From: Amycolatopsis deserti
GTDB lineage: Bacteria; Actinomycetota; Actinomycetes; Mycobacteriales; Pseudonocardiaceae
Direction of reading: 5' to 3'
DNA length: 64,000 nt
Assembly: GCF_014653945.1 (NCBI RefSeq)
Contig: NZ_BNAU01000001.1
Coordinates: 186,001 to 250,000 of the forward strand
Of this stretch, positions 1-64,000 are shown piece by piece. A program made the position numbers and the translations under genes. Each line of letters begins with the position of its first letter. Within the stretch, counting starts at the first letter, position 1. The notes beneath the pieces were generated by a model. It searched no databases. It was given only the letters and a program-made list of their open reading frames with translations, and was not told the origin of the DNA.

Positions 1-767
1 CCGTGACCTTCTTCGCCGGCGTCCCGACCATGTACTGGGGCATGCTCAGCGCGCTCGACGACGGGGTGGACGTGGCGACCCTGGCGGCGAACCTGCGCGT
101 CGCGGTGGCCGGCGGGTCGGCGCTGCCGGGCGAGGTGCACCGGGACTTCCGGGCCCGCTTCGGCGTGACGATCCTCGAAGGCTATGGCCTGTCGGAGACC
201 TCCCCGGTGGCGTCGTTCTCGGTGTACGGCGAGGAACCGCGGGCCGGATCGATCGGCGTGCCCATTCCGGGCGTGGAGATGAAGCTGATCGACGACGACT
301 GGTCCGACGCATCCGGCGAGGTCGGCGAGATCGCGATCAGGGGCCACAACGTCATGAAGGGCTACCACGGCCGGCCCGAGGCGACCGCCGAGGTGCTCCG
401 GGACGGCTGGTTCCGCACCGGCGACCTGGCCCGCAAGGACGCCGACGGTTTCTACTACATCGTCGACCGGGCCAAGGACATGATCATCCGTGGCGGGTTC
501 AACGTGTACCCGCGTGAGATCGAGGAACTGCTGATGACCCACCCGGCGGTCTCGCTGGTCGCGGTGATCGGCGTGCCCGACGACGCCCACGGTGAAGAGA
601 TCAAGGCGGTCGTCGTCAGGGCCAAAAACTCCGACGACGTCACCGAGGACGACATCGTGGCCTGGGCCAAGGAGCGGCTGGCTGCCTACAAGTACCCGCG
701 CCGCGTCGAGTTCCGCGACACCCTGCCCATGACCGCGACCGGCAAGATCCTCAAGCGGGAGATCTGA
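1..767 (+). CDS. Acyl-CoA ligase (AMP-forming), C-terminal part
   Basis: This is the last 254 residues of an ANL-family acyl-CoA synthetase, which activates a carboxylic acid as acyl-AMP and transfers it to CoA. The visible part holds the A5 region YGLSETSP, the TGDLA aspartate motif, the hinge DRAKDMIIRGGFN and the C-terminal catalytic lysine in TATGKILKREI. The reading frame is open at the left edge, so the N-terminal half and the true start lie outside the window. It sits 5 bp before the PrpD-like gene and probably belongs to the same operon. The substrate cannot be told from this part. Confidence 0.93.
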   Translation, partial: VTFFAGVPTMYWGMLSALDDGVDVATLAANLRVAVAGGSALPGEVHRDFRARFGVTILEGYGLSETSPVASFSVYGEEPRAGSIGVPIPGVEMKLIDDDWSDASGEVGEIAIRGHNVMKGYHGRPEATAEVLRDGWFRTGDLARKDADGFYYIVDRAKDMIIRGGFNVYPREIEELLMTHPAVSLVAVIGVPDDAHGEEIKAVVVRAKNSDDVTEDDIVAWAKERLAAYKYPRRVEFRDTLPMTATGKILKREI

Positions 768-772
768 TCACC

Positions 773-2128
773 GTGACCACCAGCCCCGCGACACTCGCCG
801 CGACCGAGGCGCTCGCACGGTTCGCTGTCGAGTGCCAGGTGGACCCGGCACTCGCACCCCGCCTGCGTGGCCTGTTCCTCGACCACATCGGCGTCGCCGC
901 GTTCGCGGCCGTGCACGCCGACAGCAGCCCCGCCGTGCGCGCCGCCGTCGACCGCCTCGATCCGCACGGCGGCGACGCGACCGTGATCGGGCTGGCCCGC
1001 CGGTACAGCCCGGCCTACGCGGCGTTCCTCAACGGCGTCCACGCCCACTCCCTGGACATGGACGACACGAACCGGGCGCAGACCGGGCATCCCGGGGTCG
1101 CGATCTTCCCCGCCGCCACCGCCGAGGCCGAACGGCTCGACGTGGACGGCCGCATCTTCCTGGACGCGGTCGCCGCCGGTTACGAGGTGTGCTGCCGGAT
1201 CGGCGCGGCGCTGACCTCGCGCAGCTACGAGCGCGGCTTCCACATCACGGCCGTGTCGGGGCTCTTCGGCGCGGTCGCGGCGGTGGCCCGGCTGCGCGGG
1301 TTCGATGCCGCTACCACGGCCTCGGCCTTCGGTCTCGCCCTGAGCAAAGCCGCGGGCAGCATGCAGTACCTGGCCAACGGGGCGTGGAACAAGCGCCTGC
1401 ACCCCGGCTTCCTCGCCCACGACGCGTTGACGTGTGCGACCCTGGCGGAGGCTGGAGTCCGCGGAGCCGCCGACGCGCTCGACGGGCGGTACGGGCTGCT
1501 GACCGGATACACCGATGAGTCCGACCCCGGCGCGCTGACCTACGGTCTCGGGACGAAGTGGCTGCTGCTCGACACCGCCGTGAAACCGTACCCGTCCTGC
1601 CGGCTCACCCACGGCGCCGTCGACGCCGCGCTCGCGCTGCGCGGCACCGTTCCCGGCGCGGAACTGCACGTCGGGATCCCGTCGGCGGCCATCCCGATCG
1701 TCGGCGAGGACAGCCCGGCGAAACGCAGGCCGGTCAGCGTCGTGGACGCCCAGTTCAGCGTGTACTTCCAGGTGGCGTGCGCCTGGCTGGACGGCCACCT
1801 GGACTGGGACAGCTACCAGCGCCTCGCCGACCCGGCCGTGCTCGCGGTGGTGGACCGGATCACGGTGTCGGCCGACGACAGCGTGCCTATGGGTGGCGGC
1901 ACCCTGACCGTCCACTCGGGAGACTGGACGGCCTCCCGCGCGGTCCCGGTCCCGCTGGGCGAACCGGAGAACTGGATCGGCGACGCCGCGCTCCGCGAGA
2001 AGTTCGCGTCGCTGGCGGGCCGGGTCTTCGACGACGTCGACGGCATCGCCGGCGGTGTGCTCGGCCTGTCGGCGGAGTCGTCGATGCGCGCACTCGTGCG
2101 GACGCTGGCGGGCGGGGGAGCGGCATGA
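773..2128 (+). CDS. MmgE/PrpD family protein
   Basis: A 451-residue member of the MmgE/PrpD family, which includes 2-methylcitrate dehydratase and cis-aconitate decarboxylase. Family features seen are the early GLFLDHIGVAAFA helix, the HAHSLDMDD motif near residue 98 and the KPYPSCRLTH segment near residue 270. The start is GTG, 5 bp after the ligase stop. Its last four bases overlap the start of the PrpF-like gene (ATGA), so the two are probably co-translated. With PrpF and a carboxylate permease next door, a role in catabolism of a di- or tricarboxylate (methylcitrate, aconitate or itaconate type) is a reasonable inference. The exact substrate is unknown. Confidence 0.9.
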   Translation: MTTSPATLAATEALARFAVECQVDPALAPRLRGLFLDHIGVAAFAAVHADSSPAVRAAVDRLDPHGGDATVIGLARRYSPAYAAFLNGVHAHSLDMDDTNRAQTGHPGVAIFPAATAEAERLDVDGRIFLDAVAAGYEVCCRIGAALTSRSYERGFHITAVSGLFGAVAAVARLRGFDAATTASAFGLALSKAAGSMQYLANGAWNKRLHPGFLAHDALTCATLAEAGVRGAADALDGRYGLLTGYTDESDPGALTYGLGTKWLLLDTAVKPYPSCRLTHGAVDAALALRGTVPGAELHVGIPSAAIPIVGEDSPAKRRPVSVVDAQFSVYFQVACAWLDGHLDWDSYQRLADPAVLAVVDRITVSADDSVPMGGGTLTVHSGDWTASRAVPVPLGEPENWIGDAALREKFASLAGRVFDDVDGIAGGVLGLSAESSMRALVRTLAGGGAA

Positions 2129-3267
2129 CGGACCAGCTGACCGTCCGCTGCGTCCTGATGCGCGGCGGCACGAGCAAGGGACTCTACTTCCACGAGGCCG
2201 ACCTGCCCGGTCCCGGCGCCGCCCGGGACGCGCTGCTCGTCCGGCTCATGGGATCCCCGGACCCGCTGCAGATCGACGGCCTGGGCGGTTCCCGGCCGAT
2301 CACCTCGAAACTCGCGATCATCGCACCGTCCACCCGGGACGACGCCGACGTCGACTACACCTTCGGACAGGTCGAGATCGACCGCGCCGGCGTCGGCTAC
2401 TCGGGCAACTGCGGGAACATCTCGGCCGGGGTCGGCCCGTTCGCGATCGACGAAGGCCTCGTCGAAGCGGTCGAGGGCACCACACCGGTGCGGATCCACA
2501 ACACCAACACCGGTGCGGTGATGACCGCGTACGTGCCCGTCCGCGCGGGAAAGGCCGCTGTCCTCGGCGACTTCGCCGTGCCGGGCGCGCCGGGCACGGG
2601 TGCCGAGATCGTCATGGACTGGTCCGGCACCGTCGGGGCCAAGACCGGTGCCCTGCTGCCCACCGGGAACCCGGTCGACGAGATCGTGCTGGAGAACGGC
2701 GCGAAAGTCCGCGCGACGACGTGCGACGCCGGGAACCCGTGTGCCTGGGTGCCGGCCGCGGACGTCGGGCTCGACGGCGGTGAACTCGACTTCGACGACG
2801 CGCTGCTCGACGTGGTCCGCGAGATCCGCGGCAAGGTGGCGGTGCGGATCGGCCTGTGCGCGGACTGGCACCGCGTCGACGACGAGTCGCCCGGACTGCC
2901 CATGGTGGGGCTGGTCGCCCCGCCCGGCGGCTACCGGACGCTGAGCGGCACGACGGCCGAGGGCGCCGACATGGACCTGCGGGTCCGGCTGATCTTCATG
3001 AACCGCCTGCACGAAAGCATCGCGGGAACCGCGTCGGTGTGCCTCGCCGCGGCCTCCCGGGTCGGCGGCTCGGTCGTCGACGCCGTCGCCACCCGGCGGG
3101 AGCGGGACACCGTCCTCATCGGGCACCCGTCCGGCATCACCCCCGCGCGCGTGGCCGCCCGCGCGGTCCCGGAGCCCCCGCATGTGTCCTTCGACCTGCT
3201 CGGGTTCAGCCGGACCGCGCGGCGCCTCATGGACGGCGCGGCCTACTACCCGCGCCCCACGGCGTAA
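2125..3267 (+). CDS. PrpF-like isomerase
   Basis: A 380-residue protein of the PrpF/4-oxalomesaconate tautomerase family, a diaminopimelate-epimerase fold that moves a double bond in unsaturated tricarboxylates such as methylaconitate. The diagnostic N-terminus VRCVLMRGGTSKGLYF, the GYSGNCGNISAGVGPFA segment near residue 90 and the later IAGTASVCLA stretch are all present. The ATG overlaps the upstream stop. Pairing with an MmgE/PrpD protein is the classic context for this family. I would not choose between methylaconitate, oxalomesaconate and another tautomer. Confidence 0.9.
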   Translation: MTDQLTVRCVLMRGGTSKGLYFHEADLPGPGAARDALLVRLMGSPDPLQIDGLGGSRPITSKLAIIAPSTRDDADVDYTFGQVEIDRAGVGYSGNCGNISAGVGPFAIDEGLVEAVEGTTPVRIHNTNTGAVMTAYVPVRAGKAAVLGDFAVPGAPGTGAEIVMDWSGTVGAKTGALLPTGNPVDEIVLENGAKVRATTCDAGNPCAWVPAADVGLDGGELDFDDALLDVVREIRGKVAVRIGLCADWHRVDDESPGLPMVGLVAPPGGYRTLSGTTAEGADMDLRVRLIFMNRLHESIAGTASVCLAAASRVGGSVVDAVATRRERDTVLIGHPSGITPARVAARAVPEPPHVSFDLLGFSRTARRLMDGAAYYPRPTA

Positions 3268-3317
3268 ACACCGCACCGATCCCAGCCAACCACCGCCGCT
3301 TCGCTCGGGAGATCGTC

Positions 3318-4575
3318 ATGCCCACCGCCCTGCTGTCCATCGGCGTACTCGCCGCCGTCCTCGCCCTCGCCACCGTCCGCCCGGTCAACATGGGCGTGCT
3401 CGGGCTCGTCGCCGCGTTTTTCGTGGGCAGCCTCGTCGGCGGTGAGTCACCGGAGGACGTGCTCGCCTCGTTCCCCGCCGAGCTGTTCGTCGTGCTCGTC
3501 GGCGTCACCTACCTGTTCGCCATCGCCAAGAACAACGGCACCGTGCAGTGGCTGGTCGAGGCGACCTTCCGGCTCGCCGGAGGCCGCACGTCCGCGATCC
3601 CGTGGGTCTTCTTCCTGCTCTCGACCGTGATCTGCGGGATCGGCGCGCTGCCGCCCGCGGTGGGCGCGATCCTCATGCCGATCGCGATGAGCTTCGCTGC
3701 CGCGCACGGCCTCCGGCCGTTGCTCGTGAGCATCCTCATCGGGCTCGGATCGACCGCGGGCTCGTTCGCGCCCACCGGCCTGCTCGGCGTCATCGTGCAC
3801 CGGGTGCAGGAGGACAACGGGCTCGCGAGCGATCCGCTCCTGCTGTTCGCGTGCACCTTCGGGATCGGCACCGCCGTCGCCGTGGCCACCTACCTGCTCC
3901 TGGCCCGCCGTCCGAAGAGGACGGTGGTGAGCGCGGCGGACGGGCCGGGCGCAGCCACCGCACCGCCGAGGACCTCGCTGAGCCCGCAGCAGGGCCTGAC
4001 TCTGCTCGGTTTCGTCGTGCTGACCGCCGGGGCGCTCGTCTTCGGCCTCGACATCGGGTTCCTGGCACTGACCGTGGCGGCGGTACTGGCCCTGGCGTTC
4101 CCCGCGGCGAACCGTGGCGCCGTGAAGGAGGTCAGCTGGGACATCATCCTTTCTGATGGCGGGCATCCTGACCTACGTCGGCGTCCTCCAGCACAACGGG
4201 ACGATCGACTGGCTCGGCGCGTCGGTCGCCGGGGTCGAGTCACCGCTGCTCGCTGCGCTGCTGATCTGCCTCATCGGGGCGGTGGTGTCCGCGTTCGCGT
4301 CGACGACGGGCATCCTCGGCGCGGTCATCCCGCTCACGGTGCCGCTGATCGCGACGGGTGAGATCGGGGCGATCGGGTTCGTCGCCGCGCTGGCGATCTC
4401 CTCGTCACTGGTGGACGTGTCCCCGTTCTCGACCGGTGGTGCCATCGCGATGGCCAACGCCCCCGAGCCGGAGCGCCGCACGATCTACCGTGGGCTGCTC
4501 CGCTTCTCGGGGGCGATGGCACTCGCGGGACCCCTGCTCAGCTGGTCGCTCCTCGTCGCACCCGGGTGGTTGTGA
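3318..4575 (+). pseudogene. Carboxylate permease (MatC/SLC13-like) with a frameshift
   Basis: A dicarboxylate/tricarboxylate permease of the MatC/SLC13-like ion transporter group, with about ten hydrophobic segments. It reads in one frame from ATG 3318 to about 4150 and continues in the +1 frame to 4575. The first part ends VKEVSWDIIL and the second resumes LMAGILTYVGVLQHNGTIDW, exactly what an uninterrupted homologue would show. One extra T in the TTT run at 4150-4152 explains the break; without it the reading is about 419 residues. The rest of both halves is intact and well coded. It could be a fresh mutation, a sequencing error or, less likely, +1 frameshifting at CTT-TCT. It follows PrpD/PrpF and probably imported their substrate. 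Confidence 0.85.
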
Positions 4576-4629
4576 CTCCCGGGGGAACCGAGCGATGGTG
4601 TTGTCCCGGCGACGCCTCGTCAGAGCGAA

Positions 4630-5097
4630 TCACCCGTGCTCGCGCGCGGGCCTCTCCCAAACGTGGTACGTGAAAGCAGGTTCGAACCCACAACGCTGGT
4701 AGACCCCGGCGGACCTGCTGTCGCTCGCCCTGTCGACCAGCAACACCGAGCTCTGGACACCGGCCGCCGCGAACCGTGCCAGTGCGCTGCGGACCAGGTT
4801 CTCCGCGATTCCGGTCCGCCGGTGAGCCGGACGGGTCGCGACCACCTCGATGAAGCCGGTGGGCTGCGCTCGGCCGTCCCCGAGCTCGACGATCCGGCTC
4901 AGCAGCACGACGGCGGACTCCGTGTCCCGGAGTACGAGGAGCTGCGGGCCGCCCCCGAGATCCGTCTCGAGGCGGTCCCGCCACCGTTGGGGCGTCCACG
5001 GAATGCAGCCGCCCCAGTGTTCGGCGAACGCCTCGTTGATGATCGTGGTCCAAGCCGTGTCGTCGGCGGCGTTGTCGGGTACGCGTGCAGAGTGAGT
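4630..5097 (-). pseudogene. GNAT acetyltransferase remnant
   Basis: Reading leftward from 5097, about 156 residues resemble the second domain of a two-domain GNAT N-acetyltransferase: INEAFAEHWGG, then the acetyl-CoA loop RPAHRRTGIAENLVRSAL and the C-terminal YQRCGFEPAFTYHVWER. The frame is closed by a stop at 5098-5100, and no ATG, GTG or TTG occurs until an internal GTG at 4908, which lies inside the fold. The N-terminal domain is missing. I read this as a decayed gene, although translation of a 92-residue fragment from 4908 cannot be excluded. Confidence 0.7.
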
Positions 5098-5350
5098 TCA
5101 TCACGGTGCGGCGCCGGCTCATTGAGCGTGGAGCAGTCCATTCGTCAGAAGGGCCGCACCCTGGCAAAGCCCTGCGGATCCGCGCTCCCGCTGCCCCGGA
5201 GAGTACGAAAGGACGTCACCGGTCGCGCCCGGGGCCGCCGTTGTCCGCACCCACTCGAAGAGCGCCTCCGCGGTCTCGCGATGATCCGCGGCGGTGCGGG
5301 GGCGCACCCACGCACCGGCAGATCTGCCACCACACCGTGCCCGCGCGCGG

Positions 5351-6982
5351 TCAGAGCACGGTCAGCTCCAGCCGCGCGCCTGCGCGACCGCCGATTTCCA
5401 CTGTTTGCGTCGTCGAGCGCATCGACGTGGCGAACCACCAGCGTTCCCGCGTGCCGGTCAGGGGGATGAAGTCGGGGTAGTCGCTGCTGCACAGCATCAG
5501 CAGCAGGGAATGCCCTGGCCGCACCACGTAGCCGGCCTCGCCGACCGACATCGACACCTCGGTCGGGTCGGTGGCGGTCAGTCGTTGCTGTCCGCGGCAG
5601 ATGAACCGTGCGCTGCCGTCCGGTTCGAGATCCAGCAGGAAGGCGAACAGGTCCATCTCCGGGCCCGTGGTGGTGACGGTGCCGTGGAAGGTGACCGGGC
5701 CGGCCAGCTCCAGCGGCTCGGTCTGCGGGTCGCCGCGGAAGGTCAGCACGTCGTCGCGGTCGGCCGTCGCCCGGTAATCGGGCCATTCGGCGACCAGCAG
5801 GGACCACAGGTTCGTGGCGGTCGGCACCAGCTTGTCCGGGTCGTGCACCCACGACACCGCGGTCGCGGCGGCGTCCCGCCGCGACACCAGCTGCCCGCCC
5901 GCCAGGTGCAGCACCCGCCGGGTCGCCTCCGGCGGCGGCCACGCGCAGGTGTGCCGCACCTCGTCACTGTGTGCCAGCTGGTACTCCACCGGCGGGAGCG
6001 GCTCGACGTCCGCGTCCGCCTTGAGGTAGCGGTCGAAGAACCGCAGTTCGCCGTCGAACCACGCCCTGATCTGCTCCGGGGTGAGCAGGGGGATGTCGAT
6101 GCTGCCCTGGTGCTCCACGGCGGCCGGCCGGTCGTCGAGGCGGGTGTCGTCGTGGTCGGTTGGCCCGAGCCGCAGGTGGACCAGCGGCCGCCATGCCGGG
6201 TTCGCGATCATCGCGTGGTAGTCGCGCACGGCCTCGCCCCGGCAGTACGGGTCGAACCACCCGAGCGAGAGCAGCACGGGAACGGGCTTCGCGTCGAGCG
6301 GATGCCCCTCGGGAAAGCGGCGCAGCGGCGGCCGGGCCGACAGGTGCATGTCCATCGCCGGCGGCCGGACGCCCATCTGCTCCACCGCCTCCTCGAACGC
6401 GTTCACCAGCGGACGGCGGGACCAGTCGTAATCCTCCTCGTGCGCGAGGAGGTCGTTGACGACGTAGAAGTCCATCACGTACTTGAAGTAGAACCCCCAC
6501 TCGGGCTCGCCTGGCGTCAGCTGCGCGGCCCCGAGGTTGGTGTTCGTGGACCGCGGCGCGATCGCGCGCAGGGCCGGGTGGTTGGTGGACAACGCCGCCC
6601 ACTGCGTAAAGCCCACATAGGACAGTCCGGTCATGCCGACGCGGCCGTTGGACCACGGCTGGTTCGCGATCCAGTCGATCGTGTCGTACCCGTCGTAGGC
6701 CTCGTTGACCCAGGGGACCGTCTCGCCCTCGGAGCGGAACTTGCCGCGGGTGTCCTGCGCGACCAGCGCGTACCCCCGCTCGAGCAGCGCCTCGGCGAAG
6801 ACGTCGACGCGGATGATCTCGCCGTTCTTGTCGTACGGCAGGCGGGTCAACACCACCGGGAAGGGGCCGTCCCCCTCCGGCAGGTACACATCGGTCGCCA
6901 GCCGGACACCGTCGCGCATCCGGACCATGTATTGCTGGGCCTGGTCGCTCGGCGGGCCCGGTGGGACGTGGGTGAACTCCAT
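5351..6982 (-). CDS. CocE/NonD family hydrolase (peptidase S15)
   Basis: A 543-residue alpha/beta hydrolase of the CocE/X-Pro dipeptidyl-peptidase family, which cleaves esters or amides in the cytoplasm. The nucleophile serine is in GLSYVG near residue 120, the aspartate is probably in SLGWFD, and the histidine in LGPTDHDD. The C-terminal beta-rich domain typical of the family follows. The SD sequence AAGGAG precedes ATG 6982, only 9 bp after the permease stop, so the two form an operon. Its partner suggests that it hydrolyses an imported compound. The promoter region upstream of the permease carries the TetR-type palindromes described separately. Confidence 0.92.
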   Translation of the reverse strand: MEFTHVPPGPPSDQAQQYMVRMRDGVRLATDVYLPEGDGPFPVVLTRLPYDKNGEIIRVDVFAEALLERGYALVAQDTRGKFRSEGETVPWVNEAYDGYDTIDWIANQPWSNGRVGMTGLSYVGFTQWAALSTNHPALRAIAPRSTNTNLGAAQLTPGEPEWGFYFKYVMDFYVVNDLLAHEEDYDWSRRPLVNAFEEAVEQMGVRPPAMDMHLSARPPLRRFPEGHPLDAKPVPVLLSLGWFDPYCRGEAVRDYHAMIANPAWRPLVHLRLGPTDHDDTRLDDRPAAVEHQGSIDIPLLTPEQIRAWFDGELRFFDRYLKADADVEPLPPVEYQLAHSDEVRHTCAWPPPEATRRVLHLAGGQLVSRRDAAATAVSWVHDPDKLVPTATNLWSLLVAEWPDYRATADRDDVLTFRGDPQTEPLELAGPVTFHGTVTTTGPEMDLFAFLLDLEPDGSARFICRGQQRLTATDPTEVSMSVGEAGYVVRPGHSLLLMLCSSDYPDFIPLTGTRERWWFATSMRSTTQTVEIGGRAGARLELTVL

Positions 6983-6991
6983 CGATGCTCC

Positions 6992-8476
6992 TTACGCTTT
7001 CTGCCGCCCGATGCGGGCGTACACGCCCGGGCGCTTCGACCGGTAGACCAGAGCGAGCACCACGCCGACGGCGAGCACGCCCCAGACGATCGCTTGCTCG
7101 ACGACGGCCTGGGCGGTCGACCCGCCCGTCAACGTCGTGAAGTTCGTGATCGCCAAGTACAGCACCGTCCCCATGCCTGCTGCGCTGAGCATTGGGGCGA
7201 TCAACGTGTGCCACCGCGTCGAATCTCGGATGTCCCGCCGCCGCCGGAAGAACACGATGACGGCCAGGCTCGTCAGCGTCATCAGGACCATGATCGCGAA
7301 CCCGCCCGTTCCGGCGAGCTGGGCGTACCACAGCTCGGGCGAGCCGATCCCGCTGAACGCCAGCAGGACCGCGAACAGGACCAGGCTCACGGTCACCGAG
7401 CTGACGTGGGGCGACCCGTGCCGCGGGTGGACCTTGGCCAGCCGGGCGGGCAGCACGCGGTCGACGCCGAGCGAGTAGCAGTACCGGGAAACGATGTTCT
7501 GCACCGACAACAGCGCCGCGAACGCCGACGTCACGACCAGCACCGTCACCACGTCCCTGGCCCACACGCCCACGAAGGTCTCCACGGCGGTGGAGAACAT
7601 CCCGGTCGGATCCGCGGCCGCGGCCGCCGTCGCCTGCGACGGACCGTAGGCCGCGATGAGCAACCAGGTCGCGGCGATGTAGAAGACGCCGATCGCCCCG
7701 ACGGCCAGGTAGGTGGCGCGGGGGACCGTGCGGTGCGGGTTCTTCGTTTCCTCCCGGAAGACGGCCGTTGCCTCGAACCCGCCGAAACTCAGGGCGGAGA
7801 ACAACACCGCGACACCCACGGACCCGGACATCAGGGCGCCCCAGGTGAACGGCGTGAGCGGCACGCCCTCGGAGCCGCCGCCGTGGCCCAGGACAGCGCC
7901 GTCGAAGATGCCGACGATGACGATCTCGCACACCATGACGACGGAGAGCACCTTGGCGGAGAGGTCGATGCGGAAGTAGCCGAGCACGCCCGTGATCACC
8001 AGGACCGCGAAGGTGTAGACGAACCAGGGCAGCGTGGGCGCTCCGATCGTCTCCAGGAGGGTGTTGAGGGAGACGCCGATGAACATGTAGGTCGCGACCG
8101 CCATGAACAGGTAGCCGATGATCGCGAGGAAACTCGCGCCGAGCCCGGGCGCTCGGCCCAGTCCGGCGGTGATGTAGGCGTAGAACGCGCCTGGGTTGTC
8201 GACGTAGCGCGTCATGGTGGTGTAGCCGACGGAGAAGACGAGCAGGACGGCCATGGCGATCACGTAGGCCAGTGGGGCGCCGGTCCCGCCGAAGCTGATG
8301 ATGAACGGCGTGCTCGCCGACACCACCATGACCGGTGCCGACCACGCCAGGACCGTGAACACCAGCTCGATGACGCCCATGCGTCCCTTGAGTTTCCGGT
8401 GTGCGCCGGGAGGGGTGGGGGTTTCGGCTGCCCGCCGCAGGACCGTCGAGTCGGCGGCGTCCACTTCGTTGCTCAT
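6992..8476 (-). CDS. APC-superfamily permease 1
   Basis: A 494-residue integral membrane transporter of the amino acid-polyamine-organocation superfamily with about 12 hydrophobic segments. It shows the family blocks GVIELVFTVLAWSAP, VGYTTMTRYVDNPGAFYAYI and FGGFEATAVFREETKNP. It is a paralogue of the permease at 11270-12742: blocks such as RYxxxLGxDRxLPAxxAKVHPRH are shared. I chose ATG 8476 (MSNEVDAAD) because GAGAGGG lies just upstream; a longer reading to 8548 adds an unlikely N-terminus. The substrate is unknown. It is followed by the CocE hydrolase. Confidence 0.92.
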   Translation of the reverse strand: MSNEVDAADSTVLRRAAETPTPPGAHRKLKGRMGVIELVFTVLAWSAPVMVVSASTPFIISFGGTGAPLAYVIAMAVLLVFSVGYTTMTRYVDNPGAFYAYITAGLGRAPGLGASFLAIIGYLFMAVATYMFIGVSLNTLLETIGAPTLPWFVYTFAVLVITGVLGYFRIDLSAKVLSVVMVCEIVIVGIFDGAVLGHGGGSEGVPLTPFTWGALMSGSVGVAVLFSALSFGGFEATAVFREETKNPHRTVPRATYLAVGAIGVFYIAATWLLIAAYGPSQATAAAAADPTGMFSTAVETFVGVWARDVVTVLVVTSAFAALLSVQNIVSRYCYSLGVDRVLPARLAKVHPRHGSPHVSSVTVSLVLFAVLLAFSGIGSPELWYAQLAGTGGFAIMVLMTLTSLAVIVFFRRRRDIRDSTRWHTLIAPMLSAAGMGTVLYLAITNFTTLTGGSTAQAVVEQAIVWGVLAVGVVLALVYRSKRPGVYARIGRQKA

Positions 8477-8572
8477 CGAGAACCCTCTCGAGCGGGGAAG
8501 GAGGAAGAATTCGGTGACAGGTGCGACAGTCCGTGGTGCCGGGGACACCGCCCACGACGCTACTGAAGACGT

Positions 8573-8606
8573 GACTCGAGTCCGGTTTAGTAACGCGACT
8601 GCAGTC
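8573..8606. promoter_or_regulatory. TetR operator pair A
   Basis: Two perfect 10-bp palindromes, GACTCGAGTC (8573-8582) and GACTGCAGTC (8597-8606), lie 24 bp apart, about 100 bp upstream of permease 1. The same arrangement with the same 24-bp spacing and nearly the same intervening bases occurs at 15517-15550 upstream of the second TetR gene. The two flanking TetR paralogues have nearly identical HTH regions, so binding by one or both is inferred. Confidence 0.75.
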
Positions 8607-8651
8607 GTGTGACGGGAATGGTAGGCGACGAAGGTCGCGGGCGCTAGCCCT

Positions 8652-9314
8652 TCATCGGCCCGAGTGGCCGTCGAAGAACCGGGTGAGCATGAAGTGGGCC
8701 TGGTCGAGGATGCCTGCGTCGCCGTCCTCGTCGTCGGTGAAGGCGAACTGGACGAGCCGTTCCAGTGCGTGCAGGGCGACGCTGCAGTGCAGCTGGGTCA
8801 GCTCGCCGAACAGGGGAGCGTGCCGCTGGAACTGCTCCAGGAGGCGGCCGGCCCAGTCCTCGATGCACGCTTCGTCGAGGGCGCGGACGCGGTCGGTGAG
8901 GTTCTGCCGCACCCACAGCTCCCGGATCAGCGGGATGCGGTGCTCCTGCGTGTAGTAGTCGATCACCACGTCGACGATCTCGGTCCACCGCTTCCCGCGC
9001 CGATCGTCCAAGGCCTGCTGGAAGGTCGCGGTCGCGCCGCGCATCTGCCGGTAACACAGCTCGTCGAGCACGCTCTCGGGAGTTTCGAAGAAGGCGTAGA
9101 ACGAGCCACGGCTGACGCCTGCCTTCTCCAGCAGCAGGGTTGGTGACCCCACGACCGCTTCGTAGCCGATGTTCTCGACCAGCTCGGCCGCCGTCTTCAG
9201 GACGTGCTCGACCATCGCCCGGGAGCGTTCCTGCACGGGCTGCTTGCGCAGGCCACCGTCGAGCCGCTCGTACCACGCGGCAGGGGTTGTCCGAGAAGTC
9301 GACCGTGACACCAA
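8652..9314 (-). CDS. TetR family regulator 1
   Basis: A 220-residue TetR repressor with an N-terminal helix-turn-helix around residues 30-75 (AAELVENIGYEAVVGS, LLLEKAGVSRGSFYAFF) and a ligand-binding C-terminal domain. It is strongly similar along its length to the TetR at 15590-16258 and shares blocks such as QERSRAMVEHVL, RELWVRQNLT and LHALERLVQFAF. It is divergent from the reductase-P450 operon, and the shared upstream region holds GACT-N2-AGTC-like palindromes. It probably represses that operon and itself; the inducer is unknown. Confidence 0.93.
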   Translation of the reverse strand: MVSRSTSRTTPAAWYERLDGGLRKQPVQERSRAMVEHVLKTAAELVENIGYEAVVGSPTLLLEKAGVSRGSFYAFFETPESVLDELCYRQMRGATATFQQALDDRRGKRWTEIVDVVIDYYTQEHRIPLIRELWVRQNLTDRVRALDEACIEDWAGRLLEQFQRHAPLFGELTQLHCSVALHALERLVQFAFTDDEDGDAGILDQAHFMLTRFFDGHSGR

Positions 9315-9382
9315 CGCTCCTTAGCCTGGACACCCGCGGTGGCTTGAGAGTGTACGCGTCAATCCGGGAAATCGACCGGTGG

Positions 9383-9429
9383 ACACGACGCGAGTCGTGT
9401 ATTAGTCTACCTCGAACGCGACTGTGGTC
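9383..9429. promoter_or_regulatory. TetR operator pair B in the divergent promoter
   Basis: Between TetR 1 and the reductase gene lies an 18-bp inverted repeat, ACACGAC-N4-GTCGTGT (9383-9400), whose core GACGCGAGTC is one base from the pattern of pairs A and C. A second element, GACTGTGGTC, is at 9420-9429. The cores start 33 bp apart, instead of 24 bp at the other two sites. The location between divergent genes suits control of both. Confidence 0.65.
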
Positions 9430-9489
9430 GCGTCTCAAATCTCGATTCCAGTCAGTTCCAGCAGTCATAGCGCTACGCAAGGTGGTGGC

Positions 9490-10758
9490 ATGGTCGGAAC
9501 GCACACTTCGCAACACGTCCCCCCGGGAAGCGCGAGCCCCACCGTCGCCGTGGTGGGCAGTGGCCCGTCCGGCTGCTACGTCGCCCAGTTCCTGTCCAAG
9601 ACGTGGCCGGACTCGGAGATCACCGTCTTCGAATCGCTGCCCGCGCCCTACGGGCTCATCCGCTACGGTGTGGCGGCCGACCACCAGGGCACCAAAGGGG
9701 TGGTGCGGCAGTTCGACCGGCTGTTCACCCGCGGTGGCATCCGGTTCGCGGGCAATGTGACGGTCGGCCGGGACATCGACTTCGCCCGGCTGGCCGACAG
9801 CTTCGACATCGTCGTGCTCGCGACCGGGCTTCCCGGCGACCGCGAACTCGACGTGCCACGCGACCCGCGGGCACGGGTCGTCGGAGCGGGTGCCTTGCTG
9901 CGCGCGCTCAACGGATTTCCCCACCACGGCCTGCCCCGCACGCCGCTGGGTTCGCGGGTGCTCGTCATCGGAATGGGCAACGTCGCCCTCGACGTCCTGC
10001 GGCTGCTGTCCAAAGACACCGCGGACTTCACCGGATCGGACATCGACGACGAAATGCTCACGCAGCTGCGCCCGGAGCGGCCGGCAACGCTGGACGTCAT
10101 CGCCCGATCCGGGGCGTCCCAGGCGAAGTGCGACGCCGCGATGCTGCGCGAACTCATCGCGTTGGACGGTGTGGACATCGCCGTCTCCGGGCTGGACGAG
10201 AAGGACAGCGGCCCGGTCGCCGACCTGCTGCGGGCCGCGGCCGTCCCGGCACGGGACGAACCGGGACGCACCCGCGTGACTTTCCACTTCGGACTCGTCC
10301 CCGAATCGCTGACCACCTGCCACGGCCGGACCGTGCTGACCGCGCGCCGCCGTGACGACGGCGGGTCAGCCGAGTTCGCCGCCGACACCGTCGTCACCGC
10401 CATCGGGTTCACCCACGGCGCCGCGCACGACGACTGCTGTCCCGGCCCGGACTGGACGGGCGACCACGTCTACCGCGCGGGGTGGCTCAGCCGCGGCGCG
10501 CAGGGGACGATCGCCGAGAACCGCAAGCACGCCCAGAGCCTCGTCCGGTCCATCGTGGACGACTTCGCGGCCGGGCGGATCACGGCGGACAGGCCCGGGT
10601 TCGCCGGCGTCGCGGACCTGCTCGCCCACCGGGTGGTCGGGTTCGGTGACTGGCAGCGGATCGAGGCGGCCGAACACCGCTCGGCGCGGCCGGGCCGGTG
10701 CCGGCGCAAGATCACCGACCTCGACCAGATGCTGGCCCTCGCCACCGGCGCCCGCTGA
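9490..10758 (+). CDS. FprA-type NADPH-ferredoxin/flavodoxin reductase
   Basis: A 422-residue FAD-dependent reductase of the adrenodoxin-reductase/FprA group, which passes electrons from NADPH to a small iron-sulfur or flavin carrier. The FAD site is VAVVGSGPSGCYVAQ near residue 20, followed by PAPYGLIRYGVAADHQGTK. The NADPH site is VLVIGMGNVALDVLRLL near residue 155. ATG 9490 has the SD AAGGTGG; a GTG at 9424 would add a low-complexity extension overlapping the operator. It is the first gene of a run with flavodoxin, permease and P450, so it very probably supplies the P450 through the flavodoxin. Confidence 0.92.
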   Translation: MVGTHTSQHVPPGSASPTVAVVGSGPSGCYVAQFLSKTWPDSEITVFESLPAPYGLIRYGVAADHQGTKGVVRQFDRLFTRGGIRFAGNVTVGRDIDFARLADSFDIVVLATGLPGDRELDVPRDPRARVVGAGALLRALNGFPHHGLPRTPLGSRVLVIGMGNVALDVLRLLSKDTADFTGSDIDDEMLTQLRPERPATLDVIARSGASQAKCDAAMLRELIALDGVDIAVSGLDEKDSGPVADLLRAAAVPARDEPGRTRVTFHFGLVPESLTTCHGRTVLTARRRDDGGSAEFAADTVVTAIGFTHGAAHDDCCPGPDWTGDHVYRAGWLSRGAQGTIAENRKHAQSLVRSIVDDFAAGRITADRPGFAGVADLLAHRVVGFGDWQRIEAAEHRSARPGRCRRKITDLDQMLALATGAR

Positions 10759-10782
10759 TCCCAACCACAGGAAGGACCTTGC

Positions 10783-11238
10783 GTGAACAAGCTGACCGTC
10801 CTCTTCGGCACCGAATCCGGCAACGCCGAGCTGGTCGCCGAAGACGTCGCCGCCGCGCTCGAGGAGAACGGAACCACGGCGGAGGTGGTCGACATGCAGG
10901 ACTACCCCGTCGACGACCTCGGCGCGGAAGACCTGGTCATCCTCGTGGTGTCGACCTACGGTGAGGGCGACCTGCCCGCCACCGCCGCGCCCTTCCGCGA
11001 AGCGCTCGTGGAGAGCAAACCCGACCTTTCCGGTGTCCGGTTCGCCGCGTTCGGTCTCGGGGACAGCACCTACGAAACCTACAACCTGGGCGTCGCCACG
11101 CTGAGGTCCACTTTCACCGCACTGGGCGCGACCCAGATCGGGGAAACCGGCTACCACGACGCGGACAGCGGGCTGAACCCGTCCGACGTCGCGGTGGCCT
11201 GGGTGAACACCGTTCTCACGCTCGCCGCACCCGCTTGA
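10783..11238 (+). CDS. Flavodoxin
   Basis: A 151-residue flavodoxin-fold protein, a one-domain FMN electron carrier. The phosphate loop GTESGNAELVAED is at residues 9-21, and the isoalloxazine loops STYGEGDLP and GLGDSTYETYN follow at about 59 and 90, resembling the flavodoxin domains of cytochrome P450 reductase and MioC. The start is GTG with SD GAAGGA. It lies between the FprA-type reductase and the permease/P450. No ferredoxin gene is present, so this protein is the likely direct donor to the P450. Confidence 0.92.
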   Translation: MNKLTVLFGTESGNAELVAEDVAAALEENGTTAEVVDMQDYPVDDLGAEDLVILVVSTYGEGDLPATAAPFREALVESKPDLSGVRFAAFGLGDSTYETYNLGVATLRSTFTALGATQIGETGYHDADSGLNPSDVAVAWVNTVLTLAAPA

Positions 11239-11269
11239 CCGGACATCACCTCATCTGGAGGCACCAGAA

Positions 11270-12742
11270 ATGAGTGACAGCACGCCCGTCGCCAGCCCAC
11301 CAGCGACCACGCATCCCGCCACCGGTGCCGTGCCCGACAGGCTCTCGGGCCGGATGGGGGTCAGCTCACTGATGCTGACCGTCCTGGCCTTCTCCGCGCC
11401 CATCGCCGTCGTCGCCGGATTCATCCCGTTCACCATCACCTTCGGCGGGGAAGGCGCCACGTTCGCCTTCGTCGCGACCACCATCCTGCTGCTGCTGTTC
11501 GCGGTGGGCTACGTGACCATGACCAAGCGCATCCCGAAGCCGGGTTCCTTCTACGCGTTCGTCAGCGCCGGCCTGGGCAAGGTCAGCGGACTGGGCGCCG
11601 CATTCCTCGCGGTCGTGTCCTACCTGCTGATGCTCGGCGGGTGCTTCGTGTTCCTCGGCCTCACCGCCACGGAGCTCATCGAGAGCATCGGCGGGCCCAC
11701 GACGCCGTGGTGGCTGTGGGGCGCACTGGCCTGGGCCGTGGTCGGGGTCCTGTGTTACTTCCACATCGAGGTGTCGGCGAAGGTCCTCAGCGTCGCCATG
11801 GTCCTGGAAGTCACGATCGCCATGATCTTCAACGTGGCCGTCGTGCTGCACGGGGGTGGCCCGGACGGCTTCTCGGCCACCCCGTTCTCGCCGGCCGCGC
11901 TGTCGCACGGCGACGTCGGCGTGACGATGCTGTTCGCGGTCATGGTGTTCCTGGGATTCGAGGCCACCGCGGTATTCCGCGACGAGGTCCGCACCCCCGA
12001 CCGGACCATCCCGCGCGCCACCTACGGTGCCGTGCTGTTCGTCGGCGTCCTCTACATCCTGTCGTGCTACCTGCTCACGACCGCGTACGGCTCGGGTGCG
12101 GTGGACGCGGCGACCAACGACCCCAAGTCGATGTTCCCCGCCGCCATCGGGCAGTTCGTGGCGCCGTTCTTCACGCAGCTGACGTTCCTGTTCATCATCA
12201 CTTCCGAGCTCGCCGCGGCGATCTCGGTGCACAACGTGGTGGCCCGCTACCTGTTCAACCTCGGCCGCGACCGGGCCCTGCCCGCCTACGTCGCCAAGGT
12301 GCACCCCCGTCACCACTCGCCGGCCCGCGCTTCCACGGTCACCGCGGTGATCGTCGCCGTGATCCTGGTACCCCTCGGTCTGACCAACACCTCCGGTGTG
12401 GGGCTGGACGCCCAGCTGTTCGGGCTGGCCACCGTCGGCCTGCTGGCCCTGATGGCCGTGGTCAGCGTCTCCGTCATCGTGTGGTTCGCCCGCACCGGCA
12501 GGTCCGCCGGGGAGAACGCGGTCAAGTGCTACATCGCGCCGGGCATCGCTGCGCTGGCACTCGGCGCGACCGTGCTGCTCGCCGTCCTGCACTTCGACCT
12601 GGTGGTCGGCGGCGCGCCGGGACAGAACCTGGTGCTGCTCACCGTGCTCGCCGTCTCCGCGGTCGTCGGCGTGGGGCTCGCGCTCTACTTCAAGTCGGCG
12701 CGGCCCCGGACCTACGCCGGTCTCGGCCAGGCCGCGAGCTGA
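11270..12742 (+). CDS. APC-superfamily permease 2
   Basis: A 490-residue APC-family transporter with about 12 membrane segments, paralogous to permease 1 at 6992-8476. Shared blocks include LMLTVLAFSAP, VGYVTMTKRIPKPGSFYAF, LGFEATAVFRDEVRTP and AKVHPRHHSPARAS. The SD CTGGAGG precedes ATG 11270. Being inside the reductase-flavodoxin-P450 run, it probably imports the compound oxidised by the P450; an amino acid, amine or related small nitrogen compound would suit the family. Confidence 0.92.
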   Translation: MSDSTPVASPPATTHPATGAVPDRLSGRMGVSSLMLTVLAFSAPIAVVAGFIPFTITFGGEGATFAFVATTILLLLFAVGYVTMTKRIPKPGSFYAFVSAGLGKVSGLGAAFLAVVSYLLMLGGCFVFLGLTATELIESIGGPTTPWWLWGALAWAVVGVLCYFHIEVSAKVLSVAMVLEVTIAMIFNVAVVLHGGGPDGFSATPFSPAALSHGDVGVTMLFAVMVFLGFEATAVFRDEVRTPDRTIPRATYGAVLFVGVLYILSCYLLTTAYGSGAVDAATNDPKSMFPAAIGQFVAPFFTQLTFLFIITSELAAAISVHNVVARYLFNLGRDRALPAYVAKVHPRHHSPARASTVTAVIVAVILVPLGLTNTSGVGLDAQLFGLATVGLLALMAVVSVSVIVWFARTGRSAGENAVKCYIAPGIAALALGATVLLAVLHFDLVVGGAPGQNLVLLTVLAVSAVVGVGLALYFKSARPRTYAGLGQAAS

Positions 12743-12771
12743 TCCCACACCTACCGGAAAGGACAACGCCC

Positions 12772-13989
12772 ATGTCTACCGATACGACAGCGGTCACGGT
12801 TTCGGGGGAGTGCCCGGAGGTCACCGGCTTCCTGCCGTGGACCGACCCGCAGTTCCGGATCGACCCCTACCCGTACTACGCCCGCGCGCTGGCCGAGGCG
12901 CCGATCATGCGCGACGACCACGACGGCAGCTTCGTGCTCACCCGGTACGAGGACCTGATGCACTTCGGCCGTCTGCCCTCGGTCCGCATCGCGCCGGAAT
13001 GGGAGAAGGCCGGCGCCTGGCGCGTTCTGCTGGACATGGCCCTGGGGCACGACGAACCCGACCACACCCGGCTGCGGCGCCTGACGAGCAAGTGGTTCAC
13101 GCCCAAGCGGGTGCGCGAGTGGGCCGAGACGACCGCCACCATCACCGACCGCCTCCTCGACGGTCTCGGCCCGGACGGGCTGGTCGACGGCTCCGACCTC
13201 GCGGTGGAGGTCACGCACCGCACGGTCTGCCACATCCTGGACATCCCTGCCGAGGACCACGACGAGGTGCGCCGGAAGATGCGGCAGGCGATGCCCATCC
13301 TCAGCGCTCGTCCCACGCAGCGGGACTTCGAGCTGGCCGAGGAGGCCCTGGGCGAGCTGCGTGGCCGGACCGCCGCGCTGATCGAGGCCAAGCGAAAGAA
13401 CCCAGGGGAGGGCCTGCTGGATTCCCTGGTGGCGGCGCAGGACCGGGGCGAGATGACCGCCGCCGAGCTGCTGGCGACCACCCTGTTCTTCTACGTCGTC
13501 GGCCACATGGATGCCACCTACCTCATCTGTTCGGGGCTGCACCTGTTCACGCGGCGGCCGGACCTCTTCGACGCGTTCCGGGACAACCCGGACAAGCACG
13601 AGGCGTTCGTCGCCGAACTGGCCCGCTTCGACGCGCCCGAGCCGGTCGTGACCCGGGCGACGACCGAGGACCTGGTCATCCACGGCGTCCACGTGCCCGC
13701 CGGCCGCAGCCTGCGCCTGATGCTCGGCGCCGCCAACCACGACCCGGCGGTGTTCGACAACCCGGACGAGTTCGACTTCACCCGGCCGCCGGAGCAGACC
13801 CGGAACCTGACCTTCAGCTTCGGCAGCCACGGGTGCCAGGGACGGCTGCTCGCCGAGGCCGAGATCCGGGTGGTGTTCGAGCGGATCGCGGCCCGGTTCT
13901 CGCGCGTCGAGCTGACCGCCGAACCCGACATCCGCAACACCGACGCCTCGCGTCACTACTTCACGCTCCCGCTGCGCCTGCACAGCTGA
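12772..13989 (+). CDS. Cytochrome P450 with unusual I-helix
   Basis: A 405-residue soluble bacterial cytochrome P450. The haem-ligand motif FSFGSHGCQG places the thiolate at Cys355, and the K-helix ExxR is Glu282-Arg285. The I-helix reads VGHMDATYLI at residues 243-252: where most P450s have an acid then threonine after the AGH-like turn, this one has Met246 and Asp247, with Thr two places later. That resembles P450s doing atypical chemistry or using a different proton path. ATG 12772 follows a GGAAAGGA SD. The reductase and flavodoxin genes are 5' in the same run, with cupin and phosphotriesterase-like genes downstream. The substrate is unknown. Confidence 0.94.
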   Translation: MSTDTTAVTVSGECPEVTGFLPWTDPQFRIDPYPYYARALAEAPIMRDDHDGSFVLTRYEDLMHFGRLPSVRIAPEWEKAGAWRVLLDMALGHDEPDHTRLRRLTSKWFTPKRVREWAETTATITDRLLDGLGPDGLVDGSDLAVEVTHRTVCHILDIPAEDHDEVRRKMRQAMPILSARPTQRDFELAEEALGELRGRTAALIEAKRKNPGEGLLDSLVAAQDRGEMTAAELLATTLFFYVVGHMDATYLICSGLHLFTRRPDLFDAFRDNPDKHEAFVAELARFDAPEPVVTRATTEDLVIHGVHVPAGRSLRLMLGAANHDPAVFDNPDEFDFTRPPEQTRNLTFSFGSHGCQGRLLAEAEIRVVFERIAARFSRVELTAEPDIRNTDASRHYFTLPLRLHS

Positions 13990-14021
13990 CCGTTTCACCC
14001 CAACGAAAGGAAACACCAGCG

Positions 14022-14378
14022 ATGACACACACCTCCTCGGTGCCCACGGTGGTCCTCACCGACGCGCGCTCGGTCGAGCTGGAGGACTGGGGTCCCCTGC
14101 CCGAGGCCACCGGCGAGCCGATGCGGACCGCGGGCAAGAAGTTGTGGACCGGTGAGGGGGTACTCGAAGTCGGCCTCTGGGAGTGCGCGCCCGGGCCGTC
14201 CCGCTGGGTCTTCGAGACCAACGAATCCATCACCATGCTCGAGGGCCGCATGACCGTCACCGAGGACGGCGGCGAGTCCTACGAGATCAAGGCCGGCGAC
14301 AGCGCCGTCTTCCCGCTCGGCTGGACGGGCACGTGGGACATCCACGAAACCGTGTTCAAGGTCTACACCGCATTCTGA
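14022..14378 (+). CDS. Cupin_3 (DUF861) domain protein
   Basis: A 118-residue single-domain cupin of the DUF861 type, related to the cupin halves of ureidoglycine aminohydrolase and EutQ. The core reads LWECAPGPSRWVFETNESITMLEGRMTV as a broken motif, then AGDSAVFPLGWTGTWDIHE. The usual first-motif histidines are mostly absent, so metal binding is uncertain. The ATG has SD GAAAGGAAA, 32 bp after the P450 stop and 17 bp before the hydrolase. It may act on, or bind, a product of the P450. Confidence 0.85.
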   Translation: MTHTSSVPTVVLTDARSVELEDWGPLPEATGEPMRTAGKKLWTGEGVLEVGLWECAPGPSRWVFETNESITMLEGRMTVTEDGGESYEIKAGDSAVFPLGWTGTWDIHETVFKVYTAF

Positions 14379-14395
14379 CCACAAAGGAGTGACCG

Positions 14396-15448
14396 ATGCC
14401 GGGCACACTACGCACCGTCCGCGGGGACATCGACCCCGCCGAGATGGGCGCCACACTGCCGCATGAGCATGTCTTCGGTGCGGTGGACATGTACTGGGAC
14501 CCGGGTGAGGATCCGCGCGCCTCGCGGGACCCCGACTCCAGCCCCACACTGGAAAACCTGTGGCACTGGCGCGAGAACCCGTGCACCAACCGCGGGAACC
14601 TGCACATGGGCGACGAGAAGGACGCGATCGACGAGCTGTCGGTCCTGCCCGATCTCGGGGTCGGCACGCTGGTGAACCTGTCCCCGATCGGCATGGGACG
14701 CAACGCCGCCGGCCTGCGGTACGTCTCCGAGATGACCGGCGTGCACATCGTGGCCGGCTCGACCTACTACGTGGCGGCGAGCTGGCCCGACGAGCGCAAG
14801 TCGATGACCGAGGACCAGATGGTCTCCGAGATCGTCGGGGAGATCACGGTCGGCATGGAGGGCACCGACGTGCGGGCGGGCATCGTCGGTGAGGTCGGCC
14901 TGTCCTGGCCGATCGACCCGCTGGAGGAGCGGGCGCTGGCCGCGAGCGTGCGGGCGCACCGGCAGACCGGTGCGGCGCTGTCCATCCACAACCCCTACTA
15001 CGTGCCCGGGGCCGACACGCTGCTCGAGATCGGCCGCCGCATCGCCGGTCTCGGGGCCGACATGAGCCGGGTGATCATGGGACATTGCGACGGGTTCTCG
15101 CGCGATCCGCGGTTCCTCGACGTGGTCGCGGAGCTCGGCTGCTACGTCGAGCTCGACCTGTTCGGCTACCCGAGCGGGTACGAGCCGGAGGTGGATTTCG
15201 TCTACCCGTCGGACGAGCTGCGGGTGGACACCATCCTCAACCTCATCGAGGCCGGCCTCGCCGACCGGCTGCTGCTGTCCCACGACATCTGCTTCAAGAC
15301 GAGCAGGCAGAAGTTCGGCGGGAACGGCTACGGCTACATCCACCGTGTGATCGTCCCGTGGCTGAAGCGCAAGGGCGTCGACGACGACGTCCTGGTGCAG
15401 ATCCTGGTCCGCAACGCGCAGACGGTGCTGCCGCTGGCCGCGGTCTGA
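14396..15448 (+). CDS. Phosphotriesterase-like amidohydrolase/lactonase
   Basis: A 350-residue member of the phosphotriesterase family (amidohydrolase superfamily, TIM barrel, two metals). The metal ligands visible are HEH near residues 23-25, a glutamate in GEVGLSW in place of the usual carboxylated lysine, histidines in SIHNPYY and MGHCDGF, and an aspartate in LLSHDICFK. Glu in the bridging position is typical of the lactonase/PHP side of the family. A lactone or ester made after P450 oxidation is a plausible substrate, but that is inference. It is the last gene of the run and is followed by a strong terminator. Confidence 0.9.
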   Translation: MPGTLRTVRGDIDPAEMGATLPHEHVFGAVDMYWDPGEDPRASRDPDSSPTLENLWHWRENPCTNRGNLHMGDEKDAIDELSVLPDLGVGTLVNLSPIGMGRNAAGLRYVSEMTGVHIVAGSTYYVAASWPDERKSMTEDQMVSEIVGEITVGMEGTDVRAGIVGEVGLSWPIDPLEERALAASVRAHRQTGAALSIHNPYYVPGADTLLEIGRRIAGLGADMSRVIMGHCDGFSRDPRFLDVVAELGCYVELDLFGYPSGYEPEVDFVYPSDELRVDTILNLIEAGLADRLLLSHDICFKTSRQKFGGNGYGYIHRVIVPWLKRKGVDDDVLVQILVRNAQTVLPLAAV

Positions 15449-15460
15449 TCGCGAGCGCAC

Positions 15461-15495
15461 GAGACGGCCCCCGGCTGCCGGCCGGGGGCCGTCTC
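15461..15495 (+). terminator. Rho-independent-like terminator
   Basis: A perfect 15-bp stem (GAGACGGCCCCCGGC paired with its complement) and a 5-base loop begins 13 bp after the hydrolase stop. It is followed by TCATT rather than a long T run, as is common in high-GC actinomycetes. It separates the P450 operon from TetR 2. Confidence 0.85.
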
Positions 15496-15516
15496 TCATT
15501 CCAGCACGCGAAACGT

Positions 15517-15550
15517 GACCAGAGTCCAGGTTGGTAACGCGACTGGAGTC
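15517..15550. promoter_or_regulatory. TetR operator pair C
   Basis: GACCAGAGTC (15517-15526) and GACTGGAGTC (15541-15550) lie 24 bp apart upstream of TetR 2. The surrounding 44 bp match site A closely, including the shared GTAACGC before and GTCGTGT after the second palindrome. Confidence 0.75.
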
Positions 15551-15559
15551 GTGTAACGT
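15531..15559 (+). promoter_or_regulatory. Promoter of TetR 2
   Basis: TTGGTA (15531-15536) and TAACGT (15554-15559) are separated by 17 bp and make a good sigma-70-type promoter. The second palindrome of operator C occupies the spacer, so a bound TetR protein would block RNA polymerase. This indicates autoregulation of TetR 2 or cross-repression by TetR 1. Confidence 0.6.
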
Positions 15560-15589
15560 GGTCGTAACAGGCGGAACGGGGGAGTACCG

Positions 15590-16258
15590 ATGAGACGGAC
15601 CGCGTACCGGAGCAGATCCGGCCCACGTGCCCCGATCACGGGCGGACTGCGCAAGCTGCCGGTTCAGGAGCGGTCCCGCGCCATGGTCGAGCACGTGCTG
15701 GACACGGCGACGGACCTGGTCAGGAACCTCGGTTACGAGGCGGTTGTGGGTTCACCGACCCTGCTGCTGGAGAAGGCGGGTGTCAGCCGTGGCTCGTTCT
15801 ACGCCTTCTTCGAGTCCCCGGAACGGGTGCTTGAAGAGCTGTGCCACCGCCAGATGCAGGCTTCGACCGACGGGCTCGCGCGGGCGCTGAAGGACCGGCC
15901 CGGCGAGACGTGGACCGAGATCGTCGACGTCCTGATCGACTACTACACGCGGGAACACCGCACGCCGCTGGTCCGAGAGCTGTGGGTGCGGCAGAACCTG
16001 ACCGAGCGCGTCCGCGCCCTCGACGAGCTGTGCATCGAGGACTGGGCCGCCCGCGTGCTGGAGCAGTTCCGCCAGCACGCCCCGGCCTTCGACGAGCTCA
16101 CCCAGGCCCACTGCAGCGTCGCCCTGCACGCGCTGGAACGGCTCGTCCAGTTCGCCTTCGCCGGCGACGAGGACGGCGATCCCGCCGTCCTCGCCCAGGC
16201 CCACTTCATGCTCACGCGGTTCTTCGCGGGCCACGCCGGTGTCAGCCCGCCGTGCTGA
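15590..16258 (+). CDS. TetR family regulator 2
   Basis: A 222-residue TetR repressor, paralogue of the one at 8652-9314, with the HTH residues GYEAVVGS and LLLEKAGVSRGSFYAFF the same in both. The similarity continues through the ligand domain, so the two may also sense related ligands. ATG 15590 is preceded by GGGGGAG. Its 3' end overlaps the convergent aldehyde dehydrogenase by 17 bp. It probably recognises the GACT-N2-AGTC sites at A, B and C. Confidence 0.93.
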   Translation: MRRTAYRSRSGPRAPITGGLRKLPVQERSRAMVEHVLDTATDLVRNLGYEAVVGSPTLLLEKAGVSRGSFYAFFESPERVLEELCHRQMQASTDGLARALKDRPGETWTEIVDVLIDYYTREHRTPLVRELWVRQNLTERVRALDELCIEDWAARVLEQFRQHAPAFDELTQAHCSVALHALERLVQFAFAGDEDGDPAVLAQAHFMLTRFFAGHAGVSPPC

Positions 16259-17603
16259 AGAAGACGTTCTTCACCTCGGTGTAGGCGTCGAGCGCGTCCG
16301 GGCCCAGTTCGCGGCCGAGACCGGACTGCTTGAACCCGCCGAAGGGCGTGGTGATCCGGACCGACGTGTAGGAGTTGACCGCCAGGGCGCCGGCGTCGAC
16401 GGCACGCGCGACCCGCAGGGACCGCGCTGCGTCCGACGTCCAGATCGACCCGGCCAGCCCGTACACCGTGTCGTTGGCGCGGGCCAGCGCCTCCTCCTCG
16501 CTGTCGAAGGCGAACACCGACACGACCGGGCCGAAGATCTCCTCCCGCGCCGCCGGGTGCCGGTCGTCGATCGGGTGCAGCACCATGGGGGGAACCCAGT
16601 AACCGGGCCCGTCCGGCGCGGTGCCGCGGAAGAGCACTGGCGCACCGTCCACGTAGCCCCGGACGCGGGCCGCTTGTCCGGCCGAGACGAGCGGGCCCAT
16701 CTGGGTGCTCTCGTCCAGCGGGTCGCCGACCACGATCCCGCCGACGACCTTCTCCAGCTTCGCCAGGAACGTCTCCAATGCTGGCCGCTCGACGAACACG
16801 CGGGAGCGCGCGCAACAGTCCTGCCCGGAGTTGCCGAAGACGGCGCCGGTCAGCCCGCTCGCCGCGGCGTCGAGATCGGCGTCGGCGAACACCAGCGCGG
16901 CCGACTTGCCGCCCAGCTCCAGCGTGACACGCTTGAGGGTGCCGGCCGCGCGCTGGGCGATGTCCTTGCCGACCTCGGTGGAGCCGGTGAACGCGATCTT
17001 GCCGATGCCCCGGTGCTCGACCATCGCGCGGCCGAGCGTGCGGCCCGGGCCGACCAGCACCGTCAGCAGGCCCTCCGGCAGACCGGCCGCGGTCGCGATC
17101 GCGGCGAGCTCGCGGGCGGTGAGCGGGGTCAGCTCCGCGGGTTTGAGCACGATCGCGTTGCCCGCCGCCAGGCCGGGCGCGACCTTCCAGGACGCGATGG
17201 TGAGCGGGTAGTTCCACGGGGTGATCAGCCCGACGACGCCGATCGGTTCCCGGAACGTCATGTCCACGCCGCCCTCGACGGGAATGGTGTGTCCCAGCAG
17301 GCGTTCCGGCGCCGCGGCGTAGTAGCGGAAGGTCGCGGCCGCGCCCGCGACGGCGCCGCGGGCCTCGGTGATCGGCATCCCGACGTTGCGGGATTCCAGC
17401 CGCGCCAGGCGTTCGGAGTTCGCCTCGATCGCCGCCGCGACCGCGAGCAGGACCTGCCCGCGGTACTGCGGCGACCGCGCGGCCCACAGCTTCTGCGCCT
17501 TGGCGGCACGCGCGACGATGGCGTCCAGTTCGGCTACGTCGGTGGTTTCGAGGGTGTCGAGCACGCTCTCGGTGGCGGGCTCGATCACGTCGACGGTGGT
17601 CAC
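16242..17603 (-). CDS. Aldehyde dehydrogenase
   Basis: A 453-residue NAD(P)-dependent aldehyde dehydrogenase. Seen are the catalytic-pocket Asn in TPWNYP, the glycine motif FTGSTEVG, the general base in LELGGKSA and the nucleophile region GNSGQDCCARSR. The C-terminal FGGFKQSGLGRELG is typical of betaine-aldehyde and gamma-glutamyl-aminobutyraldehyde dehydrogenases. The start is GTG 17603 with SD AGGGAGGA, and it overlaps the stop of the glutamine-amidotransferase-like gene (GTGA). Together with that gene and the aminotransferase it fits oxidation of an aminoaldehyde, perhaps gamma-glutamylated. Confidence 0.93.
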   Translation of the reverse strand: MTTVDVIEPATESVLDTLETTDVAELDAIVARAAKAQKLWAARSPQYRGQVLLAVAAAIEANSERLARLESRNVGMPITEARGAVAGAAATFRYYAAAPERLLGHTIPVEGGVDMTFREPIGVVGLITPWNYPLTIASWKVAPGLAAGNAIVLKPAELTPLTARELAAIATAAGLPEGLLTVLVGPGRTLGRAMVEHRGIGKIAFTGSTEVGKDIAQRAAGTLKRVTLELGGKSAALVFADADLDAAASGLTGAVFGNSGQDCCARSRVFVERPALETFLAKLEKVVGGIVVGDPLDESTQMGPLVSAGQAARVRGYVDGAPVLFRGTAPDGPGYWVPPMVLHPIDDRHPAAREEIFGPVVSVFAFDSEEEALARANDTVYGLAGSIWTSDAARSLRVARAVDAGALAVNSYTSVRITTPFGGFKQSGLGRELGPDALDAYTEVKNVFFSTAG

Positions 17604-18340
17604 GCTGGCTGGTCCTCCCTGGCCGGTCGCGCCGCGACCGCGACGAAGGCGGTGAGCGCGTGCTGAAGGTGGTCGACCTCCGGGTGCCACTGGACACCCA
17701 GGGCGTACTGACAGGACGGGAACTCGATGGCCTCCGGGAGGCGGTCCGGCAGCGACCAGGCGCTCACCACGGCGCCCTGGCCCAGTGCGTCCACCCCTTG
17801 GTGGTGGTGGGAGTTGACGACCTGGACGCCGCTGCCCGACAGCGACTCCGCGAGCGAACAGGGGACCACGTCGATTTCGTGGAAGGTCGCGCTGTCCAGC
17901 CGGCCCGGGCTGCGCCGGTGCTCGGCGAACCCGGCGTCGGTCAGGTGCTGGTGCAGCGTGCCGCCCGCGGCCACGTTGAGGATCTGCATGCCGCGGCAGA
18001 TCCCCAGCACCGGGAGGTCGCGGGCGAGCGCGGCACGGGCCAGTGCCAGTTCGAACGCGTCGCGTTCCGGCACGGTCGCCTCGGTGCGCGGGGACCTGAC
18101 TGCGCCGTACGTCTCCGGCTCCAGGTCCACACCGCCGATGAGCAGCAGGCCGTCGACGCGCTCCAGGACCAGGCCGGGCCGCTGCGTGGCGCGCGGGTCG
18201 GGTACGAGGCCGACCGGCAGCCCGCCGGCGGCGCGCACCTTGTCCAGGTAGGTGGCGGGGAGGATCGCGGCCGGCTGGTCCCAGAACCCCCAGCGGGCGG
18301 GTTCGAACGCGGCGCAGACGCCGATGACGGGTGTCCTCAT
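17600..18340 (-). CDS. Gamma-glutamyl-GABA hydrolase-like (PuuD, peptidase C26)
   Basis: A 246-residue class I glutamine-amidotransferase-fold hydrolase of the PuuD/peptidase C26 type, which removes a gamma-glutamyl group from gamma-glutamyl-aminobutyrate and similar compounds. The nucleophile is in LGICRGMQ near residue 104 and the His-Glu pair in VQWHPEVD near residue 220; the second NSHHHQ block is also present. It lies 6 bp after the aminotransferase and overlaps the aldehyde dehydrogenase start. This is the deprotecting step of a gamma-glutamylated amine route. Confidence 0.9.
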   Translation of the reverse strand: MRTPVIGVCAAFEPARWGFWDQPAAILPATYLDKVRAAGGLPVGLVPDPRATQRPGLVLERVDGLLLIGGVDLEPETYGAVRSPRTEATVPERDAFELALARAALARDLPVLGICRGMQILNVAAGGTLHQHLTDAGFAEHRRSPGRLDSATFHEIDVVPCSLAESLSGSGVQVVNSHHHQGVDALGQGAVVSAWSLPDRLPEAIEFPSCQYALGVQWHPEVDHLQHALTAFVAVAARPAREDQPA

Positions 18341-18346
18341 CGCGCG

Positions 18347-19720
18347 TCAGGCGATCTCGTCGGCGAACTTGTGCTCCGCCTCGGTGAGGCAGCGGTCGAC
18401 GATCTCGATCGCCCGCTCGGCCTCCGCGCGCGTCAGGACGAACGGCGGCGCCAGGTGCAGCACGTCCCACACCCGGGTCACCAGGCCCTCTTCCTGGGTG
18501 CGCAGCGCGAGGAACTTGATGAACGGGTGCGAGGTGCCCCAGGCCTGCTTGGTGCCCTTGTCCTTGACGAAGTCGATGGCGCACAGCAGGCCCTGCCCGC
18601 CGCGGACGTCGCCGACCGTCGGGTGCTCCCGCAGCCGCTGGGCCAGCTCGAACAGGTAGGTGCCCATTTCGGCCGAGCGCTCGACGAGGTTTTCCCGTTC
18701 CAGGATCTCGATGTTCTTCAGCGCGCCCGCCGCGGCGACTGCGTGACCGCCGAAGGTGATCAGGTGGTTGAGCGCGCGGCCGTGGGGCCGGAAGTCGTCG
18801 AACAGCGACGAGCGCGCCGCGACCGCGGCGATCGGCGCGTAGCCGCTGGACAGTCCCTTGGCCATGGTCATGAGGTCGGGGACGACGCCGTAGTGCTCGG
18901 CGGCGAACCAGGTGCCCGTGCGGCCCCAGCCGGTGATGACCTCGTCCATGATGAGCAGCACGCCGTAGCGGTCGCAGATCTCGCGCAGCATCTGCCAGTA
19001 GACGGGGCCGGGGAGGTGGGTGCCGTTGGCGACCGAGATCGGCTCGCCGATGACGGCGGCCACGTGCTCGGGGCCCTGGGTCAGGATTTCCTGTTCGACG
19101 TAGCGGGCGCACATGATGTCGCCGGCTTCGCCCTCCAGGCCGAAGTCGTTGCGGTAGTGGTTGGGGGAGGGGACCTTGCTCACGCCGGCCATGAACGGGC
19201 CGAAGTAGCCCTCGTTGGCGCTGCCGGTCAGGCTGGCCGCGCCGAAGGTGGTGCCGTGGTAGGACCCGCGCCGGGCGATGATCTTGTACCGCTTGCCGAA
19301 GCCGCGCATGGCCTGGACCTGCTTGGCGATCTTCATCGCGCTCTCGACGGCCTCAGAGCCGCCGGAGCAGAAGAACACGCGGTCCAGGTCGCCCGGCGTG
19401 AGCGAACTGATCTTCTCCGCCAGGGTGATCGCGGCCGGGTTGGCCGCGTTGGAGGCGGCGGTGTAGGCGATCTTCTTGGCCTGTGCGGCCATCGCGTCGG
19501 CGATCTCGGTGCGCCCATGGCCGGCCGCGACGACGAACAGGCCGGACAGCCCGTCGAGGTAGGAGTTGCCGCGCACGTCGGTCAGGGTGGCGCCATGTCC
19601 TTCGACGAACACGCGGAGCCCGCCGTGCGTGAGTTCGTCCCACTCGAGGTCGTTGCTGTGCAGCCACAGGTGCTCCAGCGCGGCGGTCTCCAGCGGGTCC
19701 CGGTCGTACGCTGCGGTCAT
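18347..19720 (-). CDS. Class III aminotransferase
   Basis: A 457-residue PLP-dependent class III (omega) aminotransferase, related to putrescine and beta-alanine:pyruvate aminotransferases. Seen are GGSEAVESAMK for phosphate binding, the cofactor aspartate in LLIMDEVITGWGRTG and the Schiff-base lysine in TMAKGLSSGYAP. ATG 19720 has the SD ACGAGGAG; a reading to 19795 would run through the promoter and is not favoured. In the standard Puu pathway an oxidase (PuuB) makes the aldehyde; no such gene is here, so this enzyme may take that step. Confidence 0.92.
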   Translation of the reverse strand: MTAAYDRDPLETAALEHLWLHSNDLEWDELTHGGLRVFVEGHGATLTDVRGNSYLDGLSGLFVVAAGHGRTEIADAMAAQAKKIAYTAASNAANPAAITLAEKISSLTPGDLDRVFFCSGGSEAVESAMKIAKQVQAMRGFGKRYKIIARRGSYHGTTFGAASLTGSANEGYFGPFMAGVSKVPSPNHYRNDFGLEGEAGDIMCARYVEQEILTQGPEHVAAVIGEPISVANGTHLPGPVYWQMLREICDRYGVLLIMDEVITGWGRTGTWFAAEHYGVVPDLMTMAKGLSSGYAPIAAVAARSSLFDDFRPHGRALNHLITFGGHAVAAAGALKNIEILERENLVERSAEMGTYLFELAQRLREHPTVGDVRGGQGLLCAIDFVKDKGTKQAWGTSHPFIKFLALRTQEEGLVTRVWDVLHLAPPFVLTRAEAERAIEIVDRCLTEAEHKFADEIA

Positions 19721-19765
19721 CGGCTCACTCCTCGTGCTCGGATTATTGGAGCGGTTGACACTCCT

Positions 19766-19795
19766 TTTGTAGTCGAGCGCCGCGCCTGCCGTCAA
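19766..19795 (-). promoter_or_regulatory. Promoter of the aminotransferase operon
   Basis: On the minus strand TTGACG (19790-19795) and TACAAA (19766-19771) are 18 bp apart, about 46 bp before the aminotransferase start. The region between this gene and the divergent ligase gene is unusually AT-rich for the window. Confidence 0.5.
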
Positions 19796-19874
19796 GCAAT
19801 CGTTGCAGTGACGGGTAGCGTCTGTTAGAAAAAAGGTCCTTGAGGAAATCCATTAGGGAAGTCGAGGGATCACC

Positions 19875-21176
19875 TTGTCTGCGACAGCCACCACCCCCGT
19901 GGGCGATCTGCCCACCGACGTGCGCTCGCTCCTGCTGCTCTTCCCCGACCTCCACGGTGGCCTGCGCGGCAAGATGGTCGAGCCGCGGGTCGTGGACGAG
20001 CAGGCGCGTACCGCGGGGCTGCCGACCACCGACCTGCTGCTCGCCGTGGACCCCCGGGACGAACCGATCACGACGCTGCCGACGATGGGACTCAACGGCG
20101 GCGCGAAGGACCTGCTGCTGCGACCCGATCCGGTCACCCTGCGGCCGGTGCCGTGGTTCCCGGATGCCGCGCTGCTGCTGGGCGATCTCCATGAAACCGA
20201 CGGGCTGCCCTGCGAGGTCAGCCCGCGCCAGGTGCTGCGGCGGGCGCTGGACGCACTGGCCGGCCAGGGGATCGCCGTGCGGGCGGCGTTCGAGTTCGAG
20301 TTCCGGCTGTTCCGGGAGGGCGGATGGGAGCCCGCCAGCTCCGGGCTCAGCTACAGCCCGCTGACGCTGTCCGAGGTCGCCGAGTGCCTCGGCACACTCC
20401 GCAGCTACGCCGACGCGCTCCGGCTGGGCCTGTCCGTGGTGCACGCCGAAGGAGCACCCGGCCTCATCGAGGTCAACGTCGACCCGCAGGACGGCCTGGC
20501 CGCCGCCGACACCGCGGCGCTGCTCCGGCTCGCCGCGGCCGAGGCCGCCCGGCGGCACGGGCTGCGAGCGAGCTTCCTGGCCAAACCGTTCGCCCAGCAG
20601 GAAGGGTCGAGCGCGCACGTCCACTTCTCGCTGTGGGACGACACCGGCGCCAATGTGCTGCGCTCGGCCGCGGCGAACCCGGACGACGAGACCTACCGCC
20701 GGGTCGCCTGGGGAATCCTGGCGAACCTGCCCGCGCTGAGCCTGATCTACAACCCCACCATCAACTCCTACAAACGCCTCGTGCCCGGCTATTTCGCGCC
20801 GGTGCGCGCCTCCTGCGGGACCGACGACCGGTCGTTCGCGGTGCGCGCCCTGCTCCGCGGGTCCAGCTCGAGCCGGTTCGAGCTTCGACGGCCCGGTGCG
20901 GACTGCAACCCCTACCTGACACTGGCGGCCATCGCCGCTTCCATCCACTTCGGATTGACTGAGCAGTCCATTCCGGACCGCGGCACAGTGGACCGGTACG
21001 ACGAGGCGTTGCCGGCCAGTCTGGAAAGCGCCATCGTCGAGTTCCGCCGTCGTGACGCCGGGGTGGACAAGGTGCTCGGTGCCGGGTTCTGCGAGCACTA
21101 CCTGCGCACCCGCGAGTGGGAGCTGCACGCGTGGCAGAACACGGTCACCGAGTGGGAGCGGGAACGGTATTCCTGA
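19875..21176 (+). CDS. Glutamine-synthetase-like gamma-glutamylamine ligase
   Basis: A 433-residue protein of the glutamine synthetase superfamily, of the kind (PuuA, GlnA3) that joins glutamate to polyamines or monoamines using ATP. The fold is complete: FEFEFRLF for metal binding, EVNVDPQDGLAAAD, the ATP/metal block SSAHVHFSLWD, NPTINSYKRLVPG and the glutamate-binding RFELRRPGADCNPYLTLAA. The start is TTG 19875 with the SD GAGGGA. It diverges from the aminotransferase operon and precedes the GntR regulator. The context supports amine gamma-glutamylation rather than housekeeping glutamine synthesis. Confidence 0.88.
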   Translation: MSATATTPVGDLPTDVRSLLLLFPDLHGGLRGKMVEPRVVDEQARTAGLPTTDLLLAVDPRDEPITTLPTMGLNGGAKDLLLRPDPVTLRPVPWFPDAALLLGDLHETDGLPCEVSPRQVLRRALDALAGQGIAVRAAFEFEFRLFREGGWEPASSGLSYSPLTLSEVAECLGTLRSYADALRLGLSVVHAEGAPGLIEVNVDPQDGLAAADTAALLRLAAAEAARRHGLRASFLAKPFAQQEGSSAHVHFSLWDDTGANVLRSAAANPDDETYRRVAWGILANLPALSLIYNPTINSYKRLVPGYFAPVRASCGTDDRSFAVRALLRGSSSSRFELRRPGADCNPYLTLAAIAASIHFGLTEQSIPDRGTVDRYDEALPASLESAIVEFRRRDAGVDKVLGAGFCEHYLRTREWELHAWQNTVTEWERERYS

Positions 21177-21249
21177 GGCGCGGGCTGGGAAACGGGTGCT
21201 TGCTAACATGGCCAGGTGAGCGGTGTCCCTGGGCGAGGGAGCGGGGCTG

Positions 21250-22029
21250 GTGCCTGAACCGGTGGGGTTGAACGTCAGCCGGTTGTCTCCTCGCGCGGTC
21301 GCGTTGCCGCCCCCGGAGGTCGACGTCAACCGGTACGTGGCCGATCTCGTGCGCCGGGAGATCCGGCTGGGCCTGCTGCCCCCGGGCTCGGCGCTGCCCT
21401 CGGAGCGCGAGTTCGCCGAGATGCTCGGCGTCGGCCGCACGCCGGTGCAGCTGGCCTTTCGTCAGCTGCGGTCCGAAGGCCTGATCGAACAGCGTCGCGG
21501 CCGCAACGGCGGCGCGTTCGTCCGGGGCGCGAGCGAGGACGAGTCGCGCTTCCAGGATGTGATCGCCGAGGCGGTCCGCAACCGCGACGAGATCCGGCAG
21601 GCGATGGAGTACCGGTGCCTGGTGGAGCCGGTCGTGGCGAGGCTGGCGAGCGAGCGGCGCACGGCGGTGGAGCTCGCGACGCTCCAAGCCGCGCACGACG
21701 AGCTGCAGAACTCGCCGGACGACGCGTCGTTCATGCGCAGCGACGCGGTGTTCCACCTCGTCCTGGCTCACATCACCGGCAACCCATTCCTCGTGCGCGG
21801 CATCGAGGAGTCACGTCAGTGCTGTCACCCCGCGCTGGCGCTGCTCCCGGAGAGCGGCGCCTTCCACGACGCCACCATCGCCGAGCACCACGAGATCCTG
21901 GCGGCCGTGGAGGCCCGCGAAGCCGCCGACGCCGAACGCGCCATGCGCGCCCACGTCGAACGCAGCATGTGGAGCGTGCAGAAGCTGCTGTCCACGCTCA
22001 AGGAACGCCACCCGGACGCCCCTCGCTGA
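21250..22029 (+). CDS. GntR/FadR-family regulator (FCD domain)
   Basis: A roughly 259-residue transcription factor with an N-terminal winged helix (residues about 30-90, SALPSEREFAEMLGVGRTPVQLAFRQL as scattered key positions) and a C-terminal all-helical FCD ligand domain with the metal-ligand pattern DAVFHLVLA and later AEHHEILAA. I chose GTG 21250 because GAGGGA lies 9 bp upstream; GTG 21223 is an alternative giving 268 residues. It follows the gamma-glutamyl ligase and probably controls the divergent amine-catabolic genes. Confidence 0.88.
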   Translation: MPEPVGLNVSRLSPRAVALPPPEVDVNRYVADLVRREIRLGLLPPGSALPSEREFAEMLGVGRTPVQLAFRQLRSEGLIEQRRGRNGGAFVRGASEDESRFQDVIAEAVRNRDEIRQAMEYRCLVEPVVARLASERRTAVELATLQAAHDELQNSPDDASFMRSDAVFHLVLAHITGNPFLVRGIEESRQCCHPALALLPESGAFHDATIAEHHEILAAVEAREAADAERAMRAHVERSMWSVQKLLSTLKERHPDAPR

Positions 22030-22037
22030 CCCCCGGC

Positions 22038-23030
22038 CACCCGATCTACTCCTACATGGGCAACGCGTTCGAGGGTCGCTGGGCCGCATCGTCGTCGCCG
22101 CGGCGCTGCTGTTGGGGTTCGTACTGCAGGTCGCGATCGTCGTCGGCGTCGTCGGGGTGTTCCTCGGCAGCTTTCTCACCGAGATCGGCGTGGACGCGGC
22201 GACAGGCGCCGCCTTCCAGGCGGTCATCTACCTCCTCGCCCTGGGGGCGGCGGCACTCATCGCCATCCGCGGTCTGGACGCGTCGGTGCGCACCGTGGTC
22301 ATCGCGGCGGCCGTGTCGCTGCCACTGCTCATCACCGTGCTCAGTGGTGCCCACACCGGTCTCGAGCTGCCGCGCCAGTTCGATCTGGATGAACTCTCGG
22401 TCAACGGAACGTTCCAGGGCTTCGCTGCCGACGTGACGTTCCTCGTGGGGTTCCGAGAGCCTCGCGGCGCTGGCTGCCGAGACGCGGGATCCGAAGCGGA
22501 ACGTTCCCCTCGCCGTCATGTCATTGCCGGTCGTGCTCGGCAGCGCGTACCTGCTTGCCACGATCGTGCAGCTTCCCGGGCTCGCCGCCGCGTCGGCGCA
22601 GATCGAAGCCGGGCTCTCACCGCCCGCCGCGCTCGCTCTGCACGCTAAGCTGCCTCCCGCGGTCGGACCCGCCGCGGACCTTCTCCTGGCCGTGTCGATG
22701 TTCGCCGGCCTGGTCGGGTTCGTGAACTTCGGCTCCCGTTTCGTCGCTACCCTGGCCGCCGACAAGCTGCTGCCATCCCAGCTGGCGGTGGTTCACCGCC
22801 GCTACCGCAGCCCCGCCCTCGCGATGATCATTCCGACCGCGGTCGGCTTCGTGGTGGTGGAGCTGGCTGTCGTGGTGGCCGGCGATGTGACCAGCGGCTA
22901 CACGGCGCTCGCCACCGCGCTTGTCTACTCCCTACCCGGGCCGTCAGCAGGCGTGCGCTGGGCGACGTACGGAACGATGGTCGAGGGCAACGAGATGGAC
23001 CGCCACCACCGGATCAGTACTCGTTCTTGA
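22038..23030 (+). pseudogene. Decayed APC permease
   Basis: Fragments of an amino acid permease are spread over shifting frames. HPIYSYMGNAFEGR starts the remnant. The frame changes near 22079, then membrane segments follow (LLLGFVLQVAIVVGVVG). At 22453-22454 an extra C breaks a segment that otherwise reads ESLAALAAETRDPKRNVPLAV, after which the sequence resumes with more membrane helices to about 22960. The first membrane segments are missing, and the remnant begins directly after the GntR gene. It was probably the transporter of the amine-catabolic cluster, now lost. Confidence 0.8.
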
Positions 23031-23475
23031 TGACGAAGTAGGAGCCGCGGATGGTGCCGGCCAGCTTCGACTTCTGCCGGGCGAACTTGAACGAGCCGAG
23101 TTCGGCGGGGACGTCCATGCCATCGGAGAGCTTGAACCCGACGGCCCGTTTCCCGTTGTCCTCCAGGGTGTACAACACGTTGACCGACAGGCCGTTTTCG
23201 TAGAAGACGTAGGCCCAGCGGATGCCGTCGACGTCGAAGGCGGTCGCCTCGAGCGGGCGGGAGGCGATGACGATGCCGCGTTCCTGCTCGAGGATCCGGT
23301 GCACCCAGTCGATCGTGGCCGCGGCGTCGTCCGCGGGTTCGACGGTGAAGACGTGGCCGTACTTGTTCTTGAAGTAGCGGGCCTCGTTCGCCCGCAGACC
23401 GGCGAGCGCCTCCGCGACCGGCGACGCCTCGAGCCCGGTGGTCGAGACAGTGTCGAAGTCCACGGCATAGGGCAT
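23014..23475 (-). CDS. Conserved small protein of unknown function
   Basis: A 153-residue soluble protein that I do not recognise. It has strong actinomycete codon use, a plausible ATG 23475 and a mixed alpha/beta composition without signal peptide or membrane segment. Several aromatic positions (ARYFKNKYGHVFTV, IRWAYVFYENGL, IRGSYFVIKNEY) suggest a beta-rich domain. Its stop overlaps the end of the decayed permease on the other strand. No functional clue comes from its neighbours. Confidence 0.75.
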   Translation of the reverse strand: MPYAVDFDTVSTTGLEASPVAEALAGLRANEARYFKNKYGHVFTVEPADDAAATIDWVHRILEQERGIVIASRPLEATAFDVDGIRWAYVFYENGLSVNVLYTLEDNGKRAVGFKLSDGMDVPAELGSFKFARQKSKLAGTIRGSYFVIKNEY

Positions 23476-23623
23476 GCGATTCCTCCGCGTGTCTGTCCGG
23501 CGGAGTCCGACATCGTTCCACCGGGGTCGGGCTCAGCCTAGCCCCGGCCGGGGTGCCGGTGCTGACGTCGTTCCCACGACCTCGATCACGGGAGGACCGA
23601 ACTTGCGTTTCGGCACGATTCGA

Positions 23624-23826
23624 TCACCACGCGCGGGGGTTCTTCCCAGGGATCAGCTCGCGGACCAGGACCCGCCGGGCGGTACCCGGAGCGGGCGCCG
23701 CCTCGTCCCGGACGGGCGGTACAGCACGGCGAACACGGCCTCGACCTCGAGTGACGCGGTTTCGAGCGGCTTCGGGACGAGTTTCTGTCCGTGCTGGTGG
23801 GTGACGTTGATTGTGCACTTCGTTCC
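23624..23826 (-). pseudogene. Possible gene remnant in the 23.5-23.9 kb gap
   Basis: The 405-bp stretch 23476-23880 holds no intact gene. On the minus strand a run of good codons reads INVTHQHGQKLVPKPLETAS and on to VLYRPS. After a frame change near 23720 it continues as RRVLVRELIPGKNPRAW to a stop at 23624. Both parts look like protein, but neither has a credible start, so this may be the end of a decayed gene. I do not recognise the family. Confidence 0.25.
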
Positions 23827-23880
23827 GGCGTGCAAGGCTTCGCGTTGCCCGGCGGGTGACCCGACTCGGAGGAGCAGCAC

Positions 23881-24156
23881 ATGATCGCGCGAGTAGCGGT
23901 GTGGGAGCCGATGCCCGATGACGACCGGCAGTGGGTGATCGACGCGGCGAAGAGCGTTCCTGGCGTCCTCAACGCCTATCACCTGATCGACCCGGCGACC
24001 GGCAACGGCCTGTCCATCGCGTTCTTCGAAGACGACACCGACCCCGCCGAGGTGCAGGCGGCGATCCGCGGGCGAGCTGAGGAGATCGGCTGGAACGCAG
24101 TGCCTCGTCCAGCGCCGAAGTCCGAAACCATCTACCGGGTCATCCGCCACGGCTGA
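23881..24156 (+). CDS. Small dimeric alpha/beta-barrel-like protein
   Basis: A 91-residue protein with the pattern of a ferredoxin-like dimeric alpha/beta barrel (ABM/EthD-like): a first strand ARVAVWEPM, a helix DDRQWVIDAAKSVPG, then YHLIDPATGNGLSIAFFED and a C-terminal strand TIYRVIRHG. Such proteins are often small monooxygenases or stress proteins, but no active-site residue can be named. The SD CGGAGGAG precedes ATG 23881. It stands alone. Confidence 0.7.
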   Translation: MIARVAVWEPMPDDDRQWVIDAAKSVPGVLNAYHLIDPATGNGLSIAFFEDDTDPAEVQAAIRGRAEEIGWNAVPRPAPKSETIYRVIRHG

Positions 24157-24163
24157 TCCCGGT

Positions 24164-24246
24164 CCCCGCTCGTCGCGACGCACTGCCTCCCAGCGCCCCG
24201 AAGGCGTTCGACGACACGTCCACCCGGACCGGGCCGACGAGCGGGG
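24164..24246. repeat. Widely spaced 12-bp inverted repeat
   Basis: CCCCGCTCGTCG (24164-24175) and its exact complement CGACGAGCGGGG (24235-24246) are 59 bp apart between the small barrel protein and the convergent reductase gene. It could form a long stem that ends transcription from both sides, but there is no T run. Confidence 0.5.
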
Positions 24247-24349
24247 CGCGGTGGTGAAGCGCCGACGGGAGCAGGCTGGTTCTGGTGAAGTGCGCCAGTG
24301 CCCGGGGGCGATGCCGGCGATGACGTGGATCGTCAGCGCACAGGCGGCG

Positions 24350-25552
24350 TCAGGCGGCGAGGCGTTCCGGGTCGACGGGGCGGCGGCTGCGGATGAGGTC
24401 CTTGACCGGCTCGATGCCCTCGTCCCACTGGTTCACGTGCAGCCCGGCCACGACGTGGCTCCCGGAGAGCCAGTACGCCTGGAACGCGTGGCCCGGCACG
24501 TCTCCGCGCGTGATCACCCGGTCGTAGCCGCCGGGCGGGAACCATCCCGCGAACTCCATGCCGAGGTCGTACTGGTCGGAGAAGAAGTACGGGAGCTCGC
24601 CGTAGCTGACGTCCTGGCCGAGGATCGCGCGCGCGGCCGCCGGCCCGCCCTTGAGCGCGCCGGCCCAGTGCTCGACGCGGATCGCGCTGTCGTAGAAGGG
24701 GTGGTGGGCACGAGCCACGTCACCGGCGGCGAACACATCCGGGTCAGCGGTGCGCAGCGAGGCGTCGACCAGGACGCCGTCGTCCGCGGGGAGCCCGGCG
24801 GCGGTGGCGAGTTCGGTGTCGGGCCGGGCGCCCACGCCGACGATCACCAGATCGGCGGGGATCACCGTTCCGTCGCCGGTCACCACGGCCGAGACCCGGC
24901 CCGTGCCGCGAAACTCCGTGACGCCGGTGCCGAGGCGGAGGTCCACGCCCTGCCCGCGGTGGACGTCGGCGAAGAACGCGCCGAGTTCCGGGCCGAGCGC
25001 CGCCTGCAGTGGCGTGTCGGCGGGCTCGACGATCGTGACGTCGCAACCGAGGGTCCGTGCGGCGGCGGCGGTTTCCAGCCCGATCCACCCACCGCCGACG
25101 ACCACGACGCGGCCGCCGCCGTCCAGCGCGGCGCGCAAGTCGTCGGCGTGTCCGAGGCGGCGCAGGTAGTGCACGCCGTCCAGCTCGTGACCGGGCACCC
25201 GCAGCCGCCGCGGCGAGGAGCCGGTGGCCAGCAGGAGCTTGGTGTAGCCGATCCGCTCGCCGTCCTCGAGTTCGACCCGGTGCGCGGCGCGGTCGAGTGC
25301 CACGACGCGGCGGCCCCGGACCAGCTCGACCGCGTTGTCGGCGTACCACTGCTCGTCGTGCAGGAAGACCGCGCCCCGGTCCTGGTTGCCCAGCAGGTAG
25401 CCCTTGGACAGCGGCGGGCGGTCGTAGGGCAGCTCCGGTTCGGCGCCGATCAGGACGACGCGCCCGGCGAAGTTCTCCTCGCGCAGGGTCTCGGCCGCCT
25501 TCGTGCCCGCCAGGCCCGCGCCGATGATGACGACGACGTCGTCGTGATCCAT
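24350..25552 (-). CDS. FAD-dependent ferredoxin reductase (Rieske-oxygenase type)
   Basis: A 400-residue flavoprotein of the putidaredoxin-reductase/oxygenase-coupled NADH-ferredoxin reductase family. Seen are the FAD site VVIIGAGLAGTKAAETLR at the N-terminus, PYDRPPLSKGYL, the NAD site VVVVGGGWIGLETAAAA near residue 150 and the FAD closing motif VFAAGDVA near residue 275. SD GGAGG precedes ATG 25552. No oxygenase or ferredoxin lies beside it. It is divergent from the regulator at 25639, with a symmetrical promoter region between them, so that regulator probably controls it. Confidence 0.92.
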   Translation of the reverse strand: MDHDDVVVIIGAGLAGTKAAETLREENFAGRVVLIGAEPELPYDRPPLSKGYLLGNQDRGAVFLHDEQWYADNAVELVRGRRVVALDRAAHRVELEDGERIGYTKLLLATGSSPRRLRVPGHELDGVHYLRRLGHADDLRAALDGGGRVVVVGGGWIGLETAAAARTLGCDVTIVEPADTPLQAALGPELGAFFADVHRGQGVDLRLGTGVTEFRGTGRVSAVVTGDGTVIPADLVIVGVGARPDTELATAAGLPADDGVLVDASLRTADPDVFAAGDVARAHHPFYDSAIRVEHWAGALKGGPAAARAILGQDVSYGELPYFFSDQYDLGMEFAGWFPPGGYDRVITRGDVPGHAFQAYWLSGSHVVAGLHVNQWDEGIEPVKDLIRSRRPVDPERLAA

Positions 25553-25568
25553 GTCCGCCTCCGGCGTT

Positions 25569-25632
25569 CTAAAATCAATGTTGGTTGACGGTAGAACTCG
25601 CGGGTGTTTTCGTCAAACCTCATGTGTTTTAG
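25569..25632. promoter_or_regulatory. Divergent promoter with imperfect 22-bp inverted repeat
   Basis: Two 22-bp arms (25569-25590 and 25611-25632) match at 16 positions as an inverted repeat and are 42 bp centre to centre. Each arm ends in an inward TTGACG that can serve as a -35 element for one of the two divergent genes; the minus-strand one has TACCGT 17 bp further on. The symmetry suggests that the HTH regulator binds here and controls the reductase and itself. Confidence 0.55.
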
Positions 25633-25638
25633 AGTGGG

Positions 25639-26313
25639 GTGATGGACGACGCTGTGTCCGCCGTGGCGGCTCTGGACGAGCCGACGCGCCGCCGCCTCTA
25701 CGACTACGTGGTGCGGCAGCCGGCGCCGGTCGCGCGGGACGAGGTCGCGGCGGCGACCGGGCTGCCGCGCGCCACGGTCGCGTTCCACCTGGACAAACTG
25801 GTCGGGGAGAAGCTCCTCGACGTGGGCTTCGAACGCCGCACCGGCCGCGGCGGGCCGGGTGCCGGGCGCCCCGCGAAGCTGTACCGGCGGTCGGCCCGGC
25901 AGGTGACGGTGTCCCTGCCCGAGCGGCGGTACGAGCTGGCCGGGCTGCTCCTCGCGAGCGCGCTCGACGAAGCGGACCGCACCGGGCGGCCGCCCGGGCC
26001 GGTCCTCCGTCGCCGAGCCCGCGAGCTCGGTGAACAGCTCGGACACGCCGCCGCCGGTGCTTCCGCGGCCGACATCGCCGGGATCTTCGAGGAGCACGGG
26101 TTCGAGCCGCGGGCCGGCGCCGAGGGGATCCTGTTCGCGAACTGCCCGTTCCACCGGCTCGCGCAGGCGCACACCGAACTGGTCTGCGGCATGAACCTCA
26201 GCTTCGCCGAAGGTGTTCTGCACGGCGCGGGCTGCACGGACGTGTCCGCGCGCCTCGATCCCGTTCCGGGCGCCTGCTGCGTCCGACTGCGCCCGGAGGT
26301 GACGGCGACGTGA
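25639..26313 (+). CDS. HTH regulator with C-terminal cysteine cluster (SufR/ArsR-like)
   Basis: A 224-residue transcription factor. The N-terminus is a winged helix (residues 5-75; DEPTRRRLYDYVV, LPRATVAFHLDKLV). The C-terminus carries cysteines spaced C-X13-C-X15-C-X13-CC, starting at NCPFH, which resembles the iron-sulfur or metal sensing region of SufR-type regulators. The start is GTG 25639 or ATG 25642. A tiny zinc-ribbon gene overlaps its stop (GTGA), and it diverges from the ferredoxin reductase. A redox- or metal-responsive repressor is likely. Confidence 0.85.
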   Translation: MMDDAVSAVAALDEPTRRRLYDYVVRQPAPVARDEVAAATGLPRATVAFHLDKLVGEKLLDVGFERRTGRGGPGAGRPAKLYRRSARQVTVSLPERRYELAGLLLASALDEADRTGRPPGPVLRRRARELGEQLGHAAAGASAADIAGIFEEHGFEPRAGAEGILFANCPFHRLAQAHTELVCGMNLSFAEGVLHGAGCTDVSARLDPVPGACCVRLRPEVTAT

Positions 26314-26477
26314 ATCAGCGTGACCACAACGCGGAACCGGCCGAGGGCGGCGATCCGGCGTGCTGGCTCGCGCGGGTGTGCCCGGACTGCGGCCTGGTCG
26401 CCGACGTCGACCCGCCGACCGTGTGCCGGCGCTGCGGCGCCCGCCTCGAGGGCGAGGATTTCCTGAGCGGACGCTGA
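26310..26477 (+). CDS. Tiny zinc-ribbon protein
   Basis: A 55-residue protein starting at a GTG that overlaps the regulator's stop codon. It carries two CxxC pairs, VCPDCG and VCRRCG, 14 residues apart, which make a typical zinc ribbon, with an acidic tail (LEGEDFLSGR). The tight coupling suggests that it works with the cysteine-rich regulator, for instance as a partner or metal-binding accessory, but nothing shows this directly. Confidence 0.75.
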   Translation: MNQRDHNAEPAEGGDPACWLARVCPDCGLVADVDPPTVCRRCGARLEGEDFLSGR

Positions 26478-26525
26478 GTTCGCGAACCTGCGTCCGCACC
26501 GCCGGAGTCGCTAGATTGGCGCCCC

Positions 26526-27581
26526 GTGACCACCCTCGCGGAGTTGCCGCTGACCGGCTGGTGGCCGGTGCGCCTCCTGCTGCTCGTCGCGTTCGTCGTG
26601 GCCGCGCTGCTGGCGTGGTGGGTGCGCCGGCTATGGGTGCGGGCCGGCCTGGTCACCGTCGCCGTCGCGCTGGCCCTGCTGAACGTGCTGGCCGTGGTCA
26701 ACGCCTCCTACGGCTACTACCTCACCCTCGGCCAGGCGATCGGGCTGCCCGGCCGGGACGCCGCCTCCCTGCGGCAGCTCGAGCGCACCGGCATCCCCGG
26801 TGAGGGCCAGCTCATCACCATCACGATCCCCGGCCCGACCTCCCACTTCGCCGCCCGCCCCGCGCAGGTCTACCTCCCGCCGGCGTGGTTCGCCCGCCCC
26901 CGCCCGAAACTGCCCGTCGTGATGCTGCTGCACGGCACCCCCGGTGCGCCGGGGGACTGGTCCGACGGCGGGGGCGCCACGGCCACGCTGGACAGTTGGG
27001 CCGCCGCCCACGGCGGCACCGCGCCGATCGTGGTGATGCCCGACATCAACGGCGCTTTCGACGCCGACACCGAATGCGTCGGCCCGGCCGAGACCTACCT
27101 GACCCGGGACGTGCCCGCGTTCGTCGCCGGCCGGTTCTTCACCCGGCCACCCGGCCGGCACTGGGCCGTCGCCGGGCTGTCCGAAGGCGGTTCCTGCGCG
27201 GTCACGCTCGCGTTGCGCCACTCGGACACCTTCAGCGCCTTCGCCGATTTCAGCGGTCTGGCCGGGCCCCGCTCCGGCGACGGCAACGACGTCGGCGACA
27301 CCGTCCCGGCGCTCTTCGATGGCTCCACAACGGACTTCGACGCCCACGAGCCGGGCTGGTTGCTGGCTCACGGGCGTTATCCCGGCACCGGCGGGTGGTT
27401 CGAGGTCGGCGACGCCGACGACGATCCGCTCGCCGCCGCCCGCGCGCTGGAGCCGATGGCCGCCCGCGCCGGGATCGACACCCACCTGGTCGTGGTCTCC
27501 GGCGGCGGGCACGACTTCTTCCTGTGGCGCCAGGCGTTCGCCGACGCGCTGCCGTGGCTCGTCGCCCGCGTGTCCGGGTGA
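26526..27581 (+). CDS. Membrane-anchored esterase (Ag85/FrmB-like fold)
   Basis: A 351-residue protein with two or three N-terminal membrane segments (residues about 14-65) followed by an external alpha/beta hydrolase domain of the putative-esterase (esterase D/mycolyltransferase) type. The block VVMLLHGTPGAPGDW is near residue 135, the nucleophile motif GLSEGG near residue 218 and the histidine in SGGGHDFFLWR near residue 323. The start is GTG. It converges on a second esterase of the same kind at 27582-28688, and a third one precedes LysX; all three probably act on envelope lipids. Confidence 0.85.
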   Translation: MTTLAELPLTGWWPVRLLLLVAFVVAALLAWWVRRLWVRAGLVTVAVALALLNVLAVVNASYGYYLTLGQAIGLPGRDAASLRQLERTGIPGEGQLITITIPGPTSHFAARPAQVYLPPAWFARPRPKLPVVMLLHGTPGAPGDWSDGGGATATLDSWAAAHGGTAPIVVMPDINGAFDADTECVGPAETYLTRDVPAFVAGRFFTRPPGRHWAVAGLSEGGSCAVTLALRHSDTFSAFADFSGLAGPRSGDGNDVGDTVPALFDGSTTDFDAHEPGWLLAHGRYPGTGGWFEVGDADDDPLAAARALEPMAARAGIDTHLVVVSGGGHDFFLWRQAFADALPWLVARVSG

Positions 27582-28688
27582 TCAGCCCGTGAAGGCGTCG
27601 CCGGCGAACACCAGCATGTAGGGCAGCGTCGCGCGGGCGGTGCGCCAGGTGTGGGTGAGGCCGGGTTCGACGTGCACCACGGTCCGCTGCCCGTCGGCGG
27701 CCAGCTCACCGGCCAGCTCCCGCGCCCGGGCCACGTCGCCGCCGTCGTGCGAACCGGCCGCGAGGAACACCGCCACCGGGGCGGGGAACACCATGCCGCG
27801 CAGGTAGTCCCGCGGTGTGTTCCGCTCGATCGCCGCGCGGTCGCCGTGGAACTCCGCCCGCACGTCCCCGGGCGTGTCGTAGGGCAGGGTCAGCAGCAGC
27901 ACGCCGAACTCGCCGAGGTGGTGCAGTCCGGTGTTCAGCGCGGCGAACGCCCCGCCGGACATCCCGCCCAGGGCACGGGCGTTCCGGTCCCTGATCGTGC
28001 GGTACCGAGCGTCCACAGCGGACACGACCGGGCCGGAGAGGAACGTCTCCAGGCGCGGACCACCGGTCACGTCCAGCCCCTCCCAGTCGCGCTCGGGCCG
28101 CCCGGCGGTCAGGTCGACGCTCACCACGATCATCGGCGGGATCGCCCGGTCCCGGTACAGCCGGTCCAGCGCGCCCGGGGCGTCGCCCGCGGTCAGCCAG
28201 TCCTGCGCGGAGCCGAACGGATAGCCGTGCACGAGGTACACCACCGGGTAGGCGCGCCCCGAATTCGCGTAGCCCGGCGGCAGCAACACGTAAGTCCGGC
28301 CGGCGGGAACGCCGTCGGCCGGATCGGCCAGATCGAACGAGTCCAGCGAAGGCGCACCGACATCGGCCGGAACGGCCCGGTCGCCGCTCTCGTCCACCAA
28401 CCGGCCCAGCGCGCGGCCGGGCGCGCCGCCGCGGTCCAGGAGCACCGCCAGGTCGTGCCCGGTGCGGATGTACCCGACGTAGGTGTTGAGCCCGGTCAGG
28501 CCCGCGGCCACCGCGCAGCACACGGCGGCGATCACGGCCCGCCGCCGCGCGCGGCGCCACCGCACCGCGATCCCCGCCAGCACCAGCGCGGCGGTGGCCA
28601 GGCCGAGCCAGATCAGCGGGGACTCCAGCGGCCCCGCGGCGCGGCAGTAGCGAGCCACGTCGGCCGGGACGACCACGTCGGTGGTCAT
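27582..28688 (-). CDS. Membrane-anchored esterase (putative-esterase family)
   Basis: A 368-residue protein with two N-terminal membrane segments (LIWLGLATAALVLAGIAV and AVCCAVAAGLTGL) followed by an extracytoplasmic alpha/beta hydrolase domain. Seen are VVYLVHGYPFG, the nucleophile GGMSGGAFA and the histidine in GLTHTWRT. Its ATG overlaps the stop of the response regulator gene by four bases (ATGA), so kinase, regulator and esterase form one unit. The esterase is therefore likely part of, or a target of, that signalling system. Confidence 0.85.
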   Translation of the reverse strand: MTTDVVVPADVARYCRAAGPLESPLIWLGLATAALVLAGIAVRWRRARRRAVIAAVCCAVAAGLTGLNTYVGYIRTGHDLAVLLDRGGAPGRALGRLVDESGDRAVPADVGAPSLDSFDLADPADGVPAGRTYVLLPPGYANSGRAYPVVYLVHGYPFGSAQDWLTAGDAPGALDRLYRDRAIPPMIVVSVDLTAGRPERDWEGLDVTGGPRLETFLSGPVVSAVDARYRTIRDRNARALGGMSGGAFAALNTGLHHLGEFGVLLLTLPYDTPGDVRAEFHGDRAAIERNTPRDYLRGMVFPAPVAVFLAAGSHDGGDVARARELAGELAADGQRTVVHVEPGLTHTWRTARATLPYMLVFAGDAFTG

Positions 28689-29344
28689 GGCGCCGACATC
28701 CGGTACCCGACCCCGCGCAGCGTGTGGATCAGGCCGGGCCCGATTTTGCGCCGCAGGTAGCCGACGTAGACCTCGACGATGTTCTCGTCGCCGTCGTAGT
28801 GCGCGTCCCACACGTGGGTGAGGATCTCCCGTTTGCTCAGCGCCTCGCCGCGCCGCCGGAGCAGGAACTCCAGCAACCCGAACTCGCGCGCGGTCAGCTC
28901 GATCTCGCGGTCGCCGCGGTGCACCGTCCGCGCCGCCGGGTCCAGCCGCAGATCGGCCAGGGTGAGCACGGCCGGCCGCTCCGGCGCGCCGCGCCGCAGC
29001 AGGGCCCGCAGCCGGGCGAGCAGGACCACGTAGGAGAACGGCTTGGTGAGGTAGTCGTCCGCGCCGAGGTCGAAGGCGTCGGCCTCGTCGTACTCGCCGT
29101 CCTTCGCCGTCAGCACCAGCACCGGCGTCCAGTTCTCGCCCTGCCGCAGCCGCTTGAGCACCTCGTAGCCCGACATCCCGGGCAGCATGAGGTCCAGCAC
29201 GACGACGTCGAACGGCTGCTCCCGCGCCAGCCACAGCCCGTCCGGCCCGGTGTGCGCGACCTCGACCGCGAACCCCTCCGCGGTCAGGCCCTTGCGCAGC
29301 GTTTCGGCGAAGGGGCGTTCGTCCTCGACGACCAGCACACGCAT
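28685..29344 (-). CDS. Response regulator (OmpR/PhoB family)
   Basis: A 219-residue response regulator. The receiver domain has the acidic pair in VVEDE, the phosphoacceptor in VVVLDLMLPG near residue 51, TAKD near 79 and the lysine in LTKPFS. The C-terminal winged helix has ELTAREFGLLEFLL and the recognition region ENIVEVYVGYLRRKIG. The ATG overlaps the kinase stop, and its own stop overlaps the esterase start. It probably controls envelope genes in answer to the partner kinase. Confidence 0.95.
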   Translation of the reverse strand: MRVLVVEDERPFAETLRKGLTAEGFAVEVAHTGPDGLWLAREQPFDVVVLDLMLPGMSGYEVLKRLRQGENWTPVLVLTAKDGEYDEADAFDLGADDYLTKPFSYVVLLARLRALLRRGAPERPAVLTLADLRLDPAARTVHRGDREIELTAREFGLLEFLLRRRGEALSKREILTHVWDAHYDGDENIVEVYVGYLRRKIGPGLIHTLRGVGYRMSAP

Positions 29345-30744
29345 CAGGGGTGCCTCCGGCACGGGAGCAGGATGCGGAACTCGGCGCCAGGATAGACCGG
29401 GTCGGCGCCGTCCACGCACTCCGCGCGGCCGCCGTGGCGGGCCGCGATCCCCGCCACGATCGCCAGCCCGAGCCCGGCCGAACCGCCGGTGCCGGCCGTA
29501 CCGTGGTGCCGCGCGTCGTCGCGCCGGACGAACCGCTCGAAGATCCGTTCGCGGTCGGCCACCGGCACCCCGGGGCCGTCGTCGGCGACCGCCACCACGG
29601 CCGTGCCGTCCTCGGTGCCGGTGCGCACGCGGATCCGGCCGGCCGCGTGCTCGGACGCGTTGTCGACCAGGTTGCGGATCGCGCGGCGCAGTTGCGCGGC
29701 GTTACCCGTCACCTTCACCGGCTCGGCGCGGATCTCCACCCGCACCCCGGCGGTGGCGCGCGCCCGCTCTGCCTCGGCGCGGGCGAGGTCGTCCAGATCG
29801 ACCTCACCGGAGGGCGGGTGGTCGGTCGCGTCGTCGGTGCGCGCCAGCAGCAGCAGATCGTCCACCAGCTCGCGCAGCCGGCTCGTCTCCCGCGACACCA
29901 CCGCGACCAGTTCGTCCTTGGTCATCGCGTCCGGGTGGTGCTCGGCGACCTCGAGCGCGGTCGCCATGGTGTTGACCGGCGAGCGCAGCTCGTGGCTGGC
30001 GTCGGAGACGAACCGGCGCTGCGCGCCCTGGGCGGAGGCGAGCCGGTCCAGCATCGAGTTCAGGGTCACCGCCAGCCGGTGCACCTCGTCGCGGCCGGGC
30101 GGCACGTCCACCCGCCGTTCCAGATCGCGCGTGGTGATCTCGGAGACCGTGCGGCGCATCCGCTCGACCGGCCGCAACGCCGAACCCACCGCGCGGTGCA
30201 CGGTGAGCGCGGAGATCGCCAGCAACGGCAGCGCCACCGCCGCGAAGAGCAGGGACAGGCGGGTCAGTGCCTCGGTCACCGGGGCCAGCGACCGCGCCGA
30301 CACCACCGTGTAGGGGCCGCCGGGGCCGGCCACACCGGTGGACACCAGCCGGTAGTCCTCGCCGGAGCCGTTCACCGTCACGCTCACCGTCTCCACGATC
30401 TCGTGCCCGGGCGCCGGGCGCACCGGTGTCAGCGGCGGCTGCCCGGCCAGCGCCGGGTCCGCCGTGATCACCCGGCCCCGCGCGTCGAGGACCTGCAGCA
30501 CCGAGGCGGAATCCCCGCTGCCGGCCACGTCGGCGCCGGTCAGGTCGCGCGCGCCCTCCCGCGCGATCTCGTGCACGACCTGACGGCCCGCGCTGCGGGC
30601 GTCCTCGGTGGTGGACTCCTCCAGCGACCAGCCCAGCAGGAGCACCACCGCCGCGCCCGCGACCACGATCGCCGCGACGACGGCGGCCACCGCCACCACC
30701 GTCGTCCGGGTGCGCACACCCAGGCGGGCCAGAACAGCCGACAT
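29344..30744 (-). CDS. Sensor histidine kinase
   Basis: A 466-residue membrane kinase. One transmembrane helix near residues 16-40 is followed by an extracellular sensor domain to about 155, a second helix (LLFAAVALPLLAISAL), a HAMP linker, the H-box SDASHELRSPV, the N-box NLVDNASEHA, and G-boxes DDGPGV and GLGLAIV. The start is ATG 30744. Phosphotransfer to the overlapping response regulator is expected. The signal is unknown. Confidence 0.95.
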   Translation of the reverse strand: MSAVLARLGVRTRTTVVAVAAVVAAIVVAGAAVVLLLGWSLEESTTEDARSAGRQVVHEIAREGARDLTGADVAGSGDSASVLQVLDARGRVITADPALAGQPPLTPVRPAPGHEIVETVSVTVNGSGEDYRLVSTGVAGPGGPYTVVSARSLAPVTEALTRLSLLFAAVALPLLAISALTVHRAVGSALRPVERMRRTVSEITTRDLERRVDVPPGRDEVHRLAVTLNSMLDRLASAQGAQRRFVSDASHELRSPVNTMATALEVAEHHPDAMTKDELVAVVSRETSRLRELVDDLLLLARTDDATDHPPSGEVDLDDLARAEAERARATAGVRVEIRAEPVKVTGNAAQLRRAIRNLVDNASEHAAGRIRVRTGTEDGTAVVAVADDGPGVPVADRERIFERFVRRDDARHHGTAGTGGSAGLGLAIVAGIAARHGGRAECVDGADPVYPGAEFRILLPCRRHP

Positions 30745-30767
30745 GCCAGCAGCGTAGGGAAAGCCGG

Positions 30768-31478
30768 TCACCGCCGCGCCCCGCGCCGGGCCGCCCGCAG
30801 CCGTTCCCGCCGCAGCTCGTCGACCTCCGGCAGCGGCAGATCCGGCGGTGGCGAGCCGGTCACCCAGCCGATGAGCAGATCGGCCAGCGCGGGGTTGCGG
30901 GCCAGGGCCGGGCCGTGCAGGTAGGTCGCCAGCACGTGCCCGGTAACCGCGCCGTCGGTGCCGTCCCCGTTCCCCGTGCCCGTCCGCACCCGCCCCAGCG
31001 GACTGCTGCCCGGTCCCACCGTGGTGACCCCGAGGTGGTTTTCGAACCCGGTCAGCGGACCCGCGCCGCTGTCGGCCACGATTTCGCCGACCGCCCGCCG
31101 CCTGCCCGGCGCGGTGTCCACATCGAGCAGTCCGAGCCCTTCGTGGCGTTTGCCGTCCCCGGACACGAACGACGTGCCCAGGACCTGCAGCCCGGCGCAC
31201 ACGCCGAACACGACCGCGCCCCGCGCGGCGGCCCGCCGCAGGCCCGGGTGCTCGCGCAGGTGCCCGGCGGCCAGCGCCTGTGCCTCGTCCTCGCCGCCGC
31301 CGAGCAGGTAGACGTCGAGACAGTCCGGAACCGGGTCGCCGTAGTGGATCGCCACGACGTCCGCGGGCACGCCACGCCACCGCAGTCGCTGCCGCAGGAC
31401 CACCGCGTTGCCCGAGTCGCCGTAGGTGCCCAGCACGTCCGGCAGGACGAGCCCGATCCGCACCGCCGACTCAGCCAT
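30768..31478 (-). CDS. gatD: Lipid II glutamine amidotransferase subunit GatD
   Basis: A 236-residue class I glutamine amidotransferase of the CobB/CobQ-like group. With MurT it converts D-iso-glutamate of lipid II to D-iso-glutamine. Seen are the family start RIGLVLPDVLGTYGDSGNA, the catalytic cysteine in VFGVCAGLQVLG near residue 94 and the histidine in TYLHGP near residue 189. It overlaps the murT gene by 8 bp, the usual arrangement. Confidence 0.93.
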   Translation of the reverse strand: MAESAVRIGLVLPDVLGTYGDSGNAVVLRQRLRWRGVPADVVAIHYGDPVPDCLDVYLLGGGEDEAQALAAGHLREHPGLRRAAARGAVVFGVCAGLQVLGTSFVSGDGKRHEGLGLLDVDTAPGRRRAVGEIVADSGAGPLTGFENHLGVTTVGPGSSPLGRVRTGTGNGDGTDGAVTGHVLATYLHGPALARNPALADLLIGWVTGSPPPDLPLPEVDELRRERLRAARRGARR

Positions 31479-32736
31479 CGCCGCTCCGCTGTCCGAGCTG
31501 CCGGAACGCGGTGTAGTTCGCGACCAGCTCCACCGGACCCGGCGGCAGGCCGGCGACAGCGCGCACCGGGTCGGCGCAGCGGACGTGCGGCACGCCGGCG
31601 TAGGTCAGCCGGACCGCCAGATCCGCCGACCGCTCCCCGGCCGCCACCACCGGGCGGCCCCGCAGCACCTCGAACGGCACGTCCCACAGCCACGACAGGT
31701 CACGTCCGTCCGCCTCGCGCCCGTTCACGGCGATGACCACCGGTGAGCGGTCGCCGAGCAGCGGCAGGGTTTCCCGCCACCCGGCCGGATTCTTCGCCAG
31801 CAGTACCCGCACCGGGTGCCCGGCCAGGGTGGTCCGCCGGTACCGTCCGGCGACCTCGGTGATCGTCGCCAGGCGGGCACCGGCCGCGGCGGGGTCCACC
31901 CCCAGCAGCGCGGCCGCCGCCACCGCCATGGCCGCGTTGGCCGCGTTGGCCCGGCCGGGCAGCTGCAGCGCGAGCGGGGCCGTGCGGCCCGCGGAGTCCA
32001 CGGCCCGGTCCCCGGCCAGCACCCAGTCCGGGCGGGGCCGCGCCAGCCCGCACCGGCACCGCCAGGCGGGACCGTCGTGCTGGATCGGGCGCCCGCAGCG
32101 CCCGCACGCCAGCGCGTCCGCGGTCCAGGACCCGCCCGCGCTCACCCACACGGGCCGCGCCGAGGCCATGGCGGCCGACGTGGCCAGCGGGTCGTCGCAG
32201 TTGGCGACCACCGCGGTGCCCGGCAGACCGGCCACCGCCGCCCGCAGGCCGCGCTCGACGGCCCGCACCTCGCCGACGCGGTCGAGCTGGTCGCGGCTGA
32301 GGTTGAGCAGCACCAGGCACGCCGGCCGCAGCCGCTGCGCCACGTCGGCGACGTAGTTCTCGTCGACCTCGAGCACCGCGAACGGCGCGTCCGGGCGGTC
32401 CACGAGCGCCGCGATCAGCCCGTCCGGCATGTTCGCGCCGTCCCGGTTCGCGGCCACCGGCCCGAGCGGCTCCAGCACGCGGGTCAGCATCGACGCGGTC
32501 GTGGTCTTGCCGTTCGTGCCGGTCACCAGGACCACCGTGCGGTCGCGGCCCAGGTGGCGCACGACGTCCGGATCCAGCGCCGCCGCGATCCGGCCGCCGA
32601 CGACCCCGCCGGCGCCCGCGCCCGTGCCGCGGGACACGGCGGCGGCCGCGCGGGCGAGCGCGACCGCCACCCGCGTCCGGCGCGGGGGAGCGGTCCGGGC
32701 TCGCCGTTCGGCCTGGACCGGGGAATCCAGGGGCAC
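31471..32736 (-). CDS. murT: Lipid II isoglutaminyl synthase subunit MurT
   Basis: A 421-residue Mur-ligase-like enzyme that activates the iso-glutamate of lipid II with ATP for amidation by GatD. The ATP loop is VTGTNGKTTTASML near residue 71. The MurT-specific zinc ribbon is visible as CGRCGRPI ... WRCRCG near residues 208-230, and the DUF1727 region follows (YRRTTLAGHPVRVLLAKNPAGW). The reading starts at ATG 32736. No other cell-wall gene lies beside the pair. Confidence 0.93.
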   Translation of the reverse strand: MPLDSPVQAERRARTAPPRRTRVAVALARAAAAVSRGTGAGAGGVVGGRIAAALDPDVVRHLGRDRTVVLVTGTNGKTTTASMLTRVLEPLGPVAANRDGANMPDGLIAALVDRPDAPFAVLEVDENYVADVAQRLRPACLVLLNLSRDQLDRVGEVRAVERGLRAAVAGLPGTAVVANCDDPLATSAAMASARPVWVSAGGSWTADALACGRCGRPIQHDGPAWRCRCGLARPRPDWVLAGDRAVDSAGRTAPLALQLPGRANAANAAMAVAAAALLGVDPAAAGARLATITEVAGRYRRTTLAGHPVRVLLAKNPAGWRETLPLLGDRSPVVIAVNGREADGRDLSWLWDVPFEVLRGRPVVAAGERSADLAVRLTYAGVPHVRCADPVRAVAGLPPGPVELVANYTAFRQLGQRSGDG

Positions 32737-32941
32737 GGGCAGGTCTCCTTCGCGGGCGGGGTCGGCTCGGCCCCACTGTGCGCCGCGGACGCTGTGCGGA
32801 CCCTGAGAACGGCAGCGCCGGCCGCGGCGGGCACACCGCCTCCCCGGAGGAGGCTAGCCGGGCGTTCCTGAGTGGACGCTGAACGGCGTCCTGCCTGGTA
32901 GGCGCGCCGGATCGGGACTGGGACGGGGCTAGATTGACCGC

Positions 32942-34165
32942 GTGCACGCTTCCACCATCCGCATCGACACGGCCCCGTTCGTCGTCACCGCGACGGTTGT
33001 CGCGCTCGGCTGCGTCGCCTGGGTCCCGTGGGCCTGGGACCGCTGGCGCCGGCGCGTCGCCGGCCGCGTCACGACGACGGTCGTGGCGGTGGTCGCGGTG
33101 GTGCTCGCGAGCGGGTCGGCGGTGAACGCGGCGGGCAGCTTCTACCCGACGCTCGGGTCGCTGCTGGGCACCTCGCCCGACCCCGCCGAAGGCACGGTCG
33201 CCGAGGCCGGGCCCGACGGGCGGGACCTCGGGCGCGCACTGGGCACGGCGGCCACCCGCGCGGGCGGCGGGCTCGGCTCGCTGGTGCACCTGACCGTCAC
33301 CGGGAAGCGCACCGGCCTCACCCGGGACGTCGACGTCTACCTGCCCGCGGTCTACACCGCGCCGGAGTGGGCCGGCTTCCGGTTCCCGGTCGTGGAGTGG
33401 ATCCCGCACTTCCCCGGCGAACCGCGCCAGGTCGCCACCCTCTACGGCCTGCCGGGCCGGCTCGACGACGCCATCGCCGCGCACCGGCTGCCGCCGGTCG
33501 TGGTGATCGTGCCCGACCCCAACGGCGAACCGCGGCTGACCCACGACTCGGAGTGCGTGGACGCCGCCGGCGGGCCCGCCGACGACACGTTCCTGTCCGC
33601 AGACCTGCGGGCGTGGGCGAGCGACCACCTGCGGGTGCGCACCGACCGCGAGGGCTGGGCCGCGGCCGGGTGGTCCTCCGGCGGGTACTGCGCGCTCGAC
33701 CTCGCCGCCCGGCACCCCCAGTGGTACGCGACCGCGGTCAGCATGAGCGGCTACGACGTGACCCCGCACGACGCCGAGACCGGCGACCTGTTCCACGGCC
33801 GCGAGGACCTGCGCCGCGCCAACGACGTCTCGGCGATCCTGCGCGACCACCCCGCCCCGCTGCGGCTGCTCGTCACCGCCGATGCCTCTGCCGGCGACGA
33901 GTGCGCGGCCCTGCAGCGGTTGCGGGCCGCCGCCACGCCACCTGCCGAGCTGACCACCTGGGTGCTGCCCGCCGCCGGTCACAACCTCGACGCCGTCCGC
34001 GCCGAGCTGCCCGCCGTGCTGGACTGGCTCGACACCCAGCTGGGCAACCCCGTCGCCGGGGCCGCCCCGGGCGCGGCCCAGCAGGACGCGGGCGCCATCC
34101 CGGCGTGGCCCCTGCCCGACACCGGAACCCCCGGAGCGCTCCATGGCACCGACACCAGCCTCTGA
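32942..34165 (+). CDS. Membrane-anchored esterase coupled to LysX
   Basis: A 407-residue protein with two N-terminal membrane segments (residues 13-30 and 44-60) and an external putative-esterase domain: VVVIVPDPNGEPR, the nucleophile GWSSGGYCALD and a C-terminal PAAGHN histidine. It overlaps the lysX start by 23 bp, so the two are co-expressed. Esterases paired with aminoacyl-lipid synthases are known in actinobacteria and may remove the aminoacyl group or help to handle the lipid; that role here is inference. Confidence 0.85.
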   Translation: MHASTIRIDTAPFVVTATVVALGCVAWVPWAWDRWRRRVAGRVTTTVVAVVAVVLASGSAVNAAGSFYPTLGSLLGTSPDPAEGTVAEAGPDGRDLGRALGTAATRAGGGLGSLVHLTVTGKRTGLTRDVDVYLPAVYTAPEWAGFRFPVVEWIPHFPGEPRQVATLYGLPGRLDDAIAAHRLPPVVVIVPDPNGEPRLTHDSECVDAAGGPADDTFLSADLRAWASDHLRVRTDREGWAAAGWSSGGYCALDLAARHPQWYATAVSMSGYDVTPHDAETGDLFHGREDLRRANDVSAILRDHPAPLRLLVTADASAGDECAALQRLRAAATPPAELTTWVLPAAGHNLDAVRAELPAVLDWLDTQLGNPVAGAAPGAAQQDAGAIPAWPLPDTGTPGALHGTDTSL

Positions 34166-37100
34166 CCCCGCCGGCCGCCGCCCCGTGCCACGCTGGCGAT
34201 CCAAAACCGCCGGAGTGGTGGCCACCGTGGTCCAGCTCGGCGCGGTCGCGTCGGTCGTGCTGTTGTTCACCGGCGGCCACCACGAGTTCTACCGCTGGAC
34301 CGTCGGGCTGTTCTCGCTGCTCAACATCCCGGCCGACGCGAACATCCTCATCGCGCTCGTCCTCGCGGTGCTCGGCGCGGCGCTGCGGCGGCGCAAGCGC
34401 GCCGCACTGAACACCCTCATCCTGTTCCAGGTCGCCGGGCTGCTCATGGACCTGGCCTTCCAGCTGGTCCTGCTGTGGGCACCGCACGTGCTGACGCTGC
34501 CGCGCCGCGAACCCGAGCACCTGCCCGCCACGCTGTGGGCGCTCACCGGCGCCGAGATCACCGCCATCGCCCTCATCGCCCTGCTGCTGACGCTGCGCCC
34601 GGCGTTCCCGGCGCGGCTGGCGCCGGGCGCGTGGAAGCACGCCCTCGTGGTGGCGCTGACCGGGTTCGGCACGACCATCCTCCTCGGGTGGGGTCTGCTG
34701 ACCGTCTTCCCCGGCACGCTGACCGGCCTGGGGGACACCTTCCTGTGGGCGGTCAACCACTCCACCGGCGAGCTCCTCCAGCTCCGGCGGCTCGGCGTGC
34801 GGGAGGGGCCGCCCTGGATCGACGCGCTGCTCGACGTCGGCGCCACGCTCTCCGCGGTCGCCACCCTGTCGGTGTTCTTCCGCGGCGTGCGCGGGCAGCG
34901 ACGCCGCACCGACGACGACGAGCTGCGGCTGCGGGCCCTGCTGGCCGCGCACGGCGAGGACGACTCGCTCGGCTACTTCGCCACCCGCCGCGACAAGTCC
35001 GTGGTCTTCGACCCCAGCGGCCGGGCCGCGGTCACCTACCGCGTGCTGGGCGGCACCAGCATCGCCAGCGCCGACCCGATCGGCGATCCGGACGCCTGGC
35101 CGCAGGCCATCGGGGCCTGGCTCGCGGAGTCCCGCACGTACGGCTGGGCCACCGGTGTGCTGGGCGCGAGCGAACGCGGCGCGCGGGCCTACGTGCGCGC
35201 GGGCCTGAAGGCGCTCGAACTCGGCGACGAGGCCGTCCTCGACGTGCGCGACTTCAGCCTCGCCGGCCCGCAGCGCCGGTCGGTGCGCCAGGCCGCGCGC
35301 CGGATCGAACGCGCCGGCTACACGGTGCGGATCCGCCGGCACGCCGACATCCCGCCGTCCGAAATGGACGTCATCCTCGACCACGCCCAGCGGTGGCGGG
35401 ACGCGCGGACCGAACGCGGCTTCTCGATGGCGCTGTCCCGCCTCGGCGACCCGGCGGACGGCCGGTGCGTGATGGTGGAGGCGTTCGACGCGCGGGGGAA
35501 CCTGCGCGGGCTGCTCTCGTTCGTGCCGTGGGGGCGGCGCGGGCTGTCGCTGGACCTGATGCGCCGCGACCGCGAGGCCGACAACGGGCTCAACGAGTAC
35601 CTGATCGTGCAGCTCGTCCTCGCCGCCGGGCAGCTGGGCGTGCAGCGGATCTCGCTGAACTTCGCGATGTTCCGCGCCGTGTTCGCCGCCGGTGAGCGGA
35701 TCGGCGCCGGGCCGGTGCTGCGTGCCTGGCGCGCGCTGCTGGGCCTGGCGTCCCGCTTCTTCCAGCTCGAATCGCTGTACCGGTCCAACGCCAAGTACGG
35801 GCCGGACTGGGCGCCGCGGTTCCTCTGCTACAGCTCGGCGCGGCGGCTCGGCCGGATCGGGCTGGCCGCCGGCGCACTGGAGGGGTTCCTGCCGAGCGGG
35901 CTGCGGTCCGGGCGCCGCGCCATCTCCTCCGACGATGTCGGCGAGGCGTTCCTGGCGCGGGTGCGGGAGATCGACGCCGTGCGGCCCGAACCGCGGCCGG
36001 TGCGCCGCCCCGAGCAGGTGCGCGTCCGGATCGCCAAGCTCGACCGCCTGCGCGCGGCCGGGATCGACCCCTATCCGGCGGGCTTCGACCGGGACACCTC
36101 GCTGCGCGCGGTGCGCGCCGAGTTCGACGGGCTGACGCCGGACACGCGCACCGGCCGGAAGGTGCGCGTCGCGGGCCGGGTCATGGCGATCCGCGACCTC
36201 GGCGGCGTCTGCTTCGCCCGGATCGAGGACGGCGACGCCCACCTGCAGCTGATCTTCGGCGACGATCCGTTGTGGCGGGACGGGGTCGACCTCGGCGACC
36301 ACGTCGGCGCGACGGGCGAGGTGGTGACGTCGCGGCGGGGCGAGCTGTCGGTGCTGGTGGCGGACTGGACGGTGACGGCGAAGTGCCTGCACCCGTTGCC
36401 GGACAAGCGAAAGGGGCTGACCGACCCGGAGACGCGCGTGCGGCAGCGGTACCTGGACCTCATCGTCAACCCGGCGTCGGCGGAGATGCTGCGGCTGCGC
36501 GCCGCGGTGGTGCGCTCGGTGCGGGAAGGGTTGCAGGCGGGTGGGTTCCTCGAGGTGGAGACCCCGATGCTGCAGACCGTGCACGGCGGGGCGAACGCGC
36601 GGCCGTTCGTCACCCACATCAACGCCTACGACCAGCGGATGTACCTGCGGATCGCGCCGGAGCTGTACCTCAAGCGGCTGTGCGTGGCCGGGGTGGAGCG
36701 GGTGTTCGAGCTGAACCGCAACTTCCGCAACGAAGGGGTGGACGCCACCCACAACCCCGAATTCACCATGCTGGAGGCGTACCAGGCCTACGCCGACTAC
36801 GAAACGATGCGCGGGCTCGCGCGGTCGCTGATCCAGCGGGCGGCGGTCGCCGCGTACGGCGCGCCGGTCGCGCGGCGGCCGGACCTGGGCGAGGTCGACC
36901 TGTCCGGCGACTGGCCGGTGGTCACGGTGTACGACGCGGTTTCGCGCGCACTGGGCGAGAGCGTCACCCCGGACACCCCGCCGGAGCGGCTGCGCCGGTG
37001 GTGCCGGGCGGCCGGCGTGCCCGCCGACGACGAGGCCGGGCACGGCGACCTCGTCGGGAAGGCGTTCGAGCACCTGGTCGAGCCGGCCACCGTCGAGCCC

Positions 37101-37469
37101 ACGTTCTACACCGATTACCCGGCCGAAACGTCACCGCTGACCCGGGCGCACCGGCGTGACCCCCGGCTGGCCGAACGGTGGGACCTGATCGCGTTCGGCG
37201 CCGAGATCGGCACCGCCTACACCGAGCTGGCCGATCCCCTGGAGCAGCGCCGACGGCTGGAGGCGCAGTCGCTGCGTGCCGCCAGCGGCGACATCGAGGC
37301 CATGGAACTCGACGAGGACTTCCTGCTCGCCCTCGAACACGGCATGCCTCCCACCGGCGGGCTGGGCCTCGGGATCGACCGGCTGGTCATGATGCTGACC
37401 GGGGCCTCGATCCGGCAGAGCGTGGCGTTCCCGTTCGTCCGCCCCTCCGGCGGGCCGGGACCCGGGTGA
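34143..37469 (+). CDS. lysX: LysX: lysyl-phosphatidylglycerol synthase fused to lysyl-tRNA synthetase
   Basis: A 1108-residue bifunctional membrane protein. Residues 1-250 hold six or seven membrane segments (MprF-like). Residues about 260-610 form the DUF2156 transferase domain that moves lysine from tRNA to phosphatidylglycerol. An OB-fold follows (VRVAGRVMAIRDLGG, near 680), then a class II lysyl-tRNA synthetase core with RNFRNEGVDATHNPEFTMLE and the C-terminal GLGLGIDRLVMMLTG. Lysinylated lipid lowers membrane charge and protects against cationic peptides. Its start is inside the esterase gene. Confidence 0.95.
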   Translation: MAPTPASDPAGRRPVPRWRSKTAGVVATVVQLGAVASVVLLFTGGHHEFYRWTVGLFSLLNIPADANILIALVLAVLGAALRRRKRAALNTLILFQVAGLLMDLAFQLVLLWAPHVLTLPRREPEHLPATLWALTGAEITAIALIALLLTLRPAFPARLAPGAWKHALVVALTGFGTTILLGWGLLTVFPGTLTGLGDTFLWAVNHSTGELLQLRRLGVREGPPWIDALLDVGATLSAVATLSVFFRGVRGQRRRTDDDELRLRALLAAHGEDDSLGYFATRRDKSVVFDPSGRAAVTYRVLGGTSIASADPIGDPDAWPQAIGAWLAESRTYGWATGVLGASERGARAYVRAGLKALELGDEAVLDVRDFSLAGPQRRSVRQAARRIERAGYTVRIRRHADIPPSEMDVILDHAQRWRDARTERGFSMALSRLGDPADGRCVMVEAFDARGNLRGLLSFVPWGRRGLSLDLMRRDREADNGLNEYLIVQLVLAAGQLGVQRISLNFAMFRAVFAAGERIGAGPVLRAWRALLGLASRFFQLESLYRSNAKYGPDWAPRFLCYSSARRLGRIGLAAGALEGFLPSGLRSGRRAISSDDVGEAFLARVREIDAVRPEPRPVRRPEQVRVRIAKLDRLRAAGIDPYPAGFDRDTSLRAVRAEFDGLTPDTRTGRKVRVAGRVMAIRDLGGVCFARIEDGDAHLQLIFGDDPLWRDGVDLGDHVGATGEVVTSRRGELSVLVADWTVTAKCLHPLPDKRKGLTDPETRVRQRYLDLIVNPASAEMLRLRAAVVRSVREGLQAGGFLEVETPMLQTVHGGANARPFVTHINAYDQRMYLRIAPELYLKRLCVAGVERVFELNRNFRNEGVDATHNPEFTMLEAYQAYADYETMRGLARSLIQRAAVAAYGAPVARRPDLGEVDLSGDWPVVTVYDAVSRALGESVTPDTPPERLRRWCRAAGVPADDEAGHGDLVGKAFEHLVEPATVEPTFYTDYPAETSPLTRAHRRDPRLAERWDLIAFGAEIGTAYTELADPLEQRRRLEAQSLRAASGDIEAMELDEDFLLALEHGMPPTGGLGLGIDRLVMMLTGASIRQSVAFPFVRPSGGPGPG

Positions 37470-37478
37470 GCGGAGGGC

Positions 37479-38138
37479 TCAGCGCGGGCCGAGCAGTCCG
37501 TCCGCGATCAGGTTCGCGAGTTCGCCCGCGGTGCGTTCCTGGCTTTCCCGGGTGACCGGGTGGGCCCGGCCGAGCCGGTGCGCCAGCGGCAGTTGCACCA
37601 GGGCGGCGACCGGGCTGATCACGGCGAAGAAGAGCACGTCCACGGGCACGGTGGGCATGCGGCCCGCCGCCATGAGCCGTTCGACGGCCGGGATCAGCGG
37701 GCCCAGCACCGGTGCCACGTAGTTGTCGTAGAGGTAGTCCAAGCGCTCGGACTCGCGGCCGAACTCGTCGGCCAGGAGGCGGCCGAGCAGCGGCGCCTCG
37801 ACCGCGGACTGGTAGAAGTGGGTGATCACGGCGCGGACCCGCTCGGCGTCGTCCACGTCGGCTTCGAGCAGCCGCCGGCGTTCGTGCTGATCGCGTTCGA
37901 GGAGCGAGTCCACCACGGCGCGCCAGAAGTTGGCCTTGGACCCGTAGCGGTCGTTGATGAAGTTGTGGCTGACGCCGAGGCGTTTCGCGAGTTCCCTGGC
38001 CGAGGTCCGGTCGTAGCCGAGTTCGGCGAAGGCCTCCATGCCGCGCCGGAGGATCTCGGCCTCGCCGGGCACCGGACGCGTGCCCGCGCCGGGACGTCCC
38101 GGTCCGCGCGCCGCGCCGGTCACCGACTCCTGTGCCAT
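37479..38138 (-). CDS. TetR family regulator
   Basis: A 219-residue TetR repressor with an HTH at about residues 40-85 (AFAELGYDRTSARELAKRLGVSHNFINDRYGSK). ATG 38138 (MAQESV) is preferred over a longer reading to 38222, which would cross the operator. It is divergent from a short-chain dehydrogenase, with two TGACA-N2-TGTCA palindromes between the genes, so it probably represses that gene. Confidence 0.9.
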   Translation of the reverse strand: MAQESVTGAARGPGRPGAGTRPVPGEAEILRRGMEAFAELGYDRTSARELAKRLGVSHNFINDRYGSKANFWRAVVDSLLERDQHERRRLLEADVDDAERVRAVITHFYQSAVEAPLLGRLLADEFGRESERLDYLYDNYVAPVLGPLIPAVERLMAAGRMPTVPVDVLFFAVISPVAALVQLPLAHRLGRAHPVTRESQERTAGELANLIADGLLGPR

Positions 38139-38189
38139 GCGCTCATTCTCGCCACGGCTCCACCCACGTCCCCTCCTGGGGGGCGTGAC

Positions 38190-38229
38190 TTGACAGGTGT
38201 CAGATCCGCCGTAATCTGACATCTGTCAG
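38190..38229. promoter_or_regulatory. TetR operator over the SDR promoter
   Basis: Two palindromes, TGACAGGTGTCA (38191-38202) and TGACATCTGTCA (38217-38228), lie 26 bp apart and are themselves arranged as a larger inverted repeat. TTGACA (38190-38195) and TAATCT (38212-38217) with a 16-bp spacer form a plausible promoter for the SDR gene inside the operator. Confidence 0.75.
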
Positions 38230-38256
38230 ACCCAGGGTGGGCCGGAAGGGACGACC

Positions 38257-39219
38257 ATGGCGAGGACCACGCCGGACATCCCGGTTCCCGATCTCACCGG
38301 CAAGCTCGCGGTGGTCACCGGAGCCAGTGACGGCGTCGGCCTGGGGTTGGCGACCCGGCTCGCCGCGGCGGGTGCGGAGGTCGTCGTGCCGGTCCGCAAC
38401 CGGCGCAAGGGGGAGGCGGCGATCGCGAAGATCCACCGCCGCCATCCCGATGCCGGAATCTCCCTGCGTGACCTGGATCTGTCGTCACTGGAGTCGGTCG
38501 CCGCGGTGGCGGACCGGCTCACCGAGGAGGGGCGGCCGATCCACATCCTGGTGAACAACGCCGGGGTGATGACGCCGCCCGATCGGCAGACCACGAAGGA
38601 CGGTTTCGAGCTGCAGTTCGGCACCAACCACCTGGGACATTTCGCCCTGGTGGCGCGGATCCTCCCGCTCCTGCGCGCGGGTGGCGCGCGCGTCACGTCG
38701 CAGATCAGCGTCGCCGCCGGCCGGCACTCCATCAACTGGGACGATCTCCAGTGGGAGCGCGGGTACCACGGCAACCGGGCCTACAGCCAGTCGAAAATCG
38801 CGTTCGGCCTGTTCGGTCTCGAGCTCGAGCGGCGCAGCCGGGAAGGCGGCTGGGGCATCACGAGCAACCTGTCCCATCCGGGAGTGACGCCCACGAATCT
38901 CCTCGCGGCGCGCCCGGAGGTGGGCCGGGAACGCGACGCCACGCTGGTGCGGTTCATCCGCGCGCTGTCCGCTCGCGGCATTCTGTTCGGGAAGGTGGAA
39001 TCGGCGCTGCTGCCCGCGCTCTACGCCGCGACCTCACCCGACGCCGAGGGGGGCCGTTTCTACGGGCCCAGCGGCTTCCGCCACCTGTCCGGCCCGCCGG
39101 CCGGACAACAGCTGTACCCGCGCTTGCGCAGCACCGACGACGCCCGCCGGATCTGGGAAATCTCCGAGGACTTGACCGGCTTCCGCTTCCCGGCACCGCG
39201 CACGCGAGCACGGGCCTGA
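38257..39219 (+). CDS. Short-chain dehydrogenase/reductase
   Basis: A 320-residue NAD(P)-dependent oxidoreductase. The cofactor loop TGASDGVG is at residues 21-28, NNAG at about 98, the catalytic serine in SQISVAAGR and the YSQSK tyrosine-lysine pair near residue 178. The family is close to retinol-dehydrogenase/WW-oxidoreductase-like SDRs. Its promoter lies within the TetR operator. The substrate is unknown; such TetR/SDR pairs often deal with toxic carbonyls. Confidence 0.92.
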
Positions 39220-39230
39220 GGTGCGGTTCG

Positions 39231-39782
39231 TCAGGGGCGCCAGGCCGGGTCGCGGCCGATGAAGGCGATCAGCTTGTCCTGCGGGGAGGCGTCGTCGGGG
39301 ACGGGGACCGCGGGGCCGAACTGTCCGCTGTCGCGGAGGATCTGCTCCATCGGCCGCATGCCGGCGAGCGCGGCGGCGCAGCGGTCCTGCCCGAGGTCGG
39401 GTTCGCGGCCGAGCGCCTTCGCCAGGTCCCAGGTGTGCATCCAGACGTCGTTCGTGTAGAACTGGTCGATCGCCTCCTCCGCCGGCTTGTCGCCGATGTG
39501 CGGGTTGCTCAGCACGCGCCCGGCGGGGTTGTCGAGGATCGCCTGGATGTCGGTGACGTGCTGCTTCCAGGCCGCGGCCGGGTCGGCGTCGACGTCCAGG
39601 GCGGGGAGGTCGATCCCGGCGCCGTGGAGGAACCCGCGGGACCACTCGACGAGGTGTTTGACGACGTCGAGCGCCGTCCATCCGGGAACCGGGCTGGGGC
39701 GCGCCCAGTCGCCGGGGGAGGCGGATTCGACCAGGCCGGTGAACCGGGCCGCGTCCTGGGCGTGCTGCTGGGCCGGTGTCAT
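39231..39782 (-). CDS. TIGR03086-type DinB/mycothiol-dependent-like protein
   Basis: A 183-residue four-helix-bundle protein of the DinB/maleylpyruvate-isomerase N-terminal superfamily (TIGR03086 type). Metal-ligand positions are seen in VVKHLVEWSRGF and in DVWMHTWDLAKALG. Actinomycete members may use mycothiol. It follows the SRPBCC gene with only one base between its start and that gene's stop, so it belongs to the ArsR operon. Confidence 0.85.
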   Translation of the reverse strand: MTPAQQHAQDAARFTGLVESASPGDWARPSPVPGWTALDVVKHLVEWSRGFLHGAGIDLPALDVDADPAAAWKQHVTDIQAILDNPAGRVLSNPHIGDKPAEEAIDQFYTNDVWMHTWDLAKALGREPDLGQDRCAAALAGMRPMEQILRDSGQFGPAVPVPDDASPQDKLIAFIGRDPAWRP

Positions 39783-39783
39783 G

Positions 39784-40272
39784 TCAGGCTCCCTTGGCGA
39801 GCAGTTCGTCGAGCTTTTCGTAGCCTTCCTTGACCCCGACGTCCATGCCGCTGGACAGCATGCCGTCGCGGGTTTCGAAGTCCTTCACCACGCTCAGCGC
39901 CGTCAGCCGCGTCCCGCCGCCGTCGAGCCTTTCGAAGGTCAGCGTCTCCAGCGCGACGCCGTCGGGTTCGCCGGTGTAGGTGAACGTCCACACGATCCGC
40001 TGGTGCGGGCGCACCTCGTGGAAGCTGCCGTAGAACGAGGCGATCTCCTCGCCGTCGCGGTCGTTGGCGAAGGCCCATTCGCCGCCGGTCCGGGCGTCCC
40101 ACCTGGTGATCCTCGTGGACAGTGAGCGCGGCCCGACCCACTGCGCGTAGAGGTCGGGGTCGACGTGGGCGCGGAACACCTGTTCGGGTGGTGCGGCGAA
40201 CTCGCGGATGATCTCGATGGTCGGCACCTTGTCGGCCGCCACGATCCGGGTTTCCTGCCGGGTGCTGGTCAT
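39784..40272 (-). CDS. SRPBCC (AHSA1-like) domain protein
   Basis: A 162-residue START-like ligand-binding protein of the activator-of-Hsp90-ATPase C-terminal type. Typical residues are IIREFAAPPEQVFRAHVDPDLYAQWVGP and the later EWAFANDRDGEE. ATG 40272 has the SD AGGAGG; readings further upstream overlap the ArsR gene. It is coupled to the ArsR regulator by an ATGA overlap, an arrangement widespread in actinobacteria. The ligand is unknown. Confidence 0.9.
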   Translation of the reverse strand: MTSTRQETRIVAADKVPTIEIIREFAAPPEQVFRAHVDPDLYAQWVGPRSLSTRITRWDARTGGEWAFANDRDGEEIASFYGSFHEVRPHQRIVWTFTYTGEPDGVALETLTFERLDGGGTRLTALSVVKDFETRDGMLSSGMDVGVKEGYEKLDELLAKGA

Positions 40273-40625
40273 GATGCGTCCTCCTGGGGCTGGTCCGTCT
40301 CGGCCATGCGGGACAGCACGGCGTCCAGGCGCCGGTACCGCTCCTCGGCCTGGCGCCGGTAGCGCTCGATCCACTTCGTCATCAGGTCGAGCACCTCCGC
40401 GTCCAGGTGGACGGGCCGCCGCTGGGCCACCTTGCTGCGGGTCACCAGCCCGGCTTCCTCGAGCACCTTCACGTGCTTGGAGACCGCCTGGAGGCTCATG
40501 TCGTACGGCTCGGCCAGCTCGCCGACGGTGGCGTCCGCGGCGGCCAGCCGGGCGACCAGGTCACGCCGGGTCGGGTCGGCCAGGGCCGCGAACACGCGGT
40601 TGAGCTGCTCGGTCGTCTCGTCCAC
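40269..40625 (-). CDS. ArsR family regulator
   Basis: A 118-residue winged-helix repressor of the ArsR type without the usual metal-binding cysteines (RRDLVARLAAADATVGELAEPYDMSLQAVSKHVKVLEEAGLV as scattered key positions). The start is GTG 40625. It overlaps the SRPBCC gene. Two palindromes of the CAAC-N-GTTG type lie directly upstream and probably allow it to repress its own operon. Confidence 0.92.
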   Translation of the reverse strand: MDETTEQLNRVFAALADPTRRDLVARLAAADATVGELAEPYDMSLQAVSKHVKVLEEAGLVTRSKVAQRRPVHLDAEVLDLMTKWIERYRRQAEERYRRLDAVLSRMAETDQPQEDAS

Positions 40626-40632
40626 CGTGGTT

Positions 40633-40652
40633 CCTCAACTACTTGGTTGAGG
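40633..40652. promoter_or_regulatory. ArsR operator, proximal
   Basis: CCTCAAC and GTTGAGG form a 20-bp palindrome directly before the arsR GTG. It has the CAAC...GTTG form common in ArsR-SRPBCC operons. Confidence 0.65.
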
Positions 40653-40655
40653 ACG

Positions 40656-40697
40656 ACGGTAGGTCCTGGTCCTCGTCGTTGTCAACCAAACGGTTGA
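40656..40697 (-). promoter_or_regulatory. ArsR operon promoter with distal operator
   Basis: On the minus strand TTGACA (40680-40685) and TACCGT (40656-40661) are 18 bp apart. The palindrome TCAACCAAACGGTTGA (40682-40697) covers the -35 element and matches the proximal operator in its CAAC/GTTG ends, so binding would block transcription. Confidence 0.6.
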
Positions 40698-40703
40698 GGA
40701 AGG

Positions 40704-43700
40704 TCACCCAGCGACGCTCGCCACGGAGAACGCGTCGGCCGGCATCGGCCGGTGCAGGCGCCAGGTGATCGCGATCGGCCGCTCGCCGCGGTGCTCCACG
40801 TAGGACGCGGGCCCCAGGCAGACGAACGGCGCGGCGCCCAGGTCGTCGGTCTTGGTCTCACGCACGAAGAGCACCACATGACTGCCCTGCGCGCGGTGCG
40901 CGAGGTATCGCCGGCCGGTGGGCGAGTCGAGGGACGTCGCGTTCTGCGACTCCCAGTGGAACAACTCGGGGCTGATCGCGTAGTCGCGGTACATCGTGGT
41001 GGGGGAGAAGTCCTTCTCGCTCTTGCGCAGGTTGATCAACAGCGCGTCGGTCCGGGTGTCCTCACACCACGCGACGCCGGACACGTGGTTGCCGGGGACG
41101 CGCTGGAGGGTCGCATAACCCAGCGCGGCGAGGATCTCCTCCCGGCGGTACCGGCTGTGACTGGCCAGGGGCACGTGCTGCAGCCCCTCGCCGAGGGAGG
41201 CCGGGACGTGCCGGGCGGTGTCCAAGCCGAGCGCGGCCAGCTCGGCGATCTCGGCGCACACCGCTGGGTGCCGGCGCAGACGATCCAGGCCGGCGCGGTA
41301 GGACCGGAACTCGCCGCGCTTCGGCCACAGGGTGAACAGCAACATCCTGGCCAGCCGCTGTTGCCGCTCGGTGAGGTCTTCGTAATCCGGCCCGTCGGCG
41401 GTGGCGAGTTGCCGGTAGACCTCGGCTCGCTCGGGATCGTCGACATGCGTGAAGGCCGACATCCGCCGCAGCAGTGAGCCTTCGTCCGGACCGGCGGGCG
41501 GGGTGGGCAGACCCGCGTCGCGCCGCAACCCGGTCCACGACCCGCCGCCGCGGTAGACGTCGACCAGTTCCCGATCGGCCGCGTGGAGGTAGTCGGCCAG
41601 CGCGAGGTCACCGTGGGAACGGACGTCGGCCGCCAGCTGGGACCGGGTGAAGCGCAGCTGGGTGCGGACGTTGTCGAGCACGATCCGCTGCGCGACCCGG
41701 TCCAGCACCACCTGCGATCCCGCGGGCAGGAACGGGAAACCCTGCTCGATCTGGCGCTGCAACCCACGGCGGGTGGCCCCGGTGAGCGCGCGGTAGCGGG
41801 TGTCGAACCGGAACTCCTTGCGGTGCTGGCCGATGAAGTCCAGCACGGTCAGCACCGCCTTGCCCGGGGCGCGCCGCAACCCGCGGCCGAGTTGCTGCAG
41901 GAAGACCGTCGCGCTGTCCGTGGGCCGCAGGAACAGCACGGTGTCGATCTCGGGGATGTCCAGGCCCTCGTTGAACAGGTCGACCGCGAACAGCACGTTC
42001 ACCTCGCGGGCCCGAAGCGCGGAGATGGCCCGCTCGCGGTCCGCGGGCGAGCTGTTGCCGGACACCGCCAGGGCGTTGATCCCCGCGTTCCGGAACACCC
42101 GCGCCATGTACTCGGCGTGCGCGATGGTCACGCAGAACCCGAGCGCGCGCATCGTCGCGACGTCGGTCACCTTGTCCCGCAGTTCCTTCAGCACCTTCGC
42201 CGCGCGGGCGTCGTTGCCGGTGTAGAGCCGCTCGAGGCCGCTGACGTCGTACCTGCCGCGTTTCCACTCCACGCCGGCCAGATCGACCCCGTCGGCGACG
42301 CCGAAGTAGTGGAAGGGGATCAGCAAATCGGCCGAAAGCGCTTCCCACAGCGGCAGTTCGAACGCCGTCCGCCCGCCGAACAGTTCCCGGACGTCACGAC
42401 CGTCCGCGCGCTCGGGTGTGGCGGTGAGCCCGAGGAGTTCCTTGGGGCGCAAGTGGCCCAGCAGCCGCTGGTAGGTGGGCGCTTCGGCGTGGTGGAACTC
42501 GTCGACCACGACGACGTCGAAGTGCTCGGGCGGCAGCTTGTCGATGCCGTGTGCGTCCAGGCCCTGGATGCTGGCGAACACGTGACGCCACCGCTCCGGC
42601 CGGACGCCGCCGACGTAGGCCTCCCCGAACTTCTCGTCGATCAGCGTCTCGCGGTAGATCCGCAGCGCCTGCTGGAGGATTTCCTTGCGGTGCGCGACGA
42701 AGAGCAGCGTGGGGTCCCCGTCCGCCCGCAGTCGCCGGTAGTCCAGCGCGGCGATCACGGTCTTGCCCGTCCCGGTCGCCGCGACCACCAGGTTGCGGTG
42801 GCGGTCGTGCACCTGGCGCTCGGATTCCAGCGCCTCGAGGATTTCCTGCTGGTGCGGCAGGGGCCGGACCTCCAGTCCGGCCAGGCTGATCGTCGCCGGT
42901 GCGCTGCCGCGGCGTCCCGCCTGGCGGAGCGCGTCGTCGAACCGGTCGGCGTCGGTGTCCGGGTCGTACGGGACGAAGGCGCTGGACTCCCAGTAGGAGT
43001 CGAAGGTCGCCTCGAACTTGCGCAGCAGCTCGGGTGTGGCGACACCGGAGAGCCGGACGTTCCACTCCAGGCCCTCGACCAGCGCCGACCGGGAGAGGTT
43101 CGAGCTGCCCACGAACGCGGTGTCGAAGCCGGAGTTACGGCGGAACAGCCAAGCCTTCGCGTGCAGCCGCGTCGACTGGGTCTCGTAGCTGATCCGGACC
43201 TGGGCGCCGAACTGCTTCACCAGCCGGTCGATCGCGGGGCGCTCCGTCGCACCCACGTAGGTGGTGGTCAGGACGCGGAACGGGACACCCCGGTCCCGTA
43301 GGTCGAGCAGGACCTCTTCCAGCAGGCGGAGGCCGGGCCAGCGGATGAAGGCGCAGAGCAGGTCGACGCGGTCGGCGCTGGCGAGCTCGGCCCGCAGCTC
43401 GGCGGACAGGCTGGGCTCTTCCTTGGCGTTGGTCAGCAGGGCTGCCTGCGACAGCGGCGTGACCGGCCGGATGTGCTGGCGCGCGCCGGTGCCCGTCACC
43501 TCGCTCAGGGCGATGAGCTGCTGCAACGTGTCGGTCAGCCGATCGTCCTCGGCGGCCAGCATGCTCAGCACCCGGTTCGCGAGCTCCACCCGCCGGCCAC
43601 CGTCGGACTCCTCGGCGATCACCCGGCGCACCGCGTCCGCCACGTGCCGGGCGATGACCTCCGGAGCATCCGCCTCGTCGACGCCGCTGAACTCCGGCGC

Positions 43701-43784
43701 GAACCGCTCCCGCGCCGCATCGAGCGCCCGATCGAGGCGGTGCGTGCGGACAGCTTCGTACACCCCGTGGGCGAGCGGCTCCAT
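40704..43784 (-). CDS. PLD-nuclease and superfamily II helicase (DUF3427)
   Basis: A 1026-residue protein. Residues about 125-260 contain a phospholipase-D-like nuclease domain (LHAKAWLF, GSSNLSRSAL). A DEAD/DEAH-type helicase core follows: Walker A VAATGTGKTV, Walker B VVVDEFHHAE, motif III TATPER, and motif VI QQLGRGLRRAPGK. The C-terminal 350 residues are a DUF3427 domain. Such proteins act in DNA repair or as stand-alone restriction-like defence. The start is ATG 43784; a reading to 43922 adds an unlikely N-terminus. There is no methylase or other defence gene beside it. Confidence 0.9.
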   Translation of the reverse strand: MEPLAHGVYEAVRTHRLDRALDAARERFAPEFSGVDEADAPEVIARHVADAVRRVIAEESDGGRRVELANRVLSMLAAEDDRLTDTLQQLIALSEVTGTGARQHIRPVTPLSQAALLTNAKEEPSLSAELRAELASADRVDLLCAFIRWPGLRLLEEVLLDLRDRGVPFRVLTTTYVGATERPAIDRLVKQFGAQVRISYETQSTRLHAKAWLFRRNSGFDTAFVGSSNLSRSALVEGLEWNVRLSGVATPELLRKFEATFDSYWESSAFVPYDPDTDADRFDDALRQAGRRGSAPATISLAGLEVRPLPHQQEILEALESERQVHDRHRNLVVAATGTGKTVIAALDYRRLRADGDPTLLFVAHRKEILQQALRIYRETLIDEKFGEAYVGGVRPERWRHVFASIQGLDAHGIDKLPPEHFDVVVVDEFHHAEAPTYQRLLGHLRPKELLGLTATPERADGRDVRELFGGRTAFELPLWEALSADLLIPFHYFGVADGVDLAGVEWKRGRYDVSGLERLYTGNDARAAKVLKELRDKVTDVATMRALGFCVTIAHAEYMARVFRNAGINALAVSGNSSPADRERAISALRAREVNVLFAVDLFNEGLDIPEIDTVLFLRPTDSATVFLQQLGRGLRRAPGKAVLTVLDFIGQHRKEFRFDTRYRALTGATRRGLQRQIEQGFPFLPAGSQVVLDRVAQRIVLDNVRTQLRFTRSQLAADVRSHGDLALADYLHAADRELVDVYRGGGSWTGLRRDAGLPTPPAGPDEGSLLRRMSAFTHVDDPERAEVYRQLATADGPDYEDLTERQQRLARMLLFTLWPKRGEFRSYRAGLDRLRRHPAVCAEIAELAALGLDTARHVPASLGEGLQHVPLASHSRYRREEILAALGYATLQRVPGNHVSGVAWCEDTRTDALLINLRKSEKDFSPTTMYRDYAISPELFHWESQNATSLDSPTGRRYLAHRAQGSHVVLFVRETKTDDLGAAPFVCLGPASYVEHRGERPIAITWRLHRPMPADAFSVASVAG

Positions 43785-44251
43785 GATGATCACTCTGCCA
43801 CGAGCGGCCGTCTCCACGGAAGGCGATCTAGGCAAAGGTATTTGACGCTGATTCGAACACGTGAGCGCTTGTGGGATGTGATGGCTGATCAACGCTCGCC
43901 GCCGGAGTGCGGTAGGCGCCAACCGGCCCGCCGAAGTCGAAGATCTTTCACTCCGCTCGTAACCTCCCGGACCCGGTGAACCGGCCCCGAGCAGGGGTAG
44001 TAGCAGTGCTACTACCGAGCGGTAGAAACGGCGTTAGCGCTGCGCAAACGCCGCTCAGCAAGATCGCTCACCACCCCCTCAAACTGTGGGGTCAGTCACC
44101 GTTTGGTGATATCTCCGTTGCGCGTTCGTAATCTGGCTGAGGCCTCGCGGAGACCGGGAAATCCCCCGTTCCCGTCTCCCCACGGCCCCCGCCGGCCTGG
44201 CCCCCGACAGGGTCGGCGTGGCTGAACGTCAAGCAAGGAGACCTCCCGTTC
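43785..44251. other. 467-bp intergenic leader before the transglycosylase
   Basis: This stretch has no gene. It holds two strong inverted repeats (43996-44016 and 44029-44053), a CACC-GTTT-GGTG hairpin near 44096-44108 and finally an SD AAGGAG before ATG 44252. The length and structure suggest a regulated 5' leader. I looked for the conserved pieces of the c-di-AMP (ydaO) riboswitch, often found before such genes, and could not identify them. Confidence 0.5.
43996..44053. repeat. Two adjacent hairpin repeats
   Basis: The first (43996-44016) is a perfect 10-bp inverted repeat, GGTAGTAGCA with its complement around one central G. The second (44029-44053) pairs CGGCGTT with AACGCCG and GCGC with GCGC, with one mismatch pair. 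They may be operators or leader-RNA hairpins of the transglycosylase gene, or a terminator region. Confidence 0.6.
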
Positions 44252-45025
44252 ATGGGAAGCCATAATTCGAATAACCGTGCTCCCCGAAAGGCGGCCCTGT
44301 TTTCCCCGGACAGGTACCGCCCGCGGCACGCAGCCAAACCGAAGAACCTCGGCCGGATCAGCGCGCGCACGTCCGTTTCGGCGGGCCTGCTCATGATGTC
44401 CATGGCCGGCTCCGCCAGCCCGCTCGCCATGGCGAGCACCAGTGGCGAGGCCGCCCCGCCGGCGCCCGTCGCCGGTGCGACCCCGGTCGCCGACACCGTC
44501 GCCGTCGCCCCGGTCCTCGGGCCGCCGTCGACGTGGGTGGTCACCACCCCGGCGCCGGTCCTGGACATCCCCGCCGCCCCGGCACCCGACCCCGTCGCCG
44601 CGGAAACCCCCGCCGCGGAACCGGCTCCGCCCCCGCCGCCCGCGCCGGAGGTGTTCGACACCACCGGCGACCAGATCGCCGGCTGGGTCAACGAGGCCAT
44701 CCGCGTCATGCGGGCGCAGGGCGTGCCGGTCGACGGCGGTGACGTGCAGGCCATCCGCACGATCATCGACAAGGAGTCGAACGGCAACCCGAACGCCGTC
44801 AACCGCTGGGACAGCAACTGGCGCGCCGGTCACCCCTCCAAGGGCCTGATGCAGTGCATCGACTCGACCTTCAACGCGCACAAGCTGCCCGGCCACGACG
44901 ACATCTTCAACCCGGTGGACAACATCATCGCCGGGGTGCGCTACACGATCAGCCGCTACGGCGGTTTCGACGGCCACCCCGGGCTGAAGTCCATGCTGAA
45001 GGGCAGCGGCTACCGCGGCTACTGA
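44252..45025 (+). CDS. Secreted transglycosylase (SLT/Rpf-like fold)
   Basis: A 257-residue exported protein. The N-terminus is basic followed by a hydrophobic stretch (SAGLLMMSMAGSASPLAMAS, residues about 46-65) that acts as signal peptide. A Pro/Ala-rich linker follows to about 130. The C-terminal 110 residues are a lysozyme-like transglycosylase domain with the catalytic glutamate in IIDKESNGNPNAVN and SKGLMQCIDSTF. It cleaves peptidoglycan outside the cell. The coding region follows a long structured leader and ends at a terminator. Confidence 0.9.
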   Translation: MGSHNSNNRAPRKAALFSPDRYRPRHAAKPKNLGRISARTSVSAGLLMMSMAGSASPLAMASTSGEAAPPAPVAGATPVADTVAVAPVLGPPSTWVVTTPAPVLDIPAAPAPDPVAAETPAAEPAPPPPPAPEVFDTTGDQIAGWVNEAIRVMRAQGVPVDGGDVQAIRTIIDKESNGNPNAVNRWDSNWRAGHPSKGLMQCIDSTFNAHKLPGHDDIFNPVDNIIAGVRYTISRYGGFDGHPGLKSMLKGSGYRGY

Positions 45026-45035
45026 TCCACCCGTC

Positions 45036-45064
45036 GAGCGCCCGTCCACTTCGGACGGGCGCTC
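45036..45064. terminator. Bidirectional terminator
   Basis: A perfect 12-bp stem, GAGCGCCCGTCC with its complement, and a 5-base loop lies 10 bp after the transglycosylase stop and 8 bp before the end of the convergent allophanate hydrolase gene. It probably serves both. Confidence 0.8.
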
Positions 45065-45072
45065 GCGGTGGT

Positions 45073-46698
45073 TCAGCGGCTCGCCAGGTAGGCCCGCCAG
45101 CCGCCGTGGCCGGTGATGTCCCGGGCCGGGTCCGCGCACCAGGAGTCGGCGACGAAACCGAGCACGGTGGACCCGTCGTCGAGCGTCAGCGGGCCCAGGT
45201 GCAGGGGTTCGGCGATCGTCGGCAGCAGCGCGCCGATCGCCGCCTCCGGCAGGTCCCACACCTCCAGCTCGACACCGGAACTGGGACCGTCGCCGCGGAG
45301 CAGACCGGGTCGCGGGAACGGTCCGTCCACTGTGTACATGCGGTAGCCGGGTCCGGTGCGGGCCCGGCTGTGCAGCACACCGCCGAGCCGGACCAGGTCG
45401 CCGTTCGCGGGCTGACCCGACAGGTGCGCACCCGCGACGGCCAGCAACGTGCGACTCGCTGGTGGTGCGACGGTCTCCCCGGTCCAGCGCGCCGCCAGGT
45501 CCAGCAGCGGGCCGTCCGCGAACGCCGGGGCGAGCAGCTGCACCCCGAACGGCAGCCCGTCCGGACGCGTCCCGGTCGGCACGGCGACCGCGCACAGGTC
45601 GAGCAGGTTCGCCATGTTGGTGAACCTGCCCAGCCGGGTGTTGACCCCGACCGGATCCGCCGCGACCTCCGCCAGCGTGGGATGCCCGGGCGTCACCGGC
45701 AGCAGCAGCGCGTCCGCGCCGCTGAAGGCGCCTTCGGCGAGCCGCCGCAACCGGGCCAGTTCGTGCAGCCCGGCGAAGGCGTCCGCGCCCGAGTACCGGT
45801 CCGCGCCGCGCACGATGCCCGCCACGGTCGGATCCACGCCCGGCCCGTCGAGCAGGTGCCCGAACGCGGCCAGCCGCTCGGCCACGAACGCCGCCTCGTA
45901 CAGCAGCCTGGCCGCCGCCAGGAACGGCGTCACGTCCACCCGGACCACGTGCGCGACCCGCTCGGCGTGCGCGAGTGCGGCCTGCCACGCCGCTTCGTGC
46001 TCCGGATCCAGGTCCAGCGGCGCGTCCGGCACCGCGATCACCCGCATCCGCTGGGCGACACCGGGTGGCAGCAGCGCGGGCACCGGCCGCGACCAGGGGT
46101 CGGCCGCGTCGTAGCCGATCAGCGCGTCCAGCACCGGGCGGGCTTCGGCGACGGTCCGGGTGAAGGCGGTGACGCAGTCCAGCGACGGGCACGCGGGCAA
46201 CACCCCGAGCGTCGAGACCAGCCCACGGGTCGGCTTCACCCCGACCAGGCCGTTGAACGCCGCCGGAACCCGCCCGCTGCCCGCGGTGTCGGTGCCCAGG
46301 GCGAACGACACCACGCCGAGCGCGACCGCCACCGCGCTTCCCGAACTGCTCCCGCCGCTGACGTGCGCGGGGGAGAACACGCTGTGGCACGCGCCGTAGG
46401 GGGAGCGGGTGCCGACCAGTCCGGTGGCGAACTGGTCCAGGTTGGTCTTGCCGATCGGCACCGCCCCCTGGTCCTGCAACCGCCGCACCGCGAACGCCGT
46501 CTCGGTGGCGGGGGTATCGCGCGCGGGGCAGCCGGCGGTGGTCGGCACCCCCGCGATGTCGATGTTGTCCTTGACGGCGAACGGCACCCCACCGAGGGGA
46601 CCGTCCGAATCGGACCGGACGCCGTCCTCGTCCAGCAGCGAGATGAACACCGGCTGGTCCACCTCCCGGGCCGCCTTCAAGGCAACCAGCGGAGTCAT
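45073..46698 (-). CDS. atzF: Allophanate hydrolase
   Basis: A 541-residue amidase-signature enzyme that hydrolyses allophanate to ammonia and carbon dioxide, the last step of guanidine or urea-carboxylase breakdown. The Ser-cisSer-Lys triad is visible as FAVKDNID, HVSGGSSSGSA and GTDTAGSGR. The C-terminal 110 residues form the AtzF-type domain (SGVELEVWDLPEAAIGALL). Its ATG overlaps the stop of the carboxyltransferase gene (ATGA). It is the last gene of the riboswitch-led operon. Confidence 0.92.
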   Translation of the reverse strand: MTPLVALKAAREVDQPVFISLLDEDGVRSDSDGPLGGVPFAVKDNIDIAGVPTTAGCPARDTPATETAFAVRRLQDQGAVPIGKTNLDQFATGLVGTRSPYGACHSVFSPAHVSGGSSSGSAVAVALGVVSFALGTDTAGSGRVPAAFNGLVGVKPTRGLVSTLGVLPACPSLDCVTAFTRTVAEARPVLDALIGYDAADPWSRPVPALLPPGVAQRMRVIAVPDAPLDLDPEHEAAWQAALAHAERVAHVVRVDVTPFLAAARLLYEAAFVAERLAAFGHLLDGPGVDPTVAGIVRGADRYSGADAFAGLHELARLRRLAEGAFSGADALLLPVTPGHPTLAEVAADPVGVNTRLGRFTNMANLLDLCAVAVPTGTRPDGLPFGVQLLAPAFADGPLLDLAARWTGETVAPPASRTLLAVAGAHLSGQPANGDLVRLGGVLHSRARTGPGYRMYTVDGPFPRPGLLRGDGPSSGVELEVWDLPEAAIGALLPTIAEPLHLGPLTLDDGSTVLGFVADSWCADPARDITGHGGWRAYLASR

Positions 46699-48677
46699 CG
46701 TGCCCACCTCTCCCGTTCGGCGTCGAACGCCGCCTGCCTGCGTTTGCGGAACAAGGCGATCTCCTCGCGGTGCTTCGACTCCAGCTCGTCCACTTCGGAC
46801 AGCGAGAACCGCGCCGGCCGGGTGTCCAGCGTGGATCGCCCGGCCTTGACGTCCGCCCGGAGGTCGGCCAGCTCTTCGGCGGTCACCGGCGTGAACCGCA
46901 GCCGGTCGAACTGCCGCAGCAGCCACGGCCGCTCGTCCGACCCCGGCACGTGCCGCCACACCGGCACGGTCCGCCCGACCAGCTGGTAACCGCCCGGACC
47001 CTCCATTCCGTAGACGCACAGGTAGGCGCCGCCGATGCCCACGGCGTTCTGCGGCGTCCACGTCCGCGCCGGGTTGTACTTCGTGGTCACCAGCCGGTGC
47101 CGCGGGTCGACCGGCAGCGCGACCGGGGCGCCGAGGTAGACGTCACCCAGCCCGATCACCAGGTAGGTCGCCTCGCGCAGGATCCGGAACACGTCGTCCC
47201 GCTCGGGCAGGTCGTTGATGCGCCGGATGAACTCGACGTTGTCCGGGCACCAGGGCGCGTCCGGCCGCACCGAGCGCGTGTACCGGGCCATGGCCTCGTG
47301 CGCGGCGGGGTGGTCGAACGCGATCGGCAACGTCACCTCCCGCACGTCGAGCGTGGCGCCGGCCGGATCGGGCACCGCGCCCGCGAGTTCGTCGAGCAAC
47401 CCGGCCAGCCGCGTCACCGGCAGCCGGTCCGGGTCCACCTGGACCAGCAGCGACCGCACGCCCTCCACGATCTCGGTGACGCCGTCGGTCGCCGACGCCC
47501 GCAGCGCCTCGGCGAGCAGGTGCACCCAGACCCGCACGTGCAGGTCCAGCACCGCGGGACCGGCCTCGACGAGCAGGTGGTGGTCCCCGGCCCGGCGCAT
47601 CACGACCGCCGGGTCGGCCCGCTGCCGCAGGAAGCCGTGCTCCCGCAGCAGGTCCGTCCGTGGCGCGGGCAGCGCCGGAACCGGAGCGGGCGTCCCTGCG
47701 AACTCCGCCGCGACGGCGGCCCGAGGATCGGCCAGGAGCGCGGCCCGCTCGGCGTTGATCGCCTCGGCTTCCTCCGGCGACACCAGCACCAGCCGCACCG
47801 CATCGCCCGGCCGGGCCTGCGCCAGTTTCCAGCGGTCCGCGCGGATCACCGTGAACGGCACGACGAACCCGCCGAGGCTCGGCCCGTCCGGCCCGACCAC
47901 GACCGGCGTGTCGCCGGACAGCATGATCCCGCCCACCGGGTAGGCGCTGTCGTGGATGTTGGACGGGTGCAGGCCGGCCTCGCCGCCGTCCCGGCGCGAC
48001 CACCGCGGCGTGGGACCGTTCAGCCGCACACCGGTGCGGTCGGCTCGGTGGTCCACCGTCCACGGTGTCTCCAGCAATTCGAGAGCGCCGTCCTCGGTGA
48101 GGTACTCCGGCGCGCCGTGCGGGCCGGCGAGCACCCGCACGGCCCACTCGCCGGTCATCGCGGGCAGGACCGGCGCCACGTCGAGCGGTGCGGCGAGGTT
48201 CTCGGTGCGGCCGAGGGGGAGCCGGTCCCCGGCGGCGAGCGCGCGCCCGTCCAGGCCGCCGAACCCGCCGAGCAGGAACGTCGCCCGGCTGCCGAACACC
48301 TCCGGCACCCGGATCCCGCCCGCCACCGCCAGGTAGGCCCGCATGCCCGGGCCCGAGCACGGGCCCACGTCGACCACCGACCCCGGCGCGACCGGGGTGA
48401 GGATCCCCGGCCGCAGCGGACGCCCGTCCACGGTGGCGCGGTGCGCCGCGCCGGTCAGGCACACCGTGGTGCGCCGCTCGAACCGCAGCACCGGCCCGGT
48501 GGCCACCGCTTCCAGCCCGGCCGCCTCTGGCGGGTTGCCCACGGCGGCGTTGGCCAGCGCGAAGGACAGGTCGTCCCACGCGCCCGACGGTGGCACGCCG
48601 ACGTCCCACATGCCGCCCCGGCCGGTCAGGTCCTGGACCGTCGTCTGCGTCCCTGGTGCGAGTACCTCCACGGTCAC
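46695..48677 (-). CDS. Carboxyltransferase part of guanidine/urea carboxylase (AHS2-AHS1)
   Basis: A 660-residue protein with two carboxyltransferase domains. The AHS2/KipA-like domain fills residues about 1-310 ([36 protein letters not shown]). The AHS1/KipI-like domain fills about 330-620 ([35 protein letters not shown]). Full guanidine or urea carboxylases are about 1200 residues and also carry a biotin carboxylase and a biotinyl (MKM-type) domain; neither is present. GTG 48677 overlaps the deiminase B stop (GTGA). A biotin carboxylase must come from elsewhere for the usual reaction. Confidence 0.9.
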
Positions 48678-49291
48678 CACCAGCCCAGCAGCCGCACCGG
48701 CGTGGGGTTCCAGCCGTTGCACGGGTTGTTCAGTTGCGGGCAGTTGCTGATCAGCACGTACAGGTCGCGCTCGGCGCGCACCTCGACGTACTTGCCGGGC
48801 GCGGACAGCCCGTCCTCGAACGTCAGCCCGCCGTCGACGGTCAGCGGGACGTTCATGAAGAAGTTGATGTTGTGCCCGAGCTGCCGGGCCCCGATCCCCA
48901 CCTGGGCGCCGTAGCGCAGGAAGGTTTCCCGGCAGGCGTGCTGGTGCCGGGTGTGCTCGCCGTAACGGACCACATTGGACTCCTGTGCGCACGCCCCGCC
49001 GAGGGTGTCGTGGCGGCCGCAGGTGTCGGCGGTGATCGTGGCGAGCACGTCCAGGTTCACCGACAGCAGGCGCGATCCGGTGGTGAGGTAGGCGCGGCCC
49101 TGCTCCCGCACGGTGTCCATCGCGCTGTAACGGTTGTCCAGGTCCGCGGCGTCGTAGAACAGCGTGTCCACGGCCTGGTTGCCGTGCAGGTCGACGATCC
49201 GGAACGTCCCGCCCGCGGGAACGGTGCCCAGGAACCCGTCCCCGTCGGCGACGGTGGTGTCGAGCACCGCGGCGGTGATGGTTTCGGTCAT
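48674..49291 (-). CDS. cgdB: Carboxyguanidine deiminase subunit B (UAAP2, DUF1989)
   Basis: A 205-residue DUF1989 protein, formerly urea-amidolyase-associated protein 2, now known as one subunit of carboxyguanidine deiminase, which turns carboxyguanidine into allophanate. Metal-binding residues are likely in [22 protein letters not shown] and in [10 protein letters not shown]. Start and stop overlap the neighbouring genes. The A/B naming follows gene order and length and could be reversed. Confidence 0.88.
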
Positions 49292-49989
49292 GCCAGCACC
49301 TCCCGGGCAGCTCGCAGGGCGCGGGCGCTCTCGTCGCGGAACGTCCACGACGGATCGTCCGGCCCGGGTTCCGGCGCGGGCCGCACCTCCGCCAGCACCG
49401 CGGCCGGATTCCACTGTGGATCGAGCGGGTGCGGTGCGGTGGAGAGGATCACGAGCACGTCCATCTCCATCCGCAGGCTGACCCAGTCGCCCGCGGAGGC
49501 GTGCCCGGGCGCGAAGGTCAGCGTGCCCGCGGTGTCACCGGCAGTGGCGACCTTGCTGAAGAAGTTGACGCACGCGTGCAGATCCGCCGGGCCGCGGCCG
49601 TGCTTGCGCAGCTCGCTCAGGAAACCGTCGCGCGCGGAGCGCCGCCAGGCGTTGCGATCGGCCGCATAGGACGACGGGCCGAACCGGTCCACATCGACGG
49701 AATGTCCGCACAGCGCGTCGTGCCAGTCCAGCGAGGATCCGGTGACCGAGCACAGCGCGGCGCCGCGGTCGGACATCAGCACCATCGGCGCGTGGATCCG
49801 CGCGCTCATCTGGGCCTTCAGCGTGTCCGGGACGTTGAGCCGGTCGACCGGGTGGTGGGCGGCGAACAGCAGCGTCGAGCAGTTCGCACCGGCGCCGGTG
49901 GCGGTCAGCTTCAGCTCGCGGCCCCGGCGGACGAGGACCGACCACGCGGCGCCGCCGGGGATTTCGTGGGACACCAGGATCTCGCTCAC
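49288..49989 (-). CDS. cgdA: Carboxyguanidine deiminase subunit A (UAAP1, DUF1989)
   Basis: A 233-residue DUF1989 protein, formerly urea-amidolyase-associated protein 1. Seen are [23 protein letters not shown], a cysteine/histidine pair in DALCGHSVD and [11 protein letters not shown], and the C-terminal [18 protein letters not shown] 49989 overlaps the permease stop (GTGA), and the gene overlaps the next at its end (ATGA). Together with the B subunit it should deiminate carboxyguanidine. Confidence 0.88.
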
Positions 49990-51512
49990 GCGGCACCCTC
50001 CAGAGCCGGGACCAGCGCGGGCCGGCGCGCCTGCACGACGTAGGCCAGTGCGCCGACGAGCAGCGCGCCGGCCAGGAACAGGGGAGCGAACCACTGCAGG
50101 TACGGGTGGCCGCCCTCGGGGTCGAACACCTCCGCGCGCGGCCAGCCCAGGTTGACCGCCATCGCCGCGCCCCACACGACCGCGAGCGCGTTGACCACGA
50201 CACCCCAGCGGCCGAGGCTGAAGTAGCCGTCGGCGGCCGGCAGCTGACCACGCAGGCGGCGCACCAGCAGCGGCAGCGTGACCATCAGGTAGGCCAGGTA
50301 GAGCAGCATGATGCAGACGCTCGCGACGGTGGTGAACAGCGCCGGGTTGCCGATGTTGATCAGCAGCACCGCGGCGGCTACCACCGCGACCACGACCGAG
50401 GCGCGGACCGGGGTGCCGGTGCGCGGGTTGACCCGCGCCAGGCCGTCGGCGAAGGGCAGGACGCGGTCGCGGGCCATCGAGAAGACCATGCGGGTGGCGG
50501 CGGTCTGGATCGCCAGCGTGCACACCGTCACCGCGATCGCCACGTCCACCAGGAACACCCGGCCGAGGGTGTCGCCGAGGCGGCTCATCAGCACGCCGGG
50601 CAGGCCCAGGGCCGGGTCGCCGAGGCTGCCGTCGGTGACGCTGCCCGCGGCCATCAAGGTGGCCAGCAGCATGAGCGCGCCGCCGAGACCGGAGATCAGC
50701 ACCGCGCGCAGGATGGTGCGCGGCGTGGTGCGGCGCGGGTTGCGCGTCTCCTCGGACAGCTCGCCCGCGCTGTCGAAGCCGACGAGCACGTAGGCGGCCA
50801 TCAGCCCGGACACCGCGAACGCCCACAGGTAGCTGTGCCCTTCGACGCCCTGCGTCTGCAGGATCACGCCGGGGCCGCGTTCGGCGCGGGCGAACAAGGC
50901 GACGCACAGCAGCGCGACGCCGACCAGTTCGCAGGTGACACCGACGCTGTTGACGATCGACATCAGCCGGACGCCGGTCGCGTTGATCGCCGTGGTGACG
51001 GCCAGCAGCAGCACCCCGAGCAGGACGGCGTTGGCGGCGCCGGTGGGGGAGGTCAGGGCGGAGTCGCCGGGGATCAGCTGGAAGCCGGACCAGACCGGCG
51101 GGAGCACGACCTGCAGGGCGATCGCGGCGCCGGCGAGGGTGACCGTCTGCGCGACGATCATCAGCCAGCCCGCGGTCCAGCCCCACAGCCGCCCGCCGAG
51201 GCGGCTGGACCACTGGTAGATGACGCCCGAGATCGGGTAGCGGGCGGCCAGCTCGGCGAAACACAGCGCGACGAGCAGCTGCCCGGCCAGCACGATCGGC
51301 CAGGTCCAGAAGAACGCCGGGCCGGCGAAGGAGAAGCCGAAGAAGAACAGCTGGAAGACGGTGGTCAGGATGGAGACGAAGGAGAACCCCGCGGCGAACG
51401 ACCCGTAGGACCCGATCTTGCGTTTGAGCTGCTGGCCGTAGCCGAAGCCGGACAGATCCCCGGCATCGGTGTCGGTGGCGTCGTTCGTGGTCGGGGGATG
51501 CGTGACGGACAT
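49986..51512 (-). CDS. APC-type permease of the guanidine operon
   Basis: A 508-residue transporter with about 12 membrane segments. Family blocks are YGSFAAGFSFVSILTTVF, FAELAARYPISGVIYQW and VGFDSAGELSEETRNPRRTTPR. ATG 51512 has the SD GGAGGTGGG; an upstream open frame only translates the riboswitch. Genes of this type often follow guanidine-I riboswitches, so import of guanidine or a guanidine-releasing compound is likely. It is the first gene of the operon. Confidence 0.92.
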   Translation of the reverse strand: MSVTHPPTTNDATDTDAGDLSGFGYGQQLKRKIGSYGSFAAGFSFVSILTTVFQLFFFGFSFAGPAFFWTWPIVLAGQLLVALCFAELAARYPISGVIYQWSSRLGGRLWGWTAGWLMIVAQTVTLAGAAIALQVVLPPVWSGFQLIPGDSALTSPTGAANAVLLGVLLLAVTTAINATGVRLMSIVNSVGVTCELVGVALLCVALFARAERGPGVILQTQGVEGHSYLWAFAVSGLMAAYVLVGFDSAGELSEETRNPRRTTPRTILRAVLISGLGGALMLLATLMAAGSVTDGSLGDPALGLPGVLMSRLGDTLGRVFLVDVAIAVTVCTLAIQTAATRMVFSMARDRVLPFADGLARVNPRTGTPVRASVVVAVVAAAVLLINIGNPALFTTVASVCIMLLYLAYLMVTLPLLVRRLRGQLPAADGYFSLGRWGVVVNALAVVWGAAMAVNLGWPRAEVFDPEGGHPYLQWFAPLFLAGALLVGALAYVVQARRPALVPALEGAA

Positions 51513-51550
51513 ACCCACCTCCGGATCTGCTTCCCCGGACCACGCACGCA

Positions 51551-51577
51551 GCCCGGGGCCGTGATGGCCTCCCGGGC
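51551..51577 (-). terminator. Expression-platform hairpin of the riboswitch
   Basis: In the RNA, GCCCGGG (51571-51577) at the 3' end of the aptamer can pair with CCCGGGC (51551-51557), with an inner GGCC-ATCAC-GGCC stem. Pairing would compete with the ligand-bound aptamer, as expected for a terminator or anti-aptamer stem. It lacks a U tract, so the exact mechanism is unclear. Confidence 0.6.
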
Positions 51578-51672
51578 TTTTCTCCCGCCGTGGAACGGTT
51601 CCGCATCCGGCGCGGACCGCCTGCGTCTCTCGGACCAGGCCCACCGTGGCGGTGGCGGAACCCTAGACGCGC
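51566..51672 (-). ncRNA. Guanidine-I (ykkC) riboswitch
   Basis: The minus strand carries the conserved elements of the ykkC subtype 1 aptamer in order and spacing: CTAGGGTTCCG (5' element, 51656-51666), GGTCCGAGAG (51627-51636), and ACGGCGGGAGAAAAGCCCGG (3' element, from 51591). GCGTC at 51666-51670 pairs with GACGC at 51623-51627 to close the first stem. It lies about 55 bp before the permease start. Binding guanidinium should turn on the permease, deiminase, carboxyltransferase and allophanate hydrolase genes downstream. Confidence 0.93.
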
Positions 51673-51878
51673 CCCGCACGTGCTGCGGGTCGTGGAACAG
51701 TGCACCCGGCGCCCGTGTCACCGCCGGGTCGCGCGCGTTAACGCGGGGTATCGGTGATCCTCCCGCGGGGGCGGATCACGTGATCCGGGGTTAACCAGGG
51801 GGCCGCGAAGGAGGGGTGGATCGATGCGTGCGGGCACCGGGGCCCGGCCGCGCGGCGCGAACTGCTCGCCGAGCTGCG

Positions 51879-52256
51879 CTAACCCCCGTAAGGCTTCGTG
51901 ATGATCTCCAGCCGGTGGCCGTTCGGGTCGTTCCAGTAGACGCCGCGGCCGCCGTCGTGGTGGTTGATGCGTCCCGGTTCCTTGCCGAACGGGTCCGCCC
52001 AGTACGGCAGGCCTCGGCTGGTGATCCGCTCGAAGATGCTGTCGAACTCCTCGTCGCTGACCAGGAAGGCGTAGTGCTGGGGATGCACGGGCTCGTCGCT
52101 CTGGAGCACGTCCAGCGACACCGCGTTCGAGGTCTGCACGACGAGGAACGGGCCGTAGGGAACCGGGTCCGGAAGCCCCAGTACCTCGGTGAGGAACTTC
52201 GCCGTCCCCTCCCGGTCACGCGCCTCGACGATCGTGTGGTTGAGCTGGACAGCCAT
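51879..52256 (-). CDS. VOC/glyoxalase-fold protein
   Basis: A 125-residue vicinal-oxygen-chelate protein with the two paired beta-alpha-beta-beta-beta units. Possible metal ligands are in LNHTIVEA, PQHYAFLV and the end HRLEIITKP. The neighbouring signature GGRGVYWNDPNGHRLEI is typical. It stands alone, divergent from the isochorismatase-fold gene. No substrate is suggested. Confidence 0.88.
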   Translation of the reverse strand: MAVQLNHTIVEARDREGTAKFLTEVLGLPDPVPYGPFLVVQTSNAVSLDVLQSDEPVHPQHYAFLVSDEEFDSIFERITSRGLPYWADPFGKEPGRINHHDGGRGVYWNDPNGHRLEIITKPYGG

Positions 52257-52318
52257 GGCCGGCTCCTTTCCCCGCAGAACGTGGTGCCCCCACTGTAGGC
52301 CGCCGATAGGCTGCGGGG

Positions 52319-52906
52319 ATGACCATGGAACACGCCGCCGTGCTCGCCCTGCACTGGCAGGTCAACGTCATCAAACCGGAGGGCTTCTTCGGCGGCATGC
52401 TCGCCGCGCCGGTCGAGCGCAGCGGCGTCGTCGGCCGTGCGGTCCGGTTCCACGAGTGGGCGGCGGGCGCCGGGATCCCGGTCCACTTCACCCGCTTCAC
52501 GATCCCCGAGGACGAGGGCCGGCTCGTGCGCAACACGGCGTTCATGCGGGCCGTCGGCGACGCGCAGGAGCAGTTCCGGCCCGACGCGCCGGGCGCCCAG
52601 CTCATCCCCGAGATGACGCACCTCGCACGGCACGTGGCCGACAACCAGAAGCTCTCCGGGCTCGCCGGCAACGACCTCGCCGCGCGGCTGAGCGACGCGG
52701 GCGTCACCACGCTGTTCGTCACCGGCGTCGCCACCAACCTGACCGTCGAGCAGACCGCGCGGCACGCCACCGACCTCGGGTTCGTGGTCCACCCGGTGAG
52801 CGACTGCGTGGCCGCGGCCGACGAGGCCGTGCACCTGGCGTCGCTGGCGAACCTGGACCTGGCGACCGCGGGCTGCCGCACGGCCGCCGAGATCACCGGC
52901 GGCTAG
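52319..52906 (+). CDS. Isochorismatase-fold protein lacking the catalytic Cys
   Basis: A 195-residue protein of the cysteine-hydrolase/isochorismatase superfamily. The Lys is kept (KLSGL, Lys111). The position of the usual nucleophile cysteine is Thr142 in GVATNLTVEQTAR, and the N-terminal aspartate of the VIDMQ-like strand is His12 in LALHWQ. Two of three triad residues are therefore missing, and a hydrolase of the usual mechanism is unlikely. It could be a binding protein or carry out other chemistry. It is divergent from the glyoxalase-fold gene. Confidence 0.88.
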   Translation: MTMEHAAVLALHWQVNVIKPEGFFGGMLAAPVERSGVVGRAVRFHEWAAGAGIPVHFTRFTIPEDEGRLVRNTAFMRAVGDAQEQFRPDAPGAQLIPEMTHLARHVADNQKLSGLAGNDLAARLSDAGVTTLFVTGVATNLTVEQTARHATDLGFVVHPVSDCVAAADEAVHLASLANLDLATAGCRTAAEITGG

Positions 52907-53295
52907 AACTCGTCGCCGGTGGAGAGTTCCTTTTCGAACGCGTCGGCCTGCGCGACGACCGACAGCAGCGGCCGCTCGAACTCCTCCCGCAGGTGCAGCG
53001 ACTTCAGCGGCACGGTGTGCTTGATCAGCGCGACCCCGTCCACGACCGCGGCGCCGCCGACCGACGAGCCGCCGGCCAGCTCGAGCAGGCGGCGCAGGTC
53101 GATCTTGTCGGCCCAGCCCACGGCCGAGGAGATCTCCGCCCATTCGGCGCCGTCGAGGTCGGGCAGGTGGTGCACGGTGACCTGCTGGCTGCGGCCGCCG
53201 TCGGTGTCCAGGCGGAAGCGCAGCCAGTGCTCGCTCTCCTCCAGCACCTCGTACCGGATGCGTACGTAGTTGATGACGTCCGTCCAGATGGTCAC
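52903..53295 (-). CDS. Small YbjN/CesT-like protein
   Basis: A 130-residue soluble acidic protein starting at GTG 53295. The arrangement of a short helix, beta strands (WLRFRLDT, QQVTVHHL) and the end ADAFEKELSTGDEF resembles YbjN or secretion-chaperone-like folds, but the match is weak. It is convergent with the isochorismatase-fold gene (4-bp overlap) and 23 bp after the DUF1206 gene. I do not assign a function. Confidence 0.65.
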   Translation of the reverse strand: MTIWTDVINYVRIRYEVLEESEHWLRFRLDTDGGRSQQVTVHHLPDLDGAEWAEISSAVGWADKIDLRRLLELAGGSSVGGAAVVDGVALIKHTVPLKSLHLREEFERPLLSVVAQADAFEKELSTGDEF

Positions 53296-53318
53296 GGGCG
53301 TCAGCTTAGCCAGAAGTG

Positions 53319-54155
53319 TCAGCTCTTGTGCGCGCGCGCCGCGGCGAAGCAGTAGATGCCGAACGCCGCCAGCCCGGCCGCGACGACCACCAGCAGCACC
53401 ACGCCGTAGGGCTGGGCGGCGAGCGTGCGCAGCGCCTTGTCGACCCCGCCCGCCTGGCCGGCGTCCGACCGCAGCGCGGCGTAGCCGAGCAGCCCGCCGA
53501 TGATCACGTAGACCACGCCCTTGGCGACGTACCCGGCGGAGCCGAGCCACTCGACCCACTTCTTGCTGCCCGTGGGCAGCTTCGGGGTGTTCAGGTCGTC
53601 GAGGAAGCTGCGCTTGATGCCCTTGACCGCCGCCGCGACGCCGACCGCGATCACCGCCGCCCCGGCGACCGCCACCAGCGCCTGCCCGGCGGGCAGCTGG
53701 AGCAGGCGGGCGGTGAACTCCTGCTGCGGCTGGTTGCCGTTCGCCGAGCCGCTGCCCGTGGCCAGCCGGATCGCGGTGTAGGCCAGGGCGAGCACCACCA
53801 CGCCCCGCGCCCCGGAACCGACGCGCTTGCGCAGCCGCTTGCCCCGCTTGAGCACCCAGGTGTAGCCGCGGGCAGCCATCAGGAACTGCCACACCCCGAA
53901 CGCGACCAGCCCGACCGCGAGCACCCACAGCATCGCCTGGCCGGCCGCGGTGGACCCGACCTCCTGCAACGCGCCCTTCTGGTCGGCCTCCTTGCCGCCG
54001 TCCCCGAACGCGACGCGGACCGCCAGGTAGGCCACGACCAGGTGCACCAGGCCCCAGCAGACCATGCCCGCGCGCCCGGCCGCCTGCGCCGCGGACCGGC
54101 CCCGGGCCCGTGACGCCTGGCCGGTGGTTCTGTTCGCCGCCGCACTGCTGGTCAT
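53319..54155 (-). CDS. DUF1206 membrane protein
   Basis: A 278-residue membrane protein of the DUF1206 family, common in actinobacteria. It has three repeats of a two-helix unit, each with a YxAxRxxxG-like segment (YLAVRVAFG, YTAIRLATG, YAALRSDAG), giving six membrane segments. Its role is unknown. It lies between the YbjN-like and LysR genes on the same strand. Confidence 0.88.
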   Translation of the reverse strand: MTSSAAANRTTGQASRARGRSAAQAAGRAGMVCWGLVHLVVAYLAVRVAFGDGGKEADQKGALQEVGSTAAGQAMLWVLAVGLVAFGVWQFLMAARGYTWVLKRGKRLRKRVGSGARGVVVLALAYTAIRLATGSGSANGNQPQQEFTARLLQLPAGQALVAVAGAAVIAVGVAAAVKGIKRSFLDDLNTPKLPTGSKKWVEWLGSAGYVAKGVVYVIIGGLLGYAALRSDAGQAGGVDKALRTLAAQPYGVVLLVVVAAGLAAFGIYCFAAARAHKS

Positions 54156-54218
54156 CGATGCGCCTCCTCATCCACCCCCGACCATCACTCGATCGGGGGT
54201 ACCCCGGAGGTGGTGTCG

Positions 54219-55124
54219 CTATGCCCGGCGGGGGAGGAGGCCCACCACCCGGCGCACGGCGTGCAGCACCGCCGCCACCACCGGGCGCCGCGTGGTGCCC
54301 GGGCGGTAGGAGACCGAGATCTGCCGCGTGCCGTGTTCCAGCGGGCTCGCCACCAGGTGTGACAGCTCCGGCGGAACCGCGAGCCGCGGCACGATCGTGA
54401 CGCCCGCGCCGGCCTCCACCAGCCGCGCCATGTCGCCGAAGTTGTCGATCCGGTGCGCGATCTGCGGGCTGAACCCGGCGAGCCGGCAGTTGTGCAGCAG
54501 CGAGTCGATCGACGGCGCGCCCTCGCCGGCCGCGATCCAGTCGGCCTCGGCGAGCGACCGCAGTCCGTCGTCGGCGACGGCGGCGTGCCGCTCCGGCGGC
54601 GCGAGCAGCACCAGCGGGTCCGCCATCAGGAACTCCGACTCGACCCCGCCCGGCACCGAGGGGCTGCGGAAGGAGTAGTGGTAGGTGATCGCGAGATCGG
54701 CCTCGCCCGTGCGCAGCGCGGCCAGCGCGGGGTCCCTGATCGCGGTGACCAGCCGGAGGCCGAGCTCGGGGTGGCGTTCCCGGAGGTGGCCGAGCAGGGG
54801 AGCCGCCAGCGCGATCAGCGCCGTCCGGAACCCGACGAGCGTCACCGTGCCCGACGTGCTGCCCTGGGCGGCCGCGACCGCGCTTTCGGCCTCGTCCAGG
54901 GCCTGCAGCACCTTCGCCGCGTGCCGGACCAGGACCTGCCCGGCGCGCGTGAGCCGCAGCACCCGGCCGTCCCGGCGCAGCAGCGCGCCGCCCACCTCCT
55001 GCTCCAGCGCACGCAGCTGCTGCGACACCGCCGAGGTGGTGATGCCGTGCAGCTCCGACACCGCGCCGAGCGTTCCGTGTTCGGCGAGGTCGCGGATCAG
55101 CACCAGCCGCCGAACGTCGTACAT
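54219..55124 (-). CDS. LysR family regulator
   Basis: A 301-residue LysR-type regulator with an N-terminal HTH (MYDVRRLVLIRDLAEHGTL, TTSAVSQQLRALEQEVG) and a periplasmic-binding-like effector domain (TVTLVGFRTALIALAAPLL). ATG 55124 fits the family start; ATG 55142 is possible. It is divergent from the ABC-transporter/monooxygenase operon and probably regulates it. The effector is unknown. Confidence 0.9.
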   Translation of the reverse strand: MYDVRRLVLIRDLAEHGTLGAVSELHGITTSAVSQQLRALEQEVGGALLRRDGRVLRLTRAGQVLVRHAAKVLQALDEAESAVAAAQGSTSGTVTLVGFRTALIALAAPLLGHLRERHPELGLRLVTAIRDPALAALRTGEADLAITYHYSFRSPSVPGGVESEFLMADPLVLLAPPERHAAVADDGLRSLAEADWIAAGEGAPSIDSLLHNCRLAGFSPQIAHRIDNFGDMARLVEAGAGVTIVPRLAVPPELSHLVASPLEHGTRQISVSYRPGTTRRPVVAAVLHAVRRVVGLLPRRA

Positions 55125-55274
55125 GCCCACAGCCTGGAACATGCGGACCGCGCCTGTCGACGCGTCCCACATCGTGGCCGTCAAGAAAAACTGCACGAAA
55201 CCGGTAGTGGGATCGCATTGCTCGGACGGACTGTCCACTGTGGATCAGCAGGTCATCCTGATCCGTGGGAAACG

Positions 55275-55303
55275 TTGGCCGGAATCGTGGTGCTCCATAT
55301 AGT
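55275..55303 (+). promoter_or_regulatory. Promoter of the ABC-transporter operon
   Basis: TTGGCC (55275-55280) and TATAGT (55298-55303) are 17 bp apart, 65 bp before the substrate-binding protein start. The LysR gene is divergent, so its binding site is expected just upstream. Confidence 0.6.
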
Positions 55304-55367
55304 CCGATCACGCACCGGCGCTCTCCGCATCCATCCACAATGGATTTCCGTCCCCACGGGAGTATTC

Positions 55368-57080
55368 ATGTCCGACCTCCGATCCGCCCTCGAGAACGCC
55401 CAGCGCCCACGCCGGAGATGGCGGTGGGCAGCCGCCGCGGTCGCCGTCGTCCTCATCGCCGGCATCGGCATCGCGATCGCCCGCAGCGGGGGATCGAGCG
55501 AGGCCGCCGGCAGCGGCGCTCCCGTGCGCGGCGGCACGCTGCAGTTCGCCCTGATCGACTACCAGCGCAGCCCCGACCCGCAGTGGGGCACCAACTACGC
55601 CGAATCGCTCATCGGCAACAACATCACCGACAAGCTGACCTGGCAGGACCCCGACACCGGCGAGATCACGCCGTGGCTCGCGCAGTCCTGGGAGTACAAC
55701 GCCGACCTCACCGAGTTCACCTTCCACCTGCGCCGCGACGTGACCTTCAGCGACGGCTCCCCGTTCGACGCCGAGGTCGTCAAGGCCAACTTCGACCAGT
55801 ACGTGCACGGCGACCCGGCCCTGGGCATCCTGCCCAACGGCGCCTCGCTGCTGCGCGGGTACCGCGAGACGCGGGTCGTCGACCCCTACACCGTCACGAT
55901 CAGCTTCGACCGGCCGCTCGCCAGCTTCCTGCAGGCCACCTCGTTCACCGCGAACGCCCAACCCGGCTTCCTGTCCCTGTCGACGCTGAAGCTGAGCGCC
56001 GAGCAGCGCACCGACGCGACGAAGGTCATCGGCACCGGCCCGTTCGTCTACGAGTCGTGGGAACCGCAGGTCAAGACCGTGCTGGCGCGCCGCGCCGGCT
56101 ACCACTGGTCGCCGCCCGCGCTGCACCACGACGGCGAGGCCTACCTGGACAAGGTCGTGTTCAACACCATCCCGGAGGCGAGCGTCCGCACCGGGTCGCT
56201 GGTGTCGGGCACCGTCGACGCGACCCTGGACGTCGGCACCACCGACGAGAAACCGCTGGCCGACCAGGGTTTCCAGATCATCCACCGTGGCGTCTCGGGC
56301 ACCGCCATCTACTTCGCCTTCAACAGCTCGCTGTTCCCCACCAACGACATCGCCGTCCGCAAGGCCATCCAGCTCGGCTGGGACCGGCAGGCGATCGAGA
56401 AGACCATCCTCACCCCGTCGTATTCGGTCGCGAAGTCGATCCTCGAACCGTCGGTGCCCGGTTACGCCGACTACAGCGGCTCCGTGCTGCGGTACGACCC
56501 GGAGCAGGCCAAGCGCCTCCTCGACCAGGCCGGCTGGGTGCCCGGCGCGGACGGCATCCGGGAAAAGGACGGCAAGAAGCTCACCGTCAAGCTGCTCGGC
56601 ATCAACAACCTGGTGGTCAACAAGCCCGCCTACGAGTCGGTGCAGCAGGACCTGCGCGAGATCGGCATCGACCTGCAGCTCACCGTCGTCCCCATCCCGG
56701 ATTACACCGCCCAGCAGGCCAAGGCGAAGACCGACTGGAACATCACCGCCGCCAACCGCTCCCGCAACGACCCGGCCGCGCTGAACCTGCAGTTCGGTCC
56801 GTCGGCGGGCAACAGCACCTACCTGTCGGCGGACTCCACCGGGGTGAACGTCGACGAGCTCGCGCAGGTGCTCGGCAAGCTGGAAACGACCCTCGACCCG
56901 GCCACGCGCACCGCCTACGCCAAGGAAGCGCAGGACATCCTGCTGGAGAAGTACGCCTTGGTGAACCCGGTCTACAACCCGTCCCAGGTGATCGCGCACG
57001 CGCCCTACGTGCACGGGATCGTGTTCGACGCGCAGTCCCGCAACCACTTCGTCGACGCCTGGAAGAACCCCGGGAACTGA
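55368..57080 (+). CDS. ABC transporter substrate-binding protein (family 5)
   Basis: A 570-residue extracytoplasmic solute-binding protein of the peptide/nickel family. The N-terminus is basic with one membrane helix (WAAAAVAVVLIAGIGIAIA); no lipobox cysteine is seen, so it is probably an anchored or uncleaved form. Family blocks are LAQSWEYNADLTEFTFHLR, the DPYTVTISFDRPLAS region and YRRxY-like segments. It is followed 1 bp later by two permeases and a fused ATPase. The neighbours suggest an organosulfur compound, by inference. Confidence 0.92.
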   Translation: MSDLRSALENAQRPRRRWRWAAAAVAVVLIAGIGIAIARSGGSSEAAGSGAPVRGGTLQFALIDYQRSPDPQWGTNYAESLIGNNITDKLTWQDPDTGEITPWLAQSWEYNADLTEFTFHLRRDVTFSDGSPFDAEVVKANFDQYVHGDPALGILPNGASLLRGYRETRVVDPYTVTISFDRPLASFLQATSFTANAQPGFLSLSTLKLSAEQRTDATKVIGTGPFVYESWEPQVKTVLARRAGYHWSPPALHHDGEAYLDKVVFNTIPEASVRTGSLVSGTVDATLDVGTTDEKPLADQGFQIIHRGVSGTAIYFAFNSSLFPTNDIAVRKAIQLGWDRQAIEKTILTPSYSVAKSILEPSVPGYADYSGSVLRYDPEQAKRLLDQAGWVPGADGIREKDGKKLTVKLLGINNLVVNKPAYESVQQDLREIGIDLQLTVVPIPDYTAQQAKAKTDWNITAANRSRNDPAALNLQFGPSAGNSTYLSADSTGVNVDELAQVLGKLETTLDPATRTAYAKEAQDILLEKYALVNPVYNPSQVIAHAPYVHGIVFDAQSRNHFVDAWKNPGN

Positions 57081-57081
57081 C

Positions 57082-58035
57082 ATGCTGCGTTACGTCGCCG
57101 GCAAGGCCGGCCGGGCGGTGTTCGTGGTCTGGGCCGCGTTCACCCTGACCTTCGTCCTGTTGTTCGTCCTGCCGGCCAACCCGGTCGACCTGCTCTTCGA
57201 CCCCGCCGAGGTCAACTCGGTGCCGCCCGAGGTCCGGGCGCAGGTGGCCGACAACTACGGGTTCAACGAGCCGGTGCTGGTGCAGTACCTGGACCGGCTG
57301 GGCCACGCGATCCGCGGTGACTTCGGCACCTCCGCCCAGACGGGGGCGTCGGTCACCTCCTCGATCGCCGGGGTCCTGCCCGCCACGCTGGGGCTCGCCG
57401 TGGGGGCGCTGGCGCTCGCGCTGGTCATCGCGTTCGTCGTCGCGCTGGTGGCGACCGCGGCGCGGCAGCGGTGGCTGCGCAACCTGGTCGAGTCGCTGCC
57501 CACGGCGTCGGTGTCGATCCCGGTGTTCCTGTCCGGGATCCTGCTGCTGCAGATCTTCGCGTTCCGGCTGGGCTGGTTCCCGGCGTTCGGCGAGCGCGGC
57601 TGGCAGAGCCTGGTGCTGCCGCTGGTCACGCTCGCGATCCCGGTGTCCGGGCCGATCGCCCAGCTGCTGGTGCGCTCCTTCGCCACCGAGTTCCGCTCCG
57701 GCTACGTCACGACCAGCTGGGCCAAGGGCGCCACCCGCGGCCGGATCATCGTCGGCGACGTCTTCCGCAACGCGAGCCTGCCCGCGCTGACCATCGCGGC
57801 GGTGACCTTCGGCAACCTGATGGTCAACGCGGTCATCACCGAGACCGTGTTCGCCCGCAAGGGGCTGGGCCGGATGACCCAGACCGCGATCAACACCCTA
57901 GACCTCCCGCTGGTGCAGGGCATCGTCGTGTTCGTGGCGGCCGCGTTCGCCGTGATCAACCTGGTCGTGGACCTGGTGTACCCGCTGCTGGACCCGCGGC
58001 TGCGCGCCACGCTCGCCGCCGGGGGGACGCGATGA
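57082..58035 (+). CDS. ABC transporter permease (DppB type)
   Basis: A 317-residue permease with six membrane segments. The start LRYVAGKAGRAVFVVWAAFTLTFVL and the loop NPVDLLFDP are typical of DppB, and the coupling loop is RNASLPALTIAA preceded by a TSWAKGAT segment. The stop overlaps the next start (ATGA). Confidence 0.93.
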   Translation: MLRYVAGKAGRAVFVVWAAFTLTFVLLFVLPANPVDLLFDPAEVNSVPPEVRAQVADNYGFNEPVLVQYLDRLGHAIRGDFGTSAQTGASVTSSIAGVLPATLGLAVGALALALVIAFVVALVATAARQRWLRNLVESLPTASVSIPVFLSGILLLQIFAFRLGWFPAFGERGWQSLVLPLVTLAIPVSGPIAQLLVRSFATEFRSGYVTTSWAKGATRGRIIVGDVFRNASLPALTIAAVTFGNLMVNAVITETVFARKGLGRMTQTAINTLDLPLVQGIVVFVAAAFAVINLVVDLVYPLLDPRLRATLAAGGTR

Positions 58036-58883
58036 GCGTGAAGGTCCTGGCTCCCCGGCGGACCGACGCGCTCCGGCGCCTGTCGGCGAGCTTCCGCGCA
58101 CCGGGACTGGTGCTGGCCTGGGTGATCGTCGCGATCGCGCTCGGCTGGGCGCTGTTCCCGTCGCTGTTCACCTCCTACAGCCCCTACGCCGGCGACCCGG
58201 ACGCCAGCTTCGCCGCGCCCGGCGCCGAGCACTGGTTCGGCACCGACCGGCTGGGCCGCGACCTGTTCGCGCGCAGCGTGTACGGCGCGGGCACCACGCT
58301 GACCGCGACCCTGTTCGCCGTGCTGATCGGTTTCGGCCTCGGGTCGCTGCTCGGGCTGGCCGCCGGGTTCGCCGGGGGCTGGGCCGACACCGCGATCATG
58401 CGCGTGGTCGACGTGTTCCTCGCGATCCCGAACCTGTTGCTGGCCATGGTGATCGTGTCCGTGCTGGGCTACTCGACGAACAACATCGCCCTGGCCGTCG
58501 GGATCTCCTCGATCGCCTCGTTCGCCCGGGTGATGCGGGCCGAAGTCCTGTCGGTCGCCTCGCGGGACTACGTGCGCGCCGCATACGGCCTGGGGGTGCG
58601 CCGGCTCGGCGTGGTGGTCCGGCACATCGTGCCGAACTCGCTGAGCTCGGTGCTCGCCCTGGCCGCGCTGGAGATCGGCACCGCGATCCTGTCCGTCGCC
58701 GGGCTCGGGTTCCTCGGCTACGGCGCCCCGCCACCCGAGCCCGAGTGGGGGCTGCTGGTCGCCGAGGGCCGCGACTTCGTGGCCGTGCACCCGTGGATCT
58801 CCCTCCTGCCGGGCGTGGCGCTGGCCGCGGTCGTGCTCGCCACCCACCGGATCAGCACGTCGTTGAGAAAGGACCACGGATGA
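58032..58883 (+). CDS. ABC transporter permease (DppC type)
   Basis: A 283-residue permease with five or six membrane segments. The DppC marker GTDRLGRDLFARSVYG is near residue 73, and the coupling loop EVLSVASRDYVRAAYGLG is in the second half. Both ends overlap neighbouring genes by four bases. Confidence 0.93.
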   Translation: MSVKVLAPRRTDALRRLSASFRAPGLVLAWVIVAIALGWALFPSLFTSYSPYAGDPDASFAAPGAEHWFGTDRLGRDLFARSVYGAGTTLTATLFAVLIGFGLGSLLGLAAGFAGGWADTAIMRVVDVFLAIPNLLLAMVIVSVLGYSTNNIALAVGISSIASFARVMRAEVLSVASRDYVRAAYGLGVRRLGVVVRHIVPNSLSSVLALAALEIGTAILSVAGLGFLGYGAPPPEPEWGLLVAEGRDFVAVHPWISLLPGVALAAVVLATHRISTSLRKDHG

Positions 58884-60517
58884 CCGACGACCCGCTGCTG
58901 CGGATCACCGGACTGGCCGTCGACTACCGCACCGGCCGCCGCGCCTGGACCACCGCGGTCCACGACGTGAGCCTGCACGTCGAAGCGGGCGAGTTCGTCT
59001 CGCTGGTCGGCGAGTCCGGGTCCGGCAAGACCACGGTGATCCAGGGCGCGCTCGGGCTGCTGCCCGAGTCCGCGCGGATCCGGTCGGGCACGATCGCGTT
59101 TTCCGGCGTGGACGTGACCGGCTGGCCCGATCAGCGGATGGCGCTGGTGCGCGGCAACCACGTCGGGTTCGTGCCGCAGGACCCCAACACCTCGCTCAAC
59201 CCGGTGAAGCGGATCGGGCAGCAGGTGATCGAGGCGGTGCGGTTCAACGAGCCCGGCAAGCGGACCCCGGCCGAACACCGGGAAGCCGCGCTGGAGAGCC
59301 TGCGCACCGCCGGCCTGACCGACGCCGGGCGGGTGTTCGCGCAGTACCCGCACGAGCTGTCCGGCGGCATGAAACAACGCGCGCTCATCGCGATCGCACT
59401 GGCCGGCCGGCCGAAGATCATCGTCGCCGACGAGCCCACCAGCGCGCTGGACGTGACGTTCCAGAAGGTCATCCTCGACCACCTGGTGCGGCTGCGGGAG
59501 GAACTGGGCATCGGGATCCTGCTGGTCACCCACGACCTCGGCGTCGCGCTCGACCGCTCCGACCGGATCCTGGTGATGCGCGGCGGGCGGATCGTCGAAT
59601 CCGGTCCGGTGCGCGAGGTCCTGGACAGCACCGCCGACGAGTACACCCGGCAGCTGCTCGACGCCAACCCCGCGCGGCACCCCGGCCGCCTGGAACCGGC
59701 CTCGGGCGCCCCGGCGGTCGCGGGTGACGTCGTGCTGCGGGCGCGGGCGCTGACCAAGACCTACCGGCTGCGCGGCCGGGGTGAGCTGCGCGCCCTGGAC
59801 TCCGCGGATCTGGAGGTGCGCGAGGGAACCACGCACGCCATCGTCGGCGAGTCCGGCGCGGGCAAGTCGACGCTGGCGAGCATCCTGGCCGGCTTCACCA
59901 CGGCCGACAGCGGCACCGTCCACCTGGCCGAGCGCCCGCTGACCGGGCTCCCGCGGGCCGAGCTGCGGGCCGTGCGCCGGGACCTGCAGTTCGTGTTCCA
60001 GAACCCGTTCACCTCGCTCGACCCGCGCTGGACGGTGGCCAAGCTGATCGCCGAACCGCTGCGCGCCTTCGGGCTGGGCGGCACGAAACGCCAGCGGACC
60101 GAGCGGGTGGCCGAGCTGCTGAAGGCGGTGGCGCTGGGCGAAGAACACCTGCACCGCCTGCCCGGTCAGCTCTCCGGCGGCCAGCGGCAACGGGTCGCGA
60201 TCGCCCGCGCGCTGGCGCTCACCCCGCGGATCCTGGTGCTCGACGAGGCGGTCAGCGCGCTCGACGTCGTGGCGCAGGCCCAGATCCTGCAGCTGCTGAC
60301 CGACCTGCAGGCCGAGTTCGGGCTGAGCTACGTGTTCGTCACCCACGACCTGGGCGTGGTGCGGTTGATCGCGCACGACGTGTCCGTGATGAAGGACGGC
60401 GCGGTCGTCGAGACCGGCCCGGTGGAGCGGATCTTCGGCGCACCGGCCCACCCCTACACCCGGGAACTGCTGGACGCGATCCCCGGCGCCCGGCTCGCCG
60501 CGGCGGGCACCCGGTGA
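58880..60517 (+). CDS. Fused dual ABC ATPase
   Basis: A 545-residue protein with two complete ATP-binding cassettes, corresponding to DppD and DppF in one chain. Domain 1 has GESGSGKTT, LSGGMKQR and VADEPTSALD. Domain 2 has GESGAGKST, LSGGQRQR and VLDEAVSALD, where the usual Pro-Thr is Ala-Val. Each ends in the HPYTR-like C-terminal segment of peptide importers (DEYTRQLL, HPYTRELL). It powers import through the two permeases. Confidence 0.94.
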   Translation: MTDDPLLRITGLAVDYRTGRRAWTTAVHDVSLHVEAGEFVSLVGESGSGKTTVIQGALGLLPESARIRSGTIAFSGVDVTGWPDQRMALVRGNHVGFVPQDPNTSLNPVKRIGQQVIEAVRFNEPGKRTPAEHREAALESLRTAGLTDAGRVFAQYPHELSGGMKQRALIAIALAGRPKIIVADEPTSALDVTFQKVILDHLVRLREELGIGILLVTHDLGVALDRSDRILVMRGGRIVESGPVREVLDSTADEYTRQLLDANPARHPGRLEPASGAPAVAGDVVLRARALTKTYRLRGRGELRALDSADLEVREGTTHAIVGESGAGKSTLASILAGFTTADSGTVHLAERPLTGLPRAELRAVRRDLQFVFQNPFTSLDPRWTVAKLIAEPLRAFGLGGTKRQRTERVAELLKAVALGEEHLHRLPGQLSGGQRQRVAIARALALTPRILVLDEAVSALDVVAQAQILQLLTDLQAEFGLSYVFVTHDLGVVRLIAHDVSVMKDGAVVETGPVERIFGAPAHPYTRELLDAIPGARLAAAGTR

Positions 60518-60528
60518 GGAGCGAACAA

Positions 60529-61731
60529 GTGCTGCACCTCAACGTCAACATCCTCAACGCCGGTGTCTTCGGCGGTTCCTGGCGGTTCCCGGGCACCGAC
60601 GGCACCGCGAGCTACACGATCGAGCACTACACCTCGATCGCGCGGAAGGCCGAGGAGGCCAAGCTCGACGCGGTGTTCCTCGCCGACGGGCCCGCGCTGG
60701 ACCCGGGCATCGAGCACCGGACCGGCAACAACCTCGAGCCCACCACGGTGCTGGCCCGGATCGCCGCGCGGACCGAGCGGATCGGGCTGATCGGCACCCT
60801 GTCCTCCTCCTACAACGACCCCGTCGAGCTGGCGCGCCGCCTGGGCGACCTCGACCACGTCAGCGGCGGCCGCTTCGGCTGGAACGTGGTCACCACCGCC
60901 GGTCCGGCGGCGGCGCGCAACTTCGGCCGCGACGGCGAAATCGACCACGCGGCGCGGTACCAGCGCGCCGCGTGGTTCACCGAACAGGTGGTGGCCGCGT
61001 GGGCGTCGCGCACCCGGTTCGCCTCCCCGCAGGGGCGGCCCGTGGTGGTCCAGGCCGGTGGGTCCAGCGACGGCCGCCGGCTCGCCTCGCGGGTCGCCGA
61101 GGTGGTGTTCTCGGCCGACCAGGACCTGGAGCACGCCCGCGCGTTCCGGGCCGGGATCCGCGCCGGTGCCGTCCAGTTCGGACGGAACCCGGAAGAGATC
61201 GTGGTGCTGCCCGGCTTGTCCACGGTCATCGGCGGCACCGAGGCCGAGGCCAGGCGGCGCCGGGAACTACTGGACGAGCTGCTGCCGGACGCCTACGCCC
61301 GCGGCCGCCTCGCCGGCCAGCTGGGGATCTCGCTGGAGGGCTTGCGCGACGACGAACCGATCCCGGCCGATCTGCTCGTCGAACCGGACGAAGCCGGTGG
61401 TTCGCAGACCTTCTACCGGGTGGTCAAGGAGATCATCGACCGGGACAACCCCACGCTGGGCACGCTGCTGAAGCGGCTGTCCGGCGGTGGCGGGCACCGG
61501 ATCGTCACCGGCACGCCGGAGCAGATCGCCGACGACATCGAGACCTGGTACCGGGCCGGCGCGGCCGACGGCTTCAACGTGATGCCCGACGTGCTGCCCT
61601 CCGGTTTCGACGACTTCGCCGACCACGTCGTGCCCGAACTGCGCCGGCGTGGGCTGTTCCGCGCCGACTACGACGGCGCGACCCTGCGCGACCACCTCGG
61701 CCTGCCCGTCCTCGAAGGAGCCACCCGATGA
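60529..61731 (+). CDS. NtaA/DmoA family FMN-dependent monooxygenase
   Basis: A 400-residue class C (luciferase-like) flavin monooxygenase of the NtaA/SnaA/DszA/DmoA family, working with FMNH2 from a separate reductase. Family blocks are SARKAEEAKLDAVFLAD-like, GRFGWNVVTTAG and the RYQRAAWFTEQVVAAW segment. I chose GTG 60529, which has GAGGAG 7 bp upstream; GTG 60514 overlaps the ATPase stop and gives 405 residues. The neighbours suggest oxidation of an organosulfur compound. Confidence 0.9.
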   Translation: MLHLNVNILNAGVFGGSWRFPGTDGTASYTIEHYTSIARKAEEAKLDAVFLADGPALDPGIEHRTGNNLEPTTVLARIAARTERIGLIGTLSSSYNDPVELARRLGDLDHVSGGRFGWNVVTTAGPAAARNFGRDGEIDHAARYQRAAWFTEQVVAAWASRTRFASPQGRPVVVQAGGSSDGRRLASRVAEVVFSADQDLEHARAFRAGIRAGAVQFGRNPEEIVVLPGLSTVIGGTEAEARRRRELLDELLPDAYARGRLAGQLGISLEGLRDDEPIPADLLVEPDEAGGSQTFYRVVKEIIDRDNPTLGTLLKRLSGGGGHRIVTGTPEQIADDIETWYRAGAADGFNVMPDVLPSGFDDFADHVVPELRRRGLFRADYDGATLRDHLGLPVLEGATR

Positions 61732-62609
61732 GCACGATCGTCCAACTGGCCCTCGCGGTCGGCGACCGCGTCTCGCTGACCGAAGCGAGCGCCCTGACCG
61801 CACTGGCGCGGGACTCCGGTGTCGCGTCGATCCGCCTGCTCGACGGCGAGCGCACCCTCGACCCGACCGTGGTCGCCGCGCACCTGGCCGGGGTCCACAG
61901 TGGAATCGGTTTCGTCGCCGAGGTCCCCACGACCCACCACGCGCCCTACAACACCGCGCGCCGGGTGCTGTCGCTGGATCGCGCCACCGGTGGCCGGGCG
62001 GGCATCGCGCTGCTGCCCGGCGGCGGGGACGAGGTCAGCGACGCGACCGCCCCGGACCCCGCCGCCGGCGATCCGCTCCGCCGCTGGCGCGAGTACGCCG
62101 GTGTGCTGACCCGGCTGTGGGAGTCGTTCCCGCGGCGGGCGCTGATCGGGGACCAGGCCGCGGCGGTGGTCGCGCGCGCGGAGCTGATCCGGCCGATCGG
62201 ACACGAAGGCGCCTTCTACCGGGTCGCGGGCCCGCTCGACGGGCCGTCGTCGCCGCAGGGCCGCCCGGTCCTGGTCGCCGACCTCGGCGTGCTCGACCCG
62301 GCCGCGGTGGCGGAGTCGGCGGATGTGGTCGTGGTCGAGCAGGCGGCCGGCGCCGACGCCGCGCTCACCGACGCGTTGCGGCAGGCCGGTCGCGACCGCC
62401 GCGAGGTCGCGCTGCTGGGACGGGTGCCGGCCGGCTCGCCGGAACAGGTCCTGGTGTGGGTGCACGAACACCGGCTGGACGGCGTGGAGCTGGTGCCCGC
62501 GGGCGGCGCCGAGGAGGTGGCGGCGGTGCTGCGCGCGTGGGCGAGTGAGGTCGCCGAAGCGCCCAGCCTCCGCGCCGCACTGGGTCTGCGGGCGGAGGTG
62601 GCGGCATGA
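61728..62609 (+). CDS. LLM-class flavin-dependent oxidoreductase
   Basis: A 293-residue luciferase-like protein, shorter than usual (about 330-370). The barrel start IVQLALAVGDRV and the TARRVLSLDRATGGRAGIALLPG segment near residue 75 are kept. It overlaps both neighbours by four bases. It may be a second monooxygenase or a partner of the one upstream. Confidence 0.85.
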   Translation: MSTIVQLALAVGDRVSLTEASALTALARDSGVASIRLLDGERTLDPTVVAAHLAGVHSGIGFVAEVPTTHHAPYNTARRVLSLDRATGGRAGIALLPGGGDEVSDATAPDPAAGDPLRRWREYAGVLTRLWESFPRRALIGDQAAAVVARAELIRPIGHEGAFYRVAGPLDGPSSPQGRPVLVADLGVLDPAAVAESADVVVVEQAAGADAALTDALRQAGRDRREVALLGRVPAGSPEQVLVWVHEHRLDGVELVPAGGAEEVAAVLRAWASEVAEAPSLRAALGLRAEVAA

Positions 62610-63799
62610 CCGCGGTGGCCGCCACCCCGACCGTCGAAGGCATCCGCGCCGCGATCGCCCCGATCCTCCAGCGCCTGCGAGCCACCGCCGCGGCCCGGGA
62701 ACGGGCCCGCGACCACGCCTTCGCCGACGTCCGCGCGCTCGCCGAGCAGCGGATCACGCTGACCGGCATCGCCGTCGAGGACGGCGGCGCGGGCGGCTCG
62801 CTGCGCGACGTCGCCGATCTGGTGGTCGCGATCGCCCGGGCCGATTCGAACGTCGCCCAGGCGTTGCGCGGCAGCTTCCTCACCGCCAACCGGGTGGCGA
62901 CGCGGCCCGACCTGCCGCACCGCGAGGTGACCCTGCGGCGGCTGCGCGCCGGTGACCTCTTCGCCGGCACCAGCAACGAGCGCACCGGCGGCGCCAGCGG
63001 ATCGGTCAGCACCACCATCCGCCGCGACGGCGACGGCTACCTGATCAACGGCGAGAAGTACTACTCGACCGGCGGGCTCTACGCGACGTGGTTCTCCGGC
63101 TCGGCCCAGGACGAGCACGGCGAGGTCGTGTTCTTCACGGTGCCGGCCGACCGCGAGGGCGTGCAGCGGCTCGACGACTTCGACGCCGTCGGCCAGCGGC
63201 TCACCGCGAGCGGCACCACCCGGCTGGTGAACGTCCGCGCCGCCGCCGACGAGGTCGTGCCCCGCGACAACCACCTGCTGGACAACCCCTGGCTCGGGTC
63301 GTTCGCGCAGCTCTACCTGGCCGCGATCGAGGCGGGCATCGCCGCCGCGGCGCTGGACGACGCGGCCCGGTTCGCGCGGGAGAAGGCACGCCCGATCAAG
63401 CACAGCTCGGCCACCCGCAGCGTCGAGGACCCCTACGTGCGGGAGGTCGTGGGGGAGATCGCCGCCCGTGCCCACGCCGCGCGGTCGGCGGTGCTGCTCG
63501 CCGCCGAAGTGCTGGACCGCGTGCGCGGGCTGACCGGGCCGGCGGCGCGCACGGCCGGCGCGGAGGCCGCGGTGACGGTGGCGCAGAGCGGCGTGGTCGC
63601 CATCGACTCCGCGCTGCGCGCCGCCGAACTGCTCTTCGACGTCGCGGGCGGCTCGATCACCGACCGCGACCTCGGGTTCGACCGGCACTGGCGCAACGCC
63701 CGCGTGGTCGCCAACCACAACCCGCGCCGCTGGAAGGCCGCAGTCGCGGGCGCCTACCACCTCACCGGCGAGGAACCGCCCACGACCGGGCTCTTCTGA
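62606..63799 (+). CDS. Acyl-CoA dehydrogenase-fold flavoenzyme (SfnB/DszC-like)
   Basis: A 397-residue protein of the acyl-CoA dehydrogenase fold, in the group of flavin monooxygenases such as DszC and SfnB. Seen are GTSNERTGGASGSVSTT for flavin contact, LINGEKYYSTGG, and the C-terminal FDRHWRNARVVANHNP, which replaces the normal catalytic region and is typical of the sulfur-oxidising group. It follows two luciferase-like enzymes and completes a set found in organosulfur scavenging operons. Confidence 0.88.
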   Translation: MTAVAATPTVEGIRAAIAPILQRLRATAAARERARDHAFADVRALAEQRITLTGIAVEDGGAGGSLRDVADLVVAIARADSNVAQALRGSFLTANRVATRPDLPHREVTLRRLRAGDLFAGTSNERTGGASGSVSTTIRRDGDGYLINGEKYYSTGGLYATWFSGSAQDEHGEVVFFTVPADREGVQRLDDFDAVGQRLTASGTTRLVNVRAAADEVVPRDNHLLDNPWLGSFAQLYLAAIEAGIAAAALDDAARFAREKARPIKHSSATRSVEDPYVREVVGEIAARAHAARSAVLLAAEVLDRVRGLTGPAARTAGAEAAVTVAQSGVVAIDSALRAAELLFDVAGGSITDRDLGFDRHWRNARVVANHNPRRWKAAVAGAYHLTGEEPPTTGLF

Positions 63800-63808
63800 A
63801 GGAGATCG

Positions 63809-64000
63809 ATGACCCTCGAACCCGGCAGGGTGCTGGGACGCACCGGCGTCCTGCTCACCCCGCTCACCCTCGGCGCCATGAACTTCGGGCGATGGCAGGA
63901 CGAAGACGAAAGCGTCCGGATCATCCACGCCGCGCTCGACGCCGGGATCACCTCGATCGACACCGCCGACGTCTACGGCCAGGGCCGCTCCGAGGAGATC
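63809..64000 (+). CDS. Aldo/keto reductase, N-terminal part
   Basis: The first 64 residues of an NADPH-dependent aldo/keto reductase. The start RVLGRTGVLLTPLTLGAMNFG and the DAGITSIDTADVYG block with its catalytic aspartate and tyrosine are clear. SD AAGGAG precedes ATG 63809, 9 bp after the flavoenzyme. The gene continues beyond the window. Confidence 0.9.
   Translation, partial: MTLEPGRVLGRTGVLLTPLTLGAMNFGRWQDEDESVRIIHAALDAGITSIDTADVYGQGRSEEI

Follow-up and report, generated by a model that had tools for sequence, protein, structure and literature searches.

How far does the gene unit around the cytochrome P450 gene of this stretch extend, and what is its likely function? The original prediction described a catabolic island at positions 5351–16258 of the window (the whole 64-kb stretch of DNA analysed), bounded by two TetR genes. 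Profile searches confirmed all ten genes of this island in place, from CocE/NonD through TetR2, with families as named (Table 1), while the limits had to be redrawn at both ends. CocE and APC1 (5351–8548) lie outside TetR1, and on the right the conserved unit runs beyond 16258 to about 22030. The added part is a second half that had been missed, with a gamma-glutamyl ligase, a PuuD-like hydrolase, an aldehyde dehydrogenase (ALDH) and an aminotransferase, and it is this half that defines the type of pathway. On the explanation that we favour with moderate confidence, the unit covers about 8.6–22.0 kb, and CocE and APC1 are an optional extension.

Table 1. Genes and palindromic sites of the cluster (window coordinates).
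Feature	Position	Strand	Basis or remark
CocE/NonD-family serine hydrolase, accessory	5351..6982	-	TIGR00976, 292 bits; best solved relative cocaine esterase
APC-family permease 1 (APC1), accessory, downstream of TetR-type sites	6992..8548	-	Pfam AA_permease_2
Palindrome pair upstream of APC1-CocE, both GACTNNAGTC, 24 bp apart	8573..8606	.	Sequence scan
TetR-family regulator 1 (TetR1)	8652..9314	-	TetR_C_22 / TetR_C_15
Two imperfect palindromes (9387, 9420) around TATTAG -10-like element, upstream of reductase	9385..9431	.	
FAD reductase, adrenodoxin-reductase/FprA type, XplB-like	9490..10758	+	Start ATG 9490 chosen by inspection
Flavodoxin, MioC type	10783..11238	+	Flavodoxin_1
APC-family permease 2 (APC2), core	11270..12742	+	Pfam
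Cytochrome P450, XplA clade	12772..13989	+	Identity, structure match, residues, tree
EutQ-like cupin	14022..14378	+	Cupin_3, 2.3e-22
PTE-family metallohydrolase, closest to PTER	14396..15448	+	PF02126, 224 bits
Palindrome pair upstream of TetR2, imperfect at 15517 and exact at 15541, 24 bp apart	15517..15550	.	
TetR-family regulator 2 (TetR2), paralogue of TetR1	15590..16258	+	Pfam; 76% to TetR1
Aldehyde dehydrogenase (ALDH), beyond reported interval, belongs to unit	16242..17603	-	Pfam Aldedh, 526 bits
PuuD-like gamma-glutamyl-amide hydrolase (Peptidase C26)	17600..18340	-	PF07722, 201 bits
Class III aminotransferase	18347..19795	-	Aminotran_3, 309 bits; ATG near 19720 possibly the true start
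Glutamine-synthetase-like gamma-glutamyl amide ligase, GoaS-like	19875..21176	+	Gln-synt_C, 251 bits
GntR/FCD-type regulator	21223..22029	+	FCD and GntR domains

Relationship to XplA and XplB

Oxidation by the P450 with the flavodoxin as electron donor had been proposed, without recognition of these proteins and the reductase as relatives of XplA (CYP177A1) and XplB. The P450 shows 45% identity to XplA, the flavodoxin 56% to the XplA flavodoxin domain and the reductase 43% to XplB. A structure search with the P450 returned XplA first (top matches 4ep6, 2wiv and 2wiy; TM 0.90–0.94), and the best solved relatives of the reductase are FprA and adrenodoxin reductase. Tree reconstruction placed XplA inside a 28-row clade with a support of 100/100 against 8 of 76 other P450s, and the clade was recovered at 100/100 in a smaller tree (18 versus 16 sequences). 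Judged by their sequences, the three proteins represent XplA/XplB relatives in unfused form: the three-part electron chain is shared, but the flavodoxin, fused to the P450 in XplA, is specified here by a separate gene, with APC2 between the two. The originally proposed uptake and P450 oxidation are supported, with a putatively dedicated donor in this flavodoxin, the only match of its kind in the genome (E ≤ 0.001). Reductase and flavodoxin genes lie near the P450 in 23 of the 27 clade loci; neither was matched in the stretches searched of L013, L014, L023 and L028.

The active site shows two differences from XplA. The I-helix motif GHM is shared, with Met in place of the acid, and XplA has Met394-Ala395 where the window P450 keeps the Met and has Asp at the Ala395 position, so that Met-Asp replaces the acid‒alcohol pair. 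The second difference is at Gln438, reportedly placed over the haem in the XplA structure, which is Glu in the window P450, as in 27 of 27 clade members besides XplA and in none of the 76 other P450s. This Glu fits a positively charged substrate, and amines are the likely substrate class.

Loss of the acid‒alcohol pair is shared with XplA, and PMC8081977 considers it to promote reduction in the presence of air, so that the P450 might, like XplA, reduce a nitro or nitramine compound instead of oxidising an amine. We give this reading very little credence, because the pair is missing in all 28 sampled clade P450s, most of which lie near APC or amino-acid permease genes (22 of 27 loci, the permease of L011 counted from annotation), and the XplA-specific Ala395 and Gln438 are missing here.

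Conservation of the unit

Ten orthologous loci were compared, the window and nine others, five being of the Amycolatopsis type and five in a second family. Nine core genes (those for reductase, flavodoxin, APC2, P450, cupin, ALDH, PuuD-like hydrolase, aminotransferase and glutamine synthetase (GS)-like ligase) occur together in all ten loci and in both families, contrary to the outcome named as a refutation of the original prediction, that the genes are separate in all relatives. Gene order is rearranged, yet both halves stay linked. The GntR/FCD gene is present in all nine testable loci, window included, L019 being left out of this count as its stretch stops short of the GntR position. The nine other loci carry relatives of APC2 (69–94%) and ALDH (73–95%). 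CocE and APC1 occur in only two of the ten, APC1 being matched by a 94% orthologue in the corresponding position solely in G162 (L018), and the weight originally put on CocE is thus undermined by its absence from eight loci. The L128 stretches lack the PTE-like gene, which is just 33–34% alike in three loci.

Strong matches to the P450 (E ≤ 1e-60) and to the aminotransferase (E ≤ 1e-150) were found in exactly the same four of 19 genus genomes, a result with a chance of 1 in 3876 if the two were independent and kinship is left uncorrected. The loci themselves were found via the P450, and aminotransferase clusters lacking a P450 were sought within the genus only.

Regulators and palindromes

With 76% identity across 213 aa, TetR1 and TetR2 are close paralogues, as the original prediction had it in describing two duplicated pairs, while APC1 and APC2 are only 46% identical and so represent old paralogues and not a recent pair. 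The exact palindrome GACTNNAGTC is present three times in the window, always inside the cluster (8573, 8597 and 15541), against 0.79 copies expected, and 2 of 100 shuffles reach three. A longer form, ACGACTNNAGTCGT, matches at 11 or more of 12 positions at only three places in the window (8595, 9385 and 15539), all of them intergenic regions of the cluster; 40 Markov simulations averaged 0.175 such matches and never had more than 1, a test that is partly circular as the consensus was derived from the same sites.

A palindrome upstream of each transcription unit had been claimed. It is exact at APC1-CocE and at TetR2. The reductase gene is preceded by two imperfect copies (GACGCGAGTC at 9387 and GACTGTGGTC at 9420), yet a site there is kept in relatives: in 10 of 10 orthologous loci a TetR-type palindrome (at least 9/12) lies upstream of this gene. 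By the same criterion the TetR2-upstream site is present in four of the five Amycolatopsis-type loci and was not found in L021, while L018 also has a site upstream of APC1 (10/12 match). A TetR1 relative adjoins the reductase in nine of the ten loci. Given the conserved palindrome, uptake and P450 oxidation with the flavodoxin donor are probably under common TetR control.

In the window scan no 11/12 palindrome was found in the ligase half. The restriction of such palindromes to the left half, together with separate regulators, would suit a chance adjacency of two unrelated operons, one for P450 detoxification under TetR control and one for polyamine or amino-acid catabolism under GntR control. 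This is highly unlikely, as the halves remain linked in 10 of 10 loci from two families despite the rearrangements, and neither the P450 nor the aminotransferase occurs alone in the 19 genus genomes at the thresholds used.

The gamma-glutamyl half

The ligase, ALDH, gamma-glutamyl hydrolase and aminotransferase, which we take to correspond to PuuA, PuuC, PuuD and PuuE, are encoded together in all ten orthologous loci, as in pathways of the Puu/Ipu type, but the P450 and its flavodoxin stand where the Puu pathway has an amine oxidase. The half also has its own regulator, of GntR/FCD type. The PuuD-like hydrolase scores 106 bits with NF008471, under the 266-bit cut-off, and both it and the ligase stay below their closest NCBIfam cut-offs, including that of gamma-glutamylputrescine synthetase. 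Two marks of true GlnA, the FDGSS motif and the flap Glu, are missing from the ligase, which has PGYFAP (Phe for Glu) where two GlnA encoded in this genome have PGFEAP. Besides the ligase, the genome has three GlnA above the family cut-off. In PMC11335346, gamma-glutamyl organic amide synthetases (GoaS) are described as a class, and Asp50 (in FDGSS) and the Glu-flap residues are given as important in GS and lost in GoaS, a loss that the window ligase shares. Most GoaS have an extra N-terminal loop, the 15th motif, and the ligase has extra residues beside the lost FDGSS in an alignment without a GoaS reference. From the lost motifs the ligase is predicted to be GoaS-like and to join an amine to glutamate.

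Among the 17 other clade loci, GS-like genes were found in three (L012, L013 and L023), PuuD in two (L013 and L023) and an aminotransferase in one (L024), with L022 and L025 represented by short or truncated stretches. Gamma-glutamylation is therefore not shared by the clade as a whole.

A similar set is seen in the xpl cluster of Gordonia KTR9 plasmid pGKT2 (genes that we take to be glnA-xplB, cyp151C and xplR), with an FCD-type regulator, a GS-like protein fused in frame to XplB, and a flavodoxin-P450. Its GS is 28–31% identical to the window ligase, and no APC, PuuD or aminotransferase gene was found within 9 kb. In the mycobacterial literature, the pip/mor clusters for piperidine, pyrrolidine and morpholine have a CYP151 P450 next to a GS-like gene and a GntR-type regulator, but it belongs to another P450 family and uses a ferredoxin partner. 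The window P450 lies outside CYP151, with about 25% identity to the second P450 of pGKT2, presumably Cyp151C and the sole reference used.

Proposed pathway

We consider it probable, with some reserve, that the island serves amine catabolism as a single inducible unit, with the P450 oxidising an amine whose carbon is handled in the form of a gamma-glutamyl amide. Read from the observed gene families, their joint conservation, that of the palindromes, the P450 clade and its active-site residues, the reactions, their order, the regulation and the substrate would be as follows. APC2 would import the amine. The XplB-like FAD reductase would take electrons from NADPH and hand them via the dedicated flavodoxin to the XplA-clade P450, which would oxidise a carbon of the amine. 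The GS-like ligase would then make a gamma-glutamyl amide carrying the oxidation product, the ALDH would oxidise its aldehyde, the PuuD-like hydrolase would free an omega-amino acid together with glutamate, and removal of the nitrogen would fall to the aminotransferase. The TetR paralogues, on paired palindromes, would repress the P450 operon, TetR2 and APC1-CocE, and the GntR protein would probably govern the ligase half. The most economical substrate would be a saturated cyclic secondary amine of the pyrrolidine/piperidine type, because alpha-hydroxylation would open the ring directly to an amino-aldehyde and make an alcohol dehydrogenase, of which there is none among the core genes, unneeded.

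Two other versions of amine catabolism have to be weighed. Isopropylamine degradation in Pseudomonas KIE171 reportedly employs the same guild, with a GS-like protein, a P450, an amide hydrolase, an ALDH and a permease. This work is cited as a GoaS example in PMC11335346. By analogy, the ligase might act first on a short alkylamine and the P450 hydroxylate the alkyl end of the gamma-glutamyl amide, after which the ALDH would complete the oxidation and the PuuD-like hydrolase release an amino acid; the clade Glu could then pair with the free ammonium on the gamma-glutamyl moiety. This order is rather unlikely, as the P450 would have to oxidise twice in a core without an alcohol dehydrogenase, and clade relatives with no GS-like genes nearby keep the Glu.

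P450s commonly dealkylate amines, and the P450 might instead strip a methyl or alkyl group from a substituted amine or alkaloid, leaving a primary amine for the gamma-glutamyl route. The optional CocE would suit an ester alkaloid, and the Streptomyces clade locus L013 is annotated with folate one-carbon genes and an aminomethyltransferase nearby, but the conserved core has no formaldehyde or one-carbon gene and none was seen by eye among ORF beginnings in parts of L126–L131. We regard N-dealkylation as decidedly unlikely.

Possible origin of XplA

RDX, which XplA/XplB degrade, is a man-made explosive, and the function of these enzymes before it is, to our knowledge, unsettled. The island offers a testable guess at the earlier role of this lineage. 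XplA may stem from a scattered P450 lineage, as yet without a name and for the most part dependent on flavodoxin, whose members would oxidise cationic amines imported by APC-type permeases, with the island and its nine orthologues keeping the unfused, ancestor-like layout. In XplA the charged Glu would have become Gln438 and the polar I-helix Asp/Asn Ala395, losses by which a neutral cyclic nitramine would be admitted, and flavodoxin fusion would have arisen at least twice. We hold this reading as a whole to be evenly balanced. It names natural relatives of XplA/XplB, with a conserved genetic setting, a likely amine substrate class and two active-site differences, and reduces the question of XplA ancestry to simple enzyme assays. 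A second outcome of the comparison is a P450-based gamma-glutamyl amine gene set conserved in Actinomycetota, of which no description was found in listings of open-licence papers.

Cupin, PTE-like hydrolase and CocE

These three proteins have no place in the proposed pathway. The best solved relative of the PTE-like protein is the PTE-related protein 9efa, and the metal ligands are conserved. PTER is described in PMC11374699 as an N-acetyltaurine hydrolase with R204, R233 and H300 as substrate contacts. In the 9efa alignment, read by eye, the window protein keeps the metal ligands but has Tyr, Gly and Cys at the three contact positions, which makes taurine amides unlikely substrates.

Gene content and extent of the unit

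All ten genes originally assigned to the P450-flavodoxin island are present in the 7.74 Mb genome, and profile and family searches returned the families as named. The right-hand boundary had to be moved, as five more genes lie beyond the predicted interval (5351–16258), the first of which, encoding an aldehyde dehydrogenase (ALDH), overlaps the end of the TetR2 gene.

Genes of the island and its left flank, listed left to right; positions count from the window start
Gene	Position (nt)	Strand
PrpD/MmgE-like gene	773–2128	+
Membrane transporter-like gene	2856–4575 (overlapping frames 2856–4361 and 4156–4575)	+
CocE/NonD hydrolase (CocE)		−
APC permease 1 (APC1)		−
TetR1		−
Reductase	start set at ATG 9490	+
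Flavodoxin		+
APC permease 2 (APC2)		+
P450		+
EutQ-like cupin		+
PTE-family hydrolase (PTE)		+
TetR2		+
ALDH		−
PuuD-like hydrolase (PuuD)		−
Class III aminotransferase		−
Glutamine synthetase (GS)-like gene		+
GntR/FCD regulator (GntR)		+

The split of the transporter-like gene over two frames looks like a frameshift, either of a pseudogene or by sequencing error. An 80% identical copy of the PrpD/MmgE-like gene adjoins the island in another genome (G187, locus L019, nt 4906–6240), where both APC1 and CocE are missing from the island; this suggests that the APC1-CocE pair was gained or lost here.

Conservation

The P450 was found in four of 19 genomes of the genus (E ≤ 1e-60, window genome counted), and the aminotransferase (E ≤ 1e-150) in exactly the same four; the PTE-like protein occurs in these and in one further genome, there at 39% identity. 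Three of 249 genomes of the family sample carry the P450 at E ≤ 1e-80, again counting the window genome, and the phylum sample (396 genomes, E ≤ 1e-70) returned no match beyond the window's own. A second family of the order (381 genomes) gave P450 matches at E ≤ 1e-58 in ten, five of them orthologous (63–71% identity). A species-genome collection was also scanned with an alignment of nine P450s, and the best 80 loci were taken; among the matches listed, this added an island-bearing locus of Amycolatopsis orientalis DSM 43388.

The search for the same gene neighbourhood, proposed with the original prediction, thus yielded ten comparable orthologous loci, and nine genes (ALDH, PuuD, aminotransferase, GS-like ligase, reductase, flavodoxin, APC2, P450 and cupin) are present in all ten, counts that should be read with the 7% estimated contamination of one genome (G644) in mind. 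GntR is found in all nine loci that extend far enough, the L019 stretch stopping short of its position, and a TetR relative adjoins the reductase gene in nine of ten, the exception (L128) having its TetR gene elsewhere. PTE is more variable, with at least 63% identity in six loci, 33–34% in three and no match in one. CocE occurs in just two of the ten, which rules it out as the centre of the pathway. The two halves of the unit stand in a different order in the two families, so their linkage is more than a single arrangement passed on unchanged; the loci were found via the P450, and an independent search for the right half covered the genus. In L128, GntR matches lie in two frames overlapping by a few bases (nt 4497–5256), and the gene may be frameshifted.

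Relationship to XplA and XplB

Among solved structures, the P450 matches XplA best, the RDX-degrading flavodoxin-P450 fusion (372 bits), followed by SscaCYP from Streptomyces scabiei (8q5j; 312 bits), after which scores drop to 151 bits. An AlphaFold2 model (mean pLDDT 84.9) returned XplA entries as the first three structure matches (TM 0.90–0.94) and SscaCYP as the fourth; no relevant paper on SscaCYP was found in the open-licence literature. For the reductase, the best solved relatives are FprA and adrenodoxin reductase, and XplB, the reductase partner of XplA, is called adrenodoxin-reductase-like in PMC10820124. Identities to the xpl genes of strain DN22 are 43% (reductase), 56% (flavodoxin) and 45% (P450), and the flavodoxin is the sole such match in the window genome at E ≤ 0.001.

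A tree of 28 members of the XplA-containing clade and eight other P450s places XplA inside the clade with support of 100/100, in agreement with a separate tree of 18 clade members and 16 others. The ten orthologues form one group (100/100), and XplA groups with 13 other members (94/85). Branching order is weakly supported (84/70) near the base, the part of the clade that holds a Streptomyces pair and L134. No description of this natural relative group was found in the open-licence literature, the main XplA papers being subscription articles outside the search. In 23 of 27 clade loci, the examined stretch includes genes for reductase and flavodoxin; one of the remaining four, the Streptomyces locus L013, has a ferredoxin gene annotated next to the P450.

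Flavodoxin and P450 share a single open frame in five of 12 loci examined (L011, which is XplA, and L015, L025, L132 and L133). The latter four make up a single subclade, and in its closest relatives (L022 and L027) the two genes are unfused; by parsimony, the fusion would have arisen at least twice.

One clade locus lies on the conjugative Klebsiella pneumoniae plasmid pM63-1 (L016), where the reductase, flavodoxin and P450 genes are all present and unfused, accompanied by an APC permease and a TetR gene; four more matches were to enterobacterial plasmids. A Poseidonocella locus (L024, nt 8759–11,170) contains two clade P450s in tandem, along with a flavodoxin, a pair of APC permeases and an aminotransferase; a second flavodoxin and a reductase lie at nt 19,238–20,981. 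In L131, about 7 kb separate two divergent clade P450s, each of which has a different APC permease next to it, and one of them (GHMD, 51% identity to XplA) is among the closest XplA relatives found.

Active site of the P450

Active-site positions were compared in an alignment of 104 P450s, comprising the 28 clade members and 76 others, with three of the 80 scan loci (L044, L095 and L100) left out because they failed the filters. These 76 are not a random sample: 69 are the collection-scan matches that rank next after the clade, including many similar Streptomyces sequences, and the other seven were taken from the 29 further matches in the window genome, two of these seven (L004 and L005) being overlapping loci that may represent one gene. 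Of the 76, 73 have ET or EA as the acid-alcohol pair and the remaining three GT, AT and GS; the pair is absent from all 28 clade members, which have MD (11), PN (9), HN (4), LD (3) or, in XplA, MA. In the window P450, Met replaces the acid of the I-helix pair and Asp replaces the Thr. That XplA is without the acid-threonine motif is noted in PMC8081977.

The 552-residue DN22 protein has Met394, Ala395 and Gln438. The position of Gln438 is Glu in the other 27 clade members, and among the 76 other P450s it is never Glu and once Gln. SscaCYP, outside these counts, has LD and Glu in its own alignment. Gln in XplA amounts to one change on the tree, making Glu the older state by parsimony. According to the 2009 XplA structure paper, Gln438 reportedly sits over the haem, and its replacement is said to lower RDX activity; no paper on this residue was found in the open-licence literature. 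Since Glu extends across the whole lineage and amine- or amino-acid-type permease genes are present in 22 of 27 clade loci, the substrate is predicted to be cationic.

The gamma-glutamyl half and a proposed pathway

The GS-like protein falls well short of the scores required for true GlnA, and it is likewise under the cut-off for gamma-glutamylputrescine synthetase. It is without FDGSS and has Phe in place of the GlnA flap Glu, as do its counterparts in L126, L128 and L130. Such residues are also lost, according to PMC11335346, in the GoaS enzymes that join glutamate to organic amines. These lost motifs, together with three other GlnA proteins of the genome that exceed the GlnA cut-off, speak against ordinary ammonium assimilation. 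The PuuD, ALDH and aminotransferase genes presumably complete a Puu-like chain.

Gordonia KTR9 has an in-frame fusion of a GS-like protein with XplB. As that GS-like protein is only 28–31% identical to the one in the window, a common operon origin is unsupported, and the recurrent grouping is suggestive rather than proof of common descent. Two Streptomyces clade loci (L013 and L023) also carry GS-like, PuuD and ALDH genes; the annotation of L013 also lists folate one-carbon genes and an aromatic-ring dioxygenase, a hint that its substrate could be an aromatic amine or an N-methyl amine.

Taken together, the unit probably serves amine catabolism through gamma-glutamyl intermediates, with a logic resembling that of the Puu and Ipu pathways; this reading, which we moderately favour, includes Ipu-like and N-dealkylation routes as versions. 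A narrower version is ring-opening oxidation of a cyclic secondary amine by the P450 chain, chosen because a permease, the P450 chain, ligase, ALDH, hydrolase and aminotransferase are present with no alcohol dehydrogenase. It would account for every core gene but the cupin, yet taken alone it is rather unlikely to be the correct one. If it were true, RDX, a six-membered saturated nitrogen ring, would not be far in shape from the natural substrate. Hydrolysis of N-acetyltaurine by the PTE-like protein is unlikely, as the substrate contacts are not conserved. Every core protein is from a known family; no description of a P450-flavodoxin-gamma-glutamyl catabolic unit was found in the open-licence literature (subscription papers lay outside the search).

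Regulation

APC1 and TetR2 are each preceded by a pair of palindromic sites 24 bp apart, at nt 8573–8606 and nt 15,517–15,550, and the intergenic region between TetR1 and the reductase has two sites 33 bp apart around a TATTAG element, at nt 9385–9431. In each of the ten orthologous loci, the stretch preceding the reductase (181–601 bases) contains a match of at least 9/12 to ACGACTNNAGTCGT. As the consensus was derived from the window, its matches there involve some circularity, which does not affect those at the other loci. The 64-kb window holds nine such matches; at that density, the ten upstream stretches, 3,520 bases in total, would be predicted to yield about 0.5. Upstream of TetR2, a match at this threshold is present in four of the five Amycolatopsis-type loci, with none found in L021. 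Paired operators over a promoter are a usual layout for TetR repressors, and the palindromes upstream of the reductase, APC1 and TetR2 are candidate TetR operators.
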